Below are positions 1 to 64,000 of a stretch of 64,000 bases of DNA, one piece after another. The position numbers were made by a program, and so were the translations under genes. Every line of letters starts with the position of its first letter. The first letter of the stretch is position 1. Source of the stretch: Janibacter limosus NBRC 16128 (GTDB taxonomy: Bacteria > Actinomycetota > Actinomycetes > Actinomycetales > Dermatophilaceae); NCBI RefSeq assembly GCF_001570985.1, contig NZ_BCSS01000008.1, positions 1 through 64,000 on the forward strand, written 5' to 3'. The notes beneath the pieces were generated by a model that saw only the letters and a list, made by a program, of their open reading frames with translations, was not told the DNA's origin and made no database searches.

Positions 1-37
1 CCGGGTCGAAGGGGGGACATCCCCCCCTTCGACCCGG
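1..37. terminator. Hairpin terminator after the M28 peptidase gene
   Basis: A perfect 16-bp inverted repeat (1-16 with 22-37) encloses a 5-nt loop, 13 nt beyond the stop codon of the minus-strand peptidase gene. There is no T tract, as at most other hairpins in this window. It could serve a convergent gene lying left of the window as well. Confidence 0.75.
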
Positions 38-50
38 CGGGGTGGTGCGG

Positions 51-1556
51 TCAGGCCGCCTCGACGCCGTCGGGCAGGACGGTCGGGCCGGGCTTGCCCG
101 ACTTGCCACGGCTGGTCTTGCCGTTGATGTCCTGCGTCGACTGGGCGAGCGTGATCGTCGAGTGGGCGATGGCGTCGCTCATGATGTCGAGCGCCTCCAT
201 GTTGATGTTGGTGATGTCGTCAGCGGGGGTGTGGTAGTTCGGGTCGTAGATGATCCCGGCCTCGCCGCCGAACTTCTCGACCTCCTCGGGGGTCTTGGTC
301 CCGTCGGCGCCGGTGAAGAGGCCCGATGCGGGGACACCCGCCGCGATGAAGGCCGAGTAGTCGCTCCGTCCGGAGAACTCCGTGTCGACCCAGGGCTGGT
401 TGGTGCTGTCGAAGTAGTCGGTGAAGACCTTTTCGGTGGCGGCCGACCCCTCGGGGACCTCGACCGGAGCCTCGTAGGTCGACTCGTCCGCGTCGTACAC
501 ACCGATGATGTGGTTGGGCGAGCCGATCATGTCGAAGTTGAGGTAGGTCGCGATGTCGTCCAGGGCGGCCGGGTCGTTGTCCTGCAGGTCGGCAACGTAG
601 TGGTCGGAGCCGAGCAGGCCGAGCTCCTCCGCGCCCCAGAAGGCGAAGCGCACCTTGTTGTTGAGCTTGTTGACCTTGGCCAGCTGGACGGCCGTCTCGA
701 GGATGCCGGCGCTCCCGGAGCCGTTGTCGTTGATGCCGGGGCCGTCGCCCACGCTGTCGAGGTGCGCGCCGAGCATGACGACGTTGTCGTCACGTCCGGC
801 GTCGGTCTCGGCGATGATGTTGAAGGTCTGGCGCTCCTCCATCGTCTTGGTGAGGACGAGCTTCATCGTCACCGGGCCGGCGGCCATCTTGGCGAGCAGG
901 GCCTGGCCCTCCTCCTGGGTGACACCGCTGGCGGGGGCGCTGTCGGGCTCGACGCCGCCGAGCGTGCCGTTGAGGGCGCCCGTCGTGTTGTTGTAGATGA
1001 TGACGGCGTCGGCACCGGCGGCCTTGGCGGCGATCGCCTTCTCGCCGAAGGAGCACTCGCCGCGACTGACGAGCGCGATCTTGCCGGCGACGTCGGCGCC
1101 GGCGTAGTCACCGGTGGTGCAGCCGATGGCGGTCGTCGGGGCGGCCAGCTCGGCGGTGACGCCCTCGACGGGGGTGGGCTGGCTGTAGGACATCGGGATG
1201 CCGTCGACCGTGCGGGCCTCGGGGGAGACCTCGGTGAGGCTGGACTCGTGCACCTCCTCGTAGACGAAGGAGAAGTCCTGCCGCTGCGTCGTGTAGCCGG
1301 CGTCGCGCAGCGTCGCCTCGACGTACTGGGCGCTGGCCTCGTAGCCGGACGTGCCGGCGCCGCGGTTGCCGTCGTTGGCGTCCGCGATGGCCTGGAAGGC
1401 CTCGAGGTGTCCGTGGACGTTCTCGACCGTGACGGCCTGCGTCATCTTCTTCGAGTTGTTCGGGTTCTTCGCCTGGGCGGGACCGGTGGCGAGGGTGGTG
1501 ATCGCCAGGGCCGCGGTGGCGGCTGCCGCGGTGGCGGCTGCGGTACGTGATCGCAC
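51..1556 (-). CDS. Secreted M28-family zinc aminopeptidase with PA domain
   Basis: This is an extracellular M28 metallopeptidase of 501 residues, likely releasing N-terminal amino acids from peptides. The N-terminus is a signal peptide: a basic start (RSR), an Ala-rich hydrophobic stretch and a likely cleavage after AQA. A protease-associated (PA) domain lies at about 150-240. The M28 domain follows, with zinc and catalytic motifs AHLDS (about 265), NDNGSG (about 275), AEELG (about 309), NFDMIG (about 342) and a late His in NYHTPADD (about 441). The GTG start at 1556 is preceded by GGAGGA at good spacing, and upstream in-frame ATG codons would only extend the leader. It is monocistronic, with a hairpin downstream. 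The exact substrate cannot be told from sequence. Confidence 0.9.
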   Translation of the reverse strand: MRSRTAAATAAAATAALAITTLATGPAQAKNPNNSKKMTQAVTVENVHGHLEAFQAIADANDGNRGAGTSGYEASAQYVEATLRDAGYTTQRQDFSFVYEEVHESSLTEVSPEARTVDGIPMSYSQPTPVEGVTAELAAPTTAIGCTTGDYAGADVAGKIALVSRGECSFGEKAIAAKAAGADAVIIYNNTTGALNGTLGGVEPDSAPASGVTQEEGQALLAKMAAGPVTMKLVLTKTMEERQTFNIIAETDAGRDDNVVMLGAHLDSVGDGPGINDNGSGSAGILETAVQLAKVNKLNNKVRFAFWGAEELGLLGSDHYVADLQDNDPAALDDIATYLNFDMIGSPNHIIGVYDADESTYEAPVEVPEGSAATEKVFTDYFDSTNQPWVDTEFSGRSDYSAFIAAGVPASGLFTGADGTKTPEEVEKFGGEAGIIYDPNYHTPADDITNINMEALDIMSDAIAHSTITLAQSTQDINGKTSRGKSGKPGPTVLPDGVEAA

Positions 1557-1686
1557 GATGTCTTCCTCCGATGGGTCATCCACCGGGCCCCATTGCCCGG
1601 TCGATGGCACCTGAGAGTAGGGGTTTACCGGCAGGTCCGCAGCGCGAACCGCTCGACGAGGCCGACGCGCGGATAGGGTGCCGAGC

Positions 1687-2043
1687 GTGGATGGTTACCT
1701 CGTCGTCGCCGGCACGCTCGTCGTGGGCGTGCTCCTCGTCGTGGCCGCCTACACCGCGCGGCGCCTGATCGCGCCCGCGGCGCCGACCCGGGCCAAGCTG
1801 ACGACCTATGAGTCGGGTGTCGATCCGGTCGGGCGCGACTGGGCGCAGACCCAGGTGCGCTACCTCGCCTACGCCTTCCTCTACGTCGTCTTCGCGGTCG
1901 ACGCGGTCTACCTCTTCCCGTGGGCACTCGTGCTGCGCACGGACCTGGGGCTCGTGAGCCTGCTCGAGGTCGCGATCTTCATCGGCGTCGTCCTGCTCGG
2001 CCTCGTCCACGCCCTGCGCCGTGGCCTGCTGCGGTGGACCTGA
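1687..2043 (+). CDS. nuoA: NADH-quinone oxidoreductase subunit A (second-type nuo cluster)
   Basis: NuoA is a small membrane subunit of complex I. This protein has 118 residues and three hydrophobic segments. The family signature is visible as YESGVDPVG followed by [23 protein letters not shown]. It begins a ten-gene nuo operon. GTG at 1687 is chosen because a -10-like TAGGGT (1675-1680) lies 6 nt before it, which suggests a leaderless message. An in-frame GTG at 1678 is the alternative. In family members the ExG loop contacts the quinone-site subunits. Confidence 0.88.
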
Positions 2044-2056
2044 TGGACGGGGAGCG

Positions 2057-2638
2057 ATGACCACCGACCTGCCGATGCCGCGTGTGGGGCCCGTGGGTGC
2101 ACATGCCCCCCAGCCGATGAAGATCGTCCTCAACTGGGGTCGGCGCTACTCGCTGTGGGTCTTCAACTTCGGCCTCGCCTGCTGCGCCATCGAGTTCATC
2201 GCCGCGTCCATGGCCCGGCACGACTTCATCCGGCTCGGGGTCATCCCCTTCGCCCCCGGCCCGCGACAGGCGGACCTCATGGTCGTCTCGGGCACGGTCA
2301 CGGACAAGATGGCACCGGCGATCCGGCGGCTCTACGACCAGATGCCCGAGCCCAAGTACGTCATCTCCTTCGGTGCCTGCTCCAACTCCGGTGGCCCCTA
2401 CTGGGACAGCTACTCGGTGACCAAGGGGGTCGACCAGCTCGTCCCCGTCGACGTCTACGTCCCCGGGTGCCCGCCGCGCCCGGAAGCGCTCCTCCACGGG
2501 ATCCTCACGCTGCAGGACCACATCGCCGCGGAGTCGATCTCGACCGAGACGCTGCGGGCGCGCTACGCCGGGCACCGGACCGCCGGCGCCGGTGAGGTGC
2601 GCCGCGGGCTCCTGCGGCGTCCGACGAAGGGGGAGTGA
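2057..2638 (+). CDS. nuoB: NADH-quinone oxidoreductase subunit B
   Basis: NuoB (193 residues) carries the terminal iron-sulfur cluster N2 next to the quinone pocket. All four N2 ligands are present: the tandem Cys42-Cys43 in LACCAIEF, Cys108 in [10 protein letters not shown] and Cys138 in VPGCPPRPE. The electron-transfer centre therefore looks intact, although the cluster lacks nuoD, whose product normally packs against this subunit. Start ATG 2057 lies just behind a GGGGAG, with unusually short spacing; ATG 2075 is an in-frame alternative. The C-terminal tail is rich in Arg and Gly. Confidence 0.93.
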
Positions 2639-2639
2639 C

Positions 2640-3170
2640 GTGACCCAGGAGGACCGCACCGTCTCCCCACCAGAATGGCTGCGCGCCGTGCGCGCCGCCC
2701 ACGACGCCGGCTTCACCCACTTCGACTGGCTGAGCGCCGTCGACGAGAGCGACCGCGAGGACGCACCGGGCCTCGACATCGTCTGTCACCTGATCGACCC
2801 CGTCCCGACCCCGGAGCGGGACCAGCGCACGCTCCTGATGCGCACGCGGGTGCCCCTGGGGGAGAGCCTGCACAGCGTCACGGGCGTCTTCGCCGGAGCG
2901 GCCTGGCACGAGCGGGAGACCCACGAGATGTTCGGTCAGGACTTCACGGGGTTCGTCGACGGGACCGGGCTCGGGTTGCGTCCGCTCCTGCTGCCCGACG
3001 GCTTCGAGGGGACACCGCTGCGCAAGTCCTTCGTCCTCGCCGCCCGCGCCACCCGCCCCTGGCCCGGCGGCAAGGAGCCCGGCGAAGGGCACTCGACCAA
3101 GTCACCGAGCCGACGCCGCGTCGCGGCACCCGGCGTACCCGGCCCGGAGTGGGGGCCGCGGGAGCCATGA
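2640..3170 (+). CDS. nuoC: NADH-quinone oxidoreductase subunit C (30-kDa subunit)
   Basis: The protein has 176 residues and the 30-kDa-subunit signature WHERETHEMFG, followed by LRPLLLPDGFEGTPLRKSF. In complex I this subunit helps hold the peripheral arm together. It starts with GTG at 2640 behind GGGGGAG, and its stop overlaps the nuoH start (ATGA). The tail after PLRKSF is basic and proline-rich (residues about 135-176) and unlike standard NuoC. No nuoD follows: the next gene is nuoH, so the usual C-D pairing (or fusion) is broken here. The family call is good; how it works without a local NuoD is open. Confidence 0.85.
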   Translation: MTQEDRTVSPPEWLRAVRAAHDAGFTHFDWLSAVDESDREDAPGLDIVCHLIDPVPTPERDQRTLLMRTRVPLGESLHSVTGVFAGAAWHERETHEMFGQDFTGFVDGTGLGLRPLLLPDGFEGTPLRKSFVLAARATRPWPGGKEPGEGHSTKSPSRRRVAAPGVPGPEWGPREP

Positions 3171-4123
3171 GCCTGCTCGAGATCTCCCTCCGCTCCCTCG
3201 CCGCGCTCGCGGCGGTGCTCGTGCTGCCGCTCGTCGCGGGGCAGGCCGAGCACAAGGTCATGGCGCACATGCAGGGCCGGCTCGGTCCGATGTACGCCGG
3301 TGGCTTCCACGGGTGGGCCCAGCTCGTCGCCGACGGGGTGAAGTTCGTGCAGAAGGAGGACATCACTCCCGCTGCGGCCGACCGCTCCGTCTTTCGCCTC
3401 GCCCCGGCCGTCGCGCTGATCCCGTACGTCATCGCCATCGCGCTGCTGCCGATCCACCCCGGCCTGGCCGCGGCGGAGGTGCCGGGCAGCGTGCTGCTCG
3501 TGCTGGCCGTCATCGGGGTGGGGGTGCTCGGCACGCTCATGGCCGGCTGGGCGAGCGCCAACAAGTACGCGCTCGTCGGCGGGATGCGTTCTGCCGCGCA
3601 GCTGCTCGCCTACGAGCTGCCGCTCGTGCTGTCCGTCGCCTCGGTCGCGATGGCGGCCGGCACGCTGTCCCTCGCCGGGGTCGTCGAGGCGTGGTCCCCG
3701 TGGTGGCTCGTGTGGCAGCTGCCCGGGGCGATCGTCTTCCTCATCGCGGCCACCGCCGAGCTGCAGCGGGTCCCCTTCGATGCGCCGATCGCCGACAGCG
3801 AGGTCGTCATGGGTCCCTGGACCGAGTACACGGGCCTGCGCTTCGCCTTCTTCATGCTTGCCGAGTACGCGGGCATGGTCGTCATGGGCCTGCTCTTCGG
3901 CATCCTCTGGCTCGGCGGCTGGCAGGGGCCCTTCGCCGACCAGCTCGGGTGGCTGTGGACCCTGGCCAAGGGGTCGCTGATCGTGCTGCTCATCATCTGG
4001 ATCCGGGTCTCGTGGCCGCGGATGCGTGAGGACCAGCTGCAGCGTCTGGCCTGGACCGTCCTGGTGCCGCTGGCCCTCGCCCAGCTCGCGCTCACGGCGA
4101 TCGGAGTGGTGGTGACGACATGA
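3167..4123 (+). CDS. nuoH: NADH-quinone oxidoreductase subunit H
   Basis: NuoH (ND1) is a membrane subunit forming the quinone entry tunnel. This protein has 318 residues and about eight hydrophobic helices. Family motifs include [14 protein letters not shown] near the N-terminus and [24 protein letters not shown] in the middle, a variant of the typical NRxPFDLPEAESELVAG motif. ATG 3167 overlaps the nuoC stop by 4 nt, and the gene overlaps nuoI by 4 nt, indicating translational coupling. Confidence 0.93.
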
Positions 4124-4653
4124 GCAAGGACTTCATCCCCGGCCTCGTCAAGGGCATGGCGACGACCGCGCGCCAGATGATGAGCCCGACCCACACGGCC
4201 GAGTACCCCGATGTCGCGCCGGAGCTGCCGGCCCGCTCCCGCGGAGTCATCGCCCTCGTCGAGAGCAACTGCACCTCGTGCATGCTCTGCGCCCGTGAGT
4301 GCCCCGACTGGTGCATCCACATCGACTCGCACAAGGAAGAGGTCCCGCCGACCAAGGAAGGCGGCCGTGCCCGCCAGCGCAATGTCCTCGACCGCTTCGC
4401 CATCGACTACTCGTTGTGCATGTACTGCGGCATCTGCGTCGAGGTCTGCCCCTTCGACGCGCTCTTCTGGAGCCCGCAGTTCGAGTACGCCGAGACCGAC
4501 ATCCGCGACCTCCTCCACGAGAAGGACCGTCTGGGCCAGTGGGTCGCCGACGTCCCCGCCCCACCGGAGCTCGACCCCGCGGCAGCGGAGGCGCCCGAGG
4601 TGACCGCGGCCAGCAAGCCGGCCCGGGCTGGACGCGCCGGAGGGCGTCGATGA
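4120..4653 (+). CDS. nuoI: NADH-quinone oxidoreductase subunit I (2x[4Fe-4S])
   Basis: NuoI is an 8-iron ferredoxin-like subunit that passes electrons along the peripheral arm to NuoB. This protein has 177 residues and both CxxCxxCxxxC motifs: Cys51, 54, 57, 61 and Cys100, 103, 106, 110. Their partner prolines (CP) are intact. The C-terminal 30 residues are Ala/Pro-rich and probably disordered. It overlaps nuoH by ATGA and nuoJ by 4 nt. With NuoB it shows that the electron wire survives although the NADH module (E, F, G) is not encoded here. Confidence 0.95.
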
Positions 4654-5159
4654 CGGGACTGGACCTCGCCTTCGCCACCACCGGCCTGATCACCGCGGCC
4701 GCCGCCGCGCTCGCCGTCACCACGCGCCACGTGGTGCACTCCGCGCTCTGGCTCGTCGTCACGCTGCTCGGTCTCGCCGGCTGCCATCTCGTCCTCGGTG
4801 CCGAGCTCGTCGCCCTCGTCCAGGTGCTCGTCTACGTCGGCGCCGTCGTCGTGCTCGTCATCGTCGCGCTCATGCTCACCCGGGCCCCCATCGGACCACG
4901 TGCCGAGCACACCACGGGCCCCGCCCACCGGGTGCTCGCCGCGTGCGTGGGAGCCGGCACGGGCGGGCTCGTCGCGGCCGTGCTCCTGCCGACCGCTGCG
5001 CGCACCCCACTGCGCCCCGGTGGGAGCGAGGAGCTGGCCCGGCAGATCTTTTCCACCTGGGTGTGGCCCTTCGAGCTGCTCTCGCTCCTGCTGCTCGCCG
5101 CACTCGTCGGCGCCTTCGCGGTCGCCGGGCTGACGACCTCGCAGGAGGGGACGCGATGA
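4650..5159 (+). CDS. nuoJ: NADH-quinone oxidoreductase subunit J
   Basis: NuoJ (ND6) is a membrane subunit of 169 residues with five hydrophobic segments. The family motif appears as [20 protein letters not shown] near residues 54-73. The ATG overlaps the nuoI stop, and the stop overlaps the nuoK ATG. There are no signs of degeneration. Confidence 0.9.
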
Positions 5160-5455
5160 TCCACACCGCCGGGCCCTACCTGCTGGCCAGCCTGCTCATC
5201 GGCCTCGGGCTCTATGGGATCCTCGCTCGCCGCAACGCGGTGCTGATGCTCATCGGTGCCGAGCTGGTCCTCGGTGGTGGCGGTCTGCTGCTCGTCACGG
5301 CCGGTGCGCTCGGTCGCGACCCGTCCTGGTCGGGGCAGGTGCTCACCCTCTTCGTCATCACCATCGCGGCCGCCGAGGTCGTCATCGCGCTGGCCGTCAT
5401 CGTCGCCGCCTATCGCCGCCAGGGGCACATCGACCTCACGCAGGACGCCGGCTGA
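5156..5455 (+). CDS. nuoK: NADH-quinone oxidoreductase subunit K
   Basis: NuoK (ND4L) is a 99-residue membrane subunit with three helices. It keeps the two membrane-buried glutamates expected for proton transfer, in MLIGAELVLGG and in TIAAAEVVIALAV. The N-terminal helix and the GLYGILARRN motif are typical. It starts at ATG 5156 within the nuoJ stop (ATGA) and ends sharing its stop with the nuoL start (TGATG). Confidence 0.92.
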   Translation: MIHTAGPYLLASLLIGLGLYGILARRNAVLMLIGAELVLGGGGLLLVTAGALGRDPSWSGQVLTLFVITIAAAEVVIALAVIVAAYRRQGHIDLTQDAG

Positions 5456-7299
5456 TGGCCTGGGCGCTCCTTGCAGTGCCGTGCCTGACCGCGGCGCTCA
5501 CCCTCGGTATCGCGCGCCGGGGCTCGCTCGCCGCCTTCGTCGCCGTGCTGGGCGGCACCGCCACCCTCGTCCTGTCTGTCGTCGCGCTGGCCGGCGCACC
5601 GGCGGGGGCGCGCGGAGCCCCCTTCGCCGAGGGGCTGGGGACCGGGCCGGGTGCCACGCTCGGAGGCATCGACCTGCCGCTCACGCTGGCGCTGTCGACG
5701 ACCAGCGCCTTCCTGGCCCTGGTCGTCGTCCTCGTCACCGTCCTGGTGCAGACCTACTCGGCCTGGTACCTCGCCGATGACGACCGGCGCGGGGTCTTCC
5801 ACGCGACGATCGCCCTCTTTGCCGCGGCCATGCTCCTCGTGGTCCTGTCGACCGATCTCATCCTCACGGTCGTCGGCTGGGAGGTCATGGGCTGGTGCTC
5901 GTACCTGCTCATCGGGCACTGGTCGCGCCGGGAGGCGCCGCGACGGGCGGGCCATGCCGCCTTCATCGTCACCCGGATCGCGGACATCGGACTGCTCCTG
6001 GGCGTCGCCGTGCTCATCGCCGGCGCCGGGACCACCGGTCGTGCCGAGGTCATCGCGCACTGGACCTCGGCCGTCGCCGAGCCGGCCACGCGCTCCACCG
6101 CCCTCGTGCTCATCGTCATCGGTGTCCTGGGCAAGTCCGCGCAGCTGCCCTTCCACCACTGGCTGCTCGAGGCCATGGAGGGCCCGACCCCGGCGTCCGC
6201 GCTCATCCACGCCGCGACCATGGTCGCCGCCGGGACCGTCGTGCTCACCCAGCTCCTGCCGTTGCTGCTGCGTGCCGACCCCGCACGTGCCCTGCTCGGG
6301 CTGTCCGTCGCCGCCACGATGGTGCTCGCCGCACTGTGTGCCCTCGTCGAGCCCGACCTCAAACGTCTGCTGGCCTGGTCGACGATCAGCCAGATCGGGG
6401 TCATGCTGGCGCCGCTCGCCGCGGCCGGCGCGGGCCCGACCGCCGGAGCAGCCCTCGGACACCTCTACGGCCACGCGATCTTCAAGGCGCTGCTCTTCCT
6501 CACCGTCGGCTGGCTCGCCGTGACCCGCGGGTCCACGGCCGCCTCCGCACTCGTCGGCAGCGGCCGCTCGCACCCGGTGGCCCTGGTGGCCTGGGGTGCC
6601 GGTCTGGTCTCCCTCGCCGGACTGCCCCTCGTCCTTGGCGGGCTGACCAAGGAGCACGTCATCGCTGCGGTCGGCGACGACATCGGAGCGCGTGGGCCGG
6701 TGGCGCACCTCGTCCTCGGGTCGCTGCTCGTCACCGCGGTGCTCACCGCTGCCTACGCCACCCGGGCCCTGCTCGTGGTCGTCCTCGGAGGGGACCATCG
6801 GGTGCGCTCGCGGGCAGTCATGCCGGTCGCGGTGAGCGGGATCCTCGTCGTGCTCGCCGTCGCCAGCATCATCGGTGGCCTGGCTCTCGGCGGACGGTTG
6901 CCGGACGCAGGCCACGTGCCGCTCGGTCTCTTCGCGCTCGTCCTCGCCCTCGTCCTGGTCGGCGTCGCGATCGGGTACGCCCTCCACCACACCAGGATCC
7001 AGGGCCGCCTCGTCGAGGGGCGCGTCGGTCGGGCCGTCGGAGCCGGTCTCGGGATCGGCGCCGTCCAGCAGGCCGTCGTCGTCCGGCCGTTCATCGCGCT
7101 GGCCCGCCTCGTGGCCTTCCTCGACCGTGAGGTCGTCGACACCTACGTCCGCGCCGCGGCATGGGGCGTGCTCGGGATCGGGGACGCCGGGACGGTGGCA
7201 CACCGTCGCTCGCGCCCCGCGTCCGGCCTCGCTCTCCTCGGGGGCGGCCTGCTCGCGGTCGGGCTCGTCACGGCCGTCGTCCTCCTGGGGGCAACGTGA
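5455..7299 (+). CDS. nuoL: NADH-quinone oxidoreductase subunit L (antiporter-like)
   Basis: NuoL (ND5) is the distal proton-pumping subunit, here 614 residues. The antiporter-family core is present: GWEVMGWCSYLLIGHW with the TM5 glutamate, LGKSAQLPFHHWLLEAMEGPTPASALIHAATMV with the TM7 lysine, and EPDLKRLLAWSTISQIG. A long C-terminal amphipathic region (about 450-614) fits the lateral helix of NuoL. It starts on the nuoK stop (TGATG) and is followed by nuoM with a GTGA overlap. Confidence 0.94.
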   Translation: MAWALLAVPCLTAALTLGIARRGSLAAFVAVLGGTATLVLSVVALAGAPAGARGAPFAEGLGTGPGATLGGIDLPLTLALSTTSAFLALVVVLVTVLVQTYSAWYLADDDRRGVFHATIALFAAAMLLVVLSTDLILTVVGWEVMGWCSYLLIGHWSRREAPRRAGHAAFIVTRIADIGLLLGVAVLIAGAGTTGRAEVIAHWTSAVAEPATRSTALVLIVIGVLGKSAQLPFHHWLLEAMEGPTPASALIHAATMVAAGTVVLTQLLPLLLRADPARALLGLSVAATMVLAALCALVEPDLKRLLAWSTISQIGVMLAPLAAAGAGPTAGAALGHLYGHAIFKALLFLTVGWLAVTRGSTAASALVGSGRSHPVALVAWGAGLVSLAGLPLVLGGLTKEHVIAAVGDDIGARGPVAHLVLGSLLVTAVLTAAYATRALLVVVLGGDHRVRSRAVMPVAVSGILVVLAVASIIGGLALGGRLPDAGHVPLGLFALVLALVLVGVAIGYALHHTRIQGRLVEGRVGRAVGAGLGIGAVQQAVVVRPFIALARLVAFLDREVVDTYVRAAAWGVLGIGDAGTVAHRRSRPASGLALLGGGLLAVGLVTAVVLLGAT

Positions 7300-8774
7300 T
7301 CGCCCTCGCCTGCGTCCTGCCGCTCCTCGTCGGGACGGTTCTGCTCGGTGGAGGCACCGAGCTGTCCGGCAGGACCGCCTCCCGTGCCGGCCTGGTCGGT
7401 GCCCTGGCCACCCTGGTCCTCGTCGTCATCGCCTGGAGCAGCCACGCAGTCGTCGACATCCCGTGGCTACCCACACTGGGACTGCGCATCCACCTGGGCC
7501 TCGACGGCATCAGCGGACCCCTCGCAGTCCTCGCCGCTGCCATCACCGCCGCGGCCACCCTGACCACCTGGGGGGAGCGCCCACGTGGCGGGAGCGAGGC
7601 GACCTTCGCCGGGTGCCTCCTGCTCACCCTCGCCGGAGCCATCGCGACCTTCGCCGCTCGTGACGCCCTGCTCTTCGTCGTGGCCTTCGAGCTCGTGCTC
7701 ATCCCGATGTGGGTGCTCATCACCCGCTTCGGCGACGACCGCGACCCCGAGGCGCGTCGGGAGGCCGGCGCCCGCTTCGTCCTCTACACCGGCTTCGGCT
7801 CGACCTTGATGCTCCTCGGGGTGCTGCTGCTCGTCACCCGCGCCGGGACGGCGGACCTCGGCGCGCTGGCGACGGCTCGGGGGGAGGGGCTCGGCACCGG
7901 GGTCCAGGTGACCATCGCCGTCCTGCTCACCCTCGGTCTCGCGGTCAAGGTGCCCGTGTGGCCGCTGCATTCCTGGCTGCCGCTCGCCCACACCACTGCG
8001 CCCACCGCTGGTTCGATGCTCCTGGCGGCAGTCCTGCTCAAGATGGGCACCTACGGTCTCGTGCGCCTGCCCCTGGCGACCGTGCCCGACGGCTTCGCCC
8101 AGATCGCGCCCGTGCTCGCCGTCTGCGGCAGCATCGGCATCATCTGGGGCGGGCTCGTCTGCCTCGTCGAGCGCGACCTCAAGCGCCTGATCGCCTGGTC
8201 GTCCATCGCCCACATGGGCTTCATCGCGCTGGCCCTGGCCACCGGGTCGGACACCGGGGTCGCGGCCGCTCTCTACGCCAACATCGCCCACGGCGTCATC
8301 TCCGCGCTTCTCTTCCTCGTCGTCGGCGGCCTGAAGCACCAGTGGGGCGACGACGACCTCACGACACCGAGGGCCGCACTGCGCGAGGTGGCCCCGCGCA
8401 CCGGGCTCCTCCTGCTCGTCGGCCTCGCCGCCGGCCTGGGCCTCCCGGGGCTCGCCGGCTTCTGGGGCGAGTTCACCGCCATCATCGCCGCGCTCTCCCC
8501 TGCGCAGGGCCGACCCGAGACGCTCTTCGTCGCCTGTGCCGTCGTCGCGGCCGTCGGGGCTGCACTCGCTGCGGGGTACTCGCTGCGCGTGGCCCGGCTC
8601 GTCTGGCTGGGCGAAGGGCACAACGGTGGCGAGGATGCGCCGTCCCCAGAGCTGGCCCGCGTCGACCTCCTCGCAGGTGGCCTCCTCGCGCTCGCCGTCC
8701 TCGTGCTCGGGGTCGTGCCCGGGCTGCTCCTCGCCGTCACCGACCCCGCCCTGGTGGGAGTGGTGACCCGATGA
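7296..8774 (+). CDS. nuoM: NADH-quinone oxidoreductase subunit M (antiporter-like)
   Basis: NuoM (ND4) is a proton-pumping membrane subunit of 492 residues. The core motifs are present: FELVLIPMWVLITRFG, AVKVPVWPLHSWLPLAHTTAPTAGSMLLAAVLLKMGTYG and ERDLKRLIAWSSIAHMGF. The start is GTG 7296, inferred from the 4-nt overlap with the nuoL stop (GTGA). No other start gives this coupling. The gene is intact. Confidence 0.94.
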   Translation: MIALACVLPLLVGTVLLGGGTELSGRTASRAGLVGALATLVLVVIAWSSHAVVDIPWLPTLGLRIHLGLDGISGPLAVLAAAITAAATLTTWGERPRGGSEATFAGCLLLTLAGAIATFAARDALLFVVAFELVLIPMWVLITRFGDDRDPEARREAGARFVLYTGFGSTLMLLGVLLLVTRAGTADLGALATARGEGLGTGVQVTIAVLLTLGLAVKVPVWPLHSWLPLAHTTAPTAGSMLLAAVLLKMGTYGLVRLPLATVPDGFAQIAPVLAVCGSIGIIWGGLVCLVERDLKRLIAWSSIAHMGFIALALATGSDTGVAAALYANIAHGVISALLFLVVGGLKHQWGDDDLTTPRAALREVAPRTGLLLLVGLAAGLGLPGLAGFWGEFTAIIAALSPAQGRPETLFVACAVVAAVGAALAAGYSLRVARLVWLGEGHNGGEDAPSPELARVDLLAGGLLALAVLVLGVVPGLLLAVTDPALVGVVTR

Positions 8775-10279
8775 GTGCACCCACGATCGATCTCCTCGTC
8801 GCAGCACCCGTCCTCGCCCCCGCGATCGGTGCGGTCGCGGCCCTGGCCGTCGACGCCATCGCGCCGCGACGACGGCTGCCCGCACCCGCAGTCGGTGCCG
8901 TGGCCCTCCTGGCCGCGGTGGTGTGCGCCGTCCTGCTGCGTGTGCGTGCGCACGGCGGCGGTGAGGTCTCCACGCTGTGCCTGACGGGGGACCCGGCCAT
9001 GGCCGTCACCGACGCGCCCGGGATGGTCGCCAGCGACTGCCTCCTGCGCGTCACCGCGTCCGGTGCACTGCTCCAGGCGCTGGCTGCAGCCGCCGGCGCG
9101 GCCGTCCTCGTCCTCCTCGCCCGGCGTCGCGGCAGCCCGTCCGAGAGCCCAGCAGGCCCGGGTGGCCGACCGGTCGCCGACCCCGGCGTCGAGGTCGCCC
9201 TGCTCCTCGCCACCGTCACCGGGGCCGCGGCCGTCGCCGTGGCCCACGACCTCGGGACCTGGCTCGTCGGGCTGGAGCTCGCGACCCTGCCCGTCGTGGC
9301 GCTCGCCGTGATGCGCGGTGGTGCCCGCGACAGTGGTGCGCTCAACCTGATCACCACCTCCATCACCTCCTTCGCGATCGCCGTCGTCGGTGCCGGGCTC
9401 TGGATGAGCGCCACCGGCAGCATGCGTCTGGGAGGCGTCGCGTCATGGGCCGCTGGACAGGAGAGCGCTCTGCGGGCCGTCCTGACGCTCGGGATCGTCA
9501 TGCTCGTCGCGGCGGTCGCCTTCAAGCTCTCACTCGTCCCCTTCCACGCCTGGGCGCCGACGACCTACCCGCGGGCCGGCGCCGAGGTGGCCATGCTCCT
9601 GGCGAGCGTGTCGACCGTGGCAGCGCTCGGCGGCATGGTCGCCGTCGTGCGCGGGTCGGTGAGCGTGCACGCTGCGGTGCAGCCTGCCCTCTCGGTCCTG
9701 GCCGTGGTCTCCATGCTCATCGGTGCCGTCCTCGCGCTGCGGGCGAGGGACCCCCTTCGGCTGATCGCCTGGTCCGGTGTCACCCAAGGTGGCTGGGTGG
9801 TCGCGCCGCTCGTCGCCGGTGACGTCGATGCCGCCGTCGGGTACCTCGCCGTCTACGTCGTCGCGGTCGTCGCTGCCCTCTCCGTCGTGGCGTCGCTGTC
9901 GACCGACGGACCTCGCCTGCTCGAGGACGATCGGGGACTGCTGCGGCGTCACCCCCTCCACGCGGCCGTCCTCGGCCTGGCCCTGCTGACCTTTGCCGGG
10001 CTGCCCCCGGGTGTCGCTGGTCTGCTCGCCAAGTTCGTCGTCCTGCGGCCGCTCGTGGACCAGGGCCTCTGGTGGGTCGTCCTGGCGGCTGTCGTCGCGG
10101 TCGTCATCGGCTTCGCTGCCTATCTGCGCTGGGTGGCCCTGCTGCTCCTGCCCGCCGACGACCAGCGGGCGCCGGAGGACGTCGACCCGACCGCCACCCG
10201 ACTGGCGGTCGTGGCCGGCCTCGTCCTGCTCGCCGCGACGCTCGTGCCCGTGATCCTGCTCGGCACGGGAACGACCTGA
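8771..10279 (+). CDS. nuoN: NADH-quinone oxidoreductase subunit N (antiporter-like)
   Basis: NuoN (ND2) is the third antiporter-like subunit (502 residues). Recognisable parts are LGTWLVGLELATLPVVAL with the TM5 glutamate, AFKLSLVPFHAWAPTTYPRAGAEVAMLLASVS with the TM7 lysine, and DPLRLIAWSGVTQGGWVVAPL, where the usual S-x-Q/H-x-G loop has diverged. The first 110 residues also hold an extended loop with two Cys. It overlaps nuoM by ATGA and is the last nuo gene; htpX follows after 23 nt. Confidence 0.9.
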   Translation: MSAPTIDLLVAAPVLAPAIGAVAALAVDAIAPRRRLPAPAVGAVALLAAVVCAVLLRVRAHGGGEVSTLCLTGDPAMAVTDAPGMVASDCLLRVTASGALLQALAAAAGAAVLVLLARRRGSPSESPAGPGGRPVADPGVEVALLLATVTGAAAVAVAHDLGTWLVGLELATLPVVALAVMRGGARDSGALNLITTSITSFAIAVVGAGLWMSATGSMRLGGVASWAAGQESALRAVLTLGIVMLVAAVAFKLSLVPFHAWAPTTYPRAGAEVAMLLASVSTVAALGGMVAVVRGSVSVHAAVQPALSVLAVVSMLIGAVLALRARDPLRLIAWSGVTQGGWVVAPLVAGDVDAAVGYLAVYVVAVVAALSVVASLSTDGPRLLEDDRGLLRRHPLHAAVLGLALLTFAGLPPGVAGLLAKFVVLRPLVDQGLWWVVLAAVVAVVIGFAAYLRWVALLLLPADDQRAPEDVDPTATRLAVVAGLVLLAATLVPVILLGTGTT

Positions 10280-10302
10280 GTCCTCCCGGCGTTGGACGAG
10301 GC

Positions 10303-11154
10303 ATGCACAACCACTTCAACGGGCTGAAGACCGCGGCGCTCTTCGGAGCGATCTTCACATTGCTGCTCCTCGTCGGTTACGCCCTCGGCGGCAGCATGTT
10401 CATGTGGATCTTCGGTCTCTTCGGCGTCGGCATGACCGCGTACACCTACTGGAACTCCGACAAGCTGGCGATCAAGGCGATGCGCGCCGTGCCGGCCGAC
10501 CCGCAGCAGTTCCCGCAGATGTACCGGATCGTGCAGGAGCTGAGCCAGCGCGCACACCAGCCGATGCCCAAGCTCTTCGTCTCGCCGACGGCGGCGCCCA
10601 ATGCCTTTGCCACCGGGCGCAATCCGGAGCACGCTGCAGTGTGCTGCACCGAGGGCATCCTGCAGCTCCTCGACGAGCGGGAGCTGCGCGGCGTGCTCGG
10701 GCACGAGCTCATGCACGTCTACAACCGGGACATCCTCACTGGGTCCGTCGCAGGCGCGATCGCCGGCATCATCTCGTCGGTGGCCTCGATCGGCCTGTGG
10801 TTCGGCGGCCGTGACCGCAATCCCATCGCCGCCATCGCAGTGGCGCTCCTGGCCCCCGTCGCCGCGATGGTCATCCAGATGGCGATCTCGCGCACCCGGG
10901 AGTACGACGCGGACGAGGACGGGGCCTCGCTCACCGGTGACCCGCTGGCCCTCGCCTCGGCGCTGCGCAAGCTCGAGACAGGTGTGCAGAACGCGCCGCT
11001 CGAGCCCACGCCGGAGCTGCAGAACGCCAGCCACATGATGATCGCGAACCCCTTCAGGGCGCGCGATGTCTCCACGTTCTTTTCCACCCACCCACCGATG
11101 GCCGAGCGCATTGCCCGCCTCGAGGGGATGGCCGGAGGCCCGCGCCTGCACTGA
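10303..11154 (+). CDS. htpX: HtpX-like membrane M48 zinc metalloprotease
   Basis: HtpX is a membrane-bound heat-shock protease that degrades damaged membrane proteins. The protein has 283 residues and two N-terminal hydrophobic segments (about 10-45). The zinc motif HELMH lies in GVLGHELMHVYNRD (about residue 138), and two further hydrophobic stretches follow. The downstream Glu ligand lies in SRTREYDADEDGA, and the C-terminal THPPMAERIARL is typical. The weak site GGACGAGG precedes ATG 10303. It sits only 23 nt after nuoN, so it may be cotranscribed and help quality control of the membrane complex; that link is inference. Confidence 0.93.
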   Translation: MHNHFNGLKTAALFGAIFTLLLLVGYALGGSMFMWIFGLFGVGMTAYTYWNSDKLAIKAMRAVPADPQQFPQMYRIVQELSQRAHQPMPKLFVSPTAAPNAFATGRNPEHAAVCCTEGILQLLDERELRGVLGHELMHVYNRDILTGSVAGAIAGIISSVASIGLWFGGRDRNPIAAIAVALLAPVAAMVIQMAISRTREYDADEDGASLTGDPLALASALRKLETGVQNAPLEPTPELQNASHMMIANPFRARDVSTFFSTHPPMAERIARLEGMAGGPRLH

Positions 11155-11173
11155 GGCCGGCGCGGGCCCGTCG

Positions 11174-11650
11174 TCACATGTGCTGCTCGCCCGTGCGGAT
11201 CGCCTGCCGGATGCGCGGATAGGTCCCGCACCGGCAGAGGTTGCGGATGCCGTCGAGGTCGGACTCGGCGATGGCCCGTCCCTCCGCCTTGACCTTGTTG
11301 ACCAGGGCGACCGCCGCCATGATCTGGCCGGGCTGGCAGTAGCCGCACTGGGCGACGTCATGCTCGATCCAGGCCTCCTGCATCGGGTGCAGGTCGCCGT
11401 CGGCCGTGTCGGCCAGACCCTCGATGGTGGTGATCTCGTCATCGGGAGACAGCTCGCTCACCGGCACGGAGCAGGGGTTGAAGGCCTTGCCGTTGATGTG
11501 CGACGTGCAGGCCTTGCAGACATTGATCCCGCACCCGTACTTGGGGCCGGTGACGCCGAGGACGTCGCGCAGCACCCAGAGGATGCGCACGCCGGGCTCG
11601 ACGTCGACGGTGACCTTTTCGCCATTGAGGACAAAGGTGTGACTGGGCAT
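11174..11650 (-). CDS. iorA: Isoquinoline 1-oxidoreductase-type small subunit, (2Fe-2S) protein
   Basis: This is the small electron-transfer subunit of a molybdenum hydroxylase (xanthine dehydrogenase family), 158 residues. A plant-type ferredoxin domain has Cys40, 45, 48 and 60. A helical second-cluster domain has Cys102 and Cys105 (QCGYCQPG) plus Cys139 and Cys141 (NLCRCGTYPRI). It lies 10 nt downstream of the large-subunit gene and is surely cotranscribed. No FAD subunit gene is nearby, so electrons probably leave through a cytochrome or another partner, as in IorAB-type enzymes. The substrate is unknown: N-heterocycles or aldehydes are possible. The symbol reflects family resemblance only. 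Confidence 0.85.
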   Translation of the reverse strand: MPSHTFVLNGEKVTVDVEPGVRILWVLRDVLGVTGPKYGCGINVCKACTSHINGKAFNPCSVPVSELSPDDEITTIEGLADTADGDLHPMQEAWIEHDVAQCGYCQPGQIMAAVALVNKVKAEGRAIAESDLDGIRNLCRCGTYPRIRQAIRTGEQHM

Positions 11651-11660
11651 GGCGTGCTCC

Positions 11661-13985
11661 TCAGTAGGTGTGGTCGAGGCCGTCGGTCGGCGACTGGACC
11701 ACCGACGGGGTGAAGGGCTTGGGCTCGAAGGCGAGCTCGTCGGCGTGGTTGATGGGGAACTCCTTGGGCATCGTGCCCGTGGCCCGCGCGTAGGCGCAGG
11801 CGATGGCGGCGAAGCTCGCGGCGACACCGGCCTCACCGGCGCCACCGGGCTGACCGGAGGTCGAGGGCATGATCTCGACGGTGATCTCCGGGGGGACATT
11901 CCACTGGCGGGTGTAGAAGTAGTTGTCCCAGCTGGCCTCGAGGAAGTGCCCCTCCTCGAAGTGGCAGCTCGAGGTCAGGGCGAGCGCGATGCCGTCCATG
12001 ACCCCACCGAGCATCTGCGCCTCCAGCCCCGTGGGGTTGATGACCAGGCCGGCGTCGACGGCGAAGAAGGCCTTGGTCACGCGCGGCCCGGTCACGCCGT
12101 TGCGCACGTTGCGACCCACAGTCTCGGGGCGGGCGTCGATCTCCACGAGGCAGGCGGTGACGCCCTTGTACTCCTTGTGGATCGCCACCCCCTGCGCCAC
12201 ACCGCGGGGGAGCGAGCGTCCCCAGTCGCCCATCTCGGCGACCTTGTCGAGCGCGTCCCGAGCCGCCGTGCTGCGGAGGAACTTGCGGCGGAAGGCGACC
12301 GGGTCCTTGCGCATCTTGCGGGCGAGCTCGTCGACGACCAGCTCGTTGGCGGTGCGCACGTCGGGTGAGTAGATGTTGCGCATGCTGCCGGTGTTGAAGC
12401 GGTCGTCGGTCTCGCTGAGCAGCTGGGTGACGACCCCGAAGTTGTACGGGACCTCTTGGGTCAGCGTGAAGATCGTCTGGGCGAAGGTGAGGTTGCCCGC
12501 CACCGGCAGCTTCGCGGCCTGGGAGGTGATGATCTCGCCCAAGCCGTGACCGAAGTCGGTCTGGACGCTGGTGTGCCGCTGCTCGAAGGTGAGCACCTCG
12601 CCGAGCAGGTGGGTGGCGCGCACGCGTGAGGTGGCCATGGGGTGCAGGCGCCCCTGGCGGGGCTCGTCGACCCGGTGCCACATGAGGCGGACCGGCTTGC
12701 CCATGGCCTTGGAGATCCGGGCGGCCTCCAGCGCGGCGTCGTGGAAGAGCTTGCGGCCGAAGGAGCCACCGCCCTGGGTCACGTGCACGGTGACCTTGGG
12801 GATGGGCAGCCCGAGCTCGAGCGCGATCTCCTCCTGGGCGACGACCGGGGACTTCATCGAGCCCCAGATCTCGGCAGTGCCGGAGCGCACGTCAGCGATG
12901 GCGCAGTTGGGCTCGAGGGAGGAGTTGCTGCGGAAGCGGAAGGTGAACTCGGCGTCGACCTGCTGGGTCAGCAGCGGCACCTTGGGCACGACCATGGGCA
13001 GCTCGGCCTTCTTGACCTTGGCCAGGATCGTCGCGTCGGACTCGCCGGCGAGCGTGCCCCCTGCCCACTCGATGTCCATCTCGCGGATGGCGTCGATGCA
13101 CTGGCCGAAGGTCCTGGCCCGCACCGCGATGCCGGTCGGGATCTTGGCGACGTGGGTGACCCCTGGCAGGTCGAGCACCGCGGCCTCGTTCTTCAGCCGG
13201 ACCGGCGTGCCGTTGTGGGTCGGCGGACGAGCGACCATCGTCGGCAGCGCGTCGGGCATGTCGAGGTCCATGGCGAACTTCTTCTTGCCCGTCACGGCAT
13301 CGAGCGCGTCGGTGCGGCCCCGCGGGGTGCCGATGACGGTGTGCTCCGAGCGGGTCTTGAGGGTGACCTGCGCACGGACGGTGTCGGCGACGGAGGCCTT
13401 GGCGGCGAGCTCGCCGTAGGTGACGCTCTGGCCGGTGGGCCCGGTGATGACGCCGGCCTTGGCGACCAAGGCGTCCACGGTGTCGCCGAGCACGGTGGAC
13501 GCCGCCTTGAGCAGCTGCTGCTTGGCCAGGGCGGCCGCCACCCGGATCGGGGTGTAGGTCGAGATCGTCGTGTTGGAGCCGCCGGTCAGCTGGTTGAACA
13601 TCAGCTCCGGGCGGGCCTTGGCGAGGGTGACATCGATCTTGTCGAAGGGCAGGTCGAGCTCCTCGGCGATGATCATCGTCGTCGAGGTGACGATCCCCTG
13701 CCCGACCTCGGCCCGGGGGAGGGCGAAGGAGGCGCGGCCGTCGGTGCCGATCTTGACCGTGATGAGGTTGGCGGTGGGCGCTGCGGCCAGGGTGAGCAGG
13801 TCGTTGAGGTCGAGGATCTCCGCCGGACCGGGCACCGTCGGGATGACTGCCTCGGCCGTCTCGGTACCCACAGTCATCTCGGCGCCCGTCGCGAGGGTGG
13901 CCCCGGCGATGACGTAGCCCATGAAGGTCCGTCGGCTCAGACCAGAGCGGGAGTCGAGGTGCTCGGTGTGGTGCGTGTCGGTCAT
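11661..13985 (-). CDS. iorB: Isoquinoline 1-oxidoreductase-type molybdopterin large subunit, Tat-exported
   Basis: This is the molybdopterin-binding catalytic subunit (774 residues). It has a twin-arginine signal near the N-terminus, SRRTFMGYVIAG at about residues 17-28, so the enzyme is probably exported folded with its cofactor and carries the small subunit along. Family motifs include RAEVGQGI, GGSNTTIS, GGGSFGRK and the late GQPGGAGEAGVAASFAAIA containing the catalytic Glu. ATG 13985 is chosen because it has GGAGCTGACG before it and places the Tat motif correctly. It is first gene of a two-gene operon and divergence-free: the PucR-type regulator gene lies upstream on the same strand. The substrate is unknown. 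Confidence 0.87.
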   Translation of the reverse strand: MTDTHHTEHLDSRSGLSRRTFMGYVIAGATLATGAEMTVGTETAEAVIPTVPGPAEILDLNDLLTLAAAPTANLITVKIGTDGRASFALPRAEVGQGIVTSTTMIIAEELDLPFDKIDVTLAKARPELMFNQLTGGSNTTISTYTPIRVAAALAKQQLLKAASTVLGDTVDALVAKAGVITGPTGQSVTYGELAAKASVADTVRAQVTLKTRSEHTVIGTPRGRTDALDAVTGKKKFAMDLDMPDALPTMVARPPTHNGTPVRLKNEAAVLDLPGVTHVAKIPTGIAVRARTFGQCIDAIREMDIEWAGGTLAGESDATILAKVKKAELPMVVPKVPLLTQQVDAEFTFRFRSNSSLEPNCAIADVRSGTAEIWGSMKSPVVAQEEIALELGLPIPKVTVHVTQGGGSFGRKLFHDAALEAARISKAMGKPVRLMWHRVDEPRQGRLHPMATSRVRATHLLGEVLTFEQRHTSVQTDFGHGLGEIITSQAAKLPVAGNLTFAQTIFTLTQEVPYNFGVVTQLLSETDDRFNTGSMRNIYSPDVRTANELVVDELARKMRKDPVAFRRKFLRSTAARDALDKVAEMGDWGRSLPRGVAQGVAIHKEYKGVTACLVEIDARPETVGRNVRNGVTGPRVTKAFFAVDAGLVINPTGLEAQMLGGVMDGIALALTSSCHFEEGHFLEASWDNYFYTRQWNVPPEITVEIMPSTSGQPGGAGEAGVAASFAAIACAYARATGTMPKEFPINHADELAFEPKPFTPSVVQSPTDGLDHTY

Positions 13986-14047
13986 CGTCAGCTCCGGGGT
14001 CGACGGCGTTGTCAGGACACGTACATTCGACCGTCCGGCGGACCACT

Positions 14048-14060
14048 CTCGCAATGCGAG
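14048..14060. promoter_or_regulatory. Candidate operator/promoter upstream of the IorBA operon
   Basis: In the 138-nt gap between the PucR-type gene and iorB there is a perfect inverted repeat, CTCGCA-A-TGCGAG. Read on the minus strand, the repeat contains TTGCGA, a fair -35 box, with TCGAAT 18 nt further on. This would put the palindrome over the promoter of the iorB-iorA operon. The neighbouring PucR-type protein is the obvious candidate to bind it, but no binding is shown by the sequence. Confidence 0.45.
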
Positions 14061-14123
14061 TTTGCCCACGCTCGCGTGCGCGCGGTTGTGCAGCACGCAC
14101 AGAGGGCGTGTCGGTCGGGTCGG

Positions 14124-15371
14124 TCAGCTCAAGCCGGCCGCGTAGGCCTGCAGCGCAAGTGCCAGACCTGTCGGCGGTGGTCCGTCCAGCAGGTGCTGCC
14201 GGGTGATCGCCGAGACCCGGACCAGTCGGTTGAGGACGGTGTTGCGGTGGCACGGGATCACTGTGGCGGCACGGCTGGTCGAGCCGCCGGCGGCCACCCA
14301 CGCATAGAGCGTGTCGAGCAGCTCCGCGCACTCGGCCTCGGGCAGGGCGAGGAGGGGGCCGAGCCAGTGGTCGACGAGCTGCCGGGAGATGTGGGGAGAG
14401 CTGAGGAGCAGGGCCGGGACGAGCCGGTCGTCATGCGATCGCAGGCCCGTCCCACGGTCGAGACCGGCCGCCGCCATCCGTGCCTGCTCGAAGGCCTCGT
14501 CCACCTCGGCCAGCCCGCCGCAGCGCCCCGACACGCCGCCACACAGTCCGGTGCTCTCTGCCACGTCGACGAGCGCGGCGACCACCCGATGGTGGCTGGC
14601 CTCGTCGGGGAGGGCGAGGATGCCGACGACGTCACCATCGGCACGGGTCTGCCATGCGGTGAGGAGGTGGTGCTCCGTGACGACGTCAACCAGGACGTCA
14701 GCAGCGTCCTCGGGAGTCGTGCGGCGCAGCAGCACGAGCAGGAGGGGTGCGTGGGCCGGTAGGTCCATCGACCGTGAGGCCTCCTGCGCGAAGGCCTCCT
14801 CCCGTGCCCGACCGCTGAGCAGGCCCTCCCACAACGCCGCCATCCGCTGGGTGTCGGCGCGCAGCAGATGTTGCTCGGTGTGTCGATAGGCGCGGGCGAC
14901 CTCCGCGGACGACGTGTCGACGCTGGACCACAACCAGACGCCGAGGTTGAGGAAGCTCTCCGGGTCGAGCGGGGGATCGGCCTGAGCGACGAGGTCTTCC
15001 CAGATGAGCCGGCCGCCGATCCGGTAGGACCGCAGGACGTCGTCGAGCGGCAACCCCTGCTCGGCGCGGCGTCCGCCGGTCGCACGGGCCGCGTCGAGGA
15101 GCACGTCGAGGTCATCGACCGAGGAGAGGCTTCCATCGGGCTGCACGGACAGCACGAGCATCTCGAGCACACGCTCGACATTGTCGTAGCAGGACCGCCA
15201 GAGGTCCTCGTCGGGCACGACTCCGGTCGCGTCGTAGGCGTTGTTCTCCCGAGCGATCGAGGCGACGAGTCGTTGCGTGATCGGCTCCACCCGCTGGGCG
15301 CGGGCGCGCACGAGCAGGAGGGCCAGCAGCCCGGGCTCGCGCACGGGCGGGTCGCTCGGTCCTGCGCTCAT
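14124..15371 (-). CDS. PucR/CdaR-family helix-turn-helix regulator
   Basis: A predicted transcriptional regulator of 415 residues. The C-terminus shows the PucR-type HTH signature: LYAWVAAGGSTSRAATVIPCHRNTVLNRLVRVSAITR, with HRNTVLNRL as the core at about 380-388. The middle resembles the GGDEF-like region of CdaR/PucR proteins. The N-terminal part (about 1-150) is helical and of unassigned sensory role. Members of the family often activate purine, sugar-acid or aromatic catabolism genes next to them. It lies directly upstream of, and in the same direction as, the molybdenum hydroxylase operon, which it may control. Confidence 0.85.
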   Translation of the reverse strand: MSAGPSDPPVREPGLLALLLVRARAQRVEPITQRLVASIARENNAYDATGVVPDEDLWRSCYDNVERVLEMLVLSVQPDGSLSSVDDLDVLLDAARATGGRRAEQGLPLDDVLRSYRIGGRLIWEDLVAQADPPLDPESFLNLGVWLWSSVDTSSAEVARAYRHTEQHLLRADTQRMAALWEGLLSGRAREEAFAQEASRSMDLPAHAPLLLVLLRRTTPEDAADVLVDVVTEHHLLTAWQTRADGDVVGILALPDEASHHRVVAALVDVAESTGLCGGVSGRCGGLAEVDEAFEQARMAAAGLDRGTGLRSHDDRLVPALLLSSPHISRQLVDHWLGPLLALPEAECAELLDTLYAWVAAGGSTSRAATVIPCHRNTVLNRLVRVSAITRQHLLDGPPPTGLALALQAYAAGLS

Positions 15372-15469
15372 GCCGCCTCCATCCTGCGCGTCGTCTTCGT
15401 CGCAGCCAGTCAGTCTAGGGCCACGACCGGCCCAGTCCCGTCGCTCTCCTGCGGACTGACGGTGACAGG

Positions 15470-17947
15470 ATGACGGTTGTGTCCTCCCTCACCCGTGACG
15501 AAGCCATTGCCCGCGCCGACCTGCTGTCCGTGACCCGGATGGATGTCGAGCTCGACCTCGACCGTGGACGCGAGACCTTCCACTCCCTGACCCGTATCCA
15601 CATGACCGCGACGGCAGACGGCGACACCTTCGTCGACGTCAAGCCGAGCGAGCTGCACCGAGCGAGCCTCGACGGCGTCGACCTCGACGTGGCCCTCCTG
15701 GCCGAAGGGAGGTTGCCGCTGTCCGTGACCGCCGGCGAGCACGTCGTCGAGGTCGAGGCGACGATGGCCTACAGCCATGACGGCGAGGGGCTGCACCGCG
15801 CGACGGACCCGGCGGACGGCGAGGACTACGTCTTCAGCCACCTCTTCCTCGATGCCGCACCGGCGGTCTTCGCCTGCATCGACCAGCCGGACGTCAAGGC
15901 CCCGTACGCCTTCAGCGTCAAGGCACCTGCCGACTGGCAGGTCATCGGCAACGGCTCGGGCGCCATCGGTGACGGGGCTGTGTGGCACCTGGCCGAGACC
16001 AAGCCGCTCTCGACCTACTTCGTCGCGCTGTGTGCCGGCCCCTACGTATCCGTGACCGACGAGCACGACGGGATCAAGCTCGGCATGTGGGCCCGGCGCT
16101 CGATCGTCGACCAGCTGCAGGAGCACGCGCCCGAGATGCTCGAGGTGACCAAGCGCAGCTTCGACTACTTCCACTCGATCTTCGGCATCCGGTACCCCTT
16201 CGACGACTACGACCAGGTCTTCGTCCCCGAGTTCAACGCCGGTGCGATGGAAAACCCGGGATGCGTCGTCCTCCGCGACTCCTACCTCTTCCGCGGGGCC
16301 GTCGGTCGCGACGAGCTACTCACCCGGGCCAACACGATCAGCCACGAGATGGCCCACATGTGGTTCGGCGACCTCGTCAGCCCGCAGTGGTGGGATGACC
16401 TGTGGCTCAACGAGTCCTTCGCCGAGTACATGGCCCACCGGTGTCTCGTCGAGGCCACGGAGTACACCGAGGCCTGGGTCGACTCGACGATGTCGCGCAA
16501 GTCCTGGGGATATGGCGCCGAGCGGGCGCCGTCCACCCACCCCGTCGCCGGGTCGCCCGCACCGGACGCCAAGTCGGCGCTGGCCAACTTCGACGGCATC
16601 TCCTACGCCAAGGGCGCCGCGGTCATCCGCCAGCTCATCGAGTTCATCGGTGACGAGGCCTTCCTCGCCGGTATCCGTCAGTACCTGGGCGACCACTCCT
16701 TCGGCAACGGCACGCTGGCCGACTTCCTCGGCGCGATGGAGAGTGCCAGCGGCATGGAGCTGGCGGACTGGAGCCAGGCCTGGCTGCTCACCGCCGGGGT
16801 CGACACCATCGCGGTCGATCGGGCCGGGAGCGTGACCCGTCAGGCGCCTGCTGACTACCCCGCCGACCGGCCGCACGCCTTCGACATCGCGACCTACACC
16901 GACGGTGTGGAGACCTCGCGCAGCGCGCTCACCCTCGCCACCGACCGCGAGCAGGTGGAGGGGCTTGACCTCGACGCGGCCCTCGTCCTGCCCAACGCGG
17001 GGGACCTCACCTGGGCCACCCCACTCCTCGACGGGCCCTCCTTGGCGGCGCTGCCCACCGAGCTGGCGCGCCTGACCGATGCGCAGGCCCGGGCCGTGAT
17101 CTGGGTCGGTCTGCGTGACGGCGTCGCCCTCGCCCACGTCGACCCGCGGCTCCTCGTCGACCTCGGCGAGGCGGCTCTGCCGACCGAGACCAATGACTCG
17201 ATCTTCTCGCGGGCGGGCATGCACCTGACCGGCCGCGTCATCCGGGTGCTCCTGGCCGAGCGCGAGCAGGACGCCGCGCGGGCCCGCATGGCGGGCGTCG
17301 GCGAGCAGGTCCTCGCGAGCGCCGAGCCGGGCTCCTCCATGGCGCTGCACGCAGCTCGCCTCATCGCCCGCACGACCGATGACGTCGACGGCCGGCTCCT
17401 CCCGTGGTCGCAGGGGCGCGACCTGCCGGCGGGCCTGGAGGGCGACGCCGACTTCCGCTGGATCCTCCTGGGGCAGCTGACCCGGCGCGGGCTCATCGGT
17501 GCCGCCGAGATCGACGAGGCCCTCGCCCGGGACCAGACGATGAGTGGCCAGCTCGGTGCACTCACCGCGCGGGCCGCGATCCCGACCGCAGAGGCCAAGG
17601 CCGCTGCGTGGGCGGACCTGACGACCAACCGTGAGCGAAGCAACTACGAGCTCATCGCGATCGCTGCCGGCTTCTGGGGGCCGCAGGACCTCTCGCTCGT
17701 CGAGCCCTATGTCGCGCGCTACTTCACCGACATCCCGCCGATGACGGCGTGGCTCGGCGAGGACGCCCTCTCACGGGTGGCGTCGATGAGCTATCCCTCG
17801 CGCTTCGTCAGCGAGGGGACGCTCGCTCTCTCGCGCGCTGCGCTCGCCGGAGACCTTCAGCAGGGTGTGCGGCGCTCGATGGTCGACCAGCAGTCCGAGC
17901 TCGAGGAGGCACTGGCCTCCCGCCGGGCCTACCCGCCGGCCGGCTGA
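15470..17947 (+). CDS. pepN: Aminopeptidase N (M1 family)
   Basis: A cytoplasmic zinc aminopeptidase of 825 residues, the usual actinobacterial PepN length. The exopeptidase motif GAMEN is at about 257. The zinc site HEMAHMWFGDLV begins at about 291, with the third ligand in NESFAEYMA at about 313. The C-terminal half is the helical ERAP1-like domain. ATG 15470 follows GGTGACAGG. It is transcribed away from the PucR-type gene and ends 18 nt from the convergent quinone oxidoreductase gene. No oddities. Confidence 0.95.
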   Translation: MTVVSSLTRDEAIARADLLSVTRMDVELDLDRGRETFHSLTRIHMTATADGDTFVDVKPSELHRASLDGVDLDVALLAEGRLPLSVTAGEHVVEVEATMAYSHDGEGLHRATDPADGEDYVFSHLFLDAAPAVFACIDQPDVKAPYAFSVKAPADWQVIGNGSGAIGDGAVWHLAETKPLSTYFVALCAGPYVSVTDEHDGIKLGMWARRSIVDQLQEHAPEMLEVTKRSFDYFHSIFGIRYPFDDYDQVFVPEFNAGAMENPGCVVLRDSYLFRGAVGRDELLTRANTISHEMAHMWFGDLVSPQWWDDLWLNESFAEYMAHRCLVEATEYTEAWVDSTMSRKSWGYGAERAPSTHPVAGSPAPDAKSALANFDGISYAKGAAVIRQLIEFIGDEAFLAGIRQYLGDHSFGNGTLADFLGAMESASGMELADWSQAWLLTAGVDTIAVDRAGSVTRQAPADYPADRPHAFDIATYTDGVETSRSALTLATDREQVEGLDLDAALVLPNAGDLTWATPLLDGPSLAALPTELARLTDAQARAVIWVGLRDGVALAHVDPRLLVDLGEAALPTETNDSIFSRAGMHLTGRVIRVLLAEREQDAARARMAGVGEQVLASAEPGSSMALHAARLIARTTDDVDGRLLPWSQGRDLPAGLEGDADFRWILLGQLTRRGLIGAAEIDEALARDQTMSGQLGALTARAAIPTAEAKAAAWADLTTNRERSNYELIAIAAGFWGPQDLSLVEPYVARYFTDIPPMTAWLGEDALSRVASMSYPSRFVSEGTLALSRAALAGDLQQGVRRSMVDQQSELEEALASRRAYPPAG

Positions 17948-17965
17948 CCCCTCGCTCGCATCTGC

Positions 17966-18961
17966 CTAAGCAGATGCGGTGACGACGATCCGGCCCGTGC
18001 TCGACCCGCTCGCGAGGCGGGCGAGCGCGGCCGGGGTCTCCTCGAAGGGGTAGGTCTCCGCGACGAGGGGCGCGACCTGCCCGGCGTCAGCGAGGCGGAC
18101 CAGCTCGGCGTGGGCTGCGACGACCGAGGCCGGGTCGTGCTGCTGGTACAGGCCCCAGTGCAGACCGAGGATCGAGTAGTTCTTGACCATCGCGTGGTTG
18201 AGCCGCGGCTCGGGGACGCGGCCGCTGGCGAAGCCGACGACGATGATCCGTCCCTCGAAGGCGATGCACTTGGTGCTCGCCGCGTACGACGGTCCGCCCA
18301 CCGGGTCGTAGACGACATCGGCGCCGTGGCCGCCGGTGACCTCCTTGACGACTCCGATGACGTCCTGCTCGCGCCGGTCGATGACGACATCGCAACCGAG
18401 CCCACGCGCGATGTCGACCTTGTCGGCACCACCCACGACGCCGATGACGTGCGCTCCCGCGGCCTTGCCGAGCTGGACGGCAGCCGACCCCACGCCACCG
18501 GAAGCGGCGTGGACGAGGAGGTGCTCCCCTTCGCGCAGTGCGGCTCGTCGGTGCAGTCCGAACCACCCGGTCTGGTAGCTGATCATCAGCGCGGCGCACG
18601 CGGCGTCGTCAAGGCCCGCGGGTGCGGGGAAGGTGCTGGCCCCGTCCATGAGGCACTCGCTCGCGTAGCCTCCGTGCGGCACCGTGGTCCCGCCGAGGAC
18701 CCGGTCCCCGACAGCCACGTGGGTGACCTCGGCGCCGACCTCGAGGACGTCACCGCAGACCTCCAGCCCGGGGACGAAGGGGGGTTCCGGCCGGACCTGG
18801 TACTCGCCGCGGCACATGAGGGTGTCGGCGAAGTTGACCCCGGTCGCGCGCACCCGCACCCGCACCTGACCGGGGCCGGGACGCGGCGCCTTGGTGTCGA
18901 CGAGGGTGAGGACGTCGGCGGCATCGCCGAGCTGCTGGACCTGCCATGCACGGATGCTCAT
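17966..18961 (-). CDS. NADPH:quinone oxidoreductase, MDR superfamily
   Basis: A zinc-free medium-chain dehydrogenase/reductase of 331 residues, probably reducing quinones or enones with NADPH. The GroES-like N-terminal part contains RATGVNFADTLMCRGEY and VPGLEVCGDVLEVG. The nucleotide-binding motif is HAASGGVGSAAVQLGKAAGAHVIG, followed by YDPVGG. It lacks the catalytic-zinc Cys/His set of alcohol dehydrogenases. ATG 18961 lies 8 nt after a -10-like TAGTCT (18975-18970 on the minus strand), so the message may be leaderless. It is convergent with pepN and divergent from the MGMT gene. Confidence 0.88.
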   Translation of the reverse strand: MSIRAWQVQQLGDAADVLTLVDTKAPRPGPGQVRVRVRATGVNFADTLMCRGEYQVRPEPPFVPGLEVCGDVLEVGAEVTHVAVGDRVLGGTTVPHGGYASECLMDGASTFPAPAGLDDAACAALMISYQTGWFGLHRRAALREGEHLLVHAASGGVGSAAVQLGKAAGAHVIGVVGGADKVDIARGLGCDVVIDRREQDVIGVVKEVTGGHGADVVYDPVGGPSYAASTKCIAFEGRIIVVGFASGRVPEPRLNHAMVKNYSILGLHWGLYQQHDPASVVAAHAELVRLADAGQVAPLVAETYPFEETPAALARLASGSSTGRIVVTASA

Positions 18962-19026
18962 GGGTCGCGAGACTATCGACCTCACACATCCGGGTCGCGG
19001 TGCGTCCATGGGACATGATCGACATC

Positions 19027-19551
19027 ATGACGACCCGCCACGCCCTGCTCCCGACCCGGCTCGGTGAGCTCGTGGCCGTGCTCGACGAGGCGCAGTCGGG
19101 CGACGGCAGCGTCCTGGTCGGCCTGTACTTCCCCGGCCACTGGACCCTCCCCGACGGGGCCGAGCACGGGCCCGAGGTCGAGGTCACGGCCGAGCCGGTC
19201 CTCGTCGCGCTGGCGCAGCAGCTCCGGGAGTACCTCGACGGGACGAGGACGGACTTCGACATCCCCTACGAGCTGCGCGGGGGCGAGCACCACCGGCGCA
19301 TCTGGGAGGTGCTCGAGCGGATCCCGTACGGGCAGACGGTCAGCTACGGCGACCTCGCGCGCGAGACCGGGGGCGCGGCCCAGGCCGTGGGTCGGGCGGT
19401 CGGGGCCAACCCGGTGTCGATCATCGTCCCGTGCCACCGCGTGATCGGGGCCGACGGGTCGATCACGGGCTACGCCGGTGGGCTCGACCGCAAGCGTGCG
19501 TTGCTGTCGCTGGAGGAGCCGGATGCCGAGGACCGCGGTGCCCTCTTCTGA
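19027..19551 (+). CDS. ogt: Methylated-DNA-protein cysteine methyltransferase (MGMT) 1
   Basis: This is a suicide DNA repair protein that removes alkyl groups from O6 of guanine, here 174 residues. The active site PCHRVIG holds the acceptor Cys136. The preceding helix-turn-helix SYGDLARETGGAAQAVGRAVGANP and the closing GYAGGLDRKRALLSLE are complete. ATG 19027 is favoured; ATG 19015 is in frame as well. A -10-like CATGAT sits 7 nt before 19027, so it may be leaderless. It is the first gene of a three-gene cassette: an ECF sigma gene starts 10 nt later, followed by a second MGMT. Confidence 0.92.
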   Translation: MTTRHALLPTRLGELVAVLDEAQSGDGSVLVGLYFPGHWTLPDGAEHGPEVEVTAEPVLVALAQQLREYLDGTRTDFDIPYELRGGEHHRRIWEVLERIPYGQTVSYGDLARETGGAAQAVGRAVGANPVSIIVPCHRVIGADGSITGYAGGLDRKRALLSLEEPDAEDRGALF

Positions 19552-19561
19552 GGAGTCCCGC

Positions 19562-20029
19562 GTGAGCCTGCCTCCCTTCGAGCAGGTCGTGCAGGAGCAC
19601 GGCCCGCGGGTGCTGTCCGTCTGCCGGGCGATGGTCGACGCAGCGGACGTCGACGACGCGTGGAGCGAGACCTTCCTCGCCGCGCTGTCGGCCTGGCCGG
19701 ACCTGCCGACGGACCTCGACGTGACGGCCTGGCTGGTGACCGTGGCTCGCCGCAAGTGCATCGACATCCATCGGTTGCGGGCCCGTCGGCGCACCGACCC
19801 GGTCGCCGACCTGCCGGAGGTGGTGGCGCAGGGAGCCGAGAGCGACGACGAAGGGGTGTGGCGTCACGTCGCCGCACTGCCGGGCAAACAGCGTCAGGTC
19901 ATCACCTACCGATATCTGGGCGGGCTGTCCTATGCGCAGATCATCGACCTCGTCGGTGGCACCGAGGCAGCCGCCCGTCGAGCGGCCAGTGATGGGTTGA
20001 AGTCCCTGCGAGAGAAGGAGATCCGATGA
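19562..20029 (+). CDS. ECF-type sigma factor
   Basis: A short sigma-70 family factor of 155 residues. Region 2 is seen in DDAWSETFLAALSAWPDLP and the following AWLVTVARRKCIDIHRLRARRR. Region 4 is LPGKQRQVITYRYLGGLSYAQIIDLVGGTEAAARRAASDGLKSLR. GTG 19562 is used: it follows GAGGAG and begins with the usual F-x-x-V-V-x-E-H leader. No anti-sigma gene is adjacent. Instead it is sandwiched between two MGMT genes: 10 nt from the first, and overlapping the second by ATGA. This suggests a role in the alkylation response, with an MGMT possibly acting as the sensor; that is inference. Confidence 0.87.
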   Translation: MSLPPFEQVVQEHGPRVLSVCRAMVDAADVDDAWSETFLAALSAWPDLPTDLDVTAWLVTVARRKCIDIHRLRARRRTDPVADLPEVVAQGAESDDEGVWRHVAALPGKQRQVITYRYLGGLSYAQIIDLVGGTEAAARRAASDGLKSLREKEIR

Positions 20030-20619
20030 CCACTGAGACTGGTGAACTCGCGCGCCTGCGTGCTGGCCTGGCCGCCCGTGCCGACGATGCCGGGCTGCTG
20101 GACATCGCCTACCGCGTCGTCGACTCGCCGCTCGGCGCACTTCTCCTCGCCGCGACCGAGCGGGGCGTCCTGCGGGTGGCCTTCGCCAGCGAAGGCCACG
20201 ATGCCGTCCTGGCCGACCTCGCTGATCGGGTCAGCCCGAGGGTGTTGAGTGCGCCGCGTCGGCTGGACGAGGCCGCTCGCGAGCTCGACGAGTACTTCGC
20301 CGGACACCTCCGGGAGATCACGGTCCCGATCGACCTGCGCCTGCTCACCGGATACCGGCGCGAGGTCGTCACCGCCCTGCCGCGGATCGCTTACGGGGAC
20401 ACCGCGTCCTATGCCGAGCTGGCGGCCCTCACCGGCCGACCGCGGGCGGTTCGGGCCGTGGGCAGCGCCTGCGCCAACAACCCCGTGCCCCTCCTCCTGC
20501 CCTGCCACCGGGTCGTGCGCAGCGACGGGGGAGCCGGGGGCTATCTCGGAGGCCTCGACGCCAAGCGGACCCTGCTGCGACTCGAAGGGACAGAGGCGGG
20601 ACGTACGGTCGGTCCATGA
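20026..20619 (+). CDS. ogt: Methylated-DNA-protein cysteine methyltransferase (MGMT) 2
   Basis: A second O6-alkylguanine methyltransferase, 197 residues. It has the N-terminal RNase-H-like domain (YRVVDSPLGALLLAATERGVLRVAF) and the active site PCHRVV with Cys160. The HTH is SYAELAALTGRPRAVRAVGSACANNP and the C-terminus GGYLGGLDAKRTLLRLE. It differs clearly from the first copy, so the pair is not a recent duplication. ATG 20026 overlaps the stop of the sigma factor gene (ATGA), which predicts coupled synthesis of the two proteins. Confidence 0.93.
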   Translation: MTTETGELARLRAGLAARADDAGLLDIAYRVVDSPLGALLLAATERGVLRVAFASEGHDAVLADLADRVSPRVLSAPRRLDEAARELDEYFAGHLREITVPIDLRLLTGYRREVVTALPRIAYGDTASYAELAALTGRPRAVRAVGSACANNPVPLLLPCHRVVRSDGGAGGYLGGLDAKRTLLRLEGTEAGRTVGP

Positions 20620-20721
20620 CCAGCGATCCTCAGGTCCGACCGGGCTCGATGGGCTGTCCGGCGCGCGTCGGTACACCGGGCTCCTTGTGGTCCGTCATCC
20701 CCGAGACCCCCAGATCGTCAC

Positions 20722-20750
20722 TTGAACTGGGGTTCAGATGACTCTAGGCT
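20722..20750 (+). promoter_or_regulatory. Promoter with TTGAA-N6-TTCAA operator before the lactonase gene
   Basis: The -35 box TTGAAC (20722-20727) and -10 box TAGGCT (20745-20750) are spaced by 17 nt. The -35 box is the left arm of an imperfect inverted repeat, TTGAA-CTGGGG-TTCAG (20722-20737), whose right arm lies inside the promoter spacer. The same 5-6-5 repeat recurs at four other intergenic regions of the island. A bound repressor here would block RNA polymerase. The gene start is 30 nt downstream of the -10 box. Confidence 0.7.
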
Positions 20751-20779
20751 CCGAGGACCGACTCGAAGGAGAGTGTGCC

Positions 20780-21742
20780 GTGGTGGCTGTACCGACCGTG
20801 ACCGGGAGCGTCGACTCCGCAGACCTGGGTGCAGTGCTCGCCCACGAGCACATCTTCGTCCTCGGGGAGGAGTACCGGCAGAACTTCCAGGGCGACTGGG
20901 ACGAGGACGCCAAGGTCGCCGAGGCGGTCGCCGAGCTCGCGCCGCTGCCGGACCTGGGCATCAACACGATCCTCGACCCCACCGTCCTGGGCCTGGGCCG
21001 CTACCTGCCGCGGGTGCAGCGCGTGGCCGAGCAGGTCGGCGTCAACATCGTCGTCGCGACCGGCTTGTACACCTACAACGAGATCCCCTTCCAGTTCCAC
21101 TACACGGGCCCGGGTCTGCTCTTCGACGTGCCCGAGCCGCTCACCGAGCTCTTCCTCAAGGACCTCACCGAGGGCATCGCCGACACCGGTGTCCGCGCGG
21201 GCTTCCTCAAGTGCGCGATCGAGGAGCAAGGCCTGACGGCGGGCGTCGAGCGGGCGATGCGTGCGGTCGGCGCGGCCAGCGCCCAGAGCGGCGCCCCGAT
21301 CACCGTGCACACCAACCCGCACACCGGCTCGGGCCTCGTGGCGCAGCGGGTCCTGGCGGAGGAGGGTGCCGACCTGGCCAAGGTGGTCATCGGGCACAGC
21401 GGAGACACGACGGACGTCGACTACCTGTGCGAGGTTGCCGATGCCGGGTCCTACCTGGGGATGGACCGCTTCGGGCTCGATGTGCTGCTGCCCTTCGAGG
21501 ACCGGGTCGCGACGGTGCTGGAGCTGCTGCGCCGGGGCTACGCCGAGCGGATGGTGCTCGCTCACGACGCGTCGTGCTTCATCGACTGGTTCGACCCCGA
21601 GGCCAAGCGCCAGGTCGTGCCGCGGTGGAACTATCGGCACATCAGCGAGGACGTCCTGCCCGCCCTGCTCGAGGGCGGCGCCACGCAGGAGGACATCGAC
21701 ACGATGCTCGTGAAGAACCCGCGCAGGTACTTCGAGGGGTAG
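20780..21742 (+). CDS. Phosphotriesterase-family protein, probable lactonase
   Basis: This is a binuclear metal hydrolase of the amidohydrolase superfamily (320 residues). All ligands of the family are seen: His22 and His24 in AHEHIF, the carbamylatable Lys144 in FLKCAIE, His177 in ITVHTN, His206 in VIGHSGD and Asp263 in LAHDAS. Most bacterial members hydrolyse lactones; activity on organophosphates is usually side activity. GTG 20780 is chosen over ATG 20738 because AAGGAG lies 8 nt before it. The promoter carries the island operator, so the gene probably belongs to the same regulon as the acyl-CoA genes. The suggestion that it opens gamma- or delta-lactones to hydroxy acids is inference. 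Confidence 0.85.
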   Translation: MVAVPTVTGSVDSADLGAVLAHEHIFVLGEEYRQNFQGDWDEDAKVAEAVAELAPLPDLGINTILDPTVLGLGRYLPRVQRVAEQVGVNIVVATGLYTYNEIPFQFHYTGPGLLFDVPEPLTELFLKDLTEGIADTGVRAGFLKCAIEEQGLTAGVERAMRAVGAASAQSGAPITVHTNPHTGSGLVAQRVLAEEGADLAKVVIGHSGDTTDVDYLCEVADAGSYLGMDRFGLDVLLPFEDRVATVLELLRRGYAERMVLAHDASCFIDWFDPEAKRQVVPRWNYRHISEDVLPALLEGGATQEDIDTMLVKNPRRYFEG

Positions 21743-21761
21743 TCAGCCGTCGAGCGGTGGG

Positions 21762-22352
21762 TCAGCCCACCGTCGCGACGAACTCGAGGACGCGTCGGGT
21801 GAAGATGCGTGCCTCCTCCGGCTGGTACTCGGCGCGCAGTGTCGGGTCGGTGAAGAGGTGCCCCGCGCCCTGGTACTCGACGAAGGTGAACTCGCCCCCG
21901 GCGTGCTCCACGTCGTCCTGCACCTCGTCGTCGAACTGCCGGTCCTCCTCGTGGAAGGGGTCCTCCGACGTGACGTGGACCTGCCCCGGGACCCCGGGCG
22001 GCCACGTCGCCTCGAGGAAGCGCATCGGGACGCCCCCACCGACCATGACGACCCCGCGGACCGTGTCGGGGCACTGCGCCGCGACCCACTGGGCGGTGGC
22101 CCCGCCGACCGAGAAGCCGACGGCGACGAAGGGGGCGGCGAGCCCCTGCGCCGCGGCCAGTGCCTGGGCGTGCAGCGCCTCGTCGCCGACCGACTTGGTG
22201 GCGGCCATGCCGCTCGCGTAGTCGTCGAAGGTCTCGCCGTCGTACGGGTCGAGCGTGGTCACGCCGTGGCCGGCCGCGGCAAGTGCGTCGGCGAGGTCGG
22301 TGACGCCCTGACGCACACCGAGGACGGAGGGGAAGAGCAGTACCTGGGCCAT
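21762..22352 (-). CDS. Dienelactone hydrolase-family protein
   Basis: An alpha/beta hydrolase of 196 residues resembling small dienelactone-hydrolase-like proteins. The nucleophile region reads VGFSVGGATAQW, where the nucleophile Ser is in GFSVG. The late His lies in YQGAGHLFTD, and an acidic residue precedes it in VTSEDPF. The substrate is unknown: an ester or lactone is likely. ATG 22352 is 6 nt after a -10-like TAGGTT (22364-22359, minus), so it may be leaderless. It is convergent with the phosphotriesterase-like gene, with 19 nt between stops. Confidence 0.8.
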   Translation of the reverse strand: MAQVLLFPSVLGVRQGVTDLADALAAAGHGVTTLDPYDGETFDDYASGMAATKSVGDEALHAQALAAAQGLAAPFVAVGFSVGGATAQWVAAQCPDTVRGVVMVGGGVPMRFLEATWPPGVPGQVHVTSEDPFHEEDRQFDDEVQDDVEHAGGEFTFVEYQGAGHLFTDPTLRAEYQPEEARIFTRRVLEFVATVG

Positions 22353-22384
22353 GTCCCCAACCTAGGCCCGGGCACCGACATCCG

Positions 22385-23194
22385 TCAGCGGGCGAAGACC
22401 GGGGGACGCTTCTCGACGAAGGCGCGCGCGGCCTCGACGTGGTCGCCCGTCAGGCCGCAGGCCTTGTGCCGGGGTACCTCGGCGGCCATCGACTGCGACA
22501 GCGTCTGGTGAGGGGCCTCGCGCAGGTTGCGCTTGATGTTGGCCAGCGCGAGGCCGGGGCCGTCGGCGAGCTGGGTCGCCAGCGTGCGGGTGCCCTCCTC
22601 GAGCTCGTCCTCGGGCACGAGCCGGGTGAGCAGGCCGAGGTCCAGACAGGCCTGCCCGTCGAGGCGCGGGTTGAGCAGCATCAGCTCACGGGCGCGTGCC
22701 GGTCCGACGAGTCGGTCCAGCAGCCAGGCCACGCCGAAGTCTCCGGAGAGGGCGACCGTGGCAAAGGCCGTCGCGACGACGGTGCGCGGTGTGCCGATGC
22801 GCAGGTCGGTGGCGAGGGCGAGGCCCAGGCCCGCGCCGGCAGCAGCGCCCGGGAGGGCGGCGATCGTCGGCTTGGTGAAGGCGTGGAGGCGGCCGACGGT
22901 CAGCTCCTGGTGGCGCAGCTGCTCGGCCACGGCAGCCGGGTCGACCTCGGTGGCGCCGCCCCCTTCGCCCCCGTCGGCGTCGAACTGCTGGACATCGCCG
23001 CCGGCGCAGAAGGCACGACCGGCGCCGGTGAGCACCAGGACACGCACTGCCGGGTCCTCGTCGGTCTGCGCGAGGAGCTCGCCGAGCCGCTCGATCATCG
23101 GGACCGACATCGCATTGCGCCGGTCGGGTCGGTTGAGGGTGATGGTGGCGATGCCATCGGTGAGGTCGTACAGGACGTGGTCGGTGTCGGTCAC
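22385..23194 (-). CDS. Enoyl-CoA hydratase/isomerase
   Basis: A crotonase-fold protein of 269 residues. It has the oxyanion-hole segments AFCAGGDVQQF and PGAAAGAGLGLALATDLRIG. In the second half LSGDFGVAWLLDRLVG occupies the position where hydratases carry a catalytic Glu; here the region reads GDFG, so isomerase or another crotonase activity cannot be excluded. GTG 23194 has AGGAG upstream and overlaps the stop of the MFS gene (GTGA), so the two form an operon. It may hydrate the enoyl-CoA made by the acyl-CoA dehydrogenases of the island. Confidence 0.88.
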   Translation of the reverse strand: MTDTDHVLYDLTDGIATITLNRPDRRNAMSVPMIERLGELLAQTDEDPAVRVLVLTGAGRAFCAGGDVQQFDADGGEGGGATEVDPAAVAEQLRHQELTVGRLHAFTKPTIAALPGAAAGAGLGLALATDLRIGTPRTVVATAFATVALSGDFGVAWLLDRLVGPARARELMLLNPRLDGQACLDLGLLTRLVPEDELEEGTRTLATQLADGPGLALANIKRNLREAPHQTLSQSMAAEVPRHKACGLTGDHVEAARAFVEKRPPVFAR

Positions 23195-24534
23195 GAGATC
23201 TCCTGGGGTTGGGGGTCGGGTCGGTGGGTCGAGATCGGACGGGCGAAGGCGAGTGCAGCCACTGCGGGGAGGGCCGCCAGGACGAGGAGGGCGCGGGGGA
23301 ACCCGATGGCGTCCCCGAGGCCCCCGACGGTGGCGGCCCCGAGGCTGCCCCCGAGGAGGAAGACGAGGGTGAGCAGGCCGAGCGCTCCACCGCGGGTGTG
23401 CACGGGGACGGAGTCGGCGACGAGCGCCGTCATCGCCGGCTGCCCGAGGCCGAAGGAGAGCATGAGCAGCAGGGTCGCGGCGATGAGCGCTCCGGGGTTG
23501 ACCAGGGCCGAGCCGATCGCTGCGAGGACCACCGCGCTGGTGACTCCCGTCGTGGCGAGCAGCTGGCTGCGGGTGGTGCCGAAGCGGATGAGTGCAGGGC
23601 CCGTGATGCGGGGGGCGACGACCCCCAGGGCGGCGCATGGCAGGAGCAGCAGCCCGACCTGGGTGCCCGACCAGCCGTGGGCGATGAGGACGGTGGGCAC
23701 GGCCACGAGCATCCCGAACCACGCGGACGGCAGGCTCGCGGCAGTCAGCAGACTGAGCCGCACGGTGCGGTCGCGCACGAGTGCTGCCGGGATGACACCG
23801 TGCGGTCGACGGCGCACGCGCAGGACGGCCGCCGGAGCGCTCGCCAGCAGCAGGAGGAGGCCGACGAGCGCGGTGGTGCCGCCGAGCGTCGCCACCTGCA
23901 GGGACAGGACGGCACCGGTGGCGGCGCCGGCCACGAGCAGGGCGCCGACGGGGTCGAGCGTCGCTCCGGGCTGACGGTGGGTCGGCAGGTCGCGCCAGAC
24001 GAGGGGGACCACGAGGAGGGTGAAGACCGGGATGGCCACGACGGGCCGCCACCCGAAGGGGTCGACGAGCAGGGCCCCTGCGACGGGCCCGAGAGCATTG
24101 ATCGTGGCCCCGACGCCGGAGTACGTGGCCAGGGCCCGGGCTCGGCCGTCACCGGCGAAGAGGGCCTGGATGGCGGCGAGCGTCAGGGCCGGCACCGCCG
24201 CTGCCCCCACGCCCTGCAGGGTCCGCGTGAGGATGAGCGCGGGAAGGGAGTCCACGAGCGCACCGGCGCAGGCTGCGGTGACCATGACGGACATGCCGAT
24301 GAGCAGGGGCAGGCGGATGCCGAACATGTCACCGAGGCGGCCGAAGACCGCACTGCCGACCGCGAGCGCGAGGGAGTAGCAGCTGACGACGAGCGCGGCG
24401 CGGCCGGTCGTCAGCTCGAGGTCCTGGGCGAGGGCGGGGAGGGCGACGGCGACCGCTGCACTCCCCAGGCCGGTGATGCCGAAGAGCACGGCGATGGCGC
24501 TCGCGAGGGCCCCGCGGTGCGGTGGGGGTGGCAA
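23191..24534 (-). CDS. MFS transporter (DHA2-like, 12-14 helices)
   Basis: A major facilitator of about 447 residues. Helices start with SAIAVLFGITGLGSAAVAVALPALAQDL. The MFS loop motif is seen in GSAVFGRLGDMFGIRLPLLIG and motif C-like glycines in LQGVGAAAVPALTLAAIQALF. Uptake of an acid or export of a metabolite is possible. The start is uncertain. The annotated TTG (24534) has no ribosome-binding site, whereas GAGGAG (24560-24555) is perfectly spaced to an in-frame ATC at 24549. It is coupled to the enoyl-CoA hydratase gene and is divergent from the HAD gene across a shared operator region. Confidence 0.85.
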   Translation of the reverse strand: MPPPPHRGALASAIAVLFGITGLGSAAVAVALPALAQDLELTTGRAALVVSCYSLALAVGSAVFGRLGDMFGIRLPLLIGMSVMVTAACAGALVDSLPALILTRTLQGVGAAAVPALTLAAIQALFAGDGRARALATYSGVGATINALGPVAGALLVDPFGWRPVVAIPVFTLLVVPLVWRDLPTHRQPGATLDPVGALLVAGAATGAVLSLQVATLGGTTALVGLLLLLASAPAAVLRVRRRPHGVIPAALVRDRTVRLSLLTAASLPSAWFGMLVAVPTVLIAHGWSGTQVGLLLLPCAALGVVAPRITGPALIRFGTTRSQLLATTGVTSAVVLAAIGSALVNPGALIAATLLLMLSFGLGQPAMTALVADSVPVHTRGGALGLLTLVFLLGGSLGAATVGGLGDAIGFPRALLVLAALPAVAALAFARPISTHRPDPQPQEIS

Positions 24535-24577
24535 GGCGGCGCTGGAGATGGTGGCTCCTCGGACATCGTCGTCACAG

Positions 24578-24608
24578 ACTTGAATCTGAATCTAAGTTCA
24601 AGTATACC
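24578..24608. promoter_or_regulatory. Divergent promoter/operator region between MFS and HAD genes
   Basis: The 16-bp element CTGAA-TCTAAG-TTCAA (24586-24601) matches the island consensus TTGAA-N6-TTCAA with one change. It lies in a larger inverted repeat, ACTTGAA...TTCAAGT (24578-24603). On the plus strand TTGAAT (24581-24586) and TATACC (24603-24608) form a promoter with a 16-nt spacer. On the minus strand TTGAAC is followed by a weaker -10 candidate TCTGTG at 17 nt. Repressor binding would silence both directions. Confidence 0.68.
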
Positions 24609-24642
24609 TATGGTGAGGCCGAAGACCACAAGGAGTGCCCCC

Positions 24643-25320
24643 ATGACGACGATGTCACCCGATCCGACCCCGGTCGACGCGCGCCCGGCGCAGGCGCTGC
24701 TCATCGACTTCGGGGGAGTGCTCACGGCCCCGATCGGCGCTGCCTTCCGGGCGCTCGGCGCCGACGCCGGACTCGGGCCCGACGACGCGCTGCGCGTGCT
24801 CGCCACCCATGAGGGGGCGCGTGTGGCGCTGTCCGAGCACGAGGTCGGCCGGCTCGACGACGAGGGCTTCGAGGATGCCTTCGCGGCCGCGCTCGTCGAG
24901 GCCGGTGGCCGGATCGAGCCCCGGGGCCTGCTGGCCGGCCTGGCCACGCACATGGACCTGGACGAGCCGATGATCGACCTCGTCCGGCAGGCACGTGCCG
25001 CGGGTGTCCCCGTCGCGCTCGTCTCCAACTCGTTGGGTCGCGACTGCTACGCCCGGGTCGACCTCGACGAGCTCTTCGACGTCACGGTCATCTCGGGGCA
25101 GGTCGGCATACGCAAGCCCTCCCGCGAGATCTACCGCATCGCCTGCCGACGACTCGGCGTCGAGCCCGAGCACTGCGTGCTCGTCGATGACCTCGAGCAC
25201 AACCTCGTCGGCGCCGCGCGCCTCGGGATCCGCGGCATCCTCCACCGCACCGCTGCCGAGTCCATCCCTCGTGTCCGCGAGGCCCTCTCCCTTCCCACCC
25301 CGACCGGCGCCACCCGCTGA
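24643..25320 (+). CDS. HAD-superfamily hydrolase, ACAD10 N-domain-like
   Basis: A haloacid-dehalogenase-fold phosphatase of 225 residues. Motif I is LIDFGGVLT with nucleophile Asp22. The usual second Asp of DxD is Gly, which is also the form seen in the HAD domain of ACAD10-like proteins. Motif II is VALVSNS, motif III has Lys in GIRKPSREIY, and motif IV is LVDDLEHN. ATG 24643 has AAGGAG before it. It heads an operon with an acyl-CoA dehydrogenase (39 nt later) and an APH-type kinase. HAD, ACAD and APH are exactly the three domains of animal ACAD10, so it probably acts on a phospho- or hydroxyacyl metabolite. The substrate is unproven. Confidence 0.85.
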   Translation: MTTMSPDPTPVDARPAQALLIDFGGVLTAPIGAAFRALGADAGLGPDDALRVLATHEGARVALSEHEVGRLDDEGFEDAFAAALVEAGGRIEPRGLLAGLATHMDLDEPMIDLVRQARAAGVPVALVSNSLGRDCYARVDLDELFDVTVISGQVGIRKPSREIYRIACRRLGVEPEHCVLVDDLEHNLVGAARLGIRGILHRTAAESIPRVREALSLPTPTGATR

Positions 25321-25359
25321 CCGGTCGTCGACCACACCACGAGCCAAAGGATCACCACG

Positions 25360-26580
25360 ATGTTCGAACTCAGTGAACGCGGCCAGGACTACCGCGACCG
25401 CCTGCTCACCTTCATGGACGAGCACGTCTACCCCGCGGAGAGCGTCTACCGCGAGCAGATGCGCGCCTCCGGCAACGCCAACCACCACCCGCAGGTGCTC
25501 GAGGACCTCAAGGCGGAGGCGCGCAGCCAGGGCCTGTGGAACCTCTTCCACCCGCACACCGAGTGGGGGCCGGGCCTGACCAACCTCGAGTACGCCCACC
25601 TCGCCGAGATCACCGGACGCAGCATCGAGATCGCTCCCGAGGCGATCAACTGCAATGCGCCCGACACCGGCAACATGGAGGTGCTGACCCTCTTCGGCAC
25701 CGAGGAGCACAAGGAGAAGTACCTCAAGCCCTTGCTCGCCGGCGAGATGGCCTCGGCCTTCGCCATGACCGAGCCGGCGGTCGCCAGCTCGGACGCGACC
25801 AATGTCGAGACGCGCATGGAGCGCGACGGTGACGAGTACGTCATCAACGGCCGCAAGTGGTGGACCTCCAATGCCCTGCACCAGAACTGCAAGGTCATGA
25901 TCGTCATGGGCAAGACCGACCCGGACGCCCCGACGCACCGCCAGCAGTCGATGATGGTCGTCCCGATCGACGCCCCGGGCGTCACGATCGTGCGTGGCCT
26001 GCCGGTCTTCGGCTACATGGACCGTGAGGGTCACGCCGAGGTCGTCTTCGACAACGTGCGCGTGCCGCGCGAGGCCCTGCTCGCCGGTGAGGGCGACGGC
26101 TTCATGATCAGCCAGGCCCGCCTCGGGCCGGGCCGCATCCACCACTGCATGCGCGCCATCGGTGTGGCCGAACGCGCCCTGGACCTGATGATCGACCGCG
26201 CCCAGTCCAGGATCACCTTCGGTGAGCCCGTGGCCAACCGGTCCAACATCATGGACTGGGTCGCCGAGGCCCGCATCGAGATCGAGATGGTCCGACTGCT
26301 CACCCTCAAGGCCGCGCACATGATGGACACCGTGGGCAACAAGGTCGCCCGCACCGAGATCGCCGCGATCAAGGTGGCCGCACCGCAGATGGCCCTGAAG
26401 GTCCTCGACCGGGCCATCCAGGTGCACGGCGGAGGTGGCGTGAGTGACGACTTCCCGCTGGCCATGTGGTACGCCCACATGCGGACCCTTCGTCTGGCCG
26501 ATGGCCCCGACGAGGTGCACAAGATGACGATCGCCCGGCGCGAGTACCGCCGCCGCAGCCCGGAGTGGGGCAAGAAGTGA
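25360..26580 (+). CDS. Acyl-CoA dehydrogenase, ACAD10/ACAD11 type
   Basis: A flavoprotein of 406 residues that closely follows the ACAD10/11 subgroup. It has [48 protein letters not shown] and the end motif [11 protein letters not shown]. Ordinary acyl-CoA dehydrogenases of the MCAD type have E-G-T near this point; here D-G-P-D is found. Proteins of this subgroup that work with an APH kinase (human ACAD11, bacterial LvaC) act on 4-phosphoacyl-CoA and release phosphate to give an enoyl-CoA. The kinase gene overlaps by GTGA and the HAD gene precedes it, so the same chemistry is likely here. ATG 25360 follows AAAGGATC. Confidence 0.92.
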
Positions 26581-27593
26581 TCGAGGGCGTCGACACGACG
26601 GCGATGACGGCGTGGATCAGCGCGCGGGTCGACGTCGAACCGCCGTTGACCTACGAGCGGGTGGGGTTGGGGCAGTCCAACCTCACCTACCTCGCCACGG
26701 ATGCGAAGGGGGTGCGCCTGGTCCTGCGGCGCCCCCCGATGGGGGAGCTGCTCGCGTCGGCGCACGATGTCGCACGGGAGCACCGGATCCTCTCGGCGCT
26801 CCAGTCGAGCGATGTCCCCCTTCCCGTCGTCCACGGGCTGTGCGAGGACCCGGCAGTCGCCGACCAGCCGGTCCTCGTCGTCTCCTTCGTCGACGGGCTC
26901 GTGCTCGATGACCGGAGCGACGCGGAGGGCCTCGCCCCGCCAGCCCGCCATGCCGTCGGGCTCTCCCTCACGGACACCCTCACCCGCATCCATGCCGTCG
27001 ACCTCGAGCGGGTCGGTCTGCACGACCTGGCGAGCCACAAGCCCTATGCCGCGCGGCAGCTGCGCCGCTGGGCGGGGCAGTGGGAGCTCTCCCGCACGCG
27101 GGAGCTGCCCGACCTGGAGCGACTGACCGACCGGCTGCAGGAGCGCGCGCCGGCGCCGGGCGAGATCAGCCTCGTCCACGGCGACAGCCACCTGCGCAAT
27201 GTCATCGTCGACCCGGACGACGCGCAGGTGCGGGCGATCCTCGACTGGGAGCTGGCCACCCTCGGCGACCCGCTCGCCGATCTCGGGACCCTGTTGGCGT
27301 ACTGGCCCCAGGCGGGCGATCCGCCGAGCATGCGCTTCGATGCCTCGACGGTCGAAGGCTTCGCCACCCGCGACGAGCTCGTCGAGCACTATGCGCAGGT
27401 GGCCGGTCGCGATGTCACGGCCGTGCCCTTCTGGCACGGGTTGGGGCTGTGGAAGCTCGCGATCATCCTCGAGGGAGTGCGCCGTCGTCAGCTCGACGAC
27501 CCGCGCAACCTCACGGCGGTGGGCGCGATCCCCGCGGAGGCCGTGGACGAGCTCGTCGCGTGTGCGCACGTCGTGCTGGACGACGCGCATTAG
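26577..27593 (+). CDS. APH-family kinase, probable hydroxyacyl-CoA kinase
   Basis: A phosphotransferase of the aminoglycoside-phosphotransferase fold (338 residues). The nucleotide-binding loop is [10 protein letters not shown] followed by VLRRPP. The catalytic Brenner-type motif is [10 protein letters not shown] (His201, Asp203), and the metal-binding Asp lies in [17 protein letters not shown]. This version of the motifs, with LRRPP and [14 protein letters not shown], is that of ACAD10/11-linked kinases and LvaA, not of antibiotic-resistance enzymes. GTG 26577 overlaps the stop of the acyl-CoA dehydrogenase gene. I infer phosphorylation of a hydroxyl on an acyl-CoA, probably at C4. ATG 26604 is a possible alternative start. 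Confidence 0.87.
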
Positions 27594-27594
27594 C

Positions 27595-28284
27595 ATGTCC
27601 GGCATGGCCAGCGACGCAGACACCACCACGGAGGTCCCCGATCTCGTCGACGCCGAGCACCTCGGCACCCAGCCGCAGACGGCGCGCGGCAAGCGCACCC
27701 GGGAGGCGCTCATCGCCGCCGCCCGCACGATCTTCGAGCGGGATGGCTTCGTCGACTCACGCCTCGTCGACATCGCGGCAGAGGCCAAGTGCTCGATCGG
27801 CAGCTTCTACACGTGGTTCGACAGCAAGGACGAGGTCTTCGCCGCCGTCCTGCACCAGGCACAGAGCGAGATGCTCCACCCCGGGACCAGCCGCATGGAG
27901 GCATCGGACGACCCGGTTGCGATCATCACGGCGAGCAACCGCGCCTACTTCGAGGCCTACCGGCGCAATGCCCGGCTCAACCAGCTCCTCCTGCAGGTCG
28001 CGACCGTCGACCCCAAGATCCGCGCCCTGCGGCAGGCCAGGGCCAATGCTTTCGTCATGCGCAATGCCAAGGCGATCGCCGAGCTGCAGGCCCGCGGGTT
28101 GGCGGACCGTGGCGTCGACGCGACGACGGCGGCGATGGCGCTGTCCGGCATGGTCTCGCGCCTGGCGCAGGACGCCTTCGTCCACGAGTTCCTCCTCGCA
28201 CCCGTCGACGAGCTCGTCGACGCGGCCACCCGCATGTGGACCAATGCGCTCGGGCTCACGCAACCGGAGCTGCGCGCGGACTGA
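27595..28284 (+). CDS. TetR-family regulator of the acyl-CoA cluster
   Basis: A repressor-type protein of 229 residues. The N-terminal HTH is clear: RGKRTREALIAAARTIFERDGFVDSRLVDIAAEAKCSIGSFYTWFDSKDEVFAAVL at about 31-86. The ligand-binding domain is helical. It starts 2 nt after the kinase gene (ATG 27595, or 27604 in frame) and is probably cotranscribed with it. It is the only TetR gene in the catabolic island, so it is the prime candidate to bind the six TTGAA-N6-TTCAA sites, and through the site before the HAD gene it would regulate its own operon. The ligand might be an acyl-CoA; this is inference. Confidence 0.88.
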   Translation: MSGMASDADTTTEVPDLVDAEHLGTQPQTARGKRTREALIAAARTIFERDGFVDSRLVDIAAEAKCSIGSFYTWFDSKDEVFAAVLHQAQSEMLHPGTSRMEASDDPVAIITASNRAYFEAYRRNARLNQLLLQVATVDPKIRALRQARANAFVMRNAKAIAELQARGLADRGVDATTAAMALSGMVSRLAQDAFVHEFLLAPVDELVDAATRMWTNALGLTQPELRAD

Positions 28285-28307
28285 GCCGAGCGCGACGAGC
28301 CAGCACG

Positions 28308-28345
28308 ACGCAGGGGGTGCCACCGACCGGTGGCACCCCCTGCGT
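28308..28345. terminator. Bidirectional hairpin terminator
   Basis: A perfect 17-bp inverted repeat (28308-28324 with 28329-28345) has a 4-nt loop and lies between the convergent TetR and SDR genes. There is no T tract in either direction. Position and strength suggest it ends both transcripts. Confidence 0.85.
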
Positions 28346-28360
28346 CATGCTCGACCGAGG

Positions 28361-29146
28361 TCACCGGGCGATGGTGACCCCACCGTCGACGGTGAGGGTG
28401 CTGCCGACGACGTAGTCGCCGGCGTCCGAGGCGAGATAGATCGCCGCGGCAGCCATGTCCTCGGAGCGACCGATGCGTCCGGACGGGATGCTGCCGGAGA
28501 TCTCGTCCCCGTGGTCGCGCGCCTCCTTGTTCATATTGGAGGCGAAGGCGCCGGGCGCGATCGCGCTGACGATGATGCCCTCGGGGGCGAGCGTGACCGC
28601 CATCCGCTTGGTCAGGTGCACCACGCCTGCCTTGCTCGCGTGATACGAGTACGTCTCCATCGGGTTGAGGGAGAGCCCGTCGATGGACGCGATGTTGATG
28701 ACCTTGGCCAGGTGGCCGCTGCGCTGGTGCCCGGCGAGCAGCAGGCCCTTGGCGGCCTGGGTGAGGAAGAAGGGCGCCTTGACGTTGAGGTCCATGACCT
28801 TGTCCCAGCCGCTCTCGGGGAAGGTGTCGAAGGCTTCGCCCCATGCCGCGCCGGCGTTGTTGACGAGGATGTCGAGGTGGCTCTCGTGCTCGCCGAAGGC
28901 TTCGAGCAGGGCCGTGATGCCGGCGGTCGTCGAGACATCGCCGGGCAGGGCGACACAGCGGCCCTCGCCGAACTGCTCCGTCAGCTCAGCGGCCGTCGCC
29001 CGGCAGGCCTCCTCCTTGCGCGCGGTGATGTAGACCGTCGCGCCCTGGCTGAGCAGCCCCTCGGTGATCATCCGACCGATGCCGCGGGAACCGCCGGTGA
29101 CGAGGGCGACGCGGGCGTCGAGGGAAAAGAGTGCAGGGATGTCCAT
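28361..29146 (-). CDS. Short-chain dehydrogenase/reductase
   Basis: A classical SDR of 261 residues. The cofactor loop is TGGSRGIG, the NNAG motif is in LVNNAGAAWG, and the catalytic triad elements are Ser in INIASIDGL and YSYHASK. The C-terminus ends GSTLTVDGGVTIAR, as in 3-oxoacyl reductase-like SDRs. An Ala/Arg after the glycine loop (ITARKEE) suggests preference for NADPH. ATG 29146 is preceded by GAAGGACC. It is expressed from the divergent region carrying two copies of the island operator. It may oxidise or reduce a hydroxyacyl-CoA, a role played by LvaD-type SDRs in levulinate catabolism. Confidence 0.88.
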   Translation of the reverse strand: MDIPALFSLDARVALVTGGSRGIGRMITEGLLSQGATVYITARKEEACRATAAELTEQFGEGRCVALPGDVSTTAGITALLEAFGEHESHLDILVNNAGAAWGEAFDTFPESGWDKVMDLNVKAPFFLTQAAKGLLLAGHQRSGHLAKVINIASIDGLSLNPMETYSYHASKAGVVHLTKRMAVTLAPEGIIVSAIAPGAFASNMNKEARDHGDEISGSIPSGRIGRSEDMAAAAIYLASDAGDYVVGSTLTVDGGVTIAR

Positions 29147-29187
29147 GGTGGTCCTTCGCTCGGGAGTGTGAGACGACCGTAGCCGTA

Positions 29188-29226
29188 CTTGAATCAGGGT
29201 TCAAGAGTAGTTGAATGTGGATTCAC
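29188..29226. promoter_or_regulatory. Double TTGAA-N6-TTCAA operator in a divergent promoter region
   Basis: Two copies of the 16-bp element stand in tandem: TTGAATCAGGGTTCAA (29189-29204, perfect arms) and TTGAATGTGGATTCAC (29211-29226, one change), 22 bp apart centre to centre, about two helical turns. For the minus-strand SDR gene, TTGAAC is followed after 17 nt by TACGGT, a good promoter overlapping the first copy. The plus-strand promoter for the MDR gene is less clear. The tandem, in-phase copies suggest cooperative binding. Confidence 0.7.
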
Positions 29227-29276
29227 GTTGTGGGATGGTGGCCACGTCACCGCCGACTCGACCACAGGAGCACCCC

Positions 29277-30278
29277 ATGACCCGGACCTCGCAGGAGATC
29301 CGCCTCGCCGCCCGTCCGCACGGCCGCCCCGACGAGAGCACCTGGGAGCTCGCCACGAGCGAGGTGCCCGAGCCCGGGCCGGGGGAGTTCCTCGTCGAGA
29401 TGCAGCAGATCTCGCTCGACCCCGCCATGCGCGGCTGGCTCAACGACGTGCGCTCCTACCTGCCGCCCGTGAAGATCGGCGCGGTCATGCGTGCCTTCGG
29501 TGCCGGGACGGTCATCGCCTCGCAGCACGACGACTTCGCCGTCGGCGATGTCGTCAGTGGGACCTTCGGCGTGCGCGAGTACGCCATCTCCAGCGGGAAG
29601 GGAGTGGCTCACCTCGACCTCGACCTCGCCCCGATGAGCACCTGGCTGGGCGCGCTCGGCATGCCCGGCATGACCGCGTGGTTCGGTCTCGAGGACGTGG
29701 CTCGAGCGAAGCCGGGTGACACCGTGCTCGTCTCCGCCGCGGCCGGCGCCGTCGGCAGCACCGTCGCCCAGCTGGCCAAGGCCAAGGGGTGTCGGGTCAT
29801 CGGCATCGCCGGTGGCCCGGACAAGGTGGACTGGCTGCGCGAGCTCGGGCTCGACGAGGTCATCGACCGCCGAGAGGGAAACCTGCTCAAGCAGGTGCGC
29901 GCGGCCGCGCCCGATGGCGTGGACGTCTACTTCGACAATGTCGGTGGCGAGTCGCTCGACGCGGCCCTGGCCAATCTCGCGCACGGCGCCCGGATCGCCA
30001 TCTGCGGTGCCATCTCGACCTACAACGACGAGACCCTCGCCGAGGGCCCGCGCCGCTACATGGCGCTGCTCGTCTTCCGCGCGAGCATGCAGGGCTTCGT
30101 CGTCATGGACTACGAGGACCGCTACGGCGAGGCGATCTCCGGCATCGGCGACCTGATCCGCGACGGCCGCTTCGTCGCGACGGAGACCGTCCTCGACGGC
30201 GGCGTCGCCGCCTTCCCCGAGGCCCTGCTCGGCCTCTTCGACGGGGTCAACACCGGCAAGCTCCTCCTCCAGCTCTGA
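29277..30278 (+). CDS. NADP-dependent oxidoreductase (MDR, leukotriene-B4-dehydrogenase type)
   Basis: A medium-chain reductase of 333 residues from the zinc-free group of enone/alkenal reductases. Diagnostic stretches are LDPAMRGWL near residue 50, GMPGMTAWFGLEDVARAKPGDTVLVSAAAGAVGSTVAQLAKAKGCRVIG, and YFDNVGGESLDAAL. The expected activity is reduction of a double bond conjugated to a carbonyl, or oxidation of a hydroxyl next to it. ATG 29277 follows CAGGAG. It is divergent from the SDR gene across the double operator and followed 19 nt later by another MDR gene. Confidence 0.88.
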   Translation: MTRTSQEIRLAARPHGRPDESTWELATSEVPEPGPGEFLVEMQQISLDPAMRGWLNDVRSYLPPVKIGAVMRAFGAGTVIASQHDDFAVGDVVSGTFGVREYAISSGKGVAHLDLDLAPMSTWLGALGMPGMTAWFGLEDVARAKPGDTVLVSAAAGAVGSTVAQLAKAKGCRVIGIAGGPDKVDWLRELGLDEVIDRREGNLLKQVRAAAPDGVDVYFDNVGGESLDAALANLAHGARIAICGAISTYNDETLAEGPRRYMALLVFRASMQGFVVMDYEDRYGEAISGIGDLIRDGRFVATETVLDGGVAAFPEALLGLFDGVNTGKLLLQL

Positions 30279-30297
30279 TCCACCGAAGGGAACCACC

Positions 30298-31251
30298 ATG
30301 CGCGCCATCCACATCTCCACCCTCGACGGACCCGAGGCCGTCGAGGTCGTCGACCTGCCCGACCCCAGCAACGACAAGCTCGTGACGATCGACGTCAAGG
30401 CGGCCGGTGTGGCCTTCCCCGAGCTGCTGCAGACCCGGGGGCTCTACCAGATGAAGCCGGACCTCCCCTTCGTCCCCGGGGCCGAGGTCGCCGGGGTCGT
30501 CTCGGCTGCCCCCGAGGGCAGCGGGCTGTCCGTCGGTGACCGCGTGGCGGCGCTGACCCTGCTCGGAGGCTTCGCCGAGAAGGCGCTGGCCCGTCCCGAC
30601 CTGACCTTCGCCCTGCCCGACGAGGTCTCCTTCGAGGAGGCGGCGTCCTTCACCTTCAACTACGCGACGGTCTACTTCGCGCTCGTCGAGCGTGGTGGCC
30701 TGGCCGAGGGGGAGACCGTCCTCGTCCACGGTGCGGCCGGCGGCATCGGGACCGCGGCCATCCAGATGGCCAAGGCCTTCGGGGCGAGCAAGGTCATCGG
30801 GGTCGTCTCCACCGAGGCGAAGGGGGAGATCGCCCGGGCCGCAGGGGCGGACGAGGTCGTCATGGCCGACGGCTTCCTCGACGCGGTCGGCAAGGCCAGT
30901 GTGGACATCGTCGTCGACCCGGTCGGCGGCGACCGCTTCACCGACTCCCTGCGCAGCCTCAAGGAGCACGGACGACTGCTCGTCATCGGCTTCACGGCCG
31001 GCGAGATCCCGCAGGTCAAGGTCAACCGCCTGCTGCTCAACAATGTCTCCGTCGTCGGAGTCGGCTGGGGCGCCTACGCGATGTCCCGTCCGGGACACGT
31101 GGGCAAGGAGTGGGACGCGATGCTCCCGCACCTGCGCAGCGGCGCCCTGCGTCCCGTCGTCGGGGAGACCCACCGGCTCGAGGGCGCGGCCGCGGCCCTG
31201 GCCTCCCTGGAGGGTCGGACGGTGACCGGCAAGGTCGTGCTGGTGCCATGA
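30298..31251 (+). CDS. NADPH:quinone oxidoreductase-like MDR protein
   Basis: A second zinc-free MDR protein (317 residues), similar to quinone oxidoreductases. It begins MRAIHISTLDGPEAVEVVDLP, has VPGAEVAGVV, the cofactor motif HGAAGGIGTAAIQMAKAFGASKVIG and VDPVGGDRF. ATG 30298 has GAAGGGA upstream. Its stop overlaps the thioesterase start (ATGA). The substrate is unknown; within an acyl-CoA cluster, enoyl-thioester reduction is one possibility. Confidence 0.87.
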   Translation: MRAIHISTLDGPEAVEVVDLPDPSNDKLVTIDVKAAGVAFPELLQTRGLYQMKPDLPFVPGAEVAGVVSAAPEGSGLSVGDRVAALTLLGGFAEKALARPDLTFALPDEVSFEEAASFTFNYATVYFALVERGGLAEGETVLVHGAAGGIGTAAIQMAKAFGASKVIGVVSTEAKGEIARAAGADEVVMADGFLDAVGKASVDIVVDPVGGDRFTDSLRSLKEHGRLLVIGFTAGEIPQVKVNRLLLNNVSVVGVGWGAYAMSRPGHVGKEWDAMLPHLRSGALRPVVGETHRLEGAAAALASLEGRTVTGKVVLVP

Positions 31252-31751
31252 GCCCGGCGCTGCCCTCGATCGAGGAGATCACTCAGGTCCCCGAGTCCCG
31301 CCGTGCCGTCGCCGGCCCGGAGTGGGAGGACGAGAACGGCCACGTCAACGTCGCGCACTTCTACGCCTTCCACCTCGCCGCCTCCGAGACGGCGCTGCAG
31401 CAGATCGGTCTCGACGACGACTACCGCGAGCGCAGCAGGTGCGGTGTCTTCAGCATGGAGCAGCACTTCCGCTTCTACGACGAGGTGCGCATCGGTCAGG
31501 AGATCTCCGCCCACGTGCGCTGGCTGGACCGCGGCAACAAGGTGTTCCACGGCATCTCGGTGATCGTCAACCATGACACCGCAACGGTCGCCAACACCCT
31601 CGAGGTCCTCGAGGGGCACGTCGACCTCGTCACCCGCCGCGCCGCTGCCTTCCCCGAGGGGCTCGCGCAGCGCGTCGACGCCGAGATCGCCGTCCACCGG
31701 GCCCTGCCGTGGAGCCTGCCGCTTGCCGGCAGCATGGGAGTGCGCCGCTGA
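31248..31751 (+). CDS. Hotdog-fold acyl-CoA thioesterase
   Basis: A 4HBT-type hotdog protein of 167 residues. The catalytic segment is DENGHVNVAHFYAFHLAASE, where Asp/Glu and the HVN turn correspond to the D-x-x-G-H-V-N motif of 4-hydroxybenzoyl-CoA-type thioesterases. It would release CoA from an acyl-CoA and so could recycle CoA or drain intermediates. It overlaps the MDR gene by ATGA and is the last gene of its operon: an 18-bp hairpin follows. Confidence 0.83.
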   Translation: MSPALPSIEEITQVPESRRAVAGPEWEDENGHVNVAHFYAFHLAASETALQQIGLDDDYRERSRCGVFSMEQHFRFYDEVRIGQEISAHVRWLDRGNKVFHGISVIVNHDTATVANTLEVLEGHVDLVTRRAAAFPEGLAQRVDAEIAVHRALPWSLPLAGSMGVRR

Positions 31752-31766
31752 CCCGGCGCGCCCACG

Positions 31767-31805
31767 ACTCGGGCCCATGACCTCGCGGAGGTCATGGGCC
31801 CGAGT
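31767..31805. terminator. Bidirectional hairpin terminator
   Basis: A perfect 18-bp inverted repeat (31767-31784 with 31788-31805) has a 3-nt loop and lies between the convergent thioesterase and MaoC genes. No T tract is present. Confidence 0.85.
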
Positions 31806-31819
31806 GCGTCGAGGGGTTC

Positions 31820-32290
31820 TCAGGCGCTGAAGCGGCCGATCGACTCCGCGACGAGGATCGGCTTGTCGATGCCGTCGGCCTCGACGGTCAGCTTCGTCAC
31901 GACGTTGACCTGGCCGGGAGCGGTCTCCTCCACCTTGGTCAGCTCGGCCCGCAGACGGATGCGCGAGCCCACGGGCAGCGGGTGGATGAAGCGCACCTTG
32001 TCGTAGCCGTAGTTGAGGCTGTGGGCGAAGCCGTCGAAGGCCATCAGCTCCTCGAGGAAGGCCGGCGTGCGCGAGAGGCTGTAGAGGCCGTGCGCGATCG
32101 TCGAGCCGAAGGGGGAGTCGGCTGCCTTCGCGGGGTTGACGTGGATCCACTGGTGATCGCCGGTGAGCTCGGCGAAGGCGTCGATCTTGGCCTGGTCGAC
32201 GACGTGCCACTCGGTGGGGCCGATCTCGACGCCGACGAGGTCCTTGAGGTCTTGCACGGACGCTGGGCGGTGCTGGGTGGTCTGGGTCAT
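31820..32290 (-). CDS. MaoC-type (R)-enoyl-CoA hydratase
   Basis: A hotdog dehydratase of 156 residues. The hydratase-2 motif is clear: FAELTGDHQWIHVNPAKAADSPFGSTIAHGLYSLS, with the catalytic Asp and His in GDHQWIH. It would hydrate trans-2-enoyl-CoA to (R)-3-hydroxyacyl-CoA, which an FabG-like reductase can oxidise. The FabG gene lies directly divergent, across a promoter region with the island operator, so the two are probably co-regulated. A ribosome-binding site AAGGAG precedes ATG 32290. Confidence 0.9.
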   Translation of the reverse strand: MTQTTQHRPASVQDLKDLVGVEIGPTEWHVVDQAKIDAFAELTGDHQWIHVNPAKAADSPFGSTIAHGLYSLSRTPAFLEELMAFDGFAHSLNYGYDKVRFIHPLPVGSRIRLRAELTKVEETAPGQVNVVTKLTVEADGIDKPILVAESIGRFSA

Positions 32291-32331
32291 GGTGAGCTCC
32301 TTCGATCACGAACAGGTCCCCTTGACCGTAG

Positions 32332-32360
32332 TTGAACTTGAAGCCGGGTTCAAGTATGTT
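32332..32360. promoter_or_regulatory. Divergent promoter with TTGAA-N6-TTCAA operator (MaoC / FabG)
   Basis: The element TTGAA-GCCGGG-TTCAA has perfect arms (32338-32353). On the plus strand TTGAAC (32332-32337) and TATGTT (32355-32360) are spaced by 17 nt, so the operator fills the promoter spacer. On the minus strand TTGAAC followed after 17 nt by TACGGT forms the promoter of the MaoC gene, with the same boxes as at the SDR gene. This is the best-formed site of the set. Confidence 0.75.
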
Positions 32361-32398
32361 TCGAGGCGTCAGGCAGCCGAGATCACAGGAGCTCTCAC

Positions 32399-33160
32399 AT
32401 GACCACAGACCAGCAACGCGTCGCCGTCGTCACCGGTGCAGCCCGAGGCATCGGCGCCGGTGTCGCCCGCCGACTGGCCGCAGACGGGATGGCCGTCGCC
32501 GTCCTCGACCTCGACGAGTCGGCCTGCGTGCCCGTCGTCGAGTCGATCACCCAGGAGGGGGGCCGGGCACTGGCCGTCGGCGCCGATGTCTCCGACCCGG
32601 AGCAGGTGGAGGCAGCGGTCCAGCGCATCGCCGACGAGCTCGGCGCACCGACGGTGCTGGTCAACAACGCCGGCATCATCCGCGACAACCTCATCTTCAA
32701 GATGAGCGTGGAGGACTGGGACTCGGTCATGGCGGTGCACCTGCGTGGTGCCTTCCTCATGACCAAGGCCTGCCAGGCCTACATGACGCAGGAGCGTCAC
32801 GGCCGCATCGTCAACCTCTCCTCCACCTCGGCCCAGGGCAACCGCGGCCAGGTCAACTACTCGGCGGCCAAGGCCGGCATGCAGGGCCTGACCAAGACCC
32901 TGGCGATCGAGCTGGGCAAGTTCGGCGTCACGGCCAACGCGATCGCCCCGGGCTTCATCGAGACCGAGATGACCCAGGAGACCGCGGAGCGCATCGGCAT
33001 CGACTTCGAGGAGCTGAAGAAGATGGCCCGCGAGCAGGCGCCCGTCGCCCGCACCGGTCGGCCCGAGGACATCGCCCACGCCGTCTCCTTCTTCGTCAGC
33101 GAGGGCGCCGGCTTCACCACCGGACAGGTCCTCTACGTCGCCGGCGGGCCGTGCGACTGA
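32399..33160 (+). CDS. FabG-like 3-oxoacyl/3-hydroxyacyl-CoA SDR
   Basis: An SDR of 253 residues with the pattern of 3-oxoacyl-ACP/CoA reductases: TGAARGIGAGVARRLAADG, LVNNAGIIRDNLIFKM, catalytic NLSSTSAQGNRGQVNYSAAKAG, and PGFIETEMTQ. The Asp at the end of strand 2 (VLDLDES) suggests NAD rather than NADP preference, fitting oxidation in catabolism. It opens what looks like a 12.7-kb same-direction operon that runs to the second acyl-CoA ligase. Its stop overlaps the next SDR gene (TGATG). Confidence 0.9.
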   Translation: MTTDQQRVAVVTGAARGIGAGVARRLAADGMAVAVLDLDESACVPVVESITQEGGRALAVGADVSDPEQVEAAVQRIADELGAPTVLVNNAGIIRDNLIFKMSVEDWDSVMAVHLRGAFLMTKACQAYMTQERHGRIVNLSSTSAQGNRGQVNYSAAKAGMQGLTKTLAIELGKFGVTANAIAPGFIETEMTQETAERIGIDFEELKKMAREQAPVARTGRPEDIAHAVSFFVSEGAGFTTGQVLYVAGGPCD

Positions 33161-33975
33161 TGGGCACCGCGATGCAGATCAAGGACAAGGTTGCGATCGT
33201 CACCGGTGCCGCCGGTGGCATCGGGGCAGCGCTCGCCGAGGCCCTCGTCGACGGGGGCGCCCACGTCGTCATCTCTGACATCGACGAGGCACGGCTGGCC
33301 GCGACGGCCGAGCGCATCGGGGCGGTCGCCGTCGCCGGTGACGCCTCGAGCGAGGACGTCATCGCGCGGATGATCGCGACGGCGCAGGTGAGCTTCGGTC
33401 CCGTCGACCTCTTCTTCGCCAACGCCGGCATCGGGGACGGGCTGGGCATGTCCGCCACCGATGAGCAGTGGCAGCAGGCGATCGACATCAACGTCCTGGC
33501 CCATGTGCGCGCCGCCCGGGCGCTCGTGCCGCAGTGGGTCCAGCGCGGCTCGGGATACTTCGTGACCACCGCCTCTGCCGCAGGCCTGCTCACGCAGATC
33601 GGCTCGGCCACCTACTCGATGACCAAGCATGCGGCCGTCGGCTTCGCCGAGTGGCTCGCCGTGACCTATGGCGACGACGGCATCGGCGTCAGCTGCCTGT
33701 GTCCCATGGGTGTCGACACGGAGATGCTCCGGTCGGGGATGACCTCCGGTGGTGGCACCGGGGGCAAGGTCGCCGCCGCTGCCGTGACCGGCGCGGGCGA
33801 GGTGCTGACCCCCCGGGAGGTCGCTGACCAGGTGCTTGCCTCGGTCGCGGAGGGCACCTTCCTCATCACTCCGCACGCCGACGTGCGCGAGTTCATGCGG
33901 CGCAAGGCCGCAGACCACGACCGGTGGATCCACGGCATGCAGCGCTACCAGCGACACCTGATGGGAGAGGTCTGA
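33160..33975 (+). CDS. Short-chain dehydrogenase/reductase
   Basis: An SDR of 271 residues. It shows TGAAGGIGAALAEALVDGG, an Asp-ending strand 2 (ISDIDEA; NAD-type), FFANAGIGDG instead of the standard NNAG, Ser in TTASAAGLL and the active-site YSMTKHA. The C-terminal 40 residues (REFMRRKAADHDRWIHGMQRYQRHL) are longer than in FabG. ATG 33160 overlaps the FabG stop; ATG 33172 is also in frame. It overlaps the acyl-CoA ligase gene by TGATG, so it is translationally coupled on both sides. The substrate is unknown. Confidence 0.87.
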   Translation: MGTAMQIKDKVAIVTGAAGGIGAALAEALVDGGAHVVISDIDEARLAATAERIGAVAVAGDASSEDVIARMIATAQVSFGPVDLFFANAGIGDGLGMSATDEQWQQAIDINVLAHVRAARALVPQWVQRGSGYFVTTASAAGLLTQIGSATYSMTKHAAVGFAEWLAVTYGDDGIGVSCLCPMGVDTEMLRSGMTSGGGTGGKVAAAAVTGAGEVLTPREVADQVLASVAEGTFLITPHADVREFMRRKAADHDRWIHGMQRYQRHLMGEV

Positions 33976-35501
33976 TGACGAACGGAGCCAGCCTGATCTG
34001 GACCTGGGCCGACCGGACGCCCGACGCCATCGCCGTGCGCGACGGAGAGCGTTCGTGGACCTTCGCGCAGCTGCGCGCCGGCGTCCGGGGCGCCATCGAG
34101 GAGCTCACCGAGCGGGGGGTGCGTCCCGGGGACCGGGTCCTCATGGTCGTCCCGACGTGCGCGGAGTTCGTCCTCACCTATCACGCGCTGCTCGCCATCG
34201 GCGCGACCGCCGTCACCGTCAACCCGCTGTGCACCCAGCGCGAGCTGACCCACTTCGTCGACGACGCCGGTTGCACCTTCGCGATCGGCTGGCACGAGGA
34301 CGACGGCCCCGTGGCGGGGACGGCGTCCGCGGCAGGCATCGCGCTGTGGGTGCTCGAGCCCGGCTGCGTGCGCTCCTCCGACGAGGGCATCGGCCTCGCC
34401 GACGTGACCGCCGACGATGCCGCCGTGCTGCTCTACACCTCCGGGACGACCGGCGCCCCCAAGGGAGCCGTCCTCACGCACGGCAACCTGCTGTCCTGCG
34501 GTGCGGCCTACGCCGAGGCGCTGGAGGTGACGGGCGAGGACCACATGGGCACCGCCCTTCCCCTCTTCCACGTCTTCGGCCAGGCCTCGGTCATGTTCAC
34601 GACCTTCACCTTCGGCGGCGGCATGACCTTGCAGCGGCCCTTCGACCCCGCGGGGCTGCTGCAGCTGGCGGCGGACCAGGAGCTGACCTCGCTCGCCGGC
34701 GTGCCGACGATGTGGAATGCCATGCTCCACGCCGAGACGGACCTGACGGCGGAGGACCTGTCGCACCTGCGCCTGGCCTGCTCCGGCGGTGCCGCGCTGC
34801 CCCTCGAGGTCGGCAAGGCCTTCCAGGAGCGCTTTGGCGCGGTCGTCCTCGATGGCTACGGGCTGAGCGAGACGACCGGCGCGGCGACCGTCAACCGGGC
34901 GATCCACCCGCGCAAGGAGATGAGTGTCGGGCGGGCCGTCGACGGCTGCGCGCTCGCCATCTTCGACGAGCACGGCAGCCAGCTGCCTCCGGGCGAGGTC
35001 GGCGAGGTCGCGATCCGTGGTCCGGTCGTCATGCGCGAGTACTGGAACAAGCCCGAGGCCACCGCTGCGGTACGCCACGGCGACTGGTTCCTCACCGGCG
35101 ACATCGGCCGGATGGACGATGACGGTGACCTGTGGATCGTCGACCGCAAGAAGGACCTCGTGATCCGAGGCGGGTACAACGTCTACCCGCGGGAGGTCGA
35201 GGAGGTGCTCTACGGGCACCCGGACATCCTCGAGGCGGCCGTCATCGGGGTGCCCGACGAGCGTCTCGGCGAGGAGATCGCTGCGGTCATCACGCCGCAG
35301 CCGGGCCGGAGCATCGACCCCACCGAGCTGCGCATCTGGCTCGAGGAGCGGGTCGCGGCCTACAAGGTCCCGCGGATCTACCAGCTGGTGGAGGCGTTGC
35401 CCAAGGGCGCCACCGGCAAGATCCTCAAGCGGGCCATCGACCGCGGGGACATCGCGACCACCGGTGAGCGGCCCGCCCGGGCCACCACCCCCACCACCTG
35501 A
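33975..35501 (+). CDS. Acyl-CoA synthetase (AMP-forming)
   Basis: An adenylate-forming ligase of 508 residues that activates a carboxylic acid to its CoA ester. Core motifs are [20 protein letters not shown] (phosphate loop), [44 protein letters not shown] and the C-terminal [11 protein letters not shown] with the adenylation Lys. The acid is not identifiable; the length suits medium/long-chain FadD-like ligases. It is coupled to the SDR before it, and an acyl-CoA dehydrogenase follows 16 nt later. Confidence 0.9.
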
Positions 35502-35517
35502 GCGAAGGGAGCGACCC

Positions 35518-36735
35518 GTGGACTTCACGCTGGACGCCAGGACCACCGAGCTGCAAGAGCAGCTGACCGCCTTCATGGACGAGCACGTCTACCCCATCGA
35601 GGCGGCATTCCAGGAGCAGATCGACGCGGCCCCCGACCGCTGGTCGCCGCCGCCGATCATCGAGCCGGCCAAGGAGGCCGCCCGCAGCCAGGGGCTGTGG
35701 AACCTCTTCCTCCCCGGCGAGGACGGCGCCGGCCTGACCAACCTGCAGTACGCACCGCTGTGCGAGATCCTCGGGCGCAGCCTGCACATCGCCCCCGTGG
35801 TGACCAACTGTGCCGCGCCGGACACCGGCAACATGGAGGTGCTGAACATGTTCGGCACCGACGAGCAGAAGGAGCAGTGGCTCACGCCCCTGCTCGCCGG
35901 CGAGATCCGCTCGGCCTTCGCCATGACCGAGCCTCGGGTGGCCAGCTCCGACGCGACCAACATCGAGACCTCGATCGTGCGCGACGGCGACGAGTACGTC
36001 ATCAACGGCCGCAAGTGGTACATCTCCGGCGCGATGAACCCCAACGCCAAGGTGCTCATCCTCATGGGCAAGACGGACCCCACGGCGGACCGTCACAAGC
36101 AGCAGTCGATGATCCTCGTGCCGCGGGACGCTCCCGGTGTGGACGTGCGTCGCGGGATGAAGGTCTTCGGGTACGACGACCGCGACCACGGCGGCCACGC
36201 CGAGATCGACTTCACCGACGTGCGGGTCCCGGTGAGCAACCTCATCGGTGAGGAGGGCAGCGGCTTCGCCATCGCCCAGGCCCGGCTCGGTCCCGGCCGG
36301 ATCCACCACTGCATGCGCCTGATCGGCATCGCCGAGCGTTCCCTGGAGCTGATGGTCGAGCGCGCCGCCAGCCGGGTCGCCTTCGGCAAGCCCCTGTCGG
36401 AGCAGGGCGTGATCCGTGACTGGATCGCGGAGTCGCGCGTGCGGATCGAGCAGCTGCGGCTGCTCACCTTCAAGGCCGCTTGGCTGATGGACACGGTCGG
36501 CAACAAGGGCGCCCACACGGAGATCCAGGCGATCAAGATCGCCGCGCCGGCCACCGTCGAGTGGATCCTCGACAAGGCCGTCCAGGTGCACGGCGCCGGC
36601 GGCCTCAGCCAGGACTTCCCGGTCGCCGAGTGGTACGCCCAGGTGCGCACCCTGCGCTTCGCCGACGGCCCCGACGAGGTGCACAAGAACGCCCTCGCCC
36701 GCCACGAGATCCGGAGGATGACCGCACATGTCTGA
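35518..36735 (+). CDS. Acyl-CoA dehydrogenase, ACAD10/ACAD11 type (second copy)
   Basis: A flavoprotein of 405 residues of the same subgroup as the dehydrogenase at 25.4 kb. It has [50 protein letters not shown], the strict-subgroup [14 protein letters not shown] and [14 protein letters not shown] 35518 is used, with GAAGGGAG before it. This copy has no adjacent kinase or HAD gene, so it would have to share the kinase encoded at 26.6 kb or act on ordinary acyl-CoA. Its stop lies 7 nt inside the following acyl-CoA dehydrogenase gene. Confidence 0.9.
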
Positions 36736-37897
36736 CCTGAAGCAGCGGGTCGAGGAGCTCCTCGCGAGCCACGACCCCCGAACGAGCGACGCCGCGGACT
36801 TCCTCGGCGCCCAGTACGACGCCGGCCTGGCATGGGTGCACTTCCCCGAGGGCAAGGGGGGCCTGGGCATCTCCCGCGGCCGCCAGCTCGAGGTCGACGC
36901 GCTGCTGGATGCGGCGGGCGCACCGCGACCGGACTTCGGCCGCAACAGCATCGGCCTGGGCATGGCCGCGCCGACGATCCTGGCCTTCGGCTCGCAGGAG
37001 CTGCAGGAGCGCTACCTGCGACCCCTGTTCGCCTGCACGGAGATCTGGTGCCAGCTCTTCAGCGAGCCCGGTGCCGGGTCCGACCTGGCTGCCGTCGCGA
37101 CCCGTGCGGTCCCCGACGGCGACGAGTGGGTCGTCGACGGGCAAAAGGTGTGGACCTCCGGCGCGCACAACGCCGACTTCGCCATCCTCGTGGCCCGCAC
37201 CGACACCTCGGTCCCCAAGCACGCGGGCCTGACCTACTTCCTCGTCGACATGACCGATCCGGGGATCGAGGTCCGCCCCCTTCGTCAGATCACGGGTGAG
37301 GCCGAGTTCAACGAGGTCTTCCTCACCGGGGTGCGCGTCCACGACCGCAACCGCGTGGGTGCCATCGGCGAGGGGTGGAAGGTCGCCACGACGACACTCA
37401 ACAACGAGCGGGTCGCGATCAGCGCCGGCAACGACCGCGAGGCCGGCCAGATCGGCCTGGTCACCGAGCGTTGGCGCACGGACCCCTCCGTGCGCACGCC
37501 CGGCAACCACACCGAGCTCATGCAGTGGTGGGTCGAGACCGAGGTGACCCGCCTCGCCGGCGAGCGCCTGCGCCAGGGTCTCGAGGCCGGCCAGCCCGGG
37601 CCCGAGAGCTCGGCGATGAAGCTGGCCTTCGCCCAGCAGGCCCAGCAGGTCACCGGGTTCGCCCTCGAGCTCGCGCCCGAGGAGGGCCTGACCTACCACG
37701 ACTGGACCATGGTGCGGCCCGAGGGCGGCTCCTTCCTCGGCCACGGCCCCGGCTTCCGCTACCTGCGCGCCAAGGGCAACTCCATCGAGGGTGGTACCAG
37801 CGAGATCATGCGCAACATCGTCGCCGAGCGCGTGCTCGGCCTGCCCCCGGACCACCGCCCTGACAAGGGCATCCCCTTCAAGGACGTGCCGCGATGA
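36728..37897 (+). CDS. Acyl-CoA dehydrogenase, catalytic-type subunit
   Basis: An acyl-CoA dehydrogenase of 389 residues. Flavin-binding and active-site segments are [30 protein letters not shown] and the C-terminal [24 protein letters not shown], which keeps the E-G-x-T base motif. Its start overlaps the previous gene by 8 nt, and its stop overlaps the next dehydrogenase by ATGA. Adjacent pairs like this form alpha2beta2 enzymes in actinobacterial steroid and bulky-acid catabolism (ChsE1-ChsE2, FadE pairs), where only one subunit holds the base; this would be that one. Confidence 0.9.
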
Positions 37898-38964
37898 CCG
37901 ATCTTCTCTACACCGACGTCGAGGAGTCCTTGCGCTCCAGCGTGCGGTCCACCCTGCAGCGTTCCCTCGACGAGGGTCTGCCTGCTCGCCTCTACGACGA
38001 GCCGGACACCGATGTGGGCGCGCTCTGGCAGGCGCTCGCCGGGCAGCTCGGCCTCGCCGGCCTGCTCGTCCCCGAGTCCCTCGGCGGCGTCGAGGCCGGC
38101 CCGCGTGAGGCAGCCGTTGTCCTGGAGGAGCTCGGCCGTGCGGTCGCACCCGTGCCCTTCCTCACCAGCGCCGTCATCGCGACGACCGCCCTGCTCGAGG
38201 CGGGCGACGAGCAGCACCTGCCGGCGCTCGCCTCGGGCGAGCGCACCGCTGTCCTCGTGCTGCCCTGGACCGCCCGTCGGGGTGCCTGGTCGGCGGTGTC
38301 GGGGAGCACGGAGCCGGTCGCCGGCGCCCTCGACGCGGACCTCTTCCTGGTCCCCACCACGGGCGAAGGGGGCGTGCCCTCCCTGCGCGCGTATGACCGC
38401 GGTGACGTGGAGGTGGAAGCGATCACCTCGCTCGACATGACCCGTCCGCTCGCCCGCGTGACGGTGACCGGCCAGGGGAGCGAGGTCGCGTCCGGGACGC
38501 GCGCCGAGGTGGCCGTCGACGCTGCCCTGGCCGCTGGCGCGGCACTGCTCGCCTCCGAGCAGCTCGGTCTGGCGCAGTGGTGCCTCGAGACGACCGTGGA
38601 GTACGCCAAGACGCGGGTGCAGTTCGCCCGCCCGATCGGCTCCTTCCAGGCGATCAAGCACCGCCTGGCCGACCTCTACCTGCTGCTCGTGAGCGCCCAG
38701 GCGGCGGCCCGACAGGCCGCCGGCACGCTCGCCGACGACGACCCCGACCAGCAGGTCTCGCAGGCCGTGGCCCAGGCCTTCTGCTCCGACGCGGCCGTCC
38801 GCGCCGCGGAGGAGGCCCTGCAGCTGCACGGCGGCATCGGCATGACCTGGGAGGCCCTCGTGCACACCCGCCTCAAGCGGGCCAAGTCCGACCAGCTGGC
38901 CCTCGGCACGCCCGACCGGCACCGCAGCGACCTCGCCGTGCTGGTGGACCTCCCGGCCAGCTGA
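37894..38964 (+). CDS. Acyl-CoA dehydrogenase, probable non-catalytic partner subunit
   Basis: A shorter acyl-CoA dehydrogenase-fold protein (356 residues) with low conservation in the first half (about 1-190). The C-terminal domain is recognisable: QFARPIGSFQAIKHRLADLYL, and LQLHGGIGMTWEALVHTRLKRAKSD. The E-G-T base motif is missing where it is expected. Together with the overlap to the catalytic-type gene this suggests a heteromeric enzyme in which this subunit shapes the substrate pocket or binds flavin. Substrates of such pairs are often branched or ring-bearing acyl-CoAs. Confidence 0.87.
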   Translation: MTDLLYTDVEESLRSSVRSTLQRSLDEGLPARLYDEPDTDVGALWQALAGQLGLAGLLVPESLGGVEAGPREAAVVLEELGRAVAPVPFLTSAVIATTALLEAGDEQHLPALASGERTAVLVLPWTARRGAWSAVSGSTEPVAGALDADLFLVPTTGEGGVPSLRAYDRGDVEVEAITSLDMTRPLARVTVTGQGSEVASGTRAEVAVDAALAAGAALLASEQLGLAQWCLETTVEYAKTRVQFARPIGSFQAIKHRLADLYLLLVSAQAAARQAAGTLADDDPDQQVSQAVAQAFCSDAAVRAAEEALQLHGGIGMTWEALVHTRLKRAKSDQLALGTPDRHRSDLAVLVDLPAS

Positions 38965-39019
38965 GTGATCGACTCGATCCACCCCCTTCGTCCGACCTCT
39001 CTCACCCACAGGAGTGACC

Positions 39020-40216
39020 ATGCGTGAAGCAGTCATCGTCTCCACCGCTCGCACCCCGATCGGCCGCGCCTACCGCGGCGCCTTCAACGACACCCAGGCC
39101 CAGGAGCTCATCGGCCACGCCGTGCGGCACGCCGTCGAGCGCTCCGGCGTCGAGGGCGGCCAGATCGAGGACGTCGTCATCGGCGCCGCCATGCAGCAGG
39201 GCTCGACCGCGATGAACATCGGTCGCCAGGCCGCGCTGCGGGCCGGGCTGCCCGTCACCGTCGCCGGGATGTCCGTCGACCGTCAGTGCGCGAGCGGTCT
39301 GATGGCCATCGCCACCGCCTCCAAGCAGGTGATCTTCGACGGCCAGGACGTCGCCGTCGGTGGTGGCGTCGACTCGATCTCGTTGGTGCAGAACGAGCAC
39401 ATGAACACCTACCGCTCGCAGGACCCGTGGCTCGTCGAGCACGTCCCCGCGACGTACATGTCGATGCTCGAGACCGCCGAGGTCGTGGCGCAGCGGTACG
39501 GCATCTCCCGCGAGCGCCAGGACGAGTACGCACTCGAGTCGCAGCGTCGCACGGCGGCCGCCCAGGAGGCTGGAGCCTTCGACGACGAGATCGTCCCGCT
39601 CACCACGACCATGCTCACCAAGGACAAGGCGACCGGTGAGGTCGGCTCGCAGGAGGTGACGCTGACCAAGGACGAGGGCAACCGTCCCGGCACCGTGCTC
39701 GCGGACCTGCAGCGACTCAACCCGGTCCTCGCCAAGGACGGCACCGAGGGCTTCTCGATCACCGCGGGCAATGCCTCACAGCTGTCCGACGCCGCCTCCG
39801 CCGCCGTCGTCATGGAGGCCTCCGAGGCGTCCCGCCGCGGGCTCACCCCGCTGGGTGCCTTCCGCGGGATGGCCGTCGCCGGCTGCGAGCCGGACGAGAT
39901 GGGCATCGGCCCGGTCTTCGCCGTCCCGAAGCTGCTCGCGCAGCACGGGTTGAGCGTCGACGACATCGGTCTGTGGGAGCTCAACGAGGCCTTCGCCGTC
40001 CAGGCCCTCTACTGCCGCGACACCCTCGGCATCGACCCGGAGAAGTTCAACGTCAACGGTGGCGCGATCTCCATCGGCCACCCGTACGGCATGAGCGGTG
40101 CACGCATGGCCGGCCACGTCCTCATCGAGGGCAAGCGTCGTGGCGCGCGCTACGGCGTCGTGACGATGTGCGTCGGTGGTGGCATGGGCGCTGCAGGTCT
40201 CTTCGAGATCTTCTGA
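39020..40216 (+). CDS. Acetyl-CoA acyltransferase (thiolase)
   Basis: A thiolase of 398 residues that cleaves 3-oxoacyl-CoA to acetyl-CoA and a shortened acyl-CoA. The nucleophile is in [10 protein letters not shown] (about residue 89). The other catalytic elements are [23 protein letters not shown] (His) and the second Cys in [15 protein letters not shown] 39020 follows CAGGAG at 5 nt. A 55-nt gap without a hairpin separates it from the dehydrogenase pair. It completes the beta-oxidation set (dehydrogenase, hydratase, SDR, thiolase) of the island. Confidence 0.93.
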
Positions 40217-40249
40217 CCGTCACCACCCACCATCCTCAAGGAGCTGCAC

Positions 40250-43200
40250 GTGAGCGTCTTCGTCGCCAACCGTGGAGAGATCGCTGTCCGGATCGTCCGG
40301 GCGGCGAAGGAGGCAGGTCTCGAGGTCGTCGTGGCCGTGACCCGGGCCGAGGTCGACTCGTTGGCCGCCCGACTGGCGACCGGCGTCCATGTGCTCCCCG
40401 GTGAGGGGGCGGCGGCCTACCTCGACGCCGCCTCCCTCGTCGAGGGCGCGAGGGACCACGGGTGCACGATGCTGCACCCGGGGTACGGGTTCCTCAGCGA
40501 GAGCCCGGTACTCGCCCGGGCCTGCGCCGAGGCCGGCGTGACCTTCGTCGGGCCGGACGCCTCGCTGCTCGAGCTCTTCGGCGACAAGGGCAGCGCCCGC
40601 GAGGTGGCGGAGCAGGCCGGTGTCCCGGTCCTGCCCGCCACCCCGGTCGGCGTCACCCGGGACCGGGCCGAGGCCTTCGCCCGGGAGCAGCACCCGGCGG
40701 GCGTGATGATCAAGGCCGCCGCCGGCGGTGGTGGCCGCGGCATGCGTGCCGTGTCGGCCGGTGAGTCGCTCGCCGAGGCCTGGGAGCGTGCCCGCTCCGA
40801 GGCCGAGCGCAGCTTCGGCTCCGGCGAACTCTTCGCCGAGCTCTACGTGGAGCGCGCCCGCCACATCGAGGTCCAGATCGCTGCCGACGGCGCAGGGGAG
40901 GTCACCCACCTGGGGGAGCGCGACTGCACCCTCCAGCGCCGCTTCCAAAAGGTCGTCGAGGTCGCCCCCGCGCCCGACCTGCCCGAGGAGGTGCGCGCGG
41001 ACCTGCACGCTGCAGCGGTGCGACTGATCGCCGGTCGCGGCTACCGCGGCCTGGCCACCGTCGAGTTCCTGGTCGACGCAGACGACCCGACCCGGTGGTG
41101 GTTCATCGAGGTCAACCCGCGCCTGCAGGTCGAGCACCCGGTGACCGAGATGGTCACCGGCGTCGACCTCGTCCTCGCGCAGCTGCAGCTGGCGGCCGGC
41201 GGGAGCCTCGCCGACCTCGGTCTGGCCGTGCCGCCACGTGTCACCGGCGCCGCGGTCGAGCTGCGGGTGGCTGCCGAGCGCATCGGGAGCACCGGCGAGT
41301 CCCTTCCGGCCCACGGCGTCGTCTCCGGCCTGTCCCTGCCCACGGGGCCGGGCGTGCGGGTCGACACCCACCTCGTCGAGGGCGCCCGCGTCGACGGCGC
41401 CTTCGACTCGCTCGTGGCCAAGGTGATCACCCACAGCCACAGCGGCCTGACCGCTGCCCTCGGCAAGGCGCGGCAAGCGGCCGCCGAGTGCACCATCGCG
41501 GGAGTCGAGACCAACCTCCCGATCCTGCGAGCGCTGCTCGAGCACGAGGACGTCGCCGCGTGGGACGTCACCACCCAGTGGCTCGGGAGAGCGGACATCG
41601 CCCGGGGAGCCGACACCGGTGAGGGCCTCGATGGCGAGGTCGTCGCGGAGATGGCCGGCACGGTCATCTCCGTCCTCGTCGAGCAGGGCCAGGAGGTCAC
41701 GGCCGGGACGCCCGTGGTCGTCGTCGAGGCGATGAAGATGGAGCACCTCGTGCCCGCGCCGGTCACGGGCGTCATCAGCGACGTCCGTGCTCGTGCGGGT
41801 GCGACGACCGCGCCCGGAGACCTGCTGGTGCGGGTGCTCCCTTCGTCCGACCAGTCGAGTGCCGGCACGCTCGACGACGGACCGGACCTCGATGCCGATC
41901 GACCCGATCTCACCCGGGTGCTCGAGCGACGCGACCGGCGCATGGACGCAGCGCGCACCGAGGCCGTGGCCAAGCGCCACGCTCGCGGTCAGCGGACCGC
42001 GCGGGAAAACATCGCCGACCTCGTGGACGCGGACAGCTTCGTCGAGTACGGCGGCTTCGCGGTCGCGGCCCAGCGCGCCCGCCGCAGCGAGGAGGACCTC
42101 ATCGCCAACACCCCGGCCGACGGCATCGTCACGGGCATCGGCCGGATCAGCTCCGCACCCACGCAGGACTCCCGCTGCGCAGTGCTGTCCTACGACTACA
42201 CCGTCCTCGCCGGGACCCAGGGCTATCTCAACCACAAGAAGACCGACCGCCTCCTCGAGATCGCCGAGAGGCAACGTCTGCCCGTCGTCCTCTTCGCCGA
42301 AGGGGGCGGAGGTCGCCCCGGCGACACCGACACGACGGTCGCCAGCGGCCTGGACGTGCCGACCTTCGCGACGATGGGGCGACTGAGCGGGCTCGTCCCG
42401 ACCGTCGGCATCGCGGCCGGGCGCTGCTTCGCCGGCAATGCCGCGCTGCTGGGCTGCTGCGATGTCATCATCGCCACCCGCGACTCGACGATCGGCATGG
42501 GCGGCCCGGCGATGATCGAAGGCGGTGGACTGGGGGTCTTCGCTCCCGAGGAGGTCGGCCCCATCGAGGTGCAGGGCGCCAACGGCGTCGTCGACGTGGT
42601 CGTCGAGGACGAGGCCGAGGCGGTCGCGGTGGCCAAGCGCTACCTCGGCTACTTCCAGGGTGCGCACGAGGAGTGGACGCAGCCCGACCAGCGGGCACTG
42701 CGCCACGTCGTCCCGGAGAACCGGGTGCGCGCCTATGACATCCACGCCGCGATCGACACCCTCGCCGACGAGGGCTCGGTCCTGGAGCTGCGGGCCGGCT
42801 TCGCTCCGGGAGTCGTCACCGCGCTGGTGCGCATCGAAGGCCGTCCGATGGGGCTGGTCGCCAACAACCCGCGACACCTCGGCGGAGCCATCGACACCCC
42901 TGCTGCCGACAAGTTGGCGCGTTTCCTCCAGCTCTGCGACGCGCACGGTCTACCGGTCGTGTCCCTGTGCGACACACCGGGCTTCATGGTCGGTCCGGAG
43001 CACGAGCGCACGGCGACCGTGCGTCACTTCGCGCGGCTCTTCGTCATCGGGGCGCACCTGCGGGTGCCGATGGTGACCGTCGTCCTGCGCAAGGCCTACG
43101 GGCTGGGCGCACAGGCGATGGCCGCCGGCAGCTTCCACCGCCCGGCGGCGACGCTGGCCTGGCCGACGGGCGAGGTCGGCGGCATGGGGCTCGAGGGCGC

Positions 43201-43435
43201 GGTCCGTCTCGGCTTCCGCCGCGAGCTCGAGGCGGTCGCCGACCCGAGCGAGCGACGTGAGCTGGAACGGCGGCTGCTGGACGACCTGTACGAGCGCGGC
43301 CGTGCGGTCAACGCCGCGGCGGTCGTCGAGCTCGACGACGTGATCGACCCGGTCGACACGCGCCGGTGGATCCTCACGGCGATGGCGAGCGCCATCCCGA
43401 CCGTGGGCACTGCCCGCTACATCGACACCTGGTGA
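40250..43435 (+). CDS. Single-chain acyl-CoA carboxylase (BC-BCCP-CT), LCC type
   Basis: One 1061-residue chain holds all parts of a biotin-dependent carboxylase. Biotin carboxylase covers about 1-440: MSVFVANRGEIAVRI, ATP grasp KAAAGGGGRGMRAV, and HIEVQI. A biotin carrier domain with EAMKMEH, where Lys496 is biotinylated, lies at about 460-530. A full carboxyltransferase (beta- plus alpha-like halves) covers about 555-1061, with oxyanion segments AAGRCFAGNAALLG and KAYGLGAQAMAAGSF. This architecture and length match the long-chain acyl-CoA carboxylases described from mycobacteria, which are hexamers accepting many acyl-CoAs. GTG 40250 has AAGGAG in front. Its link with the neighbouring beta-oxidation genes suggests carboxylation of a branched or short product, but this is inference. 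Confidence 0.92.
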   Translation: MSVFVANRGEIAVRIVRAAKEAGLEVVVAVTRAEVDSLAARLATGVHVLPGEGAAAYLDAASLVEGARDHGCTMLHPGYGFLSESPVLARACAEAGVTFVGPDASLLELFGDKGSAREVAEQAGVPVLPATPVGVTRDRAEAFAREQHPAGVMIKAAAGGGGRGMRAVSAGESLAEAWERARSEAERSFGSGELFAELYVERARHIEVQIAADGAGEVTHLGERDCTLQRRFQKVVEVAPAPDLPEEVRADLHAAAVRLIAGRGYRGLATVEFLVDADDPTRWWFIEVNPRLQVEHPVTEMVTGVDLVLAQLQLAAGGSLADLGLAVPPRVTGAAVELRVAAERIGSTGESLPAHGVVSGLSLPTGPGVRVDTHLVEGARVDGAFDSLVAKVITHSHSGLTAALGKARQAAAECTIAGVETNLPILRALLEHEDVAAWDVTTQWLGRADIARGADTGEGLDGEVVAEMAGTVISVLVEQGQEVTAGTPVVVVEAMKMEHLVPAPVTGVISDVRARAGATTAPGDLLVRVLPSSDQSSAGTLDDGPDLDADRPDLTRVLERRDRRMDAARTEAVAKRHARGQRTARENIADLVDADSFVEYGGFAVAAQRARRSEEDLIANTPADGIVTGIGRISSAPTQDSRCAVLSYDYTVLAGTQGYLNHKKTDRLLEIAERQRLPVVLFAEGGGGRPGDTDTTVASGLDVPTFATMGRLSGLVPTVGIAAGRCFAGNAALLGCCDVIIATRDSTIGMGGPAMIEGGGLGVFAPEEVGPIEVQGANGVVDVVVEDEAEAVAVAKRYLGYFQGAHEEWTQPDQRALRHVVPENRVRAYDIHAAIDTLADEGSVLELRAGFAPGVVTALVRIEGRPMGLVANNPRHLGGAIDTPAADKLARFLQLCDAHGLPVVSLCDTPGFMVGPEHERTATVRHFARLFVIGAHLRVPMVTVVLRKAYGLGAQAMAAGSFHRPAATLAWPTGEVGGMGLEGAVRLGFRRELEAVADPSERRELERRLLDDLYERGRAVNAAAVVELDDVIDPVDTRRWILTAMASAIPTVGTARYIDTW

Positions 43436-43452
43436 CGCAAAGGAGCGCGCGC

Positions 43453-45129
43453 ATGGACTACACGCAGCACCTGCAGGACCTCCGGGAGCGGCAGGAGCGG
43501 GTCCGGCCCGCCGGCACGCCCCGTGACGTCGTCCACCCCCTGGGTGACCTCACCGTCCCCGAGTACGTCGACGCCTGGGCGCAGCGGCAGCCCGACCGGC
43601 CGGCCGTGGTCCACGACGACATCGTCACCGACTACCGGGAGCTGGCCGACCGCCACGCCCGGTGGGCCGGGTGGCTCCGCGCGAAGGGGGTGGCCCCCGG
43701 CGAGTGCGTCGGCGTCCACCTGGGCAATGTCCCCGAGTTCGTCATCGCCTTCCTCGGCACCCTGCGGGCCGGGTGCGTGCACGTCCCGGTCAACCCGATG
43801 TTCCAGCACGCCGAGCTGGTCCACGAGCTGGGTGACTCCGGCGCGAGCATCGTCGTCACGAGCGCGGCTCTGGCGCAACGCCTCTGCGAGGCCGCTGTCG
43901 AGACCGGGGTGCGTACCGTCGTCGTCCTCGCAGGTGAGGGTGACCCCCTTCCCTCAGTGGCCGGCATCGACATCGTGCGCTGGTCCGACACGGAGGGCGC
44001 GCCACCGCTGCTCGAGGCCGCCGCCGACCTCGATGCGCTTGCGGCGCTGAACTACACCGGCGGCACGACGGGCCTGCCCAAGGGCTGCGAGCACACCCAG
44101 CGGCACATGGTCTACACGGCGGTGAGTGCGGCCGGGGCCAACGGCTTCGACGGGACGCGGATCGTCTCGCTGTGCTTCATCCCGGTGTTCTGGATCGCGG
44201 GGGAGGACCTGGGCATCCTCATCCCGCTCGTGATGGGCGGGACCACGGTGCTGCTCGAGCGGTGGGATGCGGCCACCGTCGTCGACCTCGTCGAGCGTCA
44301 TCGCGTGACGACGACCGCGGCCACGGTGGAGAGCTATCTCGACATCCTGCAGGTGCCGGGCGTGGCCGATCGCGACCTCTCCTGCTTCACCGCGCCCATG
44401 ACGATGTCCTTCATCCGCAAGCTCACGCCGCAGGTGCGCCGGCAGTGGTCGGACACGGTCGGGGCGGGCTCCGTCCTGCGTGAGGGCTCCTACGGCATGA
44501 CCGAGAGTCATACGGTCGACGTCGTCCCGTACGGCTTCCACGAGGGAGACCATGACCTGCTGACCGAGCCGGTCTTCTGCGGGCTGCCCGTCCCCGGCAC
44601 GGACGTGATCGTCGTCGACCCCGTCACCGCGGAGCCGATGGCCCTGGGCGACGCGGGGGAGATCCTCCTGCGCAGCCCGTCGATCATGACCGGCTACTGG
44701 GGCAACCCGCAGGCGTCGGCACAGCAGCTGCGTGACGGGTGGTTGCACACCGGCGACACCGGCTACCTCGACGAGGACGGGTGCCTGCACTACCTGGCCC
44801 GCAGCAAGGACATGATCAAGGTCAAGGGCATGAGCGTCTTCCCCGCAGAGGTGGAGATGATGCTCGCCGCGCACCCCGAGGTCGAGTCGGTCGCCGTGGT
44901 GCCCGCCGACGACGAGGCCGCGGGCCAGCGGCCGGTCGCCTTCGTCAGCCTGGTGGCGCACGCCACCCCCACCGCGGGAGAGCTCGAGGAGTGGGCACGC
45001 GGTCAGATGGCCGGCTACAAGGTCCCGCTCGTCGAGGTGGTCGCGGCCTTCCCGCTCACCGACACGGGCAAGATCCGCAAGCCGGAGCTGCTCGAGCGCG
45101 CACAGCAGGTCGTCGTCTCCCGCGAGTGA
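43453..45129 (+). CDS. Acyl-CoA ligase (AMP-forming), CaiC-like
   Basis: A second adenylate-forming ligase of 558 residues. The phosphate loop is a variant, LNYTGGTTGLPKGCEHTQ, with YTGG instead of TSGT. Other motifs are EGSYGMTESH, TGDTGYLDEDGCLHYLARSKDMIKVKGMSVFPAEVE and the end motif TDTGKIRKPEL. The sequence is reminiscent of crotonobetaine/carnitine-type and other fatty-acid ligases. AAAGGAG precedes ATG 43453. It is the last gene of the long operon; an MFS gene with its own operator follows after 90 nt. Having two ligases suggests two acids or two steps. Confidence 0.88.
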   Translation: MDYTQHLQDLRERQERVRPAGTPRDVVHPLGDLTVPEYVDAWAQRQPDRPAVVHDDIVTDYRELADRHARWAGWLRAKGVAPGECVGVHLGNVPEFVIAFLGTLRAGCVHVPVNPMFQHAELVHELGDSGASIVVTSAALAQRLCEAAVETGVRTVVVLAGEGDPLPSVAGIDIVRWSDTEGAPPLLEAAADLDALAALNYTGGTTGLPKGCEHTQRHMVYTAVSAAGANGFDGTRIVSLCFIPVFWIAGEDLGILIPLVMGGTTVLLERWDAATVVDLVERHRVTTTAATVESYLDILQVPGVADRDLSCFTAPMTMSFIRKLTPQVRRQWSDTVGAGSVLREGSYGMTESHTVDVVPYGFHEGDHDLLTEPVFCGLPVPGTDVIVVDPVTAEPMALGDAGEILLRSPSIMTGYWGNPQASAQQLRDGWLHTGDTGYLDEDGCLHYLARSKDMIKVKGMSVFPAEVEMMLAAHPEVESVAVVPADDEAAGQRPVAFVSLVAHATPTAGELEEWARGQMAGYKVPLVEVVAAFPLTDTGKIRKPELLERAQQVVVSRE

Positions 45130-45187
45130 CCGTCCAGTAGCACCGGGTGGTCCTTGACAGGGGAAACCACACCCCCACAACATGAAC

Positions 45188-45210
45188 CCGAATTAGCCTT
45201 CAAGTACAGG
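45188..45210 (+). promoter_or_regulatory. TTGAA-N6-TTCAA-like operator before the second MFS gene
   Basis: The element CCGAA-TTAGCC-TTCAA (45188-45203) matches the island consensus with two changes in its left arm. It stands between a candidate promoter (TTGACA 45154-45159, CAACAT 45178-45183, spacer 18) and the ribosome-binding site AGGAG of the MFS gene. A second reading has ATGAAC (45182-45187) and TACAGG (45205-45210) with 17 nt between, the layout of the other sites, but this would leave almost no leader. It is the weakest site of the set. Confidence 0.5.
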
Positions 45211-45219
45211 AGATCACAG

Positions 45220-46566
45220 ATGACTTCACCGACAACGACGTCGGACCAGGTGCATGCGAGGGCCACCAAAAAGGCCTTCCTGCGCCTGATGCCCATCCTC
45301 ATGGCGGCCTACTTCATGGCCTTCGTCGACCGGACCAATGTCGGGCTGGCCAAGAACTCCCTCGAGGTGGACGCGGGCATCGACGCCGCGGCCTACGGGC
45401 TGGGGGCGGGGCTGTTCTTCATCACCTACGCCGTCCTCGAGGTGCCGAGCAACCTGCTGCTCCACCGGATCGGGGCCAAGGTGTGGATCAGCCGCATCGC
45501 GGTCACCTGGGGCCTGATCACCATGGCGATGATGTTCATCTCCAGCCCTGCGATCTTCTACGTCCTGCGCCTCCTGCTCGGTGCTGCCGAGGCGGGCCTG
45601 TACCCGGGGATCATGTACCTCATCACCACCTGGTTCGCGCAGAAGGACCGGGCCACCGCCGTGGGCCTCATCCTCACCGCGTCCTCGGTCGCCTTCATCG
45701 TCGCCAACCCCATCGGTGGCGCCCTGATGAAGATGGACGGGATCGGCGGACTCCACGGCTGGCAGTGGCTCTTCGTCATCGAGGGCATCCCCACGGTCCT
45801 GCTCGGCATCTTCATCTTCTTCGCGCTGCCCAACTCGCCGGCCAAGGCGTCGTGGCTCGAGCCGGAGGAAGCACGAGAGCTGATGCTGCGCGCCGTGGGT
45901 GAGGAGCCCGAGGAGGCGCGGCCCGGCGCGATCATCCGCAACGCGATGTCCAAGCCCTTCCTGCTGACCATCGCCGCGATCTACTTCATGAACCAGATCG
46001 CGACCTACGGCGTCATCTTCTTCGTCCCGTCGATCGTCGAGGCGATGGACGTGACGGACAGCTTCATGATCGGACTGATCTCCGGTGTCGTCGGCATCGG
46101 TGCCGTCATCGGTGTGCTGCTCTTCCCGCGCCTGCTCAAGCGCAGCCCCGGCTCCGAGGTCCGCCTCATCGGCATCACGACCGCTGCGGCGATCGTCTTC
46201 GCCCTGGCCTTCATCTCCGTCGGCAACCCGGTGGCCAAGATGATCATCCTCAGCGCCACGATGCTCTTCGTCGTCGGGGTGCAGCCGCTCTACTGGTCGG
46301 TCCTCATGGCCCGGCTCGGTGGGGTCGCGGCCGCCGCCGGCCTCGCCTTCGTCAACACGATCGGCCTCACGGGCGCTTTTGTCGGGCCCTACGCCTTCGG
46401 CCTCACGGAGAAGGCCACCGGCTCGCCCTCGTCCGGCCTGTGGGTCCTCGTGGCCGCCACAGCGCTCGGTCTGGTCCTCGTCCCGCTGCTGGGACGCCTG
46501 CTGGCGCGTCACGACAGTGAGCTGCCGGCCGAGGAGCCCGAGGCCGCATCCGTCGGCGCCCGCTGA
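45220..46566 (+). CDS. MFS transporter, anion:cation symporter family
   Basis: A 12-helix permease of 448 residues. The first helix region LPILMAAYFMAFVDRTNVGLAKNSL, then TYAVLEVPSNLLLHRIGAKVWISRI, and LLGAAEAGLYPGIMYLITTWF are typical of the ACS family (tartrate, phthalate, glucarate and 4-hydroxyphenylacetate carriers). It probably imports the organic acid degraded by the island. ATG 45220 has CAGGAG 7 nt before it. An earlier in-frame TTG at 45154 is rejected since it lies in the promoter. It ends 15 nt before a 19-bp hairpin. Confidence 0.9.
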   Translation: MTSPTTTSDQVHARATKKAFLRLMPILMAAYFMAFVDRTNVGLAKNSLEVDAGIDAAAYGLGAGLFFITYAVLEVPSNLLLHRIGAKVWISRIAVTWGLITMAMMFISSPAIFYVLRLLLGAAEAGLYPGIMYLITTWFAQKDRATAVGLILTASSVAFIVANPIGGALMKMDGIGGLHGWQWLFVIEGIPTVLLGIFIFFALPNSPAKASWLEPEEARELMLRAVGEEPEEARPGAIIRNAMSKPFLLTIAAIYFMNQIATYGVIFFVPSIVEAMDVTDSFMIGLISGVVGIGAVIGVLLFPRLLKRSPGSEVRLIGITTAAAIVFALAFISVGNPVAKMIILSATMLFVVGVQPLYWSVLMARLGGVAAAAGLAFVNTIGLTGAFVGPYAFGLTEKATGSPSSGLWVLVAATALGLVLVPLLGRLLARHDSELPAEEPEAASVGAR

Positions 46567-46581
46567 GGCAGGACCGACGAA

Positions 46582-46623
46582 GAAGCCGGCCGTGACGACC
46601 ACAGGGTCGTCACGGCCGGCTTC
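46582..46623. terminator. Bidirectional hairpin terminator
   Basis: A perfect 19-bp inverted repeat (46582-46600 with 46605-46623) and a 4-nt loop separate the convergent MFS and YajQ genes. It closes the catabolic island. There is no T tract. Confidence 0.87.
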
Positions 46624-46631
46624 GGGGTGCC

Positions 46632-47126
46632 TCAGCGATAGTTGGTGAACTGCAGCGCCACGTCCAGATCCTTGCCCTTGAGCAGCGCGATGATCTCCTG
46701 GAGCTCGTCGCGCGACTTGCCGGTGACGCGCAGCTCGTCGCCCTGGATCTGCGGCTTGATCCCCTTGGGGCCCTCGTCGCGGATGATCTTGGAGATCTTC
46801 TTCGCGTTGTCCTGGTCGATGCCCTCCTTGGTGGGGCCGGAGAGGACGTACTCCTTGCCGGAGGCCTGCGGCTCCTTGTCGCCGAAGTCGATGCTCTTCA
46901 GCGACACGCCACGACGGATCAGCTTGGACTCGAAGACGTCGACGACCGCCAGGACGCGGTCGGCGCTGTTGGCCTTGATGACGACGTTGTCGCCGCTCCA
47001 CTCGATGGAGGCGCCCACGCCCTTGAAGTCGTAGCGCTGGGAGACCTCCTTGGAGGTCTGGTTGAGCGCGTTGTCGACCTCCTGACGGTCGACCTTGCTG
47101 ACGATGTCGAAGCTGCTGTTGGCCAT
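46632..47126 (-). CDS. yajQ: YajQ-family nucleotide-binding protein
   Basis: A 164-residue protein of the YajQ (UPF0234) family. It opens with [20 protein letters not shown], has RYDFKG and the C-terminal [31 protein letters not shown]. Members bind nucleotides; in some bacteria they are cyclic-di-GMP effectors, in others their role is not known. It is a conserved single gene. ATG 47126 has AAGGAG upstream. It is divergent from the tRNA-Tyr gene. Confidence 0.93.
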
Positions 47127-47206
47127 GTCCTGCGGGCTCCTTCGTGGAAGTTGGTGCCGGAATTGCGTTGGAGGGGGATCAACTTGCTATCCTTCCAGAC
47201 GCACAC

Positions 47207-47292
47207 GGCAGGTTGTCCGAGCGGCCAATGGAAACGGACTGTAAATCCGTCGGGTTATCCCTACGAAGGTTCGAATCCTTCACCTGCCACCA
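47207..47292 (+). tRNA. tRNA-Tyr (GTA)
   Basis: The acceptor arms GGCAGGT and ACCTGCC pair perfectly, and CCA is encoded. The anticodon loop is CTGTAAA with anticodon GTA. The long variable arm (class II) is as expected for bacterial tRNA-Tyr. The T arm has GGTTCGAATCC. A hairpin follows 9 nt downstream. A weak promoter candidate (TTGCGT 47163-47168, TATCCT 47188-47193) is upstream. Confidence 0.97.
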
Positions 47293-47300
47293 CAGTGCAC

Positions 47301-47338
47301 AGCGAGCCCCGAGCCGGGAACCCGGCCCGGGGCTCGCT
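47301..47338 (+). terminator. Hairpin terminator after tRNA-Tyr
   Basis: Two 18-nt arms (47301-47318 with 47321-47338) pair except for one A-C mismatch and leave a 2-nt turn. It lies just behind the tRNA and 41 nt before the next gene. Confidence 0.75.
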
Positions 47339-47378
47339 GCGTTGTCCACCCTGACAGGACCACGACGAAGGGGAAGTC

Positions 47379-47849
47379 ATGAGTGACCAGGGCACCTCAC
47401 CCGTCCACATCGCCGGGGTCCTCGCCCGTGCGACGGCAACGGGTCTCATCGGGGCGGCGATGAGCGCCGAGCGTCACCCGGTGGCCATGCGCCGGATGGG
47501 ACTGGTCGTGGCTGCCGGCCTCGGGGCTGTTGCCGGCCTGGCCGCCGCGGGCATCGTGCCCCTGACGGATCGGGAGGACGGGCAGCGCCTGGACCAGGCC
47601 GAGGGCGAGCGATCCCCGATCGCTGCCGCTGCGCTCGGCGTGGCGACCTTCGCGCTCACCGCTGGGGTGAGCGAGGTCGGGCTGCGCACCCAACGACGGT
47701 TCGAGAGGTGGGCGGATGCGGCCTTCGGCCGTCCGCGGCTCGCGGTGGGGTTGGCCAACGGGGCGATCTCGATCGTGCTCGACCTGGCCGATGACCGGAT
47801 TGGTCCCGACGAGGCGATCCGCAGTGCTCCCCGAGCCCACGGGCTGTGA
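47379..47849 (+). CDS. Hypothetical membrane protein
   Basis: I do not recognise this 156-residue protein. It has two clear hydrophobic segments, RRMGLVVAAGLGAVAGLAAAG (about 38-58) and IAAAALGVATFALTAGVSE (about 73-91), joined by an acidic loop. A more polar C-terminal part (RTQRRFERWADAAFGRPRLAVGLANGAISIVLDLADDR) follows with a third weak hydrophobic stretch. ATG 47379 follows GAAGGGGAAG, a good ribosome-binding site. Codon use looks like that of its neighbours, so it is probably a real gene. It converges with the ParA gene with no gap between the stops. Confidence 0.7.
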   Translation: MSDQGTSPVHIAGVLARATATGLIGAAMSAERHPVAMRRMGLVVAAGLGAVAGLAAAGIVPLTDREDGQRLDQAEGERSPIAAAALGVATFALTAGVSEVGLRTQRRFERWADAAFGRPRLAVGLANGAISIVLDLADDRIGPDEAIRSAPRAHGL

Positions 47850-48602
47850 TCACTTCAGCCGCTTGAGCGCCTCTCGCCACAGCTCCTCGTAGGCCTGGGC
47901 AGCCGCACTGCGCGGTTGCCACTGGACGATCGGGGCGCGGTGCACGCCCATCTGCTCGACCGCGCTCGCCGCCGGGATGGCCGTCGTGGCGACATCGGCC
48001 CGCGAGCCCGGAAGTTCCTCGAGGAGCTCCTTGTGGAGGCGCCGCCGGCGGTCGACCATCGACAGGAAGGCGAGCAGCTTCGGCGACTTGCCCTTGGTGT
48101 CCTTGATGAACTCGCGCAGCTGGTCAAGGGTGCGGATCGACAGGGGAGAGGGCATGACCGGGGCGAGCACGAGGTCGGCCGCGCGGACGATGCTCTCGGA
48201 CACGAGGGACACGCTCGGGGCGCAGTCGAGGATCACGAGGTCGTACTTCTTGGACAGTCCGTCGAGCAGCTGGCTGAGCGTGCGGGTGGGCTTCTTCTCC
48301 GCGTCGAGCAGCAGGTCGAGGTTGCGGTAGGAGAAGTCGGAGGGCAGCACGTCGAGGTTGTCGAAGTCGCTCGACCGGATCGCATCAGCCATGTCGAGCT
48401 TGCCGGCCACCAGCGCCTCGCCGCCCCCCTTCACCTTGGGCTTGACCTTGAAGAGCCACGTGGCGCCGCCCTGCGGATCGAGATCCCACAGCAGGACGCG
48501 TCGTCCCTCGTTCGCGGCGAGCCAGGCGAGGTTGGCTGCGGCGGTGGTCTTGCCGACGCCACCCTTGATGCTGTACGAGGCGATGATCTTCATGACCGCC
48601 AT
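47850..48602 (-). CDS. ParA-family ATPase (orphan)
   Basis: A Walker-type ATPase of 250 residues. The deviant Walker A motif KGGVGKTT starts at Lys13 and the second Lys is 18; Walker B is LVILDCAPSVSL; LLWDLDPQGGAT is the family A-prime motif. ParA proteins position DNA or protein cargo by ATP-dependent binding to the nucleoid. No ParB gene or parS-like site lies next to it, so the cargo is unknown. ATG 48602 has AGGTGAA at good spacing. The protein lacks an N-terminal DNA-binding domain. Confidence 0.88.
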   Translation of the reverse strand: MAVMKIIASYSIKGGVGKTTAAANLAWLAANEGRRVLLWDLDPQGGATWLFKVKPKVKGGGEALVAGKLDMADAIRSSDFDNLDVLPSDFSYRNLDLLLDAEKKPTRTLSQLLDGLSKKYDLVILDCAPSVSLVSESIVRAADLVLAPVMPSPLSIRTLDQLREFIKDTKGKSPKLLAFLSMVDRRRRLHKELLEELPGSRADVATTAIPAASAVEQMGVHRAPIVQWQPRSAAAQAYEELWREALKRLK

Positions 48603-48641
48603 GCTTTCACCTGTCCCGTCGCAGTGGGGCACGATGCGGGC

Positions 48642-49256
48642 ATGGACGTCATCGTGGGAGACGACGGGTTGGCCCGGCCGCAGTGGGCCGCCAGCGACCC
48701 GTTGATGCAGGAGTACTACGACACCGAGTGGGGCCTGCCCGTACGCGACGAGCGTGGGCTCTTCGAGCGGCTCAGCCTCGAGGCCTTCCAGTCGGGGCTC
48801 TCGTGGGCGACCATCTTGCGCAAGCGGGAGAACTTCCGGGCGGCCTTCGACGGATTCGACCCCGACCGGGTCGCGGCCTACGGGGAGCAGGACGTGGCCC
48901 GCCTCATGGACGACGTCGGGATCGTGCGCAACCGGGCCAAGGTCGAGGCGACGATCCGCAACGCCGGCGCCACGATCTCCCTTCGCGCCGAAGGGGGCCT
49001 ACCGGACCTCATCTGGTCCTTCCGTCCGGCGCGCACGCCGATGCCGCGGACCTTCGCCGAGGTGCCCACGACCTCCGACGAGTCCAGGGCGCTGGCCAAG
49101 GAGCTCAAGCGGCGCGGCTTCGCCTTCGTCGGTCCCACCACGGCCTTCGCGCTCATGGAGGCGGTGGGCATCGTCGACACCCATCTGCTCGACAGCCACC
49201 GCCGCGGCTCATCGGGCGTGTGGCGCGGCGACGGTCTGCCGGTGGAGGATGTCTGA
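48642..49256 (+). CDS. tag: DNA-3-methyladenine glycosylase I
   Basis: A base-excision repair glycosylase of 204 residues that removes 3-methyladenine. Tag signatures are YYDTEWGLPVRDERGLFERLSLEAFQSGLSW, ILRKRENFRAAFDGFD, and the C-terminal FVGPTTAFALMEAVGIVDTHLLDSH with conserved Glu and His. It is divergent from the ParA gene with a 39-nt gap. It is the third alkylation-repair gene of the window, but it lies far from the MGMT cassette and shows no common control. ATG 48642 is used. Confidence 0.93.
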   Translation: MDVIVGDDGLARPQWAASDPLMQEYYDTEWGLPVRDERGLFERLSLEAFQSGLSWATILRKRENFRAAFDGFDPDRVAAYGEQDVARLMDDVGIVRNRAKVEATIRNAGATISLRAEGGLPDLIWSFRPARTPMPRTFAEVPTTSDESRALAKELKRRGFAFVGPTTAFALMEAVGIVDTHLLDSHRRGSSGVWRGDGLPVEDV

Positions 49257-49257
49257 C

Positions 49258-49695
49258 ATGAGCACCCTCGACCGCGACCTGTACCCGCACTGGGTCACCG
49301 TCCCCACCCGATGGAGCGACAACGACCAGTTCGGTCACGTCAACAACGCCGTGCACTACTCGGTGATGGACACGACGATCAACAACTGGTTCAAGGTGCA
49401 CGGCTTCGACGTCGCCCAGGGCGGCGACACGATCAACCTCATCCCCGAGACCGGGTGCCGCTACCTGGCCGAGATGTCCTACCCGGACACCTTCGAGGTC
49501 GGACTGCGCGCCCTGTCCGTCGGCCGGTCGAGCGTGCGCTGGGAGTGCGCCCTCGTGCGCGCCAGCGACGGTGCGCTGGTGGCGCTCGCGACCTCGGCGC
49601 ATGTCTTCGTCGACGCCGTGACGCGGCGACCGTCGGCGGTCCCGGAGAGCCTCCGGGGCAGTCTCGAAGCGCTCGTCACCACCCCGATTTCATGA
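49258..49695 (+). CDS. Hotdog-fold thioesterase (4HBT type)
   Basis: An acyl-CoA thioesterase-like protein of 145 residues. The catalytic motif is TRWSDNDQFGHVNNAVHYSVMDTTINNW, a standard D-x-x-G-H-V-N-N arrangement. ATG 49258 is preferred because GGAGG lies 9 nt before it; ATG 49249 would be too close to that site. It starts 1 nt after the stop of the glycosylase gene and is surely cotranscribed, though a functional link is not obvious. Confidence 0.87.
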   Translation: MSTLDRDLYPHWVTVPTRWSDNDQFGHVNNAVHYSVMDTTINNWFKVHGFDVAQGGDTINLIPETGCRYLAEMSYPDTFEVGLRALSVGRSSVRWECALVRASDGALVALATSAHVFVDAVTRRPSAVPESLRGSLEALVTTPIS

Positions 49696-49763
49696 CCGGG
49701 CCATCTGCCGTGTAATCTCTCCCGAGGTGTTCACCGGACCGCCGCAAGGCGCCCGGCAGACCC

Positions 49764-49836
49764 GCCCCCTTAGCTCAGTCGGCAGAGCGTTTCCATGGTA
49801 AGGAAAAGGTCGTCGGTTCGATTCCGACAGGGGGCT
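49764..49836 (+). tRNA. tRNA-Thr (GGT)
   Basis: Acceptor arms GCCCCCT and AGGGGGC pair. The anticodon stem TTTCC/GGAAA holds the loop ATGGTAA with anticodon GGT. The T arm has GGTTCGATTCC. CCA is not encoded. A possible promoter upstream is TTCATG (49689-49694) with TAATCT (49713-49718). Confidence 0.96.
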
Positions 49837-49873
49837 CTCGTTCGACCGGCGCCTGGCGTGGGTCGTCCGTCAT

Positions 49874-49947
49874 GGCGGGGTAGCTCAGCTGGTTAGAGCG
49901 CACGACTCATAATCGTGAGGTCGCGGGATCGAGTCCCGCTCCCGCTA
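49874..49947 (+). tRNA. tRNA-Met (CAT), elongator type
   Basis: A complete cloverleaf of 74 nt. The acceptor stem GGCGGGG/TCCCGCT closes with two G-U pairs. The anticodon stem CACGA/TCGTG holds the loop CTCATAA, anticodon CAT. The stem lacks the three G-C pairs of initiator tRNA, so it is elongator Met. Its place before rpmG, as in mycobacteria, favours Met over the lysidine-type tRNA-Ile2. Confidence 0.93.
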
Positions 49948-50118
49948 CGCAGTGCCTCGGAGTGTCGAGCCGCCGATTTCCGGTGGAGGCGCCCCGTGGA
50001 CTATTCTTGTGCGTCGCCGTGTTGTGCCCACAGGGCTGCAGCACCACACGCACCTCCCGCCCAGCGCAGACCGGCGCAGGCGAGTACCACCCGAAGTGTC
50101 TGAGAGCAGGTTCTTACC

Positions 50119-50289
50119 GTGGCATCCAAGAGCGCCGACGTCCGCCCCAAGATCACCCTGGCGTGCACGGAGTGCAAGGAGCGGAACTACATCACCAAGA
50201 AGAACCGCCGCAACACCCCGGACCGCATCGAGCTCGCGAAGTTCTGCAACCGGTGCCGCGCGCACACCCCGCACCGCGAGACCCGCTGA
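50119..50289 (+). CDS. rpmG: 50S ribosomal protein L33
   Basis: A 56-residue ribosomal protein starting with GTG ([19 protein letters not shown]). It keeps both zinc-ribbon Cys pairs, CTEC and CNRC, so it is the zinc-containing form. The basic [17 protein letters not shown] stretch is typical. It stands after tRNA-Thr and tRNA-Met, as in other actinobacteria. A strong 18-bp hairpin lies between it and hadA, so most transcripts probably end here. Confidence 0.95.
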
Positions 50290-50310
50290 GTCCAGCACCC
50301 CGTACCACCC

Positions 50311-50348
50311 CGACGCGGCCGCCGAGCACCTGCTCGGCGGCCGCGTCG
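50311..50348 (+). terminator. Hairpin terminator after rpmG
   Basis: A perfect 18-bp inverted repeat (50311-50328 with 50331-50348) leaves a 2-nt turn. It begins 21 nt after the rpmG stop and ends just before the -10 region of hadA, so it likely insulates the two units. Confidence 0.8.
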
Positions 50349-50374
50349 TCGTCGCGCCTGCCTACACTGGCCCC

Positions 50375-50821
50375 ATGGCCGTGAACGAGGACTTCCAGGG
50401 GCGCAGCTATGACCCGACCCCTCCCTTCGATGTCGGGCGTGAGCACATCCGCGACTTCGCCGCCGCGGTGGGCGCCACCGACCCGATCCACCACGACGTC
50501 GAGGCAGCCCGCACCGCTGGATACGCCGACCTGGTCGCACCGCCGACCTTTGCGGTGATCCCGGGCCAGCGCACCGACGCACAGTTCGTCGCTGACCCCG
50601 ATGCCGGCGTCGACTACACCCGTGTGGTCCATGGGGAGCAGCGCTTCGCCCACCACCGGCCGATCGTGGCCGGGGACGAGCTGCGGGGTGTCCTGCACAT
50701 CGACACGATCCGCGCGGCCGGCGGCCACCAGATGGTGACCATGCGCAGCGAGATCATCGACGCCCAGGACCAGCCGGTGGCGACGAGCCTGTCGACGATC
50801 GTCGTCCGAGGAGGGGAGTGA
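50375..50821 (+). CDS. hadA: FAS1-like/MaoC N-terminal dehydratase subunit (HadA-like)
   Basis: A hotdog protein of 148 residues like the HadA subunit of (3R)-hydroxyacyl-ACP dehydratase. Visible are FDVGREHIRDFAAAVGATDPIHHD, GYADLVAPPTFAVI and HGEQRFAHHRPIVAGDEL. In the mycobacterial enzyme HadA binds the acyl chain and HadB supplies catalysis. The -10-like TACACT (50363-50368) lies 6 nt before ATG 50375, so the message may be leaderless. It is followed by hadB 2 nt later. In an organism without mycolates the pair could serve ordinary fatty-acid synthesis. Confidence 0.88.
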   Translation: MAVNEDFQGRSYDPTPPFDVGREHIRDFAAAVGATDPIHHDVEAARTAGYADLVAPPTFAVIPGQRTDAQFVADPDAGVDYTRVVHGEQRFAHHRPIVAGDELRGVLHIDTIRAAGGHQMVTMRSEIIDAQDQPVATSLSTIVVRGGE

Positions 50822-50823
50822 GC

Positions 50824-51258
50824 ATGAGCGATCAGACCGTGCGTCAGTTTTCGCAGGTGAGCGAAGGGGAGTCCCTCCCCGAGCGCTCGATCCCGGTCAC
50901 CCGGGCCCACCTCGTGCACTACGCGGGCGCCTCCGGCGACCGCAATGTCATCCACTGGGACGAGCGCACCGCGCAGGCCGTCGGCCTGCCGGACGTCATC
51001 GCCCACGGCATGTGGACGATGGGCTCCGCCGTCCAGGTCGTCACCGACTGGGTCGGTGACGCAGGCCGGGTCATCGACTACGGGACCCGCTTCACCAAGC
51101 CGGTCGTCGTCCCGCACGACGGAGGCGCCGTGCTCGACGTCGCGGGCAAGGTCACCAAGACCGACCCCGAGACCAGACAGGCGACCGTGGAGCTGACTGT
51201 GACCTGCGGTGGCGACAAGGTCCTGGGCCGCTGCCGCGCCGTCGTCCAGCTCGACTGA
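50824..51258 (+). CDS. hadB: MaoC-type dehydratase subunit (HadB-like)
   Basis: The catalytic hotdog partner of HadA, 144 residues. The hydratase motif YAGASGDRNVIHWDE carries the catalytic Asp and His, and LPDVIAHGMWTMG follows. It would remove water from (3R)-hydroxyacyl thioesters. ATG 50824 is used (GGGGAG upstream); a GTG lies 6 nt before it. The stop overlaps the murB start (TGATG), so it is coupled with a cell-wall gene. This link of fatty-acid and peptidoglycan synthesis genes is conserved in related genomes as far as I recall. Confidence 0.9.
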   Translation: MSDQTVRQFSQVSEGESLPERSIPVTRAHLVHYAGASGDRNVIHWDERTAQAVGLPDVIAHGMWTMGSAVQVVTDWVGDAGRVIDYGTRFTKPVVVPHDGGAVLDVAGKVTKTDPETRQATVELTVTCGGDKVLGRCRAVVQLD

Positions 51259-52331
51259 TGGCGCTGAGCGAGCACGGCGCCCCTCTGGCGCCGCTCACGA
51301 CCATGCGCGTCGGAGGCCCCGCCGACACGCTCGTGACGGCCGTGACGACGGACGAGGTCGTGGCCGCGGTCCGTGCGGCGGACGAGGCGGGGACCCCCCT
51401 TCTGCTCGTGTCCGGCGGGTCCAACCTGGTCATCGCTGATGACGGGTTCCGCGGCACGGTCGTGCGCATCGCGACGCAGGGTCTGCGCGTCGAGTCCCGG
51501 GACGACGAGCACGTCGTCGTGACCGTCGCTGCGGGCGAGGTCTGGGACGAGGTCGTGGCCCGAGCCGTCGCCGAGGGCTGGTCGGGCATCGAGGCGCTGT
51601 CCGGGATCCCCGGGCTGGCCGGGGCCACCCCGGTGCAGAACGTGGGCGCCTACGGGCAGGAGGTCGCGCAGACCATCACCCGGGTGCTCGCCTGGGACCG
51701 CCAGGAGCAGCGGCAGGTCACCTTCGACAACGCGCAGTGCGGGTTCACCTATCGGCACTCGGTCTTCAAGCAGAGCGACCGGTACGTCGTGCTCGAGGTG
51801 ACCTTCGAGCTGGGTCTCGGCGGGCTGTCCGCCCCCGTGGCCTACGCGGACCTCGCGCGGCAGCTGGACGTCGAGCAGGGGGAGCGGGTCCCGCTCGCCG
51901 CGGCGCGCGAGGCCGTCCTCGTGCAGCGCGGCAACCGCGGCATGGTGCTCGACGCGAGCGACCACGACACGTGGAGCTGCGGCTCCTTCTTCACCAACCC
52001 GATCCTGCCCACGTCGCAGATGGATGCACTCGTGGAGCGGGCCACCCAGCGTCTCGGGCCGGACGGGCCCGTGCCGCCGGTCTTCGCTGCGGGCGAGGGG
52101 CAGTCCAAGACGAGTGCCGCCTGGCTCATCGACAAGGCAGGCTTCGGCAAGGGGCACCGCATGCCCGGTCCGGTCGCACTGTCGACCAAGCACACGCTCG
52201 CGATCACCAACCGTGGCGGTGCCACGGCCGCCGATGTCGCCGAGCTCGCCCGGGAGGTGCGTGACGGGGTGCGTGAGGCCTTCGGCGTCACCCTCGTCAA
52301 CGAGCCCGTCTTCGTCGGGCACTCCCTGTAG
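51258..52331 (+). CDS. murB: UDP-N-acetylenolpyruvoylglucosamine reductase
   Basis: MurB reduces the enolpyruvyl group of UDP-GlcNAc-enolpyruvate to UDP-N-acetylmuramate with NADPH and FAD. The protein has 357 residues, type I. FAD-binding elements are TMRVGGPADTLV and LLVSGGSNLVIADDGFRG. The substrate site has SGIPGLAGATPVQNVGAYGQEV and the catalytic GSFFTNPI (Ser as proton donor). The C-terminal TKHTLAITNRGGATAADV is standard. It is the last gene of the hadAB-murB unit; a 21-bp hairpin follows. Confidence 0.96.
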   Translation: MALSEHGAPLAPLTTMRVGGPADTLVTAVTTDEVVAAVRAADEAGTPLLLVSGGSNLVIADDGFRGTVVRIATQGLRVESRDDEHVVVTVAAGEVWDEVVARAVAEGWSGIEALSGIPGLAGATPVQNVGAYGQEVAQTITRVLAWDRQEQRQVTFDNAQCGFTYRHSVFKQSDRYVVLEVTFELGLGGLSAPVAYADLARQLDVEQGERVPLAAAREAVLVQRGNRGMVLDASDHDTWSCGSFFTNPILPTSQMDALVERATQRLGPDGPVPPVFAAGEGQSKTSAAWLIDKAGFGKGHRMPGPVALSTKHTLAITNRGGATAADVAELAREVRDGVREAFGVTLVNEPVFVGHSL

Positions 52332-52345
52332 CTGGCGTCCTGCTG

Positions 52346-52391
52346 ACATGACGAGGGCCACGGTCGACATCGACCGTGGCCCTCGTCATGT
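52346..52391. terminator. Bidirectional hairpin terminator
   Basis: A perfect 21-bp inverted repeat (52346-52366 with 52371-52391) with a 4-nt loop separates murB from the convergent subtilase gene. It is the longest perfect hairpin found in the window; no T tract. Confidence 0.88.
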
Positions 52392-52402
52392 GTGTGCGCC
52401 GG

Positions 52403-53899
52403 TCAGCGGACCGCCGCGTAGGCGTCGACGATGCCGTCGCCGTAGTAGGAGTTCTCCTGAGGGCTGCCGACGCACGGTGCGCCCATGAGGGTCGTCGAGC
52501 ACGGGGTGTCCGTGGCCTGCGCCCGCAGCTCGCTGACGATCTTGTCCGGACCCCACGTCGGGTGCGCCGACTTCATCAGGGCCGCGACGCCGGCGACGTG
52601 CGGGGACGCCATCGAGGTTCCGCTCTTGGTGCCCCACCCGTTGTCGCGGGTGATGGTCGACAGGATCGAGCTGCCGGGGGCAGCGACGTCGATCGAGCCG
52701 AGACCGCGGTTGGAGAAGTACGACAGCTTGCCCTGGCGGTCGATCGAGGACACGGTCACGACGCCGTCGAGCTCCGTCGGGATGTCCTTGCACGAGCTGT
52801 TGATGACCCGGTCGGTCTGCACCGCGGCGTCATTGGGACTGGAGTCGTTGGTCGTCTTGTCCGACAGGTCGTAGGAGCTGTTGCCAGCCGCGGCGACGTG
52901 CACGGCGCCCTGGTCGGTCGACCACTCGACGGCACGACGCACGGCCTCCATGGCGGGAGCCTGCTCCGGCTGGTCGCCGCACCAGAACTCGAAGGGGTCG
53001 ACGTAGTAGCTGTTGTTGGTGACGTCCATGCCCTTGAGGCCGGCCTCCATGAAGCCGCAGACCGCGTACTCGGGGTAGATGAACCCGTCGTCGTTGACCA
53101 CCTTGACCGAGGCCATCTTGACCCCGGGCGCGATGCCGACGATGCCGACGCCATTGCGTTCGGCGCCGATCGTGCCGGCGACGTGGGTGCCGTGGTCGCT
53201 CGTCGTCGGGGCCCACGCGTCCTCGCCGGTTGCGGGTCGTCCGGCGTTGGTGCAGCCGACCGACGTGGACCGGTCGATCTGGTTGGCCAGGTCCGGGTGG
53301 TCGGGGTCGATGCCGGAGTCGAGCACGCCGACCGTGACATCAGGGGAGCCGGTGGTGATCGCGTGCGCCTGCGGCACGTTGATCATCTGCATGTCCCACT
53401 GCTCGCCCTCGCGCGGGTCGGTCGTGGTGGCCGCGGTGCCCTCGGAGATGTCGCCCTTCTTGGTGGCGGAGGCCTTCAGCTGGCCCTTGCCCGGACCCCA
53501 GGGAGCCTGGACGCCCTCGGGCGTGCCCTCGCTGACCGCGACGGAGCGGGTCGGGCCGACGGACTCGATGGCGTTGTTGGCGGACGAGACCACGGCGGTG
53601 CGGAAGTCGGCCTGCGTCGAGTGGGCGACGACGACCCCGATCTGCGGCCAGGACTGGATGACGACGCCGCCGGCGGACGTCACCGCCTTTTCGGCCTTGC
53701 GGACCTGACCCGGGTTGGCGGCCTTGGTGTTGATGACATAGCTGGAGATCTGTCCGTCGGGGGTCGAGATCGGCACCGGGGTCGACGCCGGCTCGTCCTG
53801 GGTTGCTCCGGTGGCTGACTGGGCGCCCATCACGCCGAGTCCGAGGATCGCGGCGGTGGCCGCGAGACGGGCTGTGCGTGGCCTCATGCGGGTGGTCAT
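52403..53899 (-). CDS. Secreted subtilisin-like serine protease (S8)
   Basis: An extracellular S8 protease of 498 residues. A signal peptide (basic start, LAATAAILGLGVMGAQSATGA) and a propeptide up to about residue 150 precede the catalytic domain. The triad is Asp194 in VGVLDSGID, His239 in DHGTHVAGT and Ser429 in GTSMASPHVAG; the oxyanion Asn is in AAAGNSSYD. ATG 53899 has AAGGAG 5 nt before it; an in-frame GTG lies 6 nt upstream. The gene is monocistronic. It has no C-terminal sorting signal, so the protein is probably released. Confidence 0.94.
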   Translation of the reverse strand: MTTRMRPRTARLAATAAILGLGVMGAQSATGATQDEPASTPVPISTPDGQISSYVINTKAANPGQVRKAEKAVTSAGGVVIQSWPQIGVVVAHSTQADFRTAVVSSANNAIESVGPTRSVAVSEGTPEGVQAPWGPGKGQLKASATKKGDISEGTAATTTDPREGEQWDMQMINVPQAHAITTGSPDVTVGVLDSGIDPDHPDLANQIDRSTSVGCTNAGRPATGEDAWAPTTSDHGTHVAGTIGAERNGVGIVGIAPGVKMASVKVVNDDGFIYPEYAVCGFMEAGLKGMDVTNNSYYVDPFEFWCGDQPEQAPAMEAVRRAVEWSTDQGAVHVAAAGNSSYDLSDKTTNDSSPNDAAVQTDRVINSSCKDIPTELDGVVTVSSIDRQGKLSYFSNRGLGSIDVAAPGSSILSTITRDNGWGTKSGTSMASPHVAGVAALMKSAHPTWGPDKIVSELRAQATDTPCSTTLMGAPCVGSPQENSYYGDGIVDAYAAVR

Positions 53900-54043
53900 G
53901 TGCACTCCTTCGTGCCTGTGTCAGGGTGACGCGAGAGCGGGTGTTCCGCGCGCGTTGGCCCGATGATGGCAGAAGGATCGTCGACCTGCAGTGCGAACGC
54001 CACACATCCTGCGGTCTTGCCCCTCACATGCCGGATGGTCCGG

Positions 54044-55087
54044 TCAGGCGGGGGCGGCCAACCACGTGTCGATGTCAGTCATCGCCGCGTCGATGACCTC
54101 GCGCGGTGCCCGGCTCGCCCGGAAGGAGCCGCGGGCCAGCTCGGCGATCTCCTGGTCGTCCAGGCCGTGGACGGTGCGCGCGGTCTCGTACTGGTCGAGC
54201 AGGCGTGAGTCGAAGAGCAGGGGGTCGTCGGCGCCGAGCGCGATCGTCGCGCCGGCCGAGACGAGGGCTCGCAGGGGAACCTCCGGTGCCTCGTGGTAGA
54301 CGCCGAGCGAGACATTGGAGCCCGGACACACCTCGAGGGCCACGCCGGCCTCGACGATGGCAGCGAGCACGCGTGGGTCCTCGGTGCTGCGCACCCCGTG
54401 CCCGAGGCGGTCGGGACGGAGCGTCGCGAGGGTCTCGGCCACGGACTCGGGGCCGAGGAGCTCTCCGGCGTGGGGCACGAGGGCCAGTCCGGCCCGCTCC
54501 GCGATGCGGAAGGCGGGTGCGAAGTCCGGGGTGTCCCCCCTTCGCTCGTCGTTGGACAGCCCGAAGCCCACCACGCCGTCGGGGACCGCGTACTGCGCCG
54601 CGAGCCGGGCGAGGGTGCGTGCCTCCAGGGGGTGGCGGATGCGGCTGGCCGCCATCAGGACGCCGACCCGCGCCGAGCCCGTCTCGTCGGCGGTCGAGTT
54701 CACCGAGCGCGCCTCGTCGAGGACGATCTCCATGGCGGGCGTGATCCCACCGACGAAGGGGGCGTACGACGTCGGGTCGACCTGGATCTCCAGCCAGCGC
54801 GACCCCTCGGCGCCGTCGTCCAGCGCGGCCTCGCGCACGATCCGGCGCATGTCGGCCTCTCCGCGCACGCAGTGCCGTGCGGCGTCGTAGAGGCGTTGGA
54901 AGCGAAACCACCCCCGCTCGTCCGCAGCGGACAGCTGCGGGGGATACCCGGAGCGAAGGGAGTCGGGCAGCCGCATCCCGTGGCCGGCGGCCATGTCTCG
55001 TACGGTCTCCACCCGCATGGACCCCGTGAAGTGCAGGTGGAGGTGGGCCTTGGGGAGGTCCCGCAGGTCCCGGCCGGTGGTGCTCAG
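54044..55087 (-). CDS. add: Adenosine deaminase, apparent CTG start
   Basis: A zinc hydrolase converting adenosine to inosine (347 residues). The zinc motif PKAHLHLHFTGSM (His15, His17) lies upstream of the first ATG (55018), so that ATG cannot be the start. An in-frame stop at 55105-55103 limits the choice, and no ATG, GTG or TTG lies between. CTG at 55087 overlaps the preceding stop (CTGA) and has AGGAG 7 nt before it, so it is the probable start. Other motifs are VPHAGE, RLGHGVR, LEVCPGSNVSLG and GADDPLLF, which carries the last metal-binding Asp. It is third in an operon with the aminotransferase and the DUF5709-like gene. Confidence 0.9.
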   Translation of the reverse strand: MSTTGRDLRDLPKAHLHLHFTGSMRVETVRDMAAGHGMRLPDSLRSGYPPQLSAADERGWFRFQRLYDAARHCVRGEADMRRIVREAALDDGAEGSRWLEIQVDPTSYAPFVGGITPAMEIVLDEARSVNSTADETGSARVGVLMAASRIRHPLEARTLARLAAQYAVPDGVVGFGLSNDERRGDTPDFAPAFRIAERAGLALVPHAGELLGPESVAETLATLRPDRLGHGVRSTEDPRVLAAIVEAGVALEVCPGSNVSLGVYHEAPEVPLRALVSAGATIALGADDPLLFDSRLLDQYETARTVHGLDDQEIAELARGSFRASRAPREVIDAAMTDIDTWLAAPA

Positions 55088-55596
55088 GCGGAGTCTCCTG
55101 CCTCATCGTCCCGCTCGCTGCCGATGATGTGCACGGCGGCCTCCTCGGCGGACGCCGCGCCTCCGTCGACGCCGACATCGCGGCCCCAGGCCTGGTCGTC
55201 GCGGTCCTCGTGGCTGCCCTCGTCGGGGCTCACGAGCCGGCCGGCTCGAGCATCGCCGACCTCGCTGTCACCGAGCCAGTCGTCTTCTGCGGAGATCGCG
55301 TCAGGGTCGTCCCCGCCGACCTGGTCGGCACCGCGGCGGCCCTGCTCCTCCTCCCAGGAGGTGTCCGGCTCCTCCTGCTTGAGGCGCTCGTCGATGGTCT
55401 CGTTGACCTGCTGCTCGGCAGCGGTGACGCCATGCGCGTAGGACCCCCTGGCGGAGTCCGGTGGGGAGTACCCCGCGTCGAGCGCGTCCTCGTCCCCGCG
55501 CCCGTCGCCCATGAGGCTGTCTCCGGGTTGCAGCTGGTCCTCGTCGTCGAGGCTGTAGCTGGTCAGGTCGGTGTCGAGGTCTTCGCGCTCGGTCAT
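55084..55596 (-). CDS. DUF5709-like acidic protein
   Basis: A very acidic, probably disordered protein of 170 residues. It has SYSLDDEDQLQPGDSLMGDG at the N-terminus, LDAGYSPPD, and a repeated pattern of ERLKQEEPDTSWEEE. This matches my memory of actinobacterial DUF5709 proteins; no function is known to me. ATG 55596 has AAGGAG. It starts 2 nt after the aminotransferase stop and overlaps the adenosine deaminase start, so the three are cotranscribed. Codon use is normal. Confidence 0.75.
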   Translation of the reverse strand: MTEREDLDTDLTSYSLDDEDQLQPGDSLMGDGRGDEDALDAGYSPPDSARGSYAHGVTAAEQQVNETIDERLKQEEPDTSWEEEQGRRGADQVGGDDPDAISAEDDWLGDSEVGDARAGRLVSPDEGSHEDRDDQAWGRDVGVDGGAASAEEAAVHIIGSERDDEAGDSA

Positions 55597-55598
55597 GG

Positions 55599-56903
55599 TC
55601 ACTCCTTGGTGGGGTTTGCGCCCAGCTGCTCGGCCGCGGCGATCAGGACGCACGTGGCGACCGTCTCCATGGCCTCGGTGAGCTCGGACATCGGCGGCAT
55701 GGTCGGGGCCAGTCGGATGTTGGTGTCCTGCGGGTCATCGCCGTGCGGGAAGGAGGCGCCGGCCGGGGTGAGGGACAGGCCGGCCTCCTTGGCCAGGGCG
55801 ACGACGCGCGAGGCGGTGCCGGGCAGGACATCGAGGTTGACGAAGTAGCCGCCTGTCGGGCGGTTCCACGTCGCGACGCCGAGACCGCCCAGGCGCTCGG
55901 TGAGCACCCGGTCCACCTCGGCGAACTTGGGGGCGATGATCTCCGCGTGGCGGCGCATGTGGGCACGCACGCCCTCGGCGTCGCCGAAGAACTCCACGTG
56001 ACGCAGCTGGTTGACCTTGTCCGGGCCGATCGAGCCCTTGCCGAGGTGCTCCAGGTACCAGGCGACCTGCTCGACGGAGGAGGCCAGGAAGGCGACGCCG
56101 GCGCCCGCCCAGGTGATCTTGGAGGTCGAGGCGAACATGATCGCGCGGTGCGGGTGGCCGGCGCCGGAGGCGAGGCTGATGATGTCCGCGCTCTTGGTCT
56201 CGTCCTCGGTGAGGTGGTGGACCGCGTAGGCGTTGTCCCAGAAGATCTTGAAGTCGGGAGCCGCAGTCTCCATCGCGGCCAGACGGCTGGCGACCTCCTG
56301 GGTGACGACGGAGCCGGTCGGGTTGGCGTAGGTCGGGACGACCCACATGCCCTTGATCGACGGGTCGGACGCGGCGAGGTGGGCGATCTCCTCGGCGTCA
56401 GGGCCCTCATCGGTCATGGGGACGGTGATCATCTGGATCCCGAGGTCCTCCAGGAGCCCGAAGTGACGGTCGTACCCGGGGACCGGGCAGATGAAGGTGA
56501 CCTTGTCCTCCTTCGCCCACGGGCGGGGGGAGTCGATCGCGCCGAAGAGCAGCAGGTCGACGAGGACATCGCGCATCATCGTCAGCGAGGAGTTGCCGCC
56601 CGCGACGATCTGGTCGGGCTCGACCCAGAGCAGCTCGGCGAAGATCTCGCGCAGCTCGGCCAACCCGGAGAGTCCGCCGTAGTTGCGGACATCGGTGCCG
56701 GCGCGGTCCGTGGTCGCGGAGGGCAGTGAGAGCATCTCGTCAGCCAGGTCGAGCTGGGCGGCGCTGGGCTTGCCACGCGTGACATCGAGCGTGATGCCCT
56801 TGGCGGCCTGGGCCGCGTGGGCCTCGCGCTGGGACGTCGCAAGAGCAGCGAGCTCCTGCGTGCTGAGGTCGGACAGAGGGCGAGCGGCGTTCGTCGAAGT
56901 CAC
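55599..56903 (-). CDS. Class I/II PLP aminotransferase (aspartate aminotransferase-like)
   Basis: A pyridoxal-phosphate aminotransferase of 434 residues. It has DVTRGKPSAAQLDLADEML near the start, NYGGLSGLAELREIF, VPTYANPTGSVV with the cofactor-facing Asn, IFWDNAYAVHH, and the Schiff-base Lys in FASTSKITWAGAGVAFL. This subgroup (DVTRGKP) is annotated as aspartate or general aminotransferase in actinobacteria next to secE. GTG 56903 is taken: it begins a conserved-looking N-terminus, although the ribosome-binding site (GGAAG) is weak. First gene of the operon with the DUF5709-like gene and add. Confidence 0.88.
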   Translation of the reverse strand: MTSTNAARPLSDLSTQELAALATSQREAHAAQAAKGITLDVTRGKPSAAQLDLADEMLSLPSATTDRAGTDVRNYGGLSGLAELREIFAELLWVEPDQIVAGGNSSLTMMRDVLVDLLLFGAIDSPRPWAKEDKVTFICPVPGYDRHFGLLEDLGIQMITVPMTDEGPDAEEIAHLAASDPSIKGMWVVPTYANPTGSVVTQEVASRLAAMETAAPDFKIFWDNAYAVHHLTEDETKSADIISLASGAGHPHRAIMFASTSKITWAGAGVAFLASSVEQVAWYLEHLGKGSIGPDKVNQLRHVEFFGDAEGVRAHMRRHAEIIAPKFAEVDRVLTERLGGLGVATWNRPTGGYFVNLDVLPGTASRVVALAKEAGLSLTPAGASFPHGDDPQDTNIRLAPTMPPMSELTEAMETVATCVLIAAAEQLGANPTKE

Positions 56904-57059
56904 GGGGTCAGTCTTCCACCTTCGCCTGGTTCGCGGTGTGTGCCCTCCGTGACGTAGAGTTGTTCCTCGGTTGACTTCGACCAGACTCTCCGTCATGCCC
57001 GCATGCAGAGATGAAGGACGAAGTTGACTCGGGAAGTCGCCCCAACCAGGGCTTCCCGA

Positions 57060-57132
57060 AGGGCAGTGGCTCAATTGGTAGAGCACCGGTCTCCAAAACC
57101 GGCGGTTGGGGGTTCGAGTCCCTCCTGCCCTG
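57060..57132 (+). tRNA. tRNA-Trp (CCA)
   Basis: Acceptor arms AGGGCAG and CTGCCCT pair perfectly, with discriminator G. The anticodon loop CTCCAAA has anticodon CCA. The T arm has GGTTCGAGTCC. CCA is not encoded. It stands directly upstream of secE, the usual actinobacterial order. A possible promoter is TTCGCG/TAGAGT, with the -10 at 56955-56960. Confidence 0.96.
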
Positions 57133-57170
57133 CGTTGCACGACATCCGTTGCGCAGCTAGGTGATCCCGG

Positions 57171-57443
57171 ATGAGAAGAGATGACGTGAGCCAGCTCGGA
57201 GCGCAGCCGACCAACGCGCGGCGCGGCCCCAAGGGCGGCAATCCGATCTCTCGTTTCTTCGGGTCGATCGGTCTCTTCCTGGCCCAGGTGCTGGACGAGC
57301 TCCGCAAGGTCGTCCGGCCGACGCGGTCCGAGCTGATCAACTACACGCTCGTCGTCATCGTCTTCGTGGCCGTGATGATGCTCATCGTGTCTGGCTTGGA
57401 CGCCGTGTTCACCCGCGTCGTGCTCTGGGTGTTCGGCGGCTGA
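57171..57443 (+). CDS. secE: Preprotein translocase subunit SecE
   Basis: SecE clamps the SecY channel. The protein has up to 90 residues: a basic N-terminal tail, the amphipathic segment [21 protein letters not shown], and one transmembrane helix [21 protein letters not shown]. Start ATG 57171 or GTG 57186; the latter has AAGAG at 5 nt. It is followed by nusG after a 70-nt gap. Everything is as expected for the family. Confidence 0.94.
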
Positions 57444-57513
57444 CGCCGCCACCACAACCGCAGTCCGGGCGCGCACCTGCGCCGTCGTAGTAGTCGAAGT
57501 GAGGAACCAGGTC

Positions 57514-58389
57514 ATGTCCGAGCAGGCCCAGACCCCCGAGCCCCAGGAAAATGAGGGCACCTCGAGCGTCGTCGCCGCCGAGCAGGCCGAGCGCGCGGCA
57601 CAGCCGCCGGCCGACCTCCCTTCCGCCCAGGAGGTCGACGACGCGCGCGCCGCCGACGAGGCCCTCGAGGAGGCTGCTGCTGAGCAGGCCGCCGACGAAG
57701 AGGTCCTCGCAGCGGATGCCGATGTCGACGCCGGCACCGACGAGGACGGCGATGTCGTGCCAGAGGAGGCCGAGGACCCGGTCCAGGCCTTCAAGGACGA
57801 CCTCGCCTCCAAGTTCGGCGACTGGTACGTCATCCACACCTACGCGGGGTACGAAAACCGTGTGAAGCACAACCTCGAGACCCGTGTCGCCAACCTCGAC
57901 ATGGAGGACTACATCTTCGAGGTGGCCGTCACGATCGACGAGGTCACCGAGATCAAGGCCGGTCAGAAGAAGGTGCGCAAGCAGCCGCGCATGCCCGGAT
58001 ATGTCCTCGTGCGCATGGACCTCACGGACGAGTCCTGGGGCGCGGTGCGCCACACGCCGGGTGTCACCGGCTTCGTCGGCAACGCCCACGACCCGGTGCC
58101 GCTGAGCCTCGACGAGGTCTTCACGATGATCAAGCCGGCCGACCTCGACAAGCCGGCCGCCACCACTGCCTCCGGCGCCCCCGCCCAGGGTGGCGGCTCG
58201 TCCGCCGCCACGATGGACGTCGACTTCGAGATCGGCGAGTCCGTCACGGTCATGGAGGGCCCCTTCGAGACGATGCCCGCCTCGATCTCCGAGATCATCC
58301 CGGAGAGCCAGAAGCTCAAGGTCCTCGTCTCCATCTTCGGCCGGGAGACCCCGGTCGAGCTCGGCTTCCACCAGGTCGCCAAGATCTGA
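57514..58389 (+). CDS. nusG: Transcription termination/antitermination protein NusG
   Basis: NusG binds RNA polymerase and links it to Rho or the ribosome. The protein has 291 residues. The first ~95 are an acidic, Ala/Glu/Asp-rich tail that is typical of actinobacterial NusG but long. The NGN domain starts at [20 protein letters not shown] and includes [19 protein letters not shown] and GVTGFVGN. A Gly/Ser/Ala linker ([18 protein letters not shown]) leads to the KOW domain, [29 protein letters not shown] 57514 is preferred over GTG 57499. Confidence 0.95.
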
Positions 58390-58395
58390 TGGTCC

Positions 58396-58417
58396 GGTGC
58401 CGCCGATCGGCGGCACC
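58396..58417. terminator. Palindrome between nusG and rplK
   Basis: A perfect 22-bp palindrome with 11-bp arms stands 6 nt after the nusG stop. It could be a weak terminator, an RNA processing site or part of the rplK leader, where L11/L1 autoregulation is known in other bacteria. The sequence does not tell which. Confidence 0.45.
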
Positions 58418-58477
58418 TCATGCAACCGGGTCATCGCCCACGGCGTCGGCCCACCAACAAGGAAGTAGGAACACCGC

Positions 58478-58915
58478 ATGCCCCCCAAGAGCAAGAAGAT
58501 CTCCGGCTACATCAAGCTCCAGATCCAGGCAGGTGCCGCCACCCCGGCCCCGCCCGTCGGCCCGGCCCTCGGTCAGCACGGCGTCAACATCATGGAGTTC
58601 GTCAAGGCGTACAACGACGCCACGGCGGACATGCGCGGCAACGTCGTGCCGGTCGAGATCACGGTCTACGAAGACCGCTCGTTCACCTTCATCACCAAGA
58701 CCCCGCCGGCCGCTGAGCTCATCAAGAAGGCCGCCGGAGTCAAGAAGGCCTCGGGCGAGCCGCACAAGGTCAAGGTCGCCTCGCTGACCAAGGACCAGGT
58801 CCGCGAGATCGCCGAGACCAAGATGCCTGACCTCAACGCCCACGACATCGATGCCGCGATGAAGATCATCGCCGGCACCGCCCGTCAGATGGGTATCGAG
58901 ACCCCGGGTATCTGA
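58478..58915 (+). CDS. rplK: 50S ribosomal protein L11
   Basis: L11 forms the base of the ribosomal stalk and the thiostrepton site. It has 145 residues. The N-terminal domain has [29 protein letters not shown] and the RNA-binding domain has [38 protein letters not shown]. Standard length. AAGGAAGTAGGAACACC precedes ATG 58478. It is cotranscribed with rplA, which starts 73 nt later. Confidence 0.97.
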
Positions 58916-58988
58916 TACCCGACGCACCACCCGTGGGAGGGCCAGCGCTGGCCCGCACCACATCTCCACCACCACCAAGGAGCAGCAC

Positions 58989-59732
58989 ATGAAGCGCAGC
59001 AAGAGCTACCGCGCCGCGGCAGAGAAGATCGACCAGGACCTGGCCTACGCCCCCCTCGAGGCGATCCGCCTCGCCAAGGACAGCGCCAAGAAGTCCTACG
59101 ACGAGACCGTCGAGGTCGTCTTCCGTCTCGGCATCGACCCCCGCAAGGCCGACCAGATGGTCCGCGGCACGGTCAACCTGCCGCACGGCACGGGCAAGAC
59201 CGCCCGTGTCCTTGTCTTCGCCAACGGCGACAAGGCCGACGCTGCCCGTGAGGCCGGTGCCGACTACGTGGGCTCGGACGACATGCTCGAGAAGATCCAG
59301 GGCGGCTGGATGGACTTCGACGCCGTCGTCGCCACCCCGGACCTCATGGGCAAGGTCGGTCGTCTCGGCAAGGTCCTCGGCCCGCGTGGTCTCATGCCCA
59401 ACCCCAAGACCGGCACCGTCACGATGGACACGGCCAAGGCCGTCACGGACATCAAGGGCGGCAAGATCGAGTTCCGCAACGACAAGCACGCCAACCTGCA
59501 CTTCATCATCGGCAAGGCGAGCTTCGACGAGACCAAGCTGGTCGAGAACTACCAGAGCGCGCTCGAGGAGATCCTCCGCCTCAAGCCCTCCGCCTCCAAG
59601 GGGCGCTACATCACCAAGGCCGTGCTGAGCACGACCATGGGCCCGGGTATCCAGCTCGACAGCTCGCGGGTGAAGAACCTGCTCGAGGAGACCGCTCCGG
59701 TGGCCGTCGACGAGGTTCCCTCCGGCGCGTGA
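58989..59732 (+). CDS. rplA: 50S ribosomal protein L1
   Basis: L1 binds 23S rRNA at the E-site stalk and commonly represses its own operon. It has 247 residues, the usual actinobacterial length. The signature [24 protein letters not shown] is complete. AAGGAG precedes ATG 58989. It ends the rplKA unit: a hairpin begins 22 nt after the stop. Confidence 0.97.
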
Positions 59733-59753
59733 TCTGACGATCGCCTGAACGCA

Positions 59754-59786
59754 GGGGGCTGCTTCCCGCACAGGGAGGCAGCCCCC
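59754..59786 (+). terminator. Hairpin terminator after rplA
   Basis: A 14-bp stem (59754-59767 with 59773-59786, one G-U pair) with a 5-nt loop is followed only by TTCGTC. It ends the rplK-rplA transcript just before the rplJ promoter. Confidence 0.8.
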
Positions 59787-59801
59787 TTCGTCATCCACGA
59801 T

Positions 59802-59831
59802 TTGGTGGGCACGGCACTGCTGCCGTACGCT
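59802..59831 (+). promoter_or_regulatory. Promoter candidate of the rplJ-rplL operon
   Basis: TTGGTG (59802-59807) and TACGCT (59826-59831) are spaced by 18 nt in the gap between the rplA terminator and the L10 leader. The spacing and position suit the promoter of rplJL. It is inferred from consensus only. Confidence 0.55.
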
Positions 59832-59854
59832 GACCAACGACCATTGACCGCCGG

Positions 59855-60015
59855 TTGTCATCGCTGCTCGCAGAGGTGACTGAAGGTTCCGCGAAGCGGG
59901 CGACCAGCGCAGGACACTGACACCGATGCCTCCCTCGTGGAGTGCCTCTTGGAGTTCCGTGCCTGCGCGGGGCTCCTTTTTTCGTCTCGGGCCCCGGTGG
60001 CACCACACGAGAAGG
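59855..60015 (+). ncRNA. Ribosomal protein L10 leader with attenuator
   Basis: The ~190-nt untranslated leader of rplJ has the layout of bacterial L10 leaders, which bind L10(L12)4 and repress the operon. A G/C-rich region with several possible helices (about 59870-59945) is followed by a short hairpin, GGAGTTCC (59951-59958) with GGGGCTCC (59969-59976), and then six T's (59977-59982). This last part looks like an intrinsic terminator before the gene, that is, an attenuator. The leader ends just before GGGAGG, the rplJ ribosome-binding site. The exact fold is not computed. Confidence 0.65.
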
Positions 60016-60024
60016 GAGGCCCGC

Positions 60025-60636
60025 ATGGCGAACGCCGAGAAGGACGCCGCTATTGCCGACATGGCGGACAAGTTCCGCACGTCGACCGCGGCCGTCATCA
60101 CGGAGTACCGCGGTCTGACCGTGGCGCAGCTCGGAGAGCTGCGAAGCAAGCTCCGTGGCAACGCCACCTACTCCGTGGTGAAGAACACGCTGACCGAGCG
60201 CGCTGCCAAGGAGGCGGGCGTCGAGTCCGCCTTCGAGGGCCAGCTCGTCGGCCCCAACGCGATCGCCTTCGTCGAGGGCGACCCCGTCGAGGCTGCGAAG
60301 GGTCTGCGTGACTTCGCCAAGGACCACCCCCTCCTGGTGATCAAGGGCGGGATCCTGGACGGGAACCCGCTCACGCCGGAGGACATCGAGAAGCTCGCGA
60401 AGCTTGAGTCGCGCGAGGTTCTCCTGGGCAAGCTTGCTGGGGCCATGAAGGCTCAGCTCACCCAGGCCGCATACCTCTTCAACGCGCCGTTGTCGCAGAC
60501 CGCTCGGGTCATCGACGCACTGCGCGCGAAGGTCGAGGAGCAGGGCCCGGTTGCGACCGACGCCCCCGACGAGGCCCCCGCTGCTGCGGAGACCGAGTCG
60601 ACCGAGTCCACCCCCGAGGGTGGCGACGAGGCCTGA
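60025..60636 (+). CDS. rplJ: 50S ribosomal protein L10
   Basis: L10 anchors the L7/L12 dimers to the ribosome. It has 203 residues, with an extended acidic C-terminus (about 175-203) as in other actinobacteria. Conserved parts are [40 protein letters not shown] and [24 protein letters not shown] 60025 follows GGGAGGCCCGC. The operon continues with rplL 71 nt later and is likely controlled by the leader upstream. Confidence 0.96.
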
Positions 60637-60707
60637 GGCAACCCGCCTCGGACCGCAGTACACACACGCCACTCACGGCACAAACGTTCGCAGAAAGGAC
60701 GCCCATC

Positions 60708-61094
60708 ATGGCGAAGCTCAGCACCGACGAGCTCCTTGAGGCCTTCAAGGAAATGACCCTCATCGAGCTCTCCGAGTTCGTGAAGCAGTTCGAGGAGACC
60801 TTCGAGGTCACCGCCGCGGCCCCGGTCGCCGTCGCGGGTGCCCCCGCCGCCGCTGGTGGCGAGGCCGCCGCCGAGGAGGAGCAGGACGAGTTCGACGTCA
60901 TCCTGACCGCCGCTGGCGACAAGAAGATCCAGGTCATCAAGGAGGTCCGCGCGCTCACGAGCCTCGGTCTCAAGGAGGCCAAGGACCTCGTTGACGGCGC
61001 CCCCAAGCCCGTCCTCGAGAAGGTCGACAAGGACGCTGCCACGAAGGCCAAGGAGGCCCTCGAGGGCGCCGGCGCCTCCGTCGAGCTCAAGTGA
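60708..61094 (+). CDS. rplL: 50S ribosomal protein L7/L12
   Basis: The stalk protein that recruits translation factors, 128 residues. The N-terminal dimerisation domain ([27 protein letters not shown]), an Ala-rich hinge and the C-terminal domain ([44 protein letters not shown]) are complete. AGAAAGGA precedes ATG 60708. A 16-bp hairpin lies 34 nt after the stop. Confidence 0.97.
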
Positions 61095-61128
61095 TCTTCG
61101 CCCGTCTCTGACGGGCACTGATCTGCCG

Positions 61129-61164
61129 AAGGGCGGGTCGCACCTCACGGTGCGACCCGCCCTT
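61129..61164. terminator. Bidirectional hairpin terminator
   Basis: A perfect 16-bp inverted repeat (61129-61144 with 61149-61164) and a 4-nt loop separate rplL from the convergent phospholipase D-like gene. It has no T tract. Confidence 0.85.
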
Positions 61165-61218
61165 GGTCTGTCTGCCATCGCTCGTCGAGGAGGTCGCGCA
61201 GCGATCGTCTCGAGACGA

Positions 61219-62475
61219 CTACAGCAGCGGCCGCCAGGGGGAGAGGACGCCCTCGGACACTCGCGCAACCAGTGGCCGACGCGTCCACTCGTCGAGGGTC
61301 AGCTCGGTGCAGTTGCCGGAGTCGAGGTTGAAGATCTCCTCCATCCGCCGTGCCACGTCGGGATCGAGGATCTCCATGTTGACCTCGTAGTTGCCCGCGA
61401 GGCTCAGCCGGTCGATGTTGGCCGTGCCGATCGTCGACCAGACGCCGTCGATGGTGGCGGTCTTGGCGTGGACCATCGCGTTCTCGAAGCGCAGGAGGCG
61501 CACGCCGCCCTTGAGCAGGCGCTCGTAGAGGGTGCGGCTGAGCCAGTCGGCGATGATGTGGTTGCTGAAGTGGGGGACGATCAGGCGCACGTCGACCCCA
61601 CGCTCGGCGGCCTGCACGAGGCCGCGGACGAAGGCATCGTCGGGGATGAGGTAGGCGGTGGTCAGCCAGACCCGGGTGTCCGCGCGGTCGATCGCCTCGA
61701 GGTACATGTTGCGGATCGGGTAGACCATGTCGGCCGGCAGGTTGCGGTGCACTCGCATGTTGTGGCTCCACGTGCGCCGGGGTGGCTGGGGGAGTGCTGG
61801 GCTGCCCCCGTAGTGGTTCCAGTAGTCGACAAAGGTGTTTTCCAGCTCGACGACCATGTCGCCGCTGTAGCGCGCGTGGGTGTCTCGCCAGCGGTTGGCG
61901 TAGTCCTGGCCGATGTTGTACCCGCCCAGGTAGGCGGCCGTGCGGTCGGTGACGAGCAGCTTGCGGTGGTTGCGACCCCAGTGGCTCGGGAAGAGGAACT
62001 TCGTCCCACCGGTGATGAGCGGATGGCGCTTGACGTGGATGCCCGTCGGGAGACCCGCGTAGAAGTCCTTGGGGACGACGAGGTTGGCGAAGGTGTCGAA
62101 GACGATGTACACCTCCACGCCGCGCTCGTGGGCATCGATCAGAGCCTGCCGGAAGCGTCGTCCGACGGCATCGTCCTTCCAGATGTAGGTCTCGAAGAAG
62201 ATGCGATTCTGCGCCGACTCGATGTCGGCGATCATGTCCTCGAAGAGGTGCTCGCCGAAGGTGTAGATGCGCACCTCACCGCCGTCGACCGTGACGGGGT
62301 CGCCGTGGCGGTGCGGGAACTCCCGGTCCGGACGGTCCTTGCGCCTCGCGCTGTCGAAGATGAGCAGCCCTGCGACAGTGGCCAGCTGGGTGGCCAGGAC
62401 GCCTGCTGCGGCCCGACGCACCACGCGACGGGCACCGCGACGGCGACGGCGGCGACGGGCGGCACGGATCTCCAT
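61219..62475 (-). CDS. Phospholipase D-like / cardiolipin synthase family protein
   Basis: A membrane-anchored PLD-superfamily enzyme of 418 residues. A very basic N-terminus is followed by one hydrophobic helix (AAAGVLATQLATVAGLLIF). Two HKD motifs are seen: HWGRNHRKLLVTDRTAAYLGGYN (about 165-187) and MVHAKTATIDGVWSTIGTANID (about 333-354). This matches cardiolipin synthase-like proteins that join phosphatidyl groups, but other phosphodiester substrates are possible. It is monocistronic and transcribed away from rpoB. Confidence 0.9.
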   Translation of the reverse strand: MEIRAARRRRRRRGARRVVRRAAAGVLATQLATVAGLLIFDSARRKDRPDREFPHRHGDPVTVDGGEVRIYTFGEHLFEDMIADIESAQNRIFFETYIWKDDAVGRRFRQALIDAHERGVEVYIVFDTFANLVVPKDFYAGLPTGIHVKRHPLITGGTKFLFPSHWGRNHRKLLVTDRTAAYLGGYNIGQDYANRWRDTHARYSGDMVVELENTFVDYWNHYGGSPALPQPPRRTWSHNMRVHRNLPADMVYPIRNMYLEAIDRADTRVWLTTAYLIPDDAFVRGLVQAAERGVDVRLIVPHFSNHIIADWLSRTLYERLLKGGVRLLRFENAMVHAKTATIDGVWSTIGTANIDRLSLAGNYEVNMEILDPDVARRMEEIFNLDSGNCTELTLDEWTRRPLVARVSEGVLSPWRPLL

Positions 62476-62833
62476 GGGCCCACCCTAGAGGCGGGCGAAG
62501 GGGGCGCACAGATGCGGGACCGTGTTGCGACCCGCCGAGTCAGCACCTTGACGTCGCTCCTCTCGTGATCCATCCTCATGGCGTCGAATGATCCGGCGCC
62601 GCCACCTCCGTGGACGCAGCGCTGTTGACCACCGTCGCGCCGCTGGCCCGACCGGGTTGGACACGCGTGTGTCTCTGCCACTATGCTGTCGCTTTGCGCT
62701 GCCTTAGTCCTGCCGTGACTCCGTCTGACCGCTCGAATCCCCTCAGTGCCGAGGTGTGTTGAGTGCCTGACGGAGTGCGACCGGGAGCCCCGCAGCGCCG
62801 CCCGACCCTCAAGGCCCGTGGAAGGATCCATCC
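62476..62833 (+). promoter_or_regulatory. rpoB: Intergenic region with rpoB promoter
   Basis: This 358-nt region between the divergent phospholipase D-like and rpoB genes holds no credible gene. A promoter candidate is TGGACA (62658-62663) and TATGCT (62682-62687), spacer 18, which would give an rpoB leader of about 140 nt. The first part (62476-62640) should hold the promoter of the minus-strand gene, but I see no clear boxes there. No hairpin terminator is present on the rpoB side. Confidence 0.5.
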
Positions 62834-64000
62834 TTGGCTGCCTCGCGCACCGCTTCCCCGATGTCCACCGCACGGACGGCTTCTGGCCGTCTGTCCTTCG
62901 CGAAGATCCGCGAGCCTCTGGAGGTCCCCGACCTCCTGGCCTTGCAGACCGAGAGCTTTGACTGGCTCCTCGGAAACGAGAAGTGGCAGGAGCGCGTTGC
63001 CGCTGCTCTGGATGCCGGTCGACGTGACGTCCCCGAGCGTCCTGGACTGGAGGAGATCTTCGAGGAGATCTCCCCGATCGAGGACTTCTCCGGCTCGATG
63101 AGCCTCTCCTTCAGGGAGAGCCGCTTCGAAGAGCCCAAGTACTCCGTCGACGAGTGCAAGGAGCGGGACCAGACCTACTCCGCACCCTTGTTCGTCACGG
63201 CCGAGTTCATGAACGCCGAGACCGGCGAGATCAAGAGCCAGACGGTCTTCATGGGTGACTTCCCGCTCATGACCGAGCGCGGCACCTTCATCATCAACGG
63301 CACCGAGCGCGTCGTCGTCTCGCAGCTCGTCCGCAGCCCGGGCGTGTACTTCGAGCGCTCCGCGGACAAGACGTCCGACAAGGACATCTACTCGACCAAG
63401 ATCATCCCCAGCCGTGGTGCATGGCTCGAGTTCGAGGTCGACAAGCGTGACCTCGTCGGCGTGCGCGTCGACCGCAAGCGCAAGCAGTCGGTCACCGTGC
63501 TGCTCAAGGCGCTGGGCATGACGACCGCCGAGATCCTCGAGGAGTTCGGCGAGTTCGACTCCATGCGCGCCACCCTCGAGAAGGACACGGTCGAGGACCA
63601 GGACGCTGCGCTGCTGGACATCTACCGCAAGCTGCGCCCCGGCGAGCCGCCGACCCGTGAGGCCGCGCAGAACCTGCTCGACAACCTCTACTTCAACCCC
63701 AAGCGGTACGACCTGGCCAAGGTCGGTCGGTACAAGATCAACCGCAAGCTGGGCCTCGAGGCCGAGCTCAGCTCCTCCGTGCTCACGCTCGAGGACATCG
63801 TCGCCACCCTCAAGTACCTCGTGGCGCTGCACGCCGACCAGGCCACCCTGCCGGGTGTGCGTGACGGCGAGCCCTTCGAGGTGCCGGTCGAGACCGACGA
63901 CATCGACCACTTCGGCAACCGCCGGGTGCGCAGTGTCGGCGAGCTCATCCAGAACCAGGTCCGCACCGGCCTCTCGCGCATGGAGCGCGTCGTCCGCGAG
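62834..64000 (+). CDS. rpoB: DNA-directed RNA polymerase subunit beta (5' part)
   Basis: The first 389 codons of the beta subunit; the gene runs off the right end. It starts with TTG at 62834, with GAAGGAT 6 nt before it; a TTG start followed by AASR is usual for actinobacterial rpoB. Conserved parts are [23 protein letters not shown], the protrusion segment [54 protein letters not shown], and [28 protein letters not shown]. The rifampicin region begins beyond the window. It stands alone, separated from rplL by the phospholipase D-like gene. Confidence 0.97.

Follow-up and report, generated by a model that had tools for sequence, protein, structure and literature searches.

The regulator closest in its working to the one considered here is FadRSa of Sulfolobus acidocaldarius, a TetR repressor that, in the available part of its description, controls one 30-kb fatty-acid cluster through four sites, recognizes a 16-bp dyad, binds as one or two dimers depending on the operator and is released by acyl-CoA (PMC6449355). 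One TetR, one cluster, several sites and a 16-bp dyad are the points of likeness, as far as that part of the source goes; FadRSa differs in being archaeal, in sharing only 18% identity in structural alignment and in governing a different gene set. QacR, CgmR and CprB are dimer-of-dimers TetR repressors with long operators in which repeats overlap, the CprB site being 22 bp long in the portion of the source at hand (PMC4150764). A long operator of overlapping repeats is what they have in common with our locus, where two-dimer binding would be expected by analogy; they differ in serving drug efflux or antibiotic production. QsdR of Rhodococcus erythropolis is TetR-like, adjoins lactonase and acyl-CoA ligase genes and senses a lactone; it differs, on the accessible text, in controlling a small operon (qsdA, qsdC), with two predicted palindromes as its operators (PMC6262395). 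On the enzymatic side, the lva enzymes and ACAD10/11 phosphorylate 4-hydroxyacyl-CoA and eliminate the phosphate to give enoyl-CoA, and the roles of the catalytic Asp, Arg and His of ACAD11 have been described (PMC11342911, PMC12440821; the latter for the residues; both in the parts available). The kinase and acyl-CoA dehydrogenase (ACAD) route is shared with our island, and TetR control of it is not described in the available parts of these two papers.

The window, by which we mean the whole 64,000-nucleotide stretch of Janibacter limosus NBRC 16128 that was analyzed, holds a catabolic island in which, unlike in ACAD10/11, HAD, kinase and ACAD are each encoded by a gene of their own, and these genes run together with a TetR gene (Table 1). 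We propose that this TetR is a local, dedicated regulator that represses a 4-hydroxy-acid/lactone regulon and, by way of the HAD promoter, also itself, and assign this reading a probability of about 0.87; it is built on the sites, the operator structure, the promoter overlap and the co-occurrence of operator and TetR, all read from sequence. Among the matches listed and in the open-access literature, which leaves most subscription journals outside, we found no earlier description of the regulator or its operator.

Table 1. Putative operators and genes of the island (positions in the window)
Feature	Position	Strand	Remarks
Putative operator, full type, TTGAATCTGAATCTAAGTTCAA	24580..24601	+	Matrix score 42.7; exact 22-bp pattern
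Putative operator, full type, TTGAACTTGAAGCCGGGTTCAA	32332..32353	+	Matrix score 48.1; exact 22-bp pattern
Putative operator, 5-6-5 type, exact TTGAA-N6-TTCAA	29189..29204	+	Matrix score 15.1
Putative operator, 5-6-5 type, one mismatch	29211..29226	+	Matrix score 13.5
Putative operator, 5-6-5 type, one mismatch	20722..20737	+	Score <8 with the 28-column matrix
Putative sixth, weaker operator	45182..45203	+	Before second MFS gene, likely start 45220; score 24.8
Phosphotriesterase-family protein, probable lactonase	20780..21742	+	Best PDB match 4if2
MFS transporter, divergent from HAD gene	23191..24534	-	
HAD-type phosphatase-like protein	24643..25320	+	First gene of the HAD-ACAD-APH-TetR run
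ACAD11-like acyl-CoA dehydrogenase	25360..26580	+	8v3u, E 2.3e-136
APH-type kinase	26577..27593	+	PF01636, 151.1 bits; ACAD11 kinase region, E 9.2e-36
TetR-family regulator	27595..28284	+	229-aa open ORF; Pfam TetR_N and EthR_C
Short-chain dehydrogenase (SDR)	28361..29146	-	
Two MDR-type reductases and a 4HBT thioesterase-like gene	29277..31751	+	After the 29189/29211 pair
MaoC-like protein	31820..32290	-	
SDR, second SDR-like frame (from 33160), AMP ligase, three ACADs, thiolase	within 32399..46566	+	
Biotin carboxylase, AMP ligase, MFS (from about 45220)	rest of 32399..46566	+	

The protein scores 36.2 bits against TetR_N (PF00440; cut-off 24) and 39.7 bits against EthR_C (cut-off 27) in Pfam, and its structural model has nine helices at a mean pLDDT of 84.5, with alpha2 at residues 57-63 and the recognition helix alpha3 at 68-74. 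With its TetR_N domain and all-helical fold including a C-terminal ligand/dimer domain, it is a member of the TetR family. The best structural match of the model is EthR of Mycobacterium tuberculosis (Z 19.1 over 195 residues), which has EthR_C in common with it at 20% identity; FasR and SaFadR rank lower, and the DNA complex of FadRSa, 6en8, is among the matches at Z 16.4. EthR controls a monooxygenase gene. Identity with the ScbR equivalog NF041196 was rejected, the score of 49.8 bits falling below the curated cut-off of 150. Orthology to QsdR was considered because the island holds a lactonase; the QsdR structure 4ZA6 is neither among the 40 phmmer matches of the window TetR (E<=0.001) nor among the best 60 of its 208 profile-search matches.

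Two statements of the preliminary description concern the gene itself. The first, that it is the only TetR gene of the island, is borne out: a TetR_N profile search of the genome gave 17 matches, 16 of them above the cut-off, with 27595-28284 the sole match on its 103.8-kb contig, and when 30 proteins encoded from 17.9 to 50.8 kb were compared with Pfam, just one further DNA-binding regulator came up, an ECF sigma factor whose gene, at 19478, is not part of the island. No second relative of the window TetR was found in this genome at E<=1e-30. The second, that the gene begins 2 nt after the kinase gene, is correct as start minus end; the kinase stop ends at 27593, the ATG is at 27595, and one base (27594) lies between. 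Just 5' of the island, at 18946-20619, the ECF sigma factor gene is flanked by two proteins with an O6-methylguanine methyltransferase DNA-binding domain.

The candidate sites in the window are of two types, full (24580, 32332 and the weaker 45182) and 5-6-5 only (20722, 29189 and 29211). The first full site, which includes the earlier-noted 24586-24601, lies between the divergent MFS and HAD genes, and the second, including 32338-32353, between the divergent MaoC and SDR genes. The 29189 site has counterparts in the same position in Janibacter and Dietzia loci, and the pair that it forms with 29211, 22 bp away, recurs in several Janibacter and two Dietzia loci; the 20722 site has an exact counterpart before the same gene in one related locus (L027) and none with up to one mismatch in two others (L024 and L025). 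In the window the motif TTGAA-N6-TTCAA occurs 2 times exactly, 5 times with up to one mismatch and 11 times with up to two, against shuffle means of 0.01, 0.06 and 1.55. The whole 3.38-Mb genome has two exact copies, both in the island, and 12 places with up to one mismatch, 5 of them in the island. Shuffles, the backward pattern and other spacers rule out a chance origin of the sites. Of six sites originally reported, five stand with at most one mismatch, two of them exact; the sixth, which must be the one at 45188, has two mismatches, though it is conserved in relatives. Its score of 24.8 compares with a best of 4.6 in 30 mononucleotide-shuffled windows, and a matrix match (17.4-26.2) precedes the orthologous MFS gene in all four other genomes read (G101, G144, G132 and G075), with the exact motif there as well in G101, G144 and G075. 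No matrix match of 8 or more lies between 24580 and 29183, in agreement with the earlier remark that no copy stands directly before the TetR gene. Elsewhere in this genome, two one-mismatch motifs, G000:C6:65470-65485 (locus L007) and G000:C9:80823-80838, both contain TTGAACACCTGT; the former stands just before another TetR gene, and the pair is probably the operator of that other TetR.

The structure of the operator emerged from 80 fetched loci that encode TetR relatives 50-97% identical to the window TetR. They contain 18 exact N6 sites (mean of 0.05 in 20 dinucleotide shuffles; 2 for the backward pattern) and 104 with up to one mismatch (4.5 shuffled; 8 backward), while TTGAA-N12-TTCAA has 53 exact matches and every other spacer from 0 to 14 has 0 or 1. 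When all palindromic 5-mer dyads with spacers of 0-20 were scanned in 42 non-redundant loci, drawn from the 80 at TetR identity below 85%, TTGAA-N12-TTCAA ranked top by z-score, with occurrences in 28 loci and 0 in ten mononucleotide shuffles; the highest raw counts belong to CG-rich dyads. An alignment of 47 distinct N12 sites yielded the consensus TAnTTGAANNTGA[AC]NYCRGNTTCAAnTA, with an inner GA in 47/47, a feature that was used for orienting the sites and not demanded. In its ideal form, TTGAAnTTGAmkTCAAnTTCAA, the element consists of two 16-bp 5-6-5 palindromes offset by 6 bp; the fourth half-site is perfect in Nocardia exalbida (L041, TTGAACTTGACGTCAAGTTCAA) and degenerate in the window operators. 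As the entire operator, the symmetric 5-6-5 repeat of the preliminary description is ruled out by the stronger N12 spacing in the 80 loci: the predicted operator is 22-28 bp long, with a 22-bp core, and the 5-6-5 repeat is part of it. That core, with its two overlapping 5-6-5 repeats and 6-bp offset, has the make-up of a dimer-of-dimers operator, and a length of 22-28 bp in place of 16 bp changes the design of a binding test.

A 28-column matrix built from sites of the same 80 loci that it then scored gave matches of 10 or more in 62 of them and none, over the stretch read, in the other 18; matches of 15 or more were present in 39 of the 42 non-redundant loci. Mapped genes make up 37% of the bases, but 0 of the 84 matches at this higher threshold fall inside one (margin of 60 bp); a mapped start no more than 200 bp away was seen for 64 matches and not for the other 20. 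The genes behind them encode MaoC, SDR, MDR, ACAD, PTE, HAD, AMP ligase, MFS, TetR and other proteins.

The position of the sites suggests how a bound protein would act. We read the outer TTGAA as a -35 box and tested the hexamer 17 bases on against TAnnnT, which was found on 36/56 gene-facing sides vs 18/50 other sides; the TA of this -10 is at the same time the TA that flanks the operator, and the -10 therefore cannot be counted as evidence separate from the operator. In the window this arrangement points towards the SDR (TTGAAC-17-TATGTT) and, on the other strand of the same 32332 site, MaoC (TTGAAC-17-TACGGT), towards the lactonase-like gene from 20722 (TTGAAC-17-TAGGCT), towards the minus-strand SDR from 29189 (TTGAAC-17-TACGGT) and towards HAD from 24580 (TTGAAT-17-TATACC, in which the last base is not T). 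No clear -10 at 17 bp was seen at the reductase side of 29211, the divergent MFS or the 45182 site. Since an outer half-site can double as a -35 box whose -10 follows 17 bp on, RNA polymerase would be kept off by a bound repressor, and TetR binding would be predicted to block polymerase at most window promoters. The earlier suggestion that autoregulation runs through the HAD promoter is consistent with these positions, the strong 24580-24601 site covering the -35 and -10 of the HAD-ACAD-APH-TetR run.

It could be argued from the same resemblance of TTGAA to a -35, and from the same 36 of 56 gene-facing sides, that the TTGAA/TTCAA elements are merely the -35 boxes of divergent promoters and no regulator site at all. 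We consider this very improbable, because a promoter needs neither the inner GA (47/47, in sites whose orientation was chosen by it) nor a fixed 22-bp symmetry, because genomes that lack the TetR have promoters yet rarely the pattern (15/372), and because the reductase side of 29211 and the 45182 site are without a good -10 at 17 bp.

Co-location within loci fetched by their TetR is circular, and we therefore took the genome-wide pattern and a comparison that starts from the dehydrogenase as the main evidence that the dedicated TetR reads these sites. In a class sample of 394 genomes, 22 encode a TetR relative with 49% identity or more, a lower bound since the best candidates, up to seven per genome, were scored. 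The strict 22-bp pattern is present in 13 of these 22 vs 15 of the 372 other genomes (Fisher p 1.8e-11, for genomes that share ancestry and so are not independent events), and in the 13 genomes none of the 19 sites is more than about 12 kb away from the TetR gene. Eleven of the 15 carriers without the TetR come from three families, their genomes measuring 1.2-1.9 Mb, a distribution suggestive of chance for those 11; it occurs in 0/42 genomes whose TetR match at E<=1e-30 is below 49% identity. Each of the nine TetR-positive genomes without the strict pattern scores at least 15 with the matrix somewhere in the 19-20 kb that were read, a score absent from 7.75 Mb of mononucleotide shuffles; this check covered 9 TetR-positive, 7 TetR-negative and 4 Janibacter-genus stretches. 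Orthologues of the ACAD11-like dehydrogenase (at least 70% identity) are found in at least 27 of the 394 genomes, again a lower bound, with up to four best candidates per genome scored. Where dehydrogenase and TetR (at least 49%) occur together the operator is present in 20/20 (13 strict, 7 by a matrix match of 15 or more), vs 1/7 where the dehydrogenase occurs without the TetR (p 2.4e-5). The one exception, G365, has a gene for a 40%-identical TetR some 1.6 kb from its site, a TetR that at E 2.5e-30 narrowly missed the cut; in the other six there is no TetR relative better than E 4.9e-13, all TetR candidates having been scored in these seven genomes in departure from the candidate limit. In these comparisons the predicted operator goes with the TetR and not with the catabolic genes.

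A regulator encoded elsewhere in the genome might instead bind the sites, with the TetR controlling something else or merely competing. The 17 TetR_N matches of this genome would supply candidates, and two TetR-positive genomes are without an exact site, but we regard such a regulator as decidedly unlikely: in the dehydrogenase genomes it would have to account for an operator in 20/20 with the TetR and in 0/6 of those with no relative better than E 4.9e-13, for the 40% relative that accompanies the site in the seventh TetR-less genome, and for sites that stand right beside the TetR gene in other settings (G384, G463 and G460), and it would need to be gained and lost together with the TetR. The central claim of the preliminary description, that the TetR protein regulates the TTGAA-N6-TTCAA sites, is thus supported, at the level of sequence, by co-occurrence and co-location.

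The 18 loci without a matrix match of 10 or more were followed further by searching ten of their genomes whole, which gave 24 rows, 12 of them fetched and mapped. In 7 of the ten an exact 22-bp site precedes the dehydrogenase orthologue, with an SDR-like gene between in 5 of the 7. Four Rhodococcus genomes (G537-G540) have their sole exact site on one contig and their single TetR copy (E<=1e-25) on another, and G542 likewise has its TetR copy on a different contig from the exact site before the dehydrogenase. Gene and exact site on different contigs in five genomes mean that the link is not one of mere neighbourhood, and they suggest that the TetR can act in trans. A second TetR copy in G541 adjoins the dehydrogenase site, and another exact site there has no mapped gene nearby; in G544 a single operon may have been broken up by contig ends, and G535 has one-mismatch sites only. 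The two TetR-positive genomes with no exact operator genome-wide, G536 (L056) and G543 (L086), keep dehydrogenase, kinase and TetR together in one locus, and their TetR may read another sequence.

Residue-base comparison gives further backing to the pairing of TetR and operator. Residue 55, just before alpha2 in the model, has the highest mutual-information z of the positions tested, followed by 220 and 185 in the C-terminal domain: in 34 of the 42 non-redundant loci (site score of at least 25), Ser in 19 loci goes with TGAA in all, Thr in 5 loci with TGAC or TGAG in all, and Ala in 10 loci with both bases. A weak link is seen at residue 68, where the recognition helix begins: loci with Ile there have A in 20/20 cases and those with Ser have C in 15/15, while Thr and Ala are each found with several bases. 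The tree has few independent changes at residue 55, and both residues are confounded by descent. The match of residue 55 to the TGAA/TGAC base is the cleaner of the two and lends the pairing support, not proof.

What the regulon would do is suggested by its genes. The sites precede, directly or as likely operon heads, those for the lactonase (start taken as GTG 20780, in an ORF that opens at 20738), MFS, HAD, ACAD11-like dehydrogenase and APH kinase, and also SDR and MDR reductases, MaoC, ligases, thiolase and biotin carboxylase; for this count 32399..46566 is assumed to be one operon. By its catalytic Asp region and its Arg/His helix in the 8v3u alignment, the island ACAD is of the ACAD11 type: compared as regions, LADGPDEVH and a further 12-residue stretch are kept, a second ACAD11 entry, 8v3v, having N for D in LADGPDEVH. 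The island is best read, from its gene content, as serving 4-hydroxy-acid and lactone catabolism, and we infer that the inducer is an intermediate of this pathway. Biotin-carboxylase genes about 53-54% identical to that of the island adjoin operator sites in Gordonia and Nocardia loci, the site standing before the gene in L061 and after it in L050, L059 and L068, so that lineages differ in which genes the regulon holds and in how these are arranged.

Binding, repression, stoichiometry, operon borders and ligand are what we infer beyond these observations, and we envision the following scenario. The TetR would bind the semi-palindromic consensus given above, that is TTGAA-N6-TTCAA with a weaker copy shifted by 6 bp, probably as two dimers at full sites, as QacR and CprB do, and as one dimer at sites with the 5-6-5 repeat only. 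Full sites lie on core promoters, where the bound repressor would shut out polymerase, often in both directions, and the six sites would together form one switch for lactonase, transporters, the HAD/ACAD11-like/kinase core, reductases, ligases, beta-oxidation and carboxylase. As the last gene of the HAD run, the TetR would repress itself. Release would come from 4-hydroxyacyl-CoA, its phosphorylated form or a lactone. Some TetR proteins are activators, and one that is named as such in NCBIfam, FasR, is among the structural matches; a TetR that binds these sites and activates, or that works with a second regulator, is nonetheless unlikely, for the full sites overlap -35 and -10 and do not lie upstream of them, which favours repression.

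Control of the island by its own TetR is very probable as far as sequence can tell, and as gene regulation it is an ordinary, if well-supported, case. Across many actinobacteria, Gordonia, Rhodococcus and Nocardia among them, it ties one regulator to a precise operator and a probable 4-hydroxy-acid/lactone regulon. Where this TetR is encoded, more members of the regulon can be predicted with the operator matrix, and the TetR-operator pair is a candidate biosensor for hydroxy-acyl-CoA or lactones. More speculatively, and with the doubt weighing clearly heavier than the belief, the TetR subfamily could be a dedicated sensor of the phosphorylated 4-hydroxyacyl-CoA (bacterial ACAD10/11) route, with a promoter-fused operator and 4-hydroxy- or 4-phospho-acyl-CoA as inducer. 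If so, the same TTGAA half-sites would be both repressor contacts and -35 boxes of divergent promoters, and the inducers would be a ligand class without TetR precedent in the compared literature, as far as the available parts of those sources go. The subfamily is found in at least the Intrasporangiaceae, Dermatophilaceae, Dietziaceae, Gordoniaceae, Nocardiaceae, Nocardioidaceae and Propionibacteriaceae. In other families, TetR relatives that share 74-78% identity with that of the window are encoded in L026 and L028 (Dietzia massiliensis), L029 (Dietzia cinnamea), L031 (Microtetraspora glauca) and L032 (Nocardioides carbamazepini). One Dietzia genome carries two copies, and the island may have spread horizontally.
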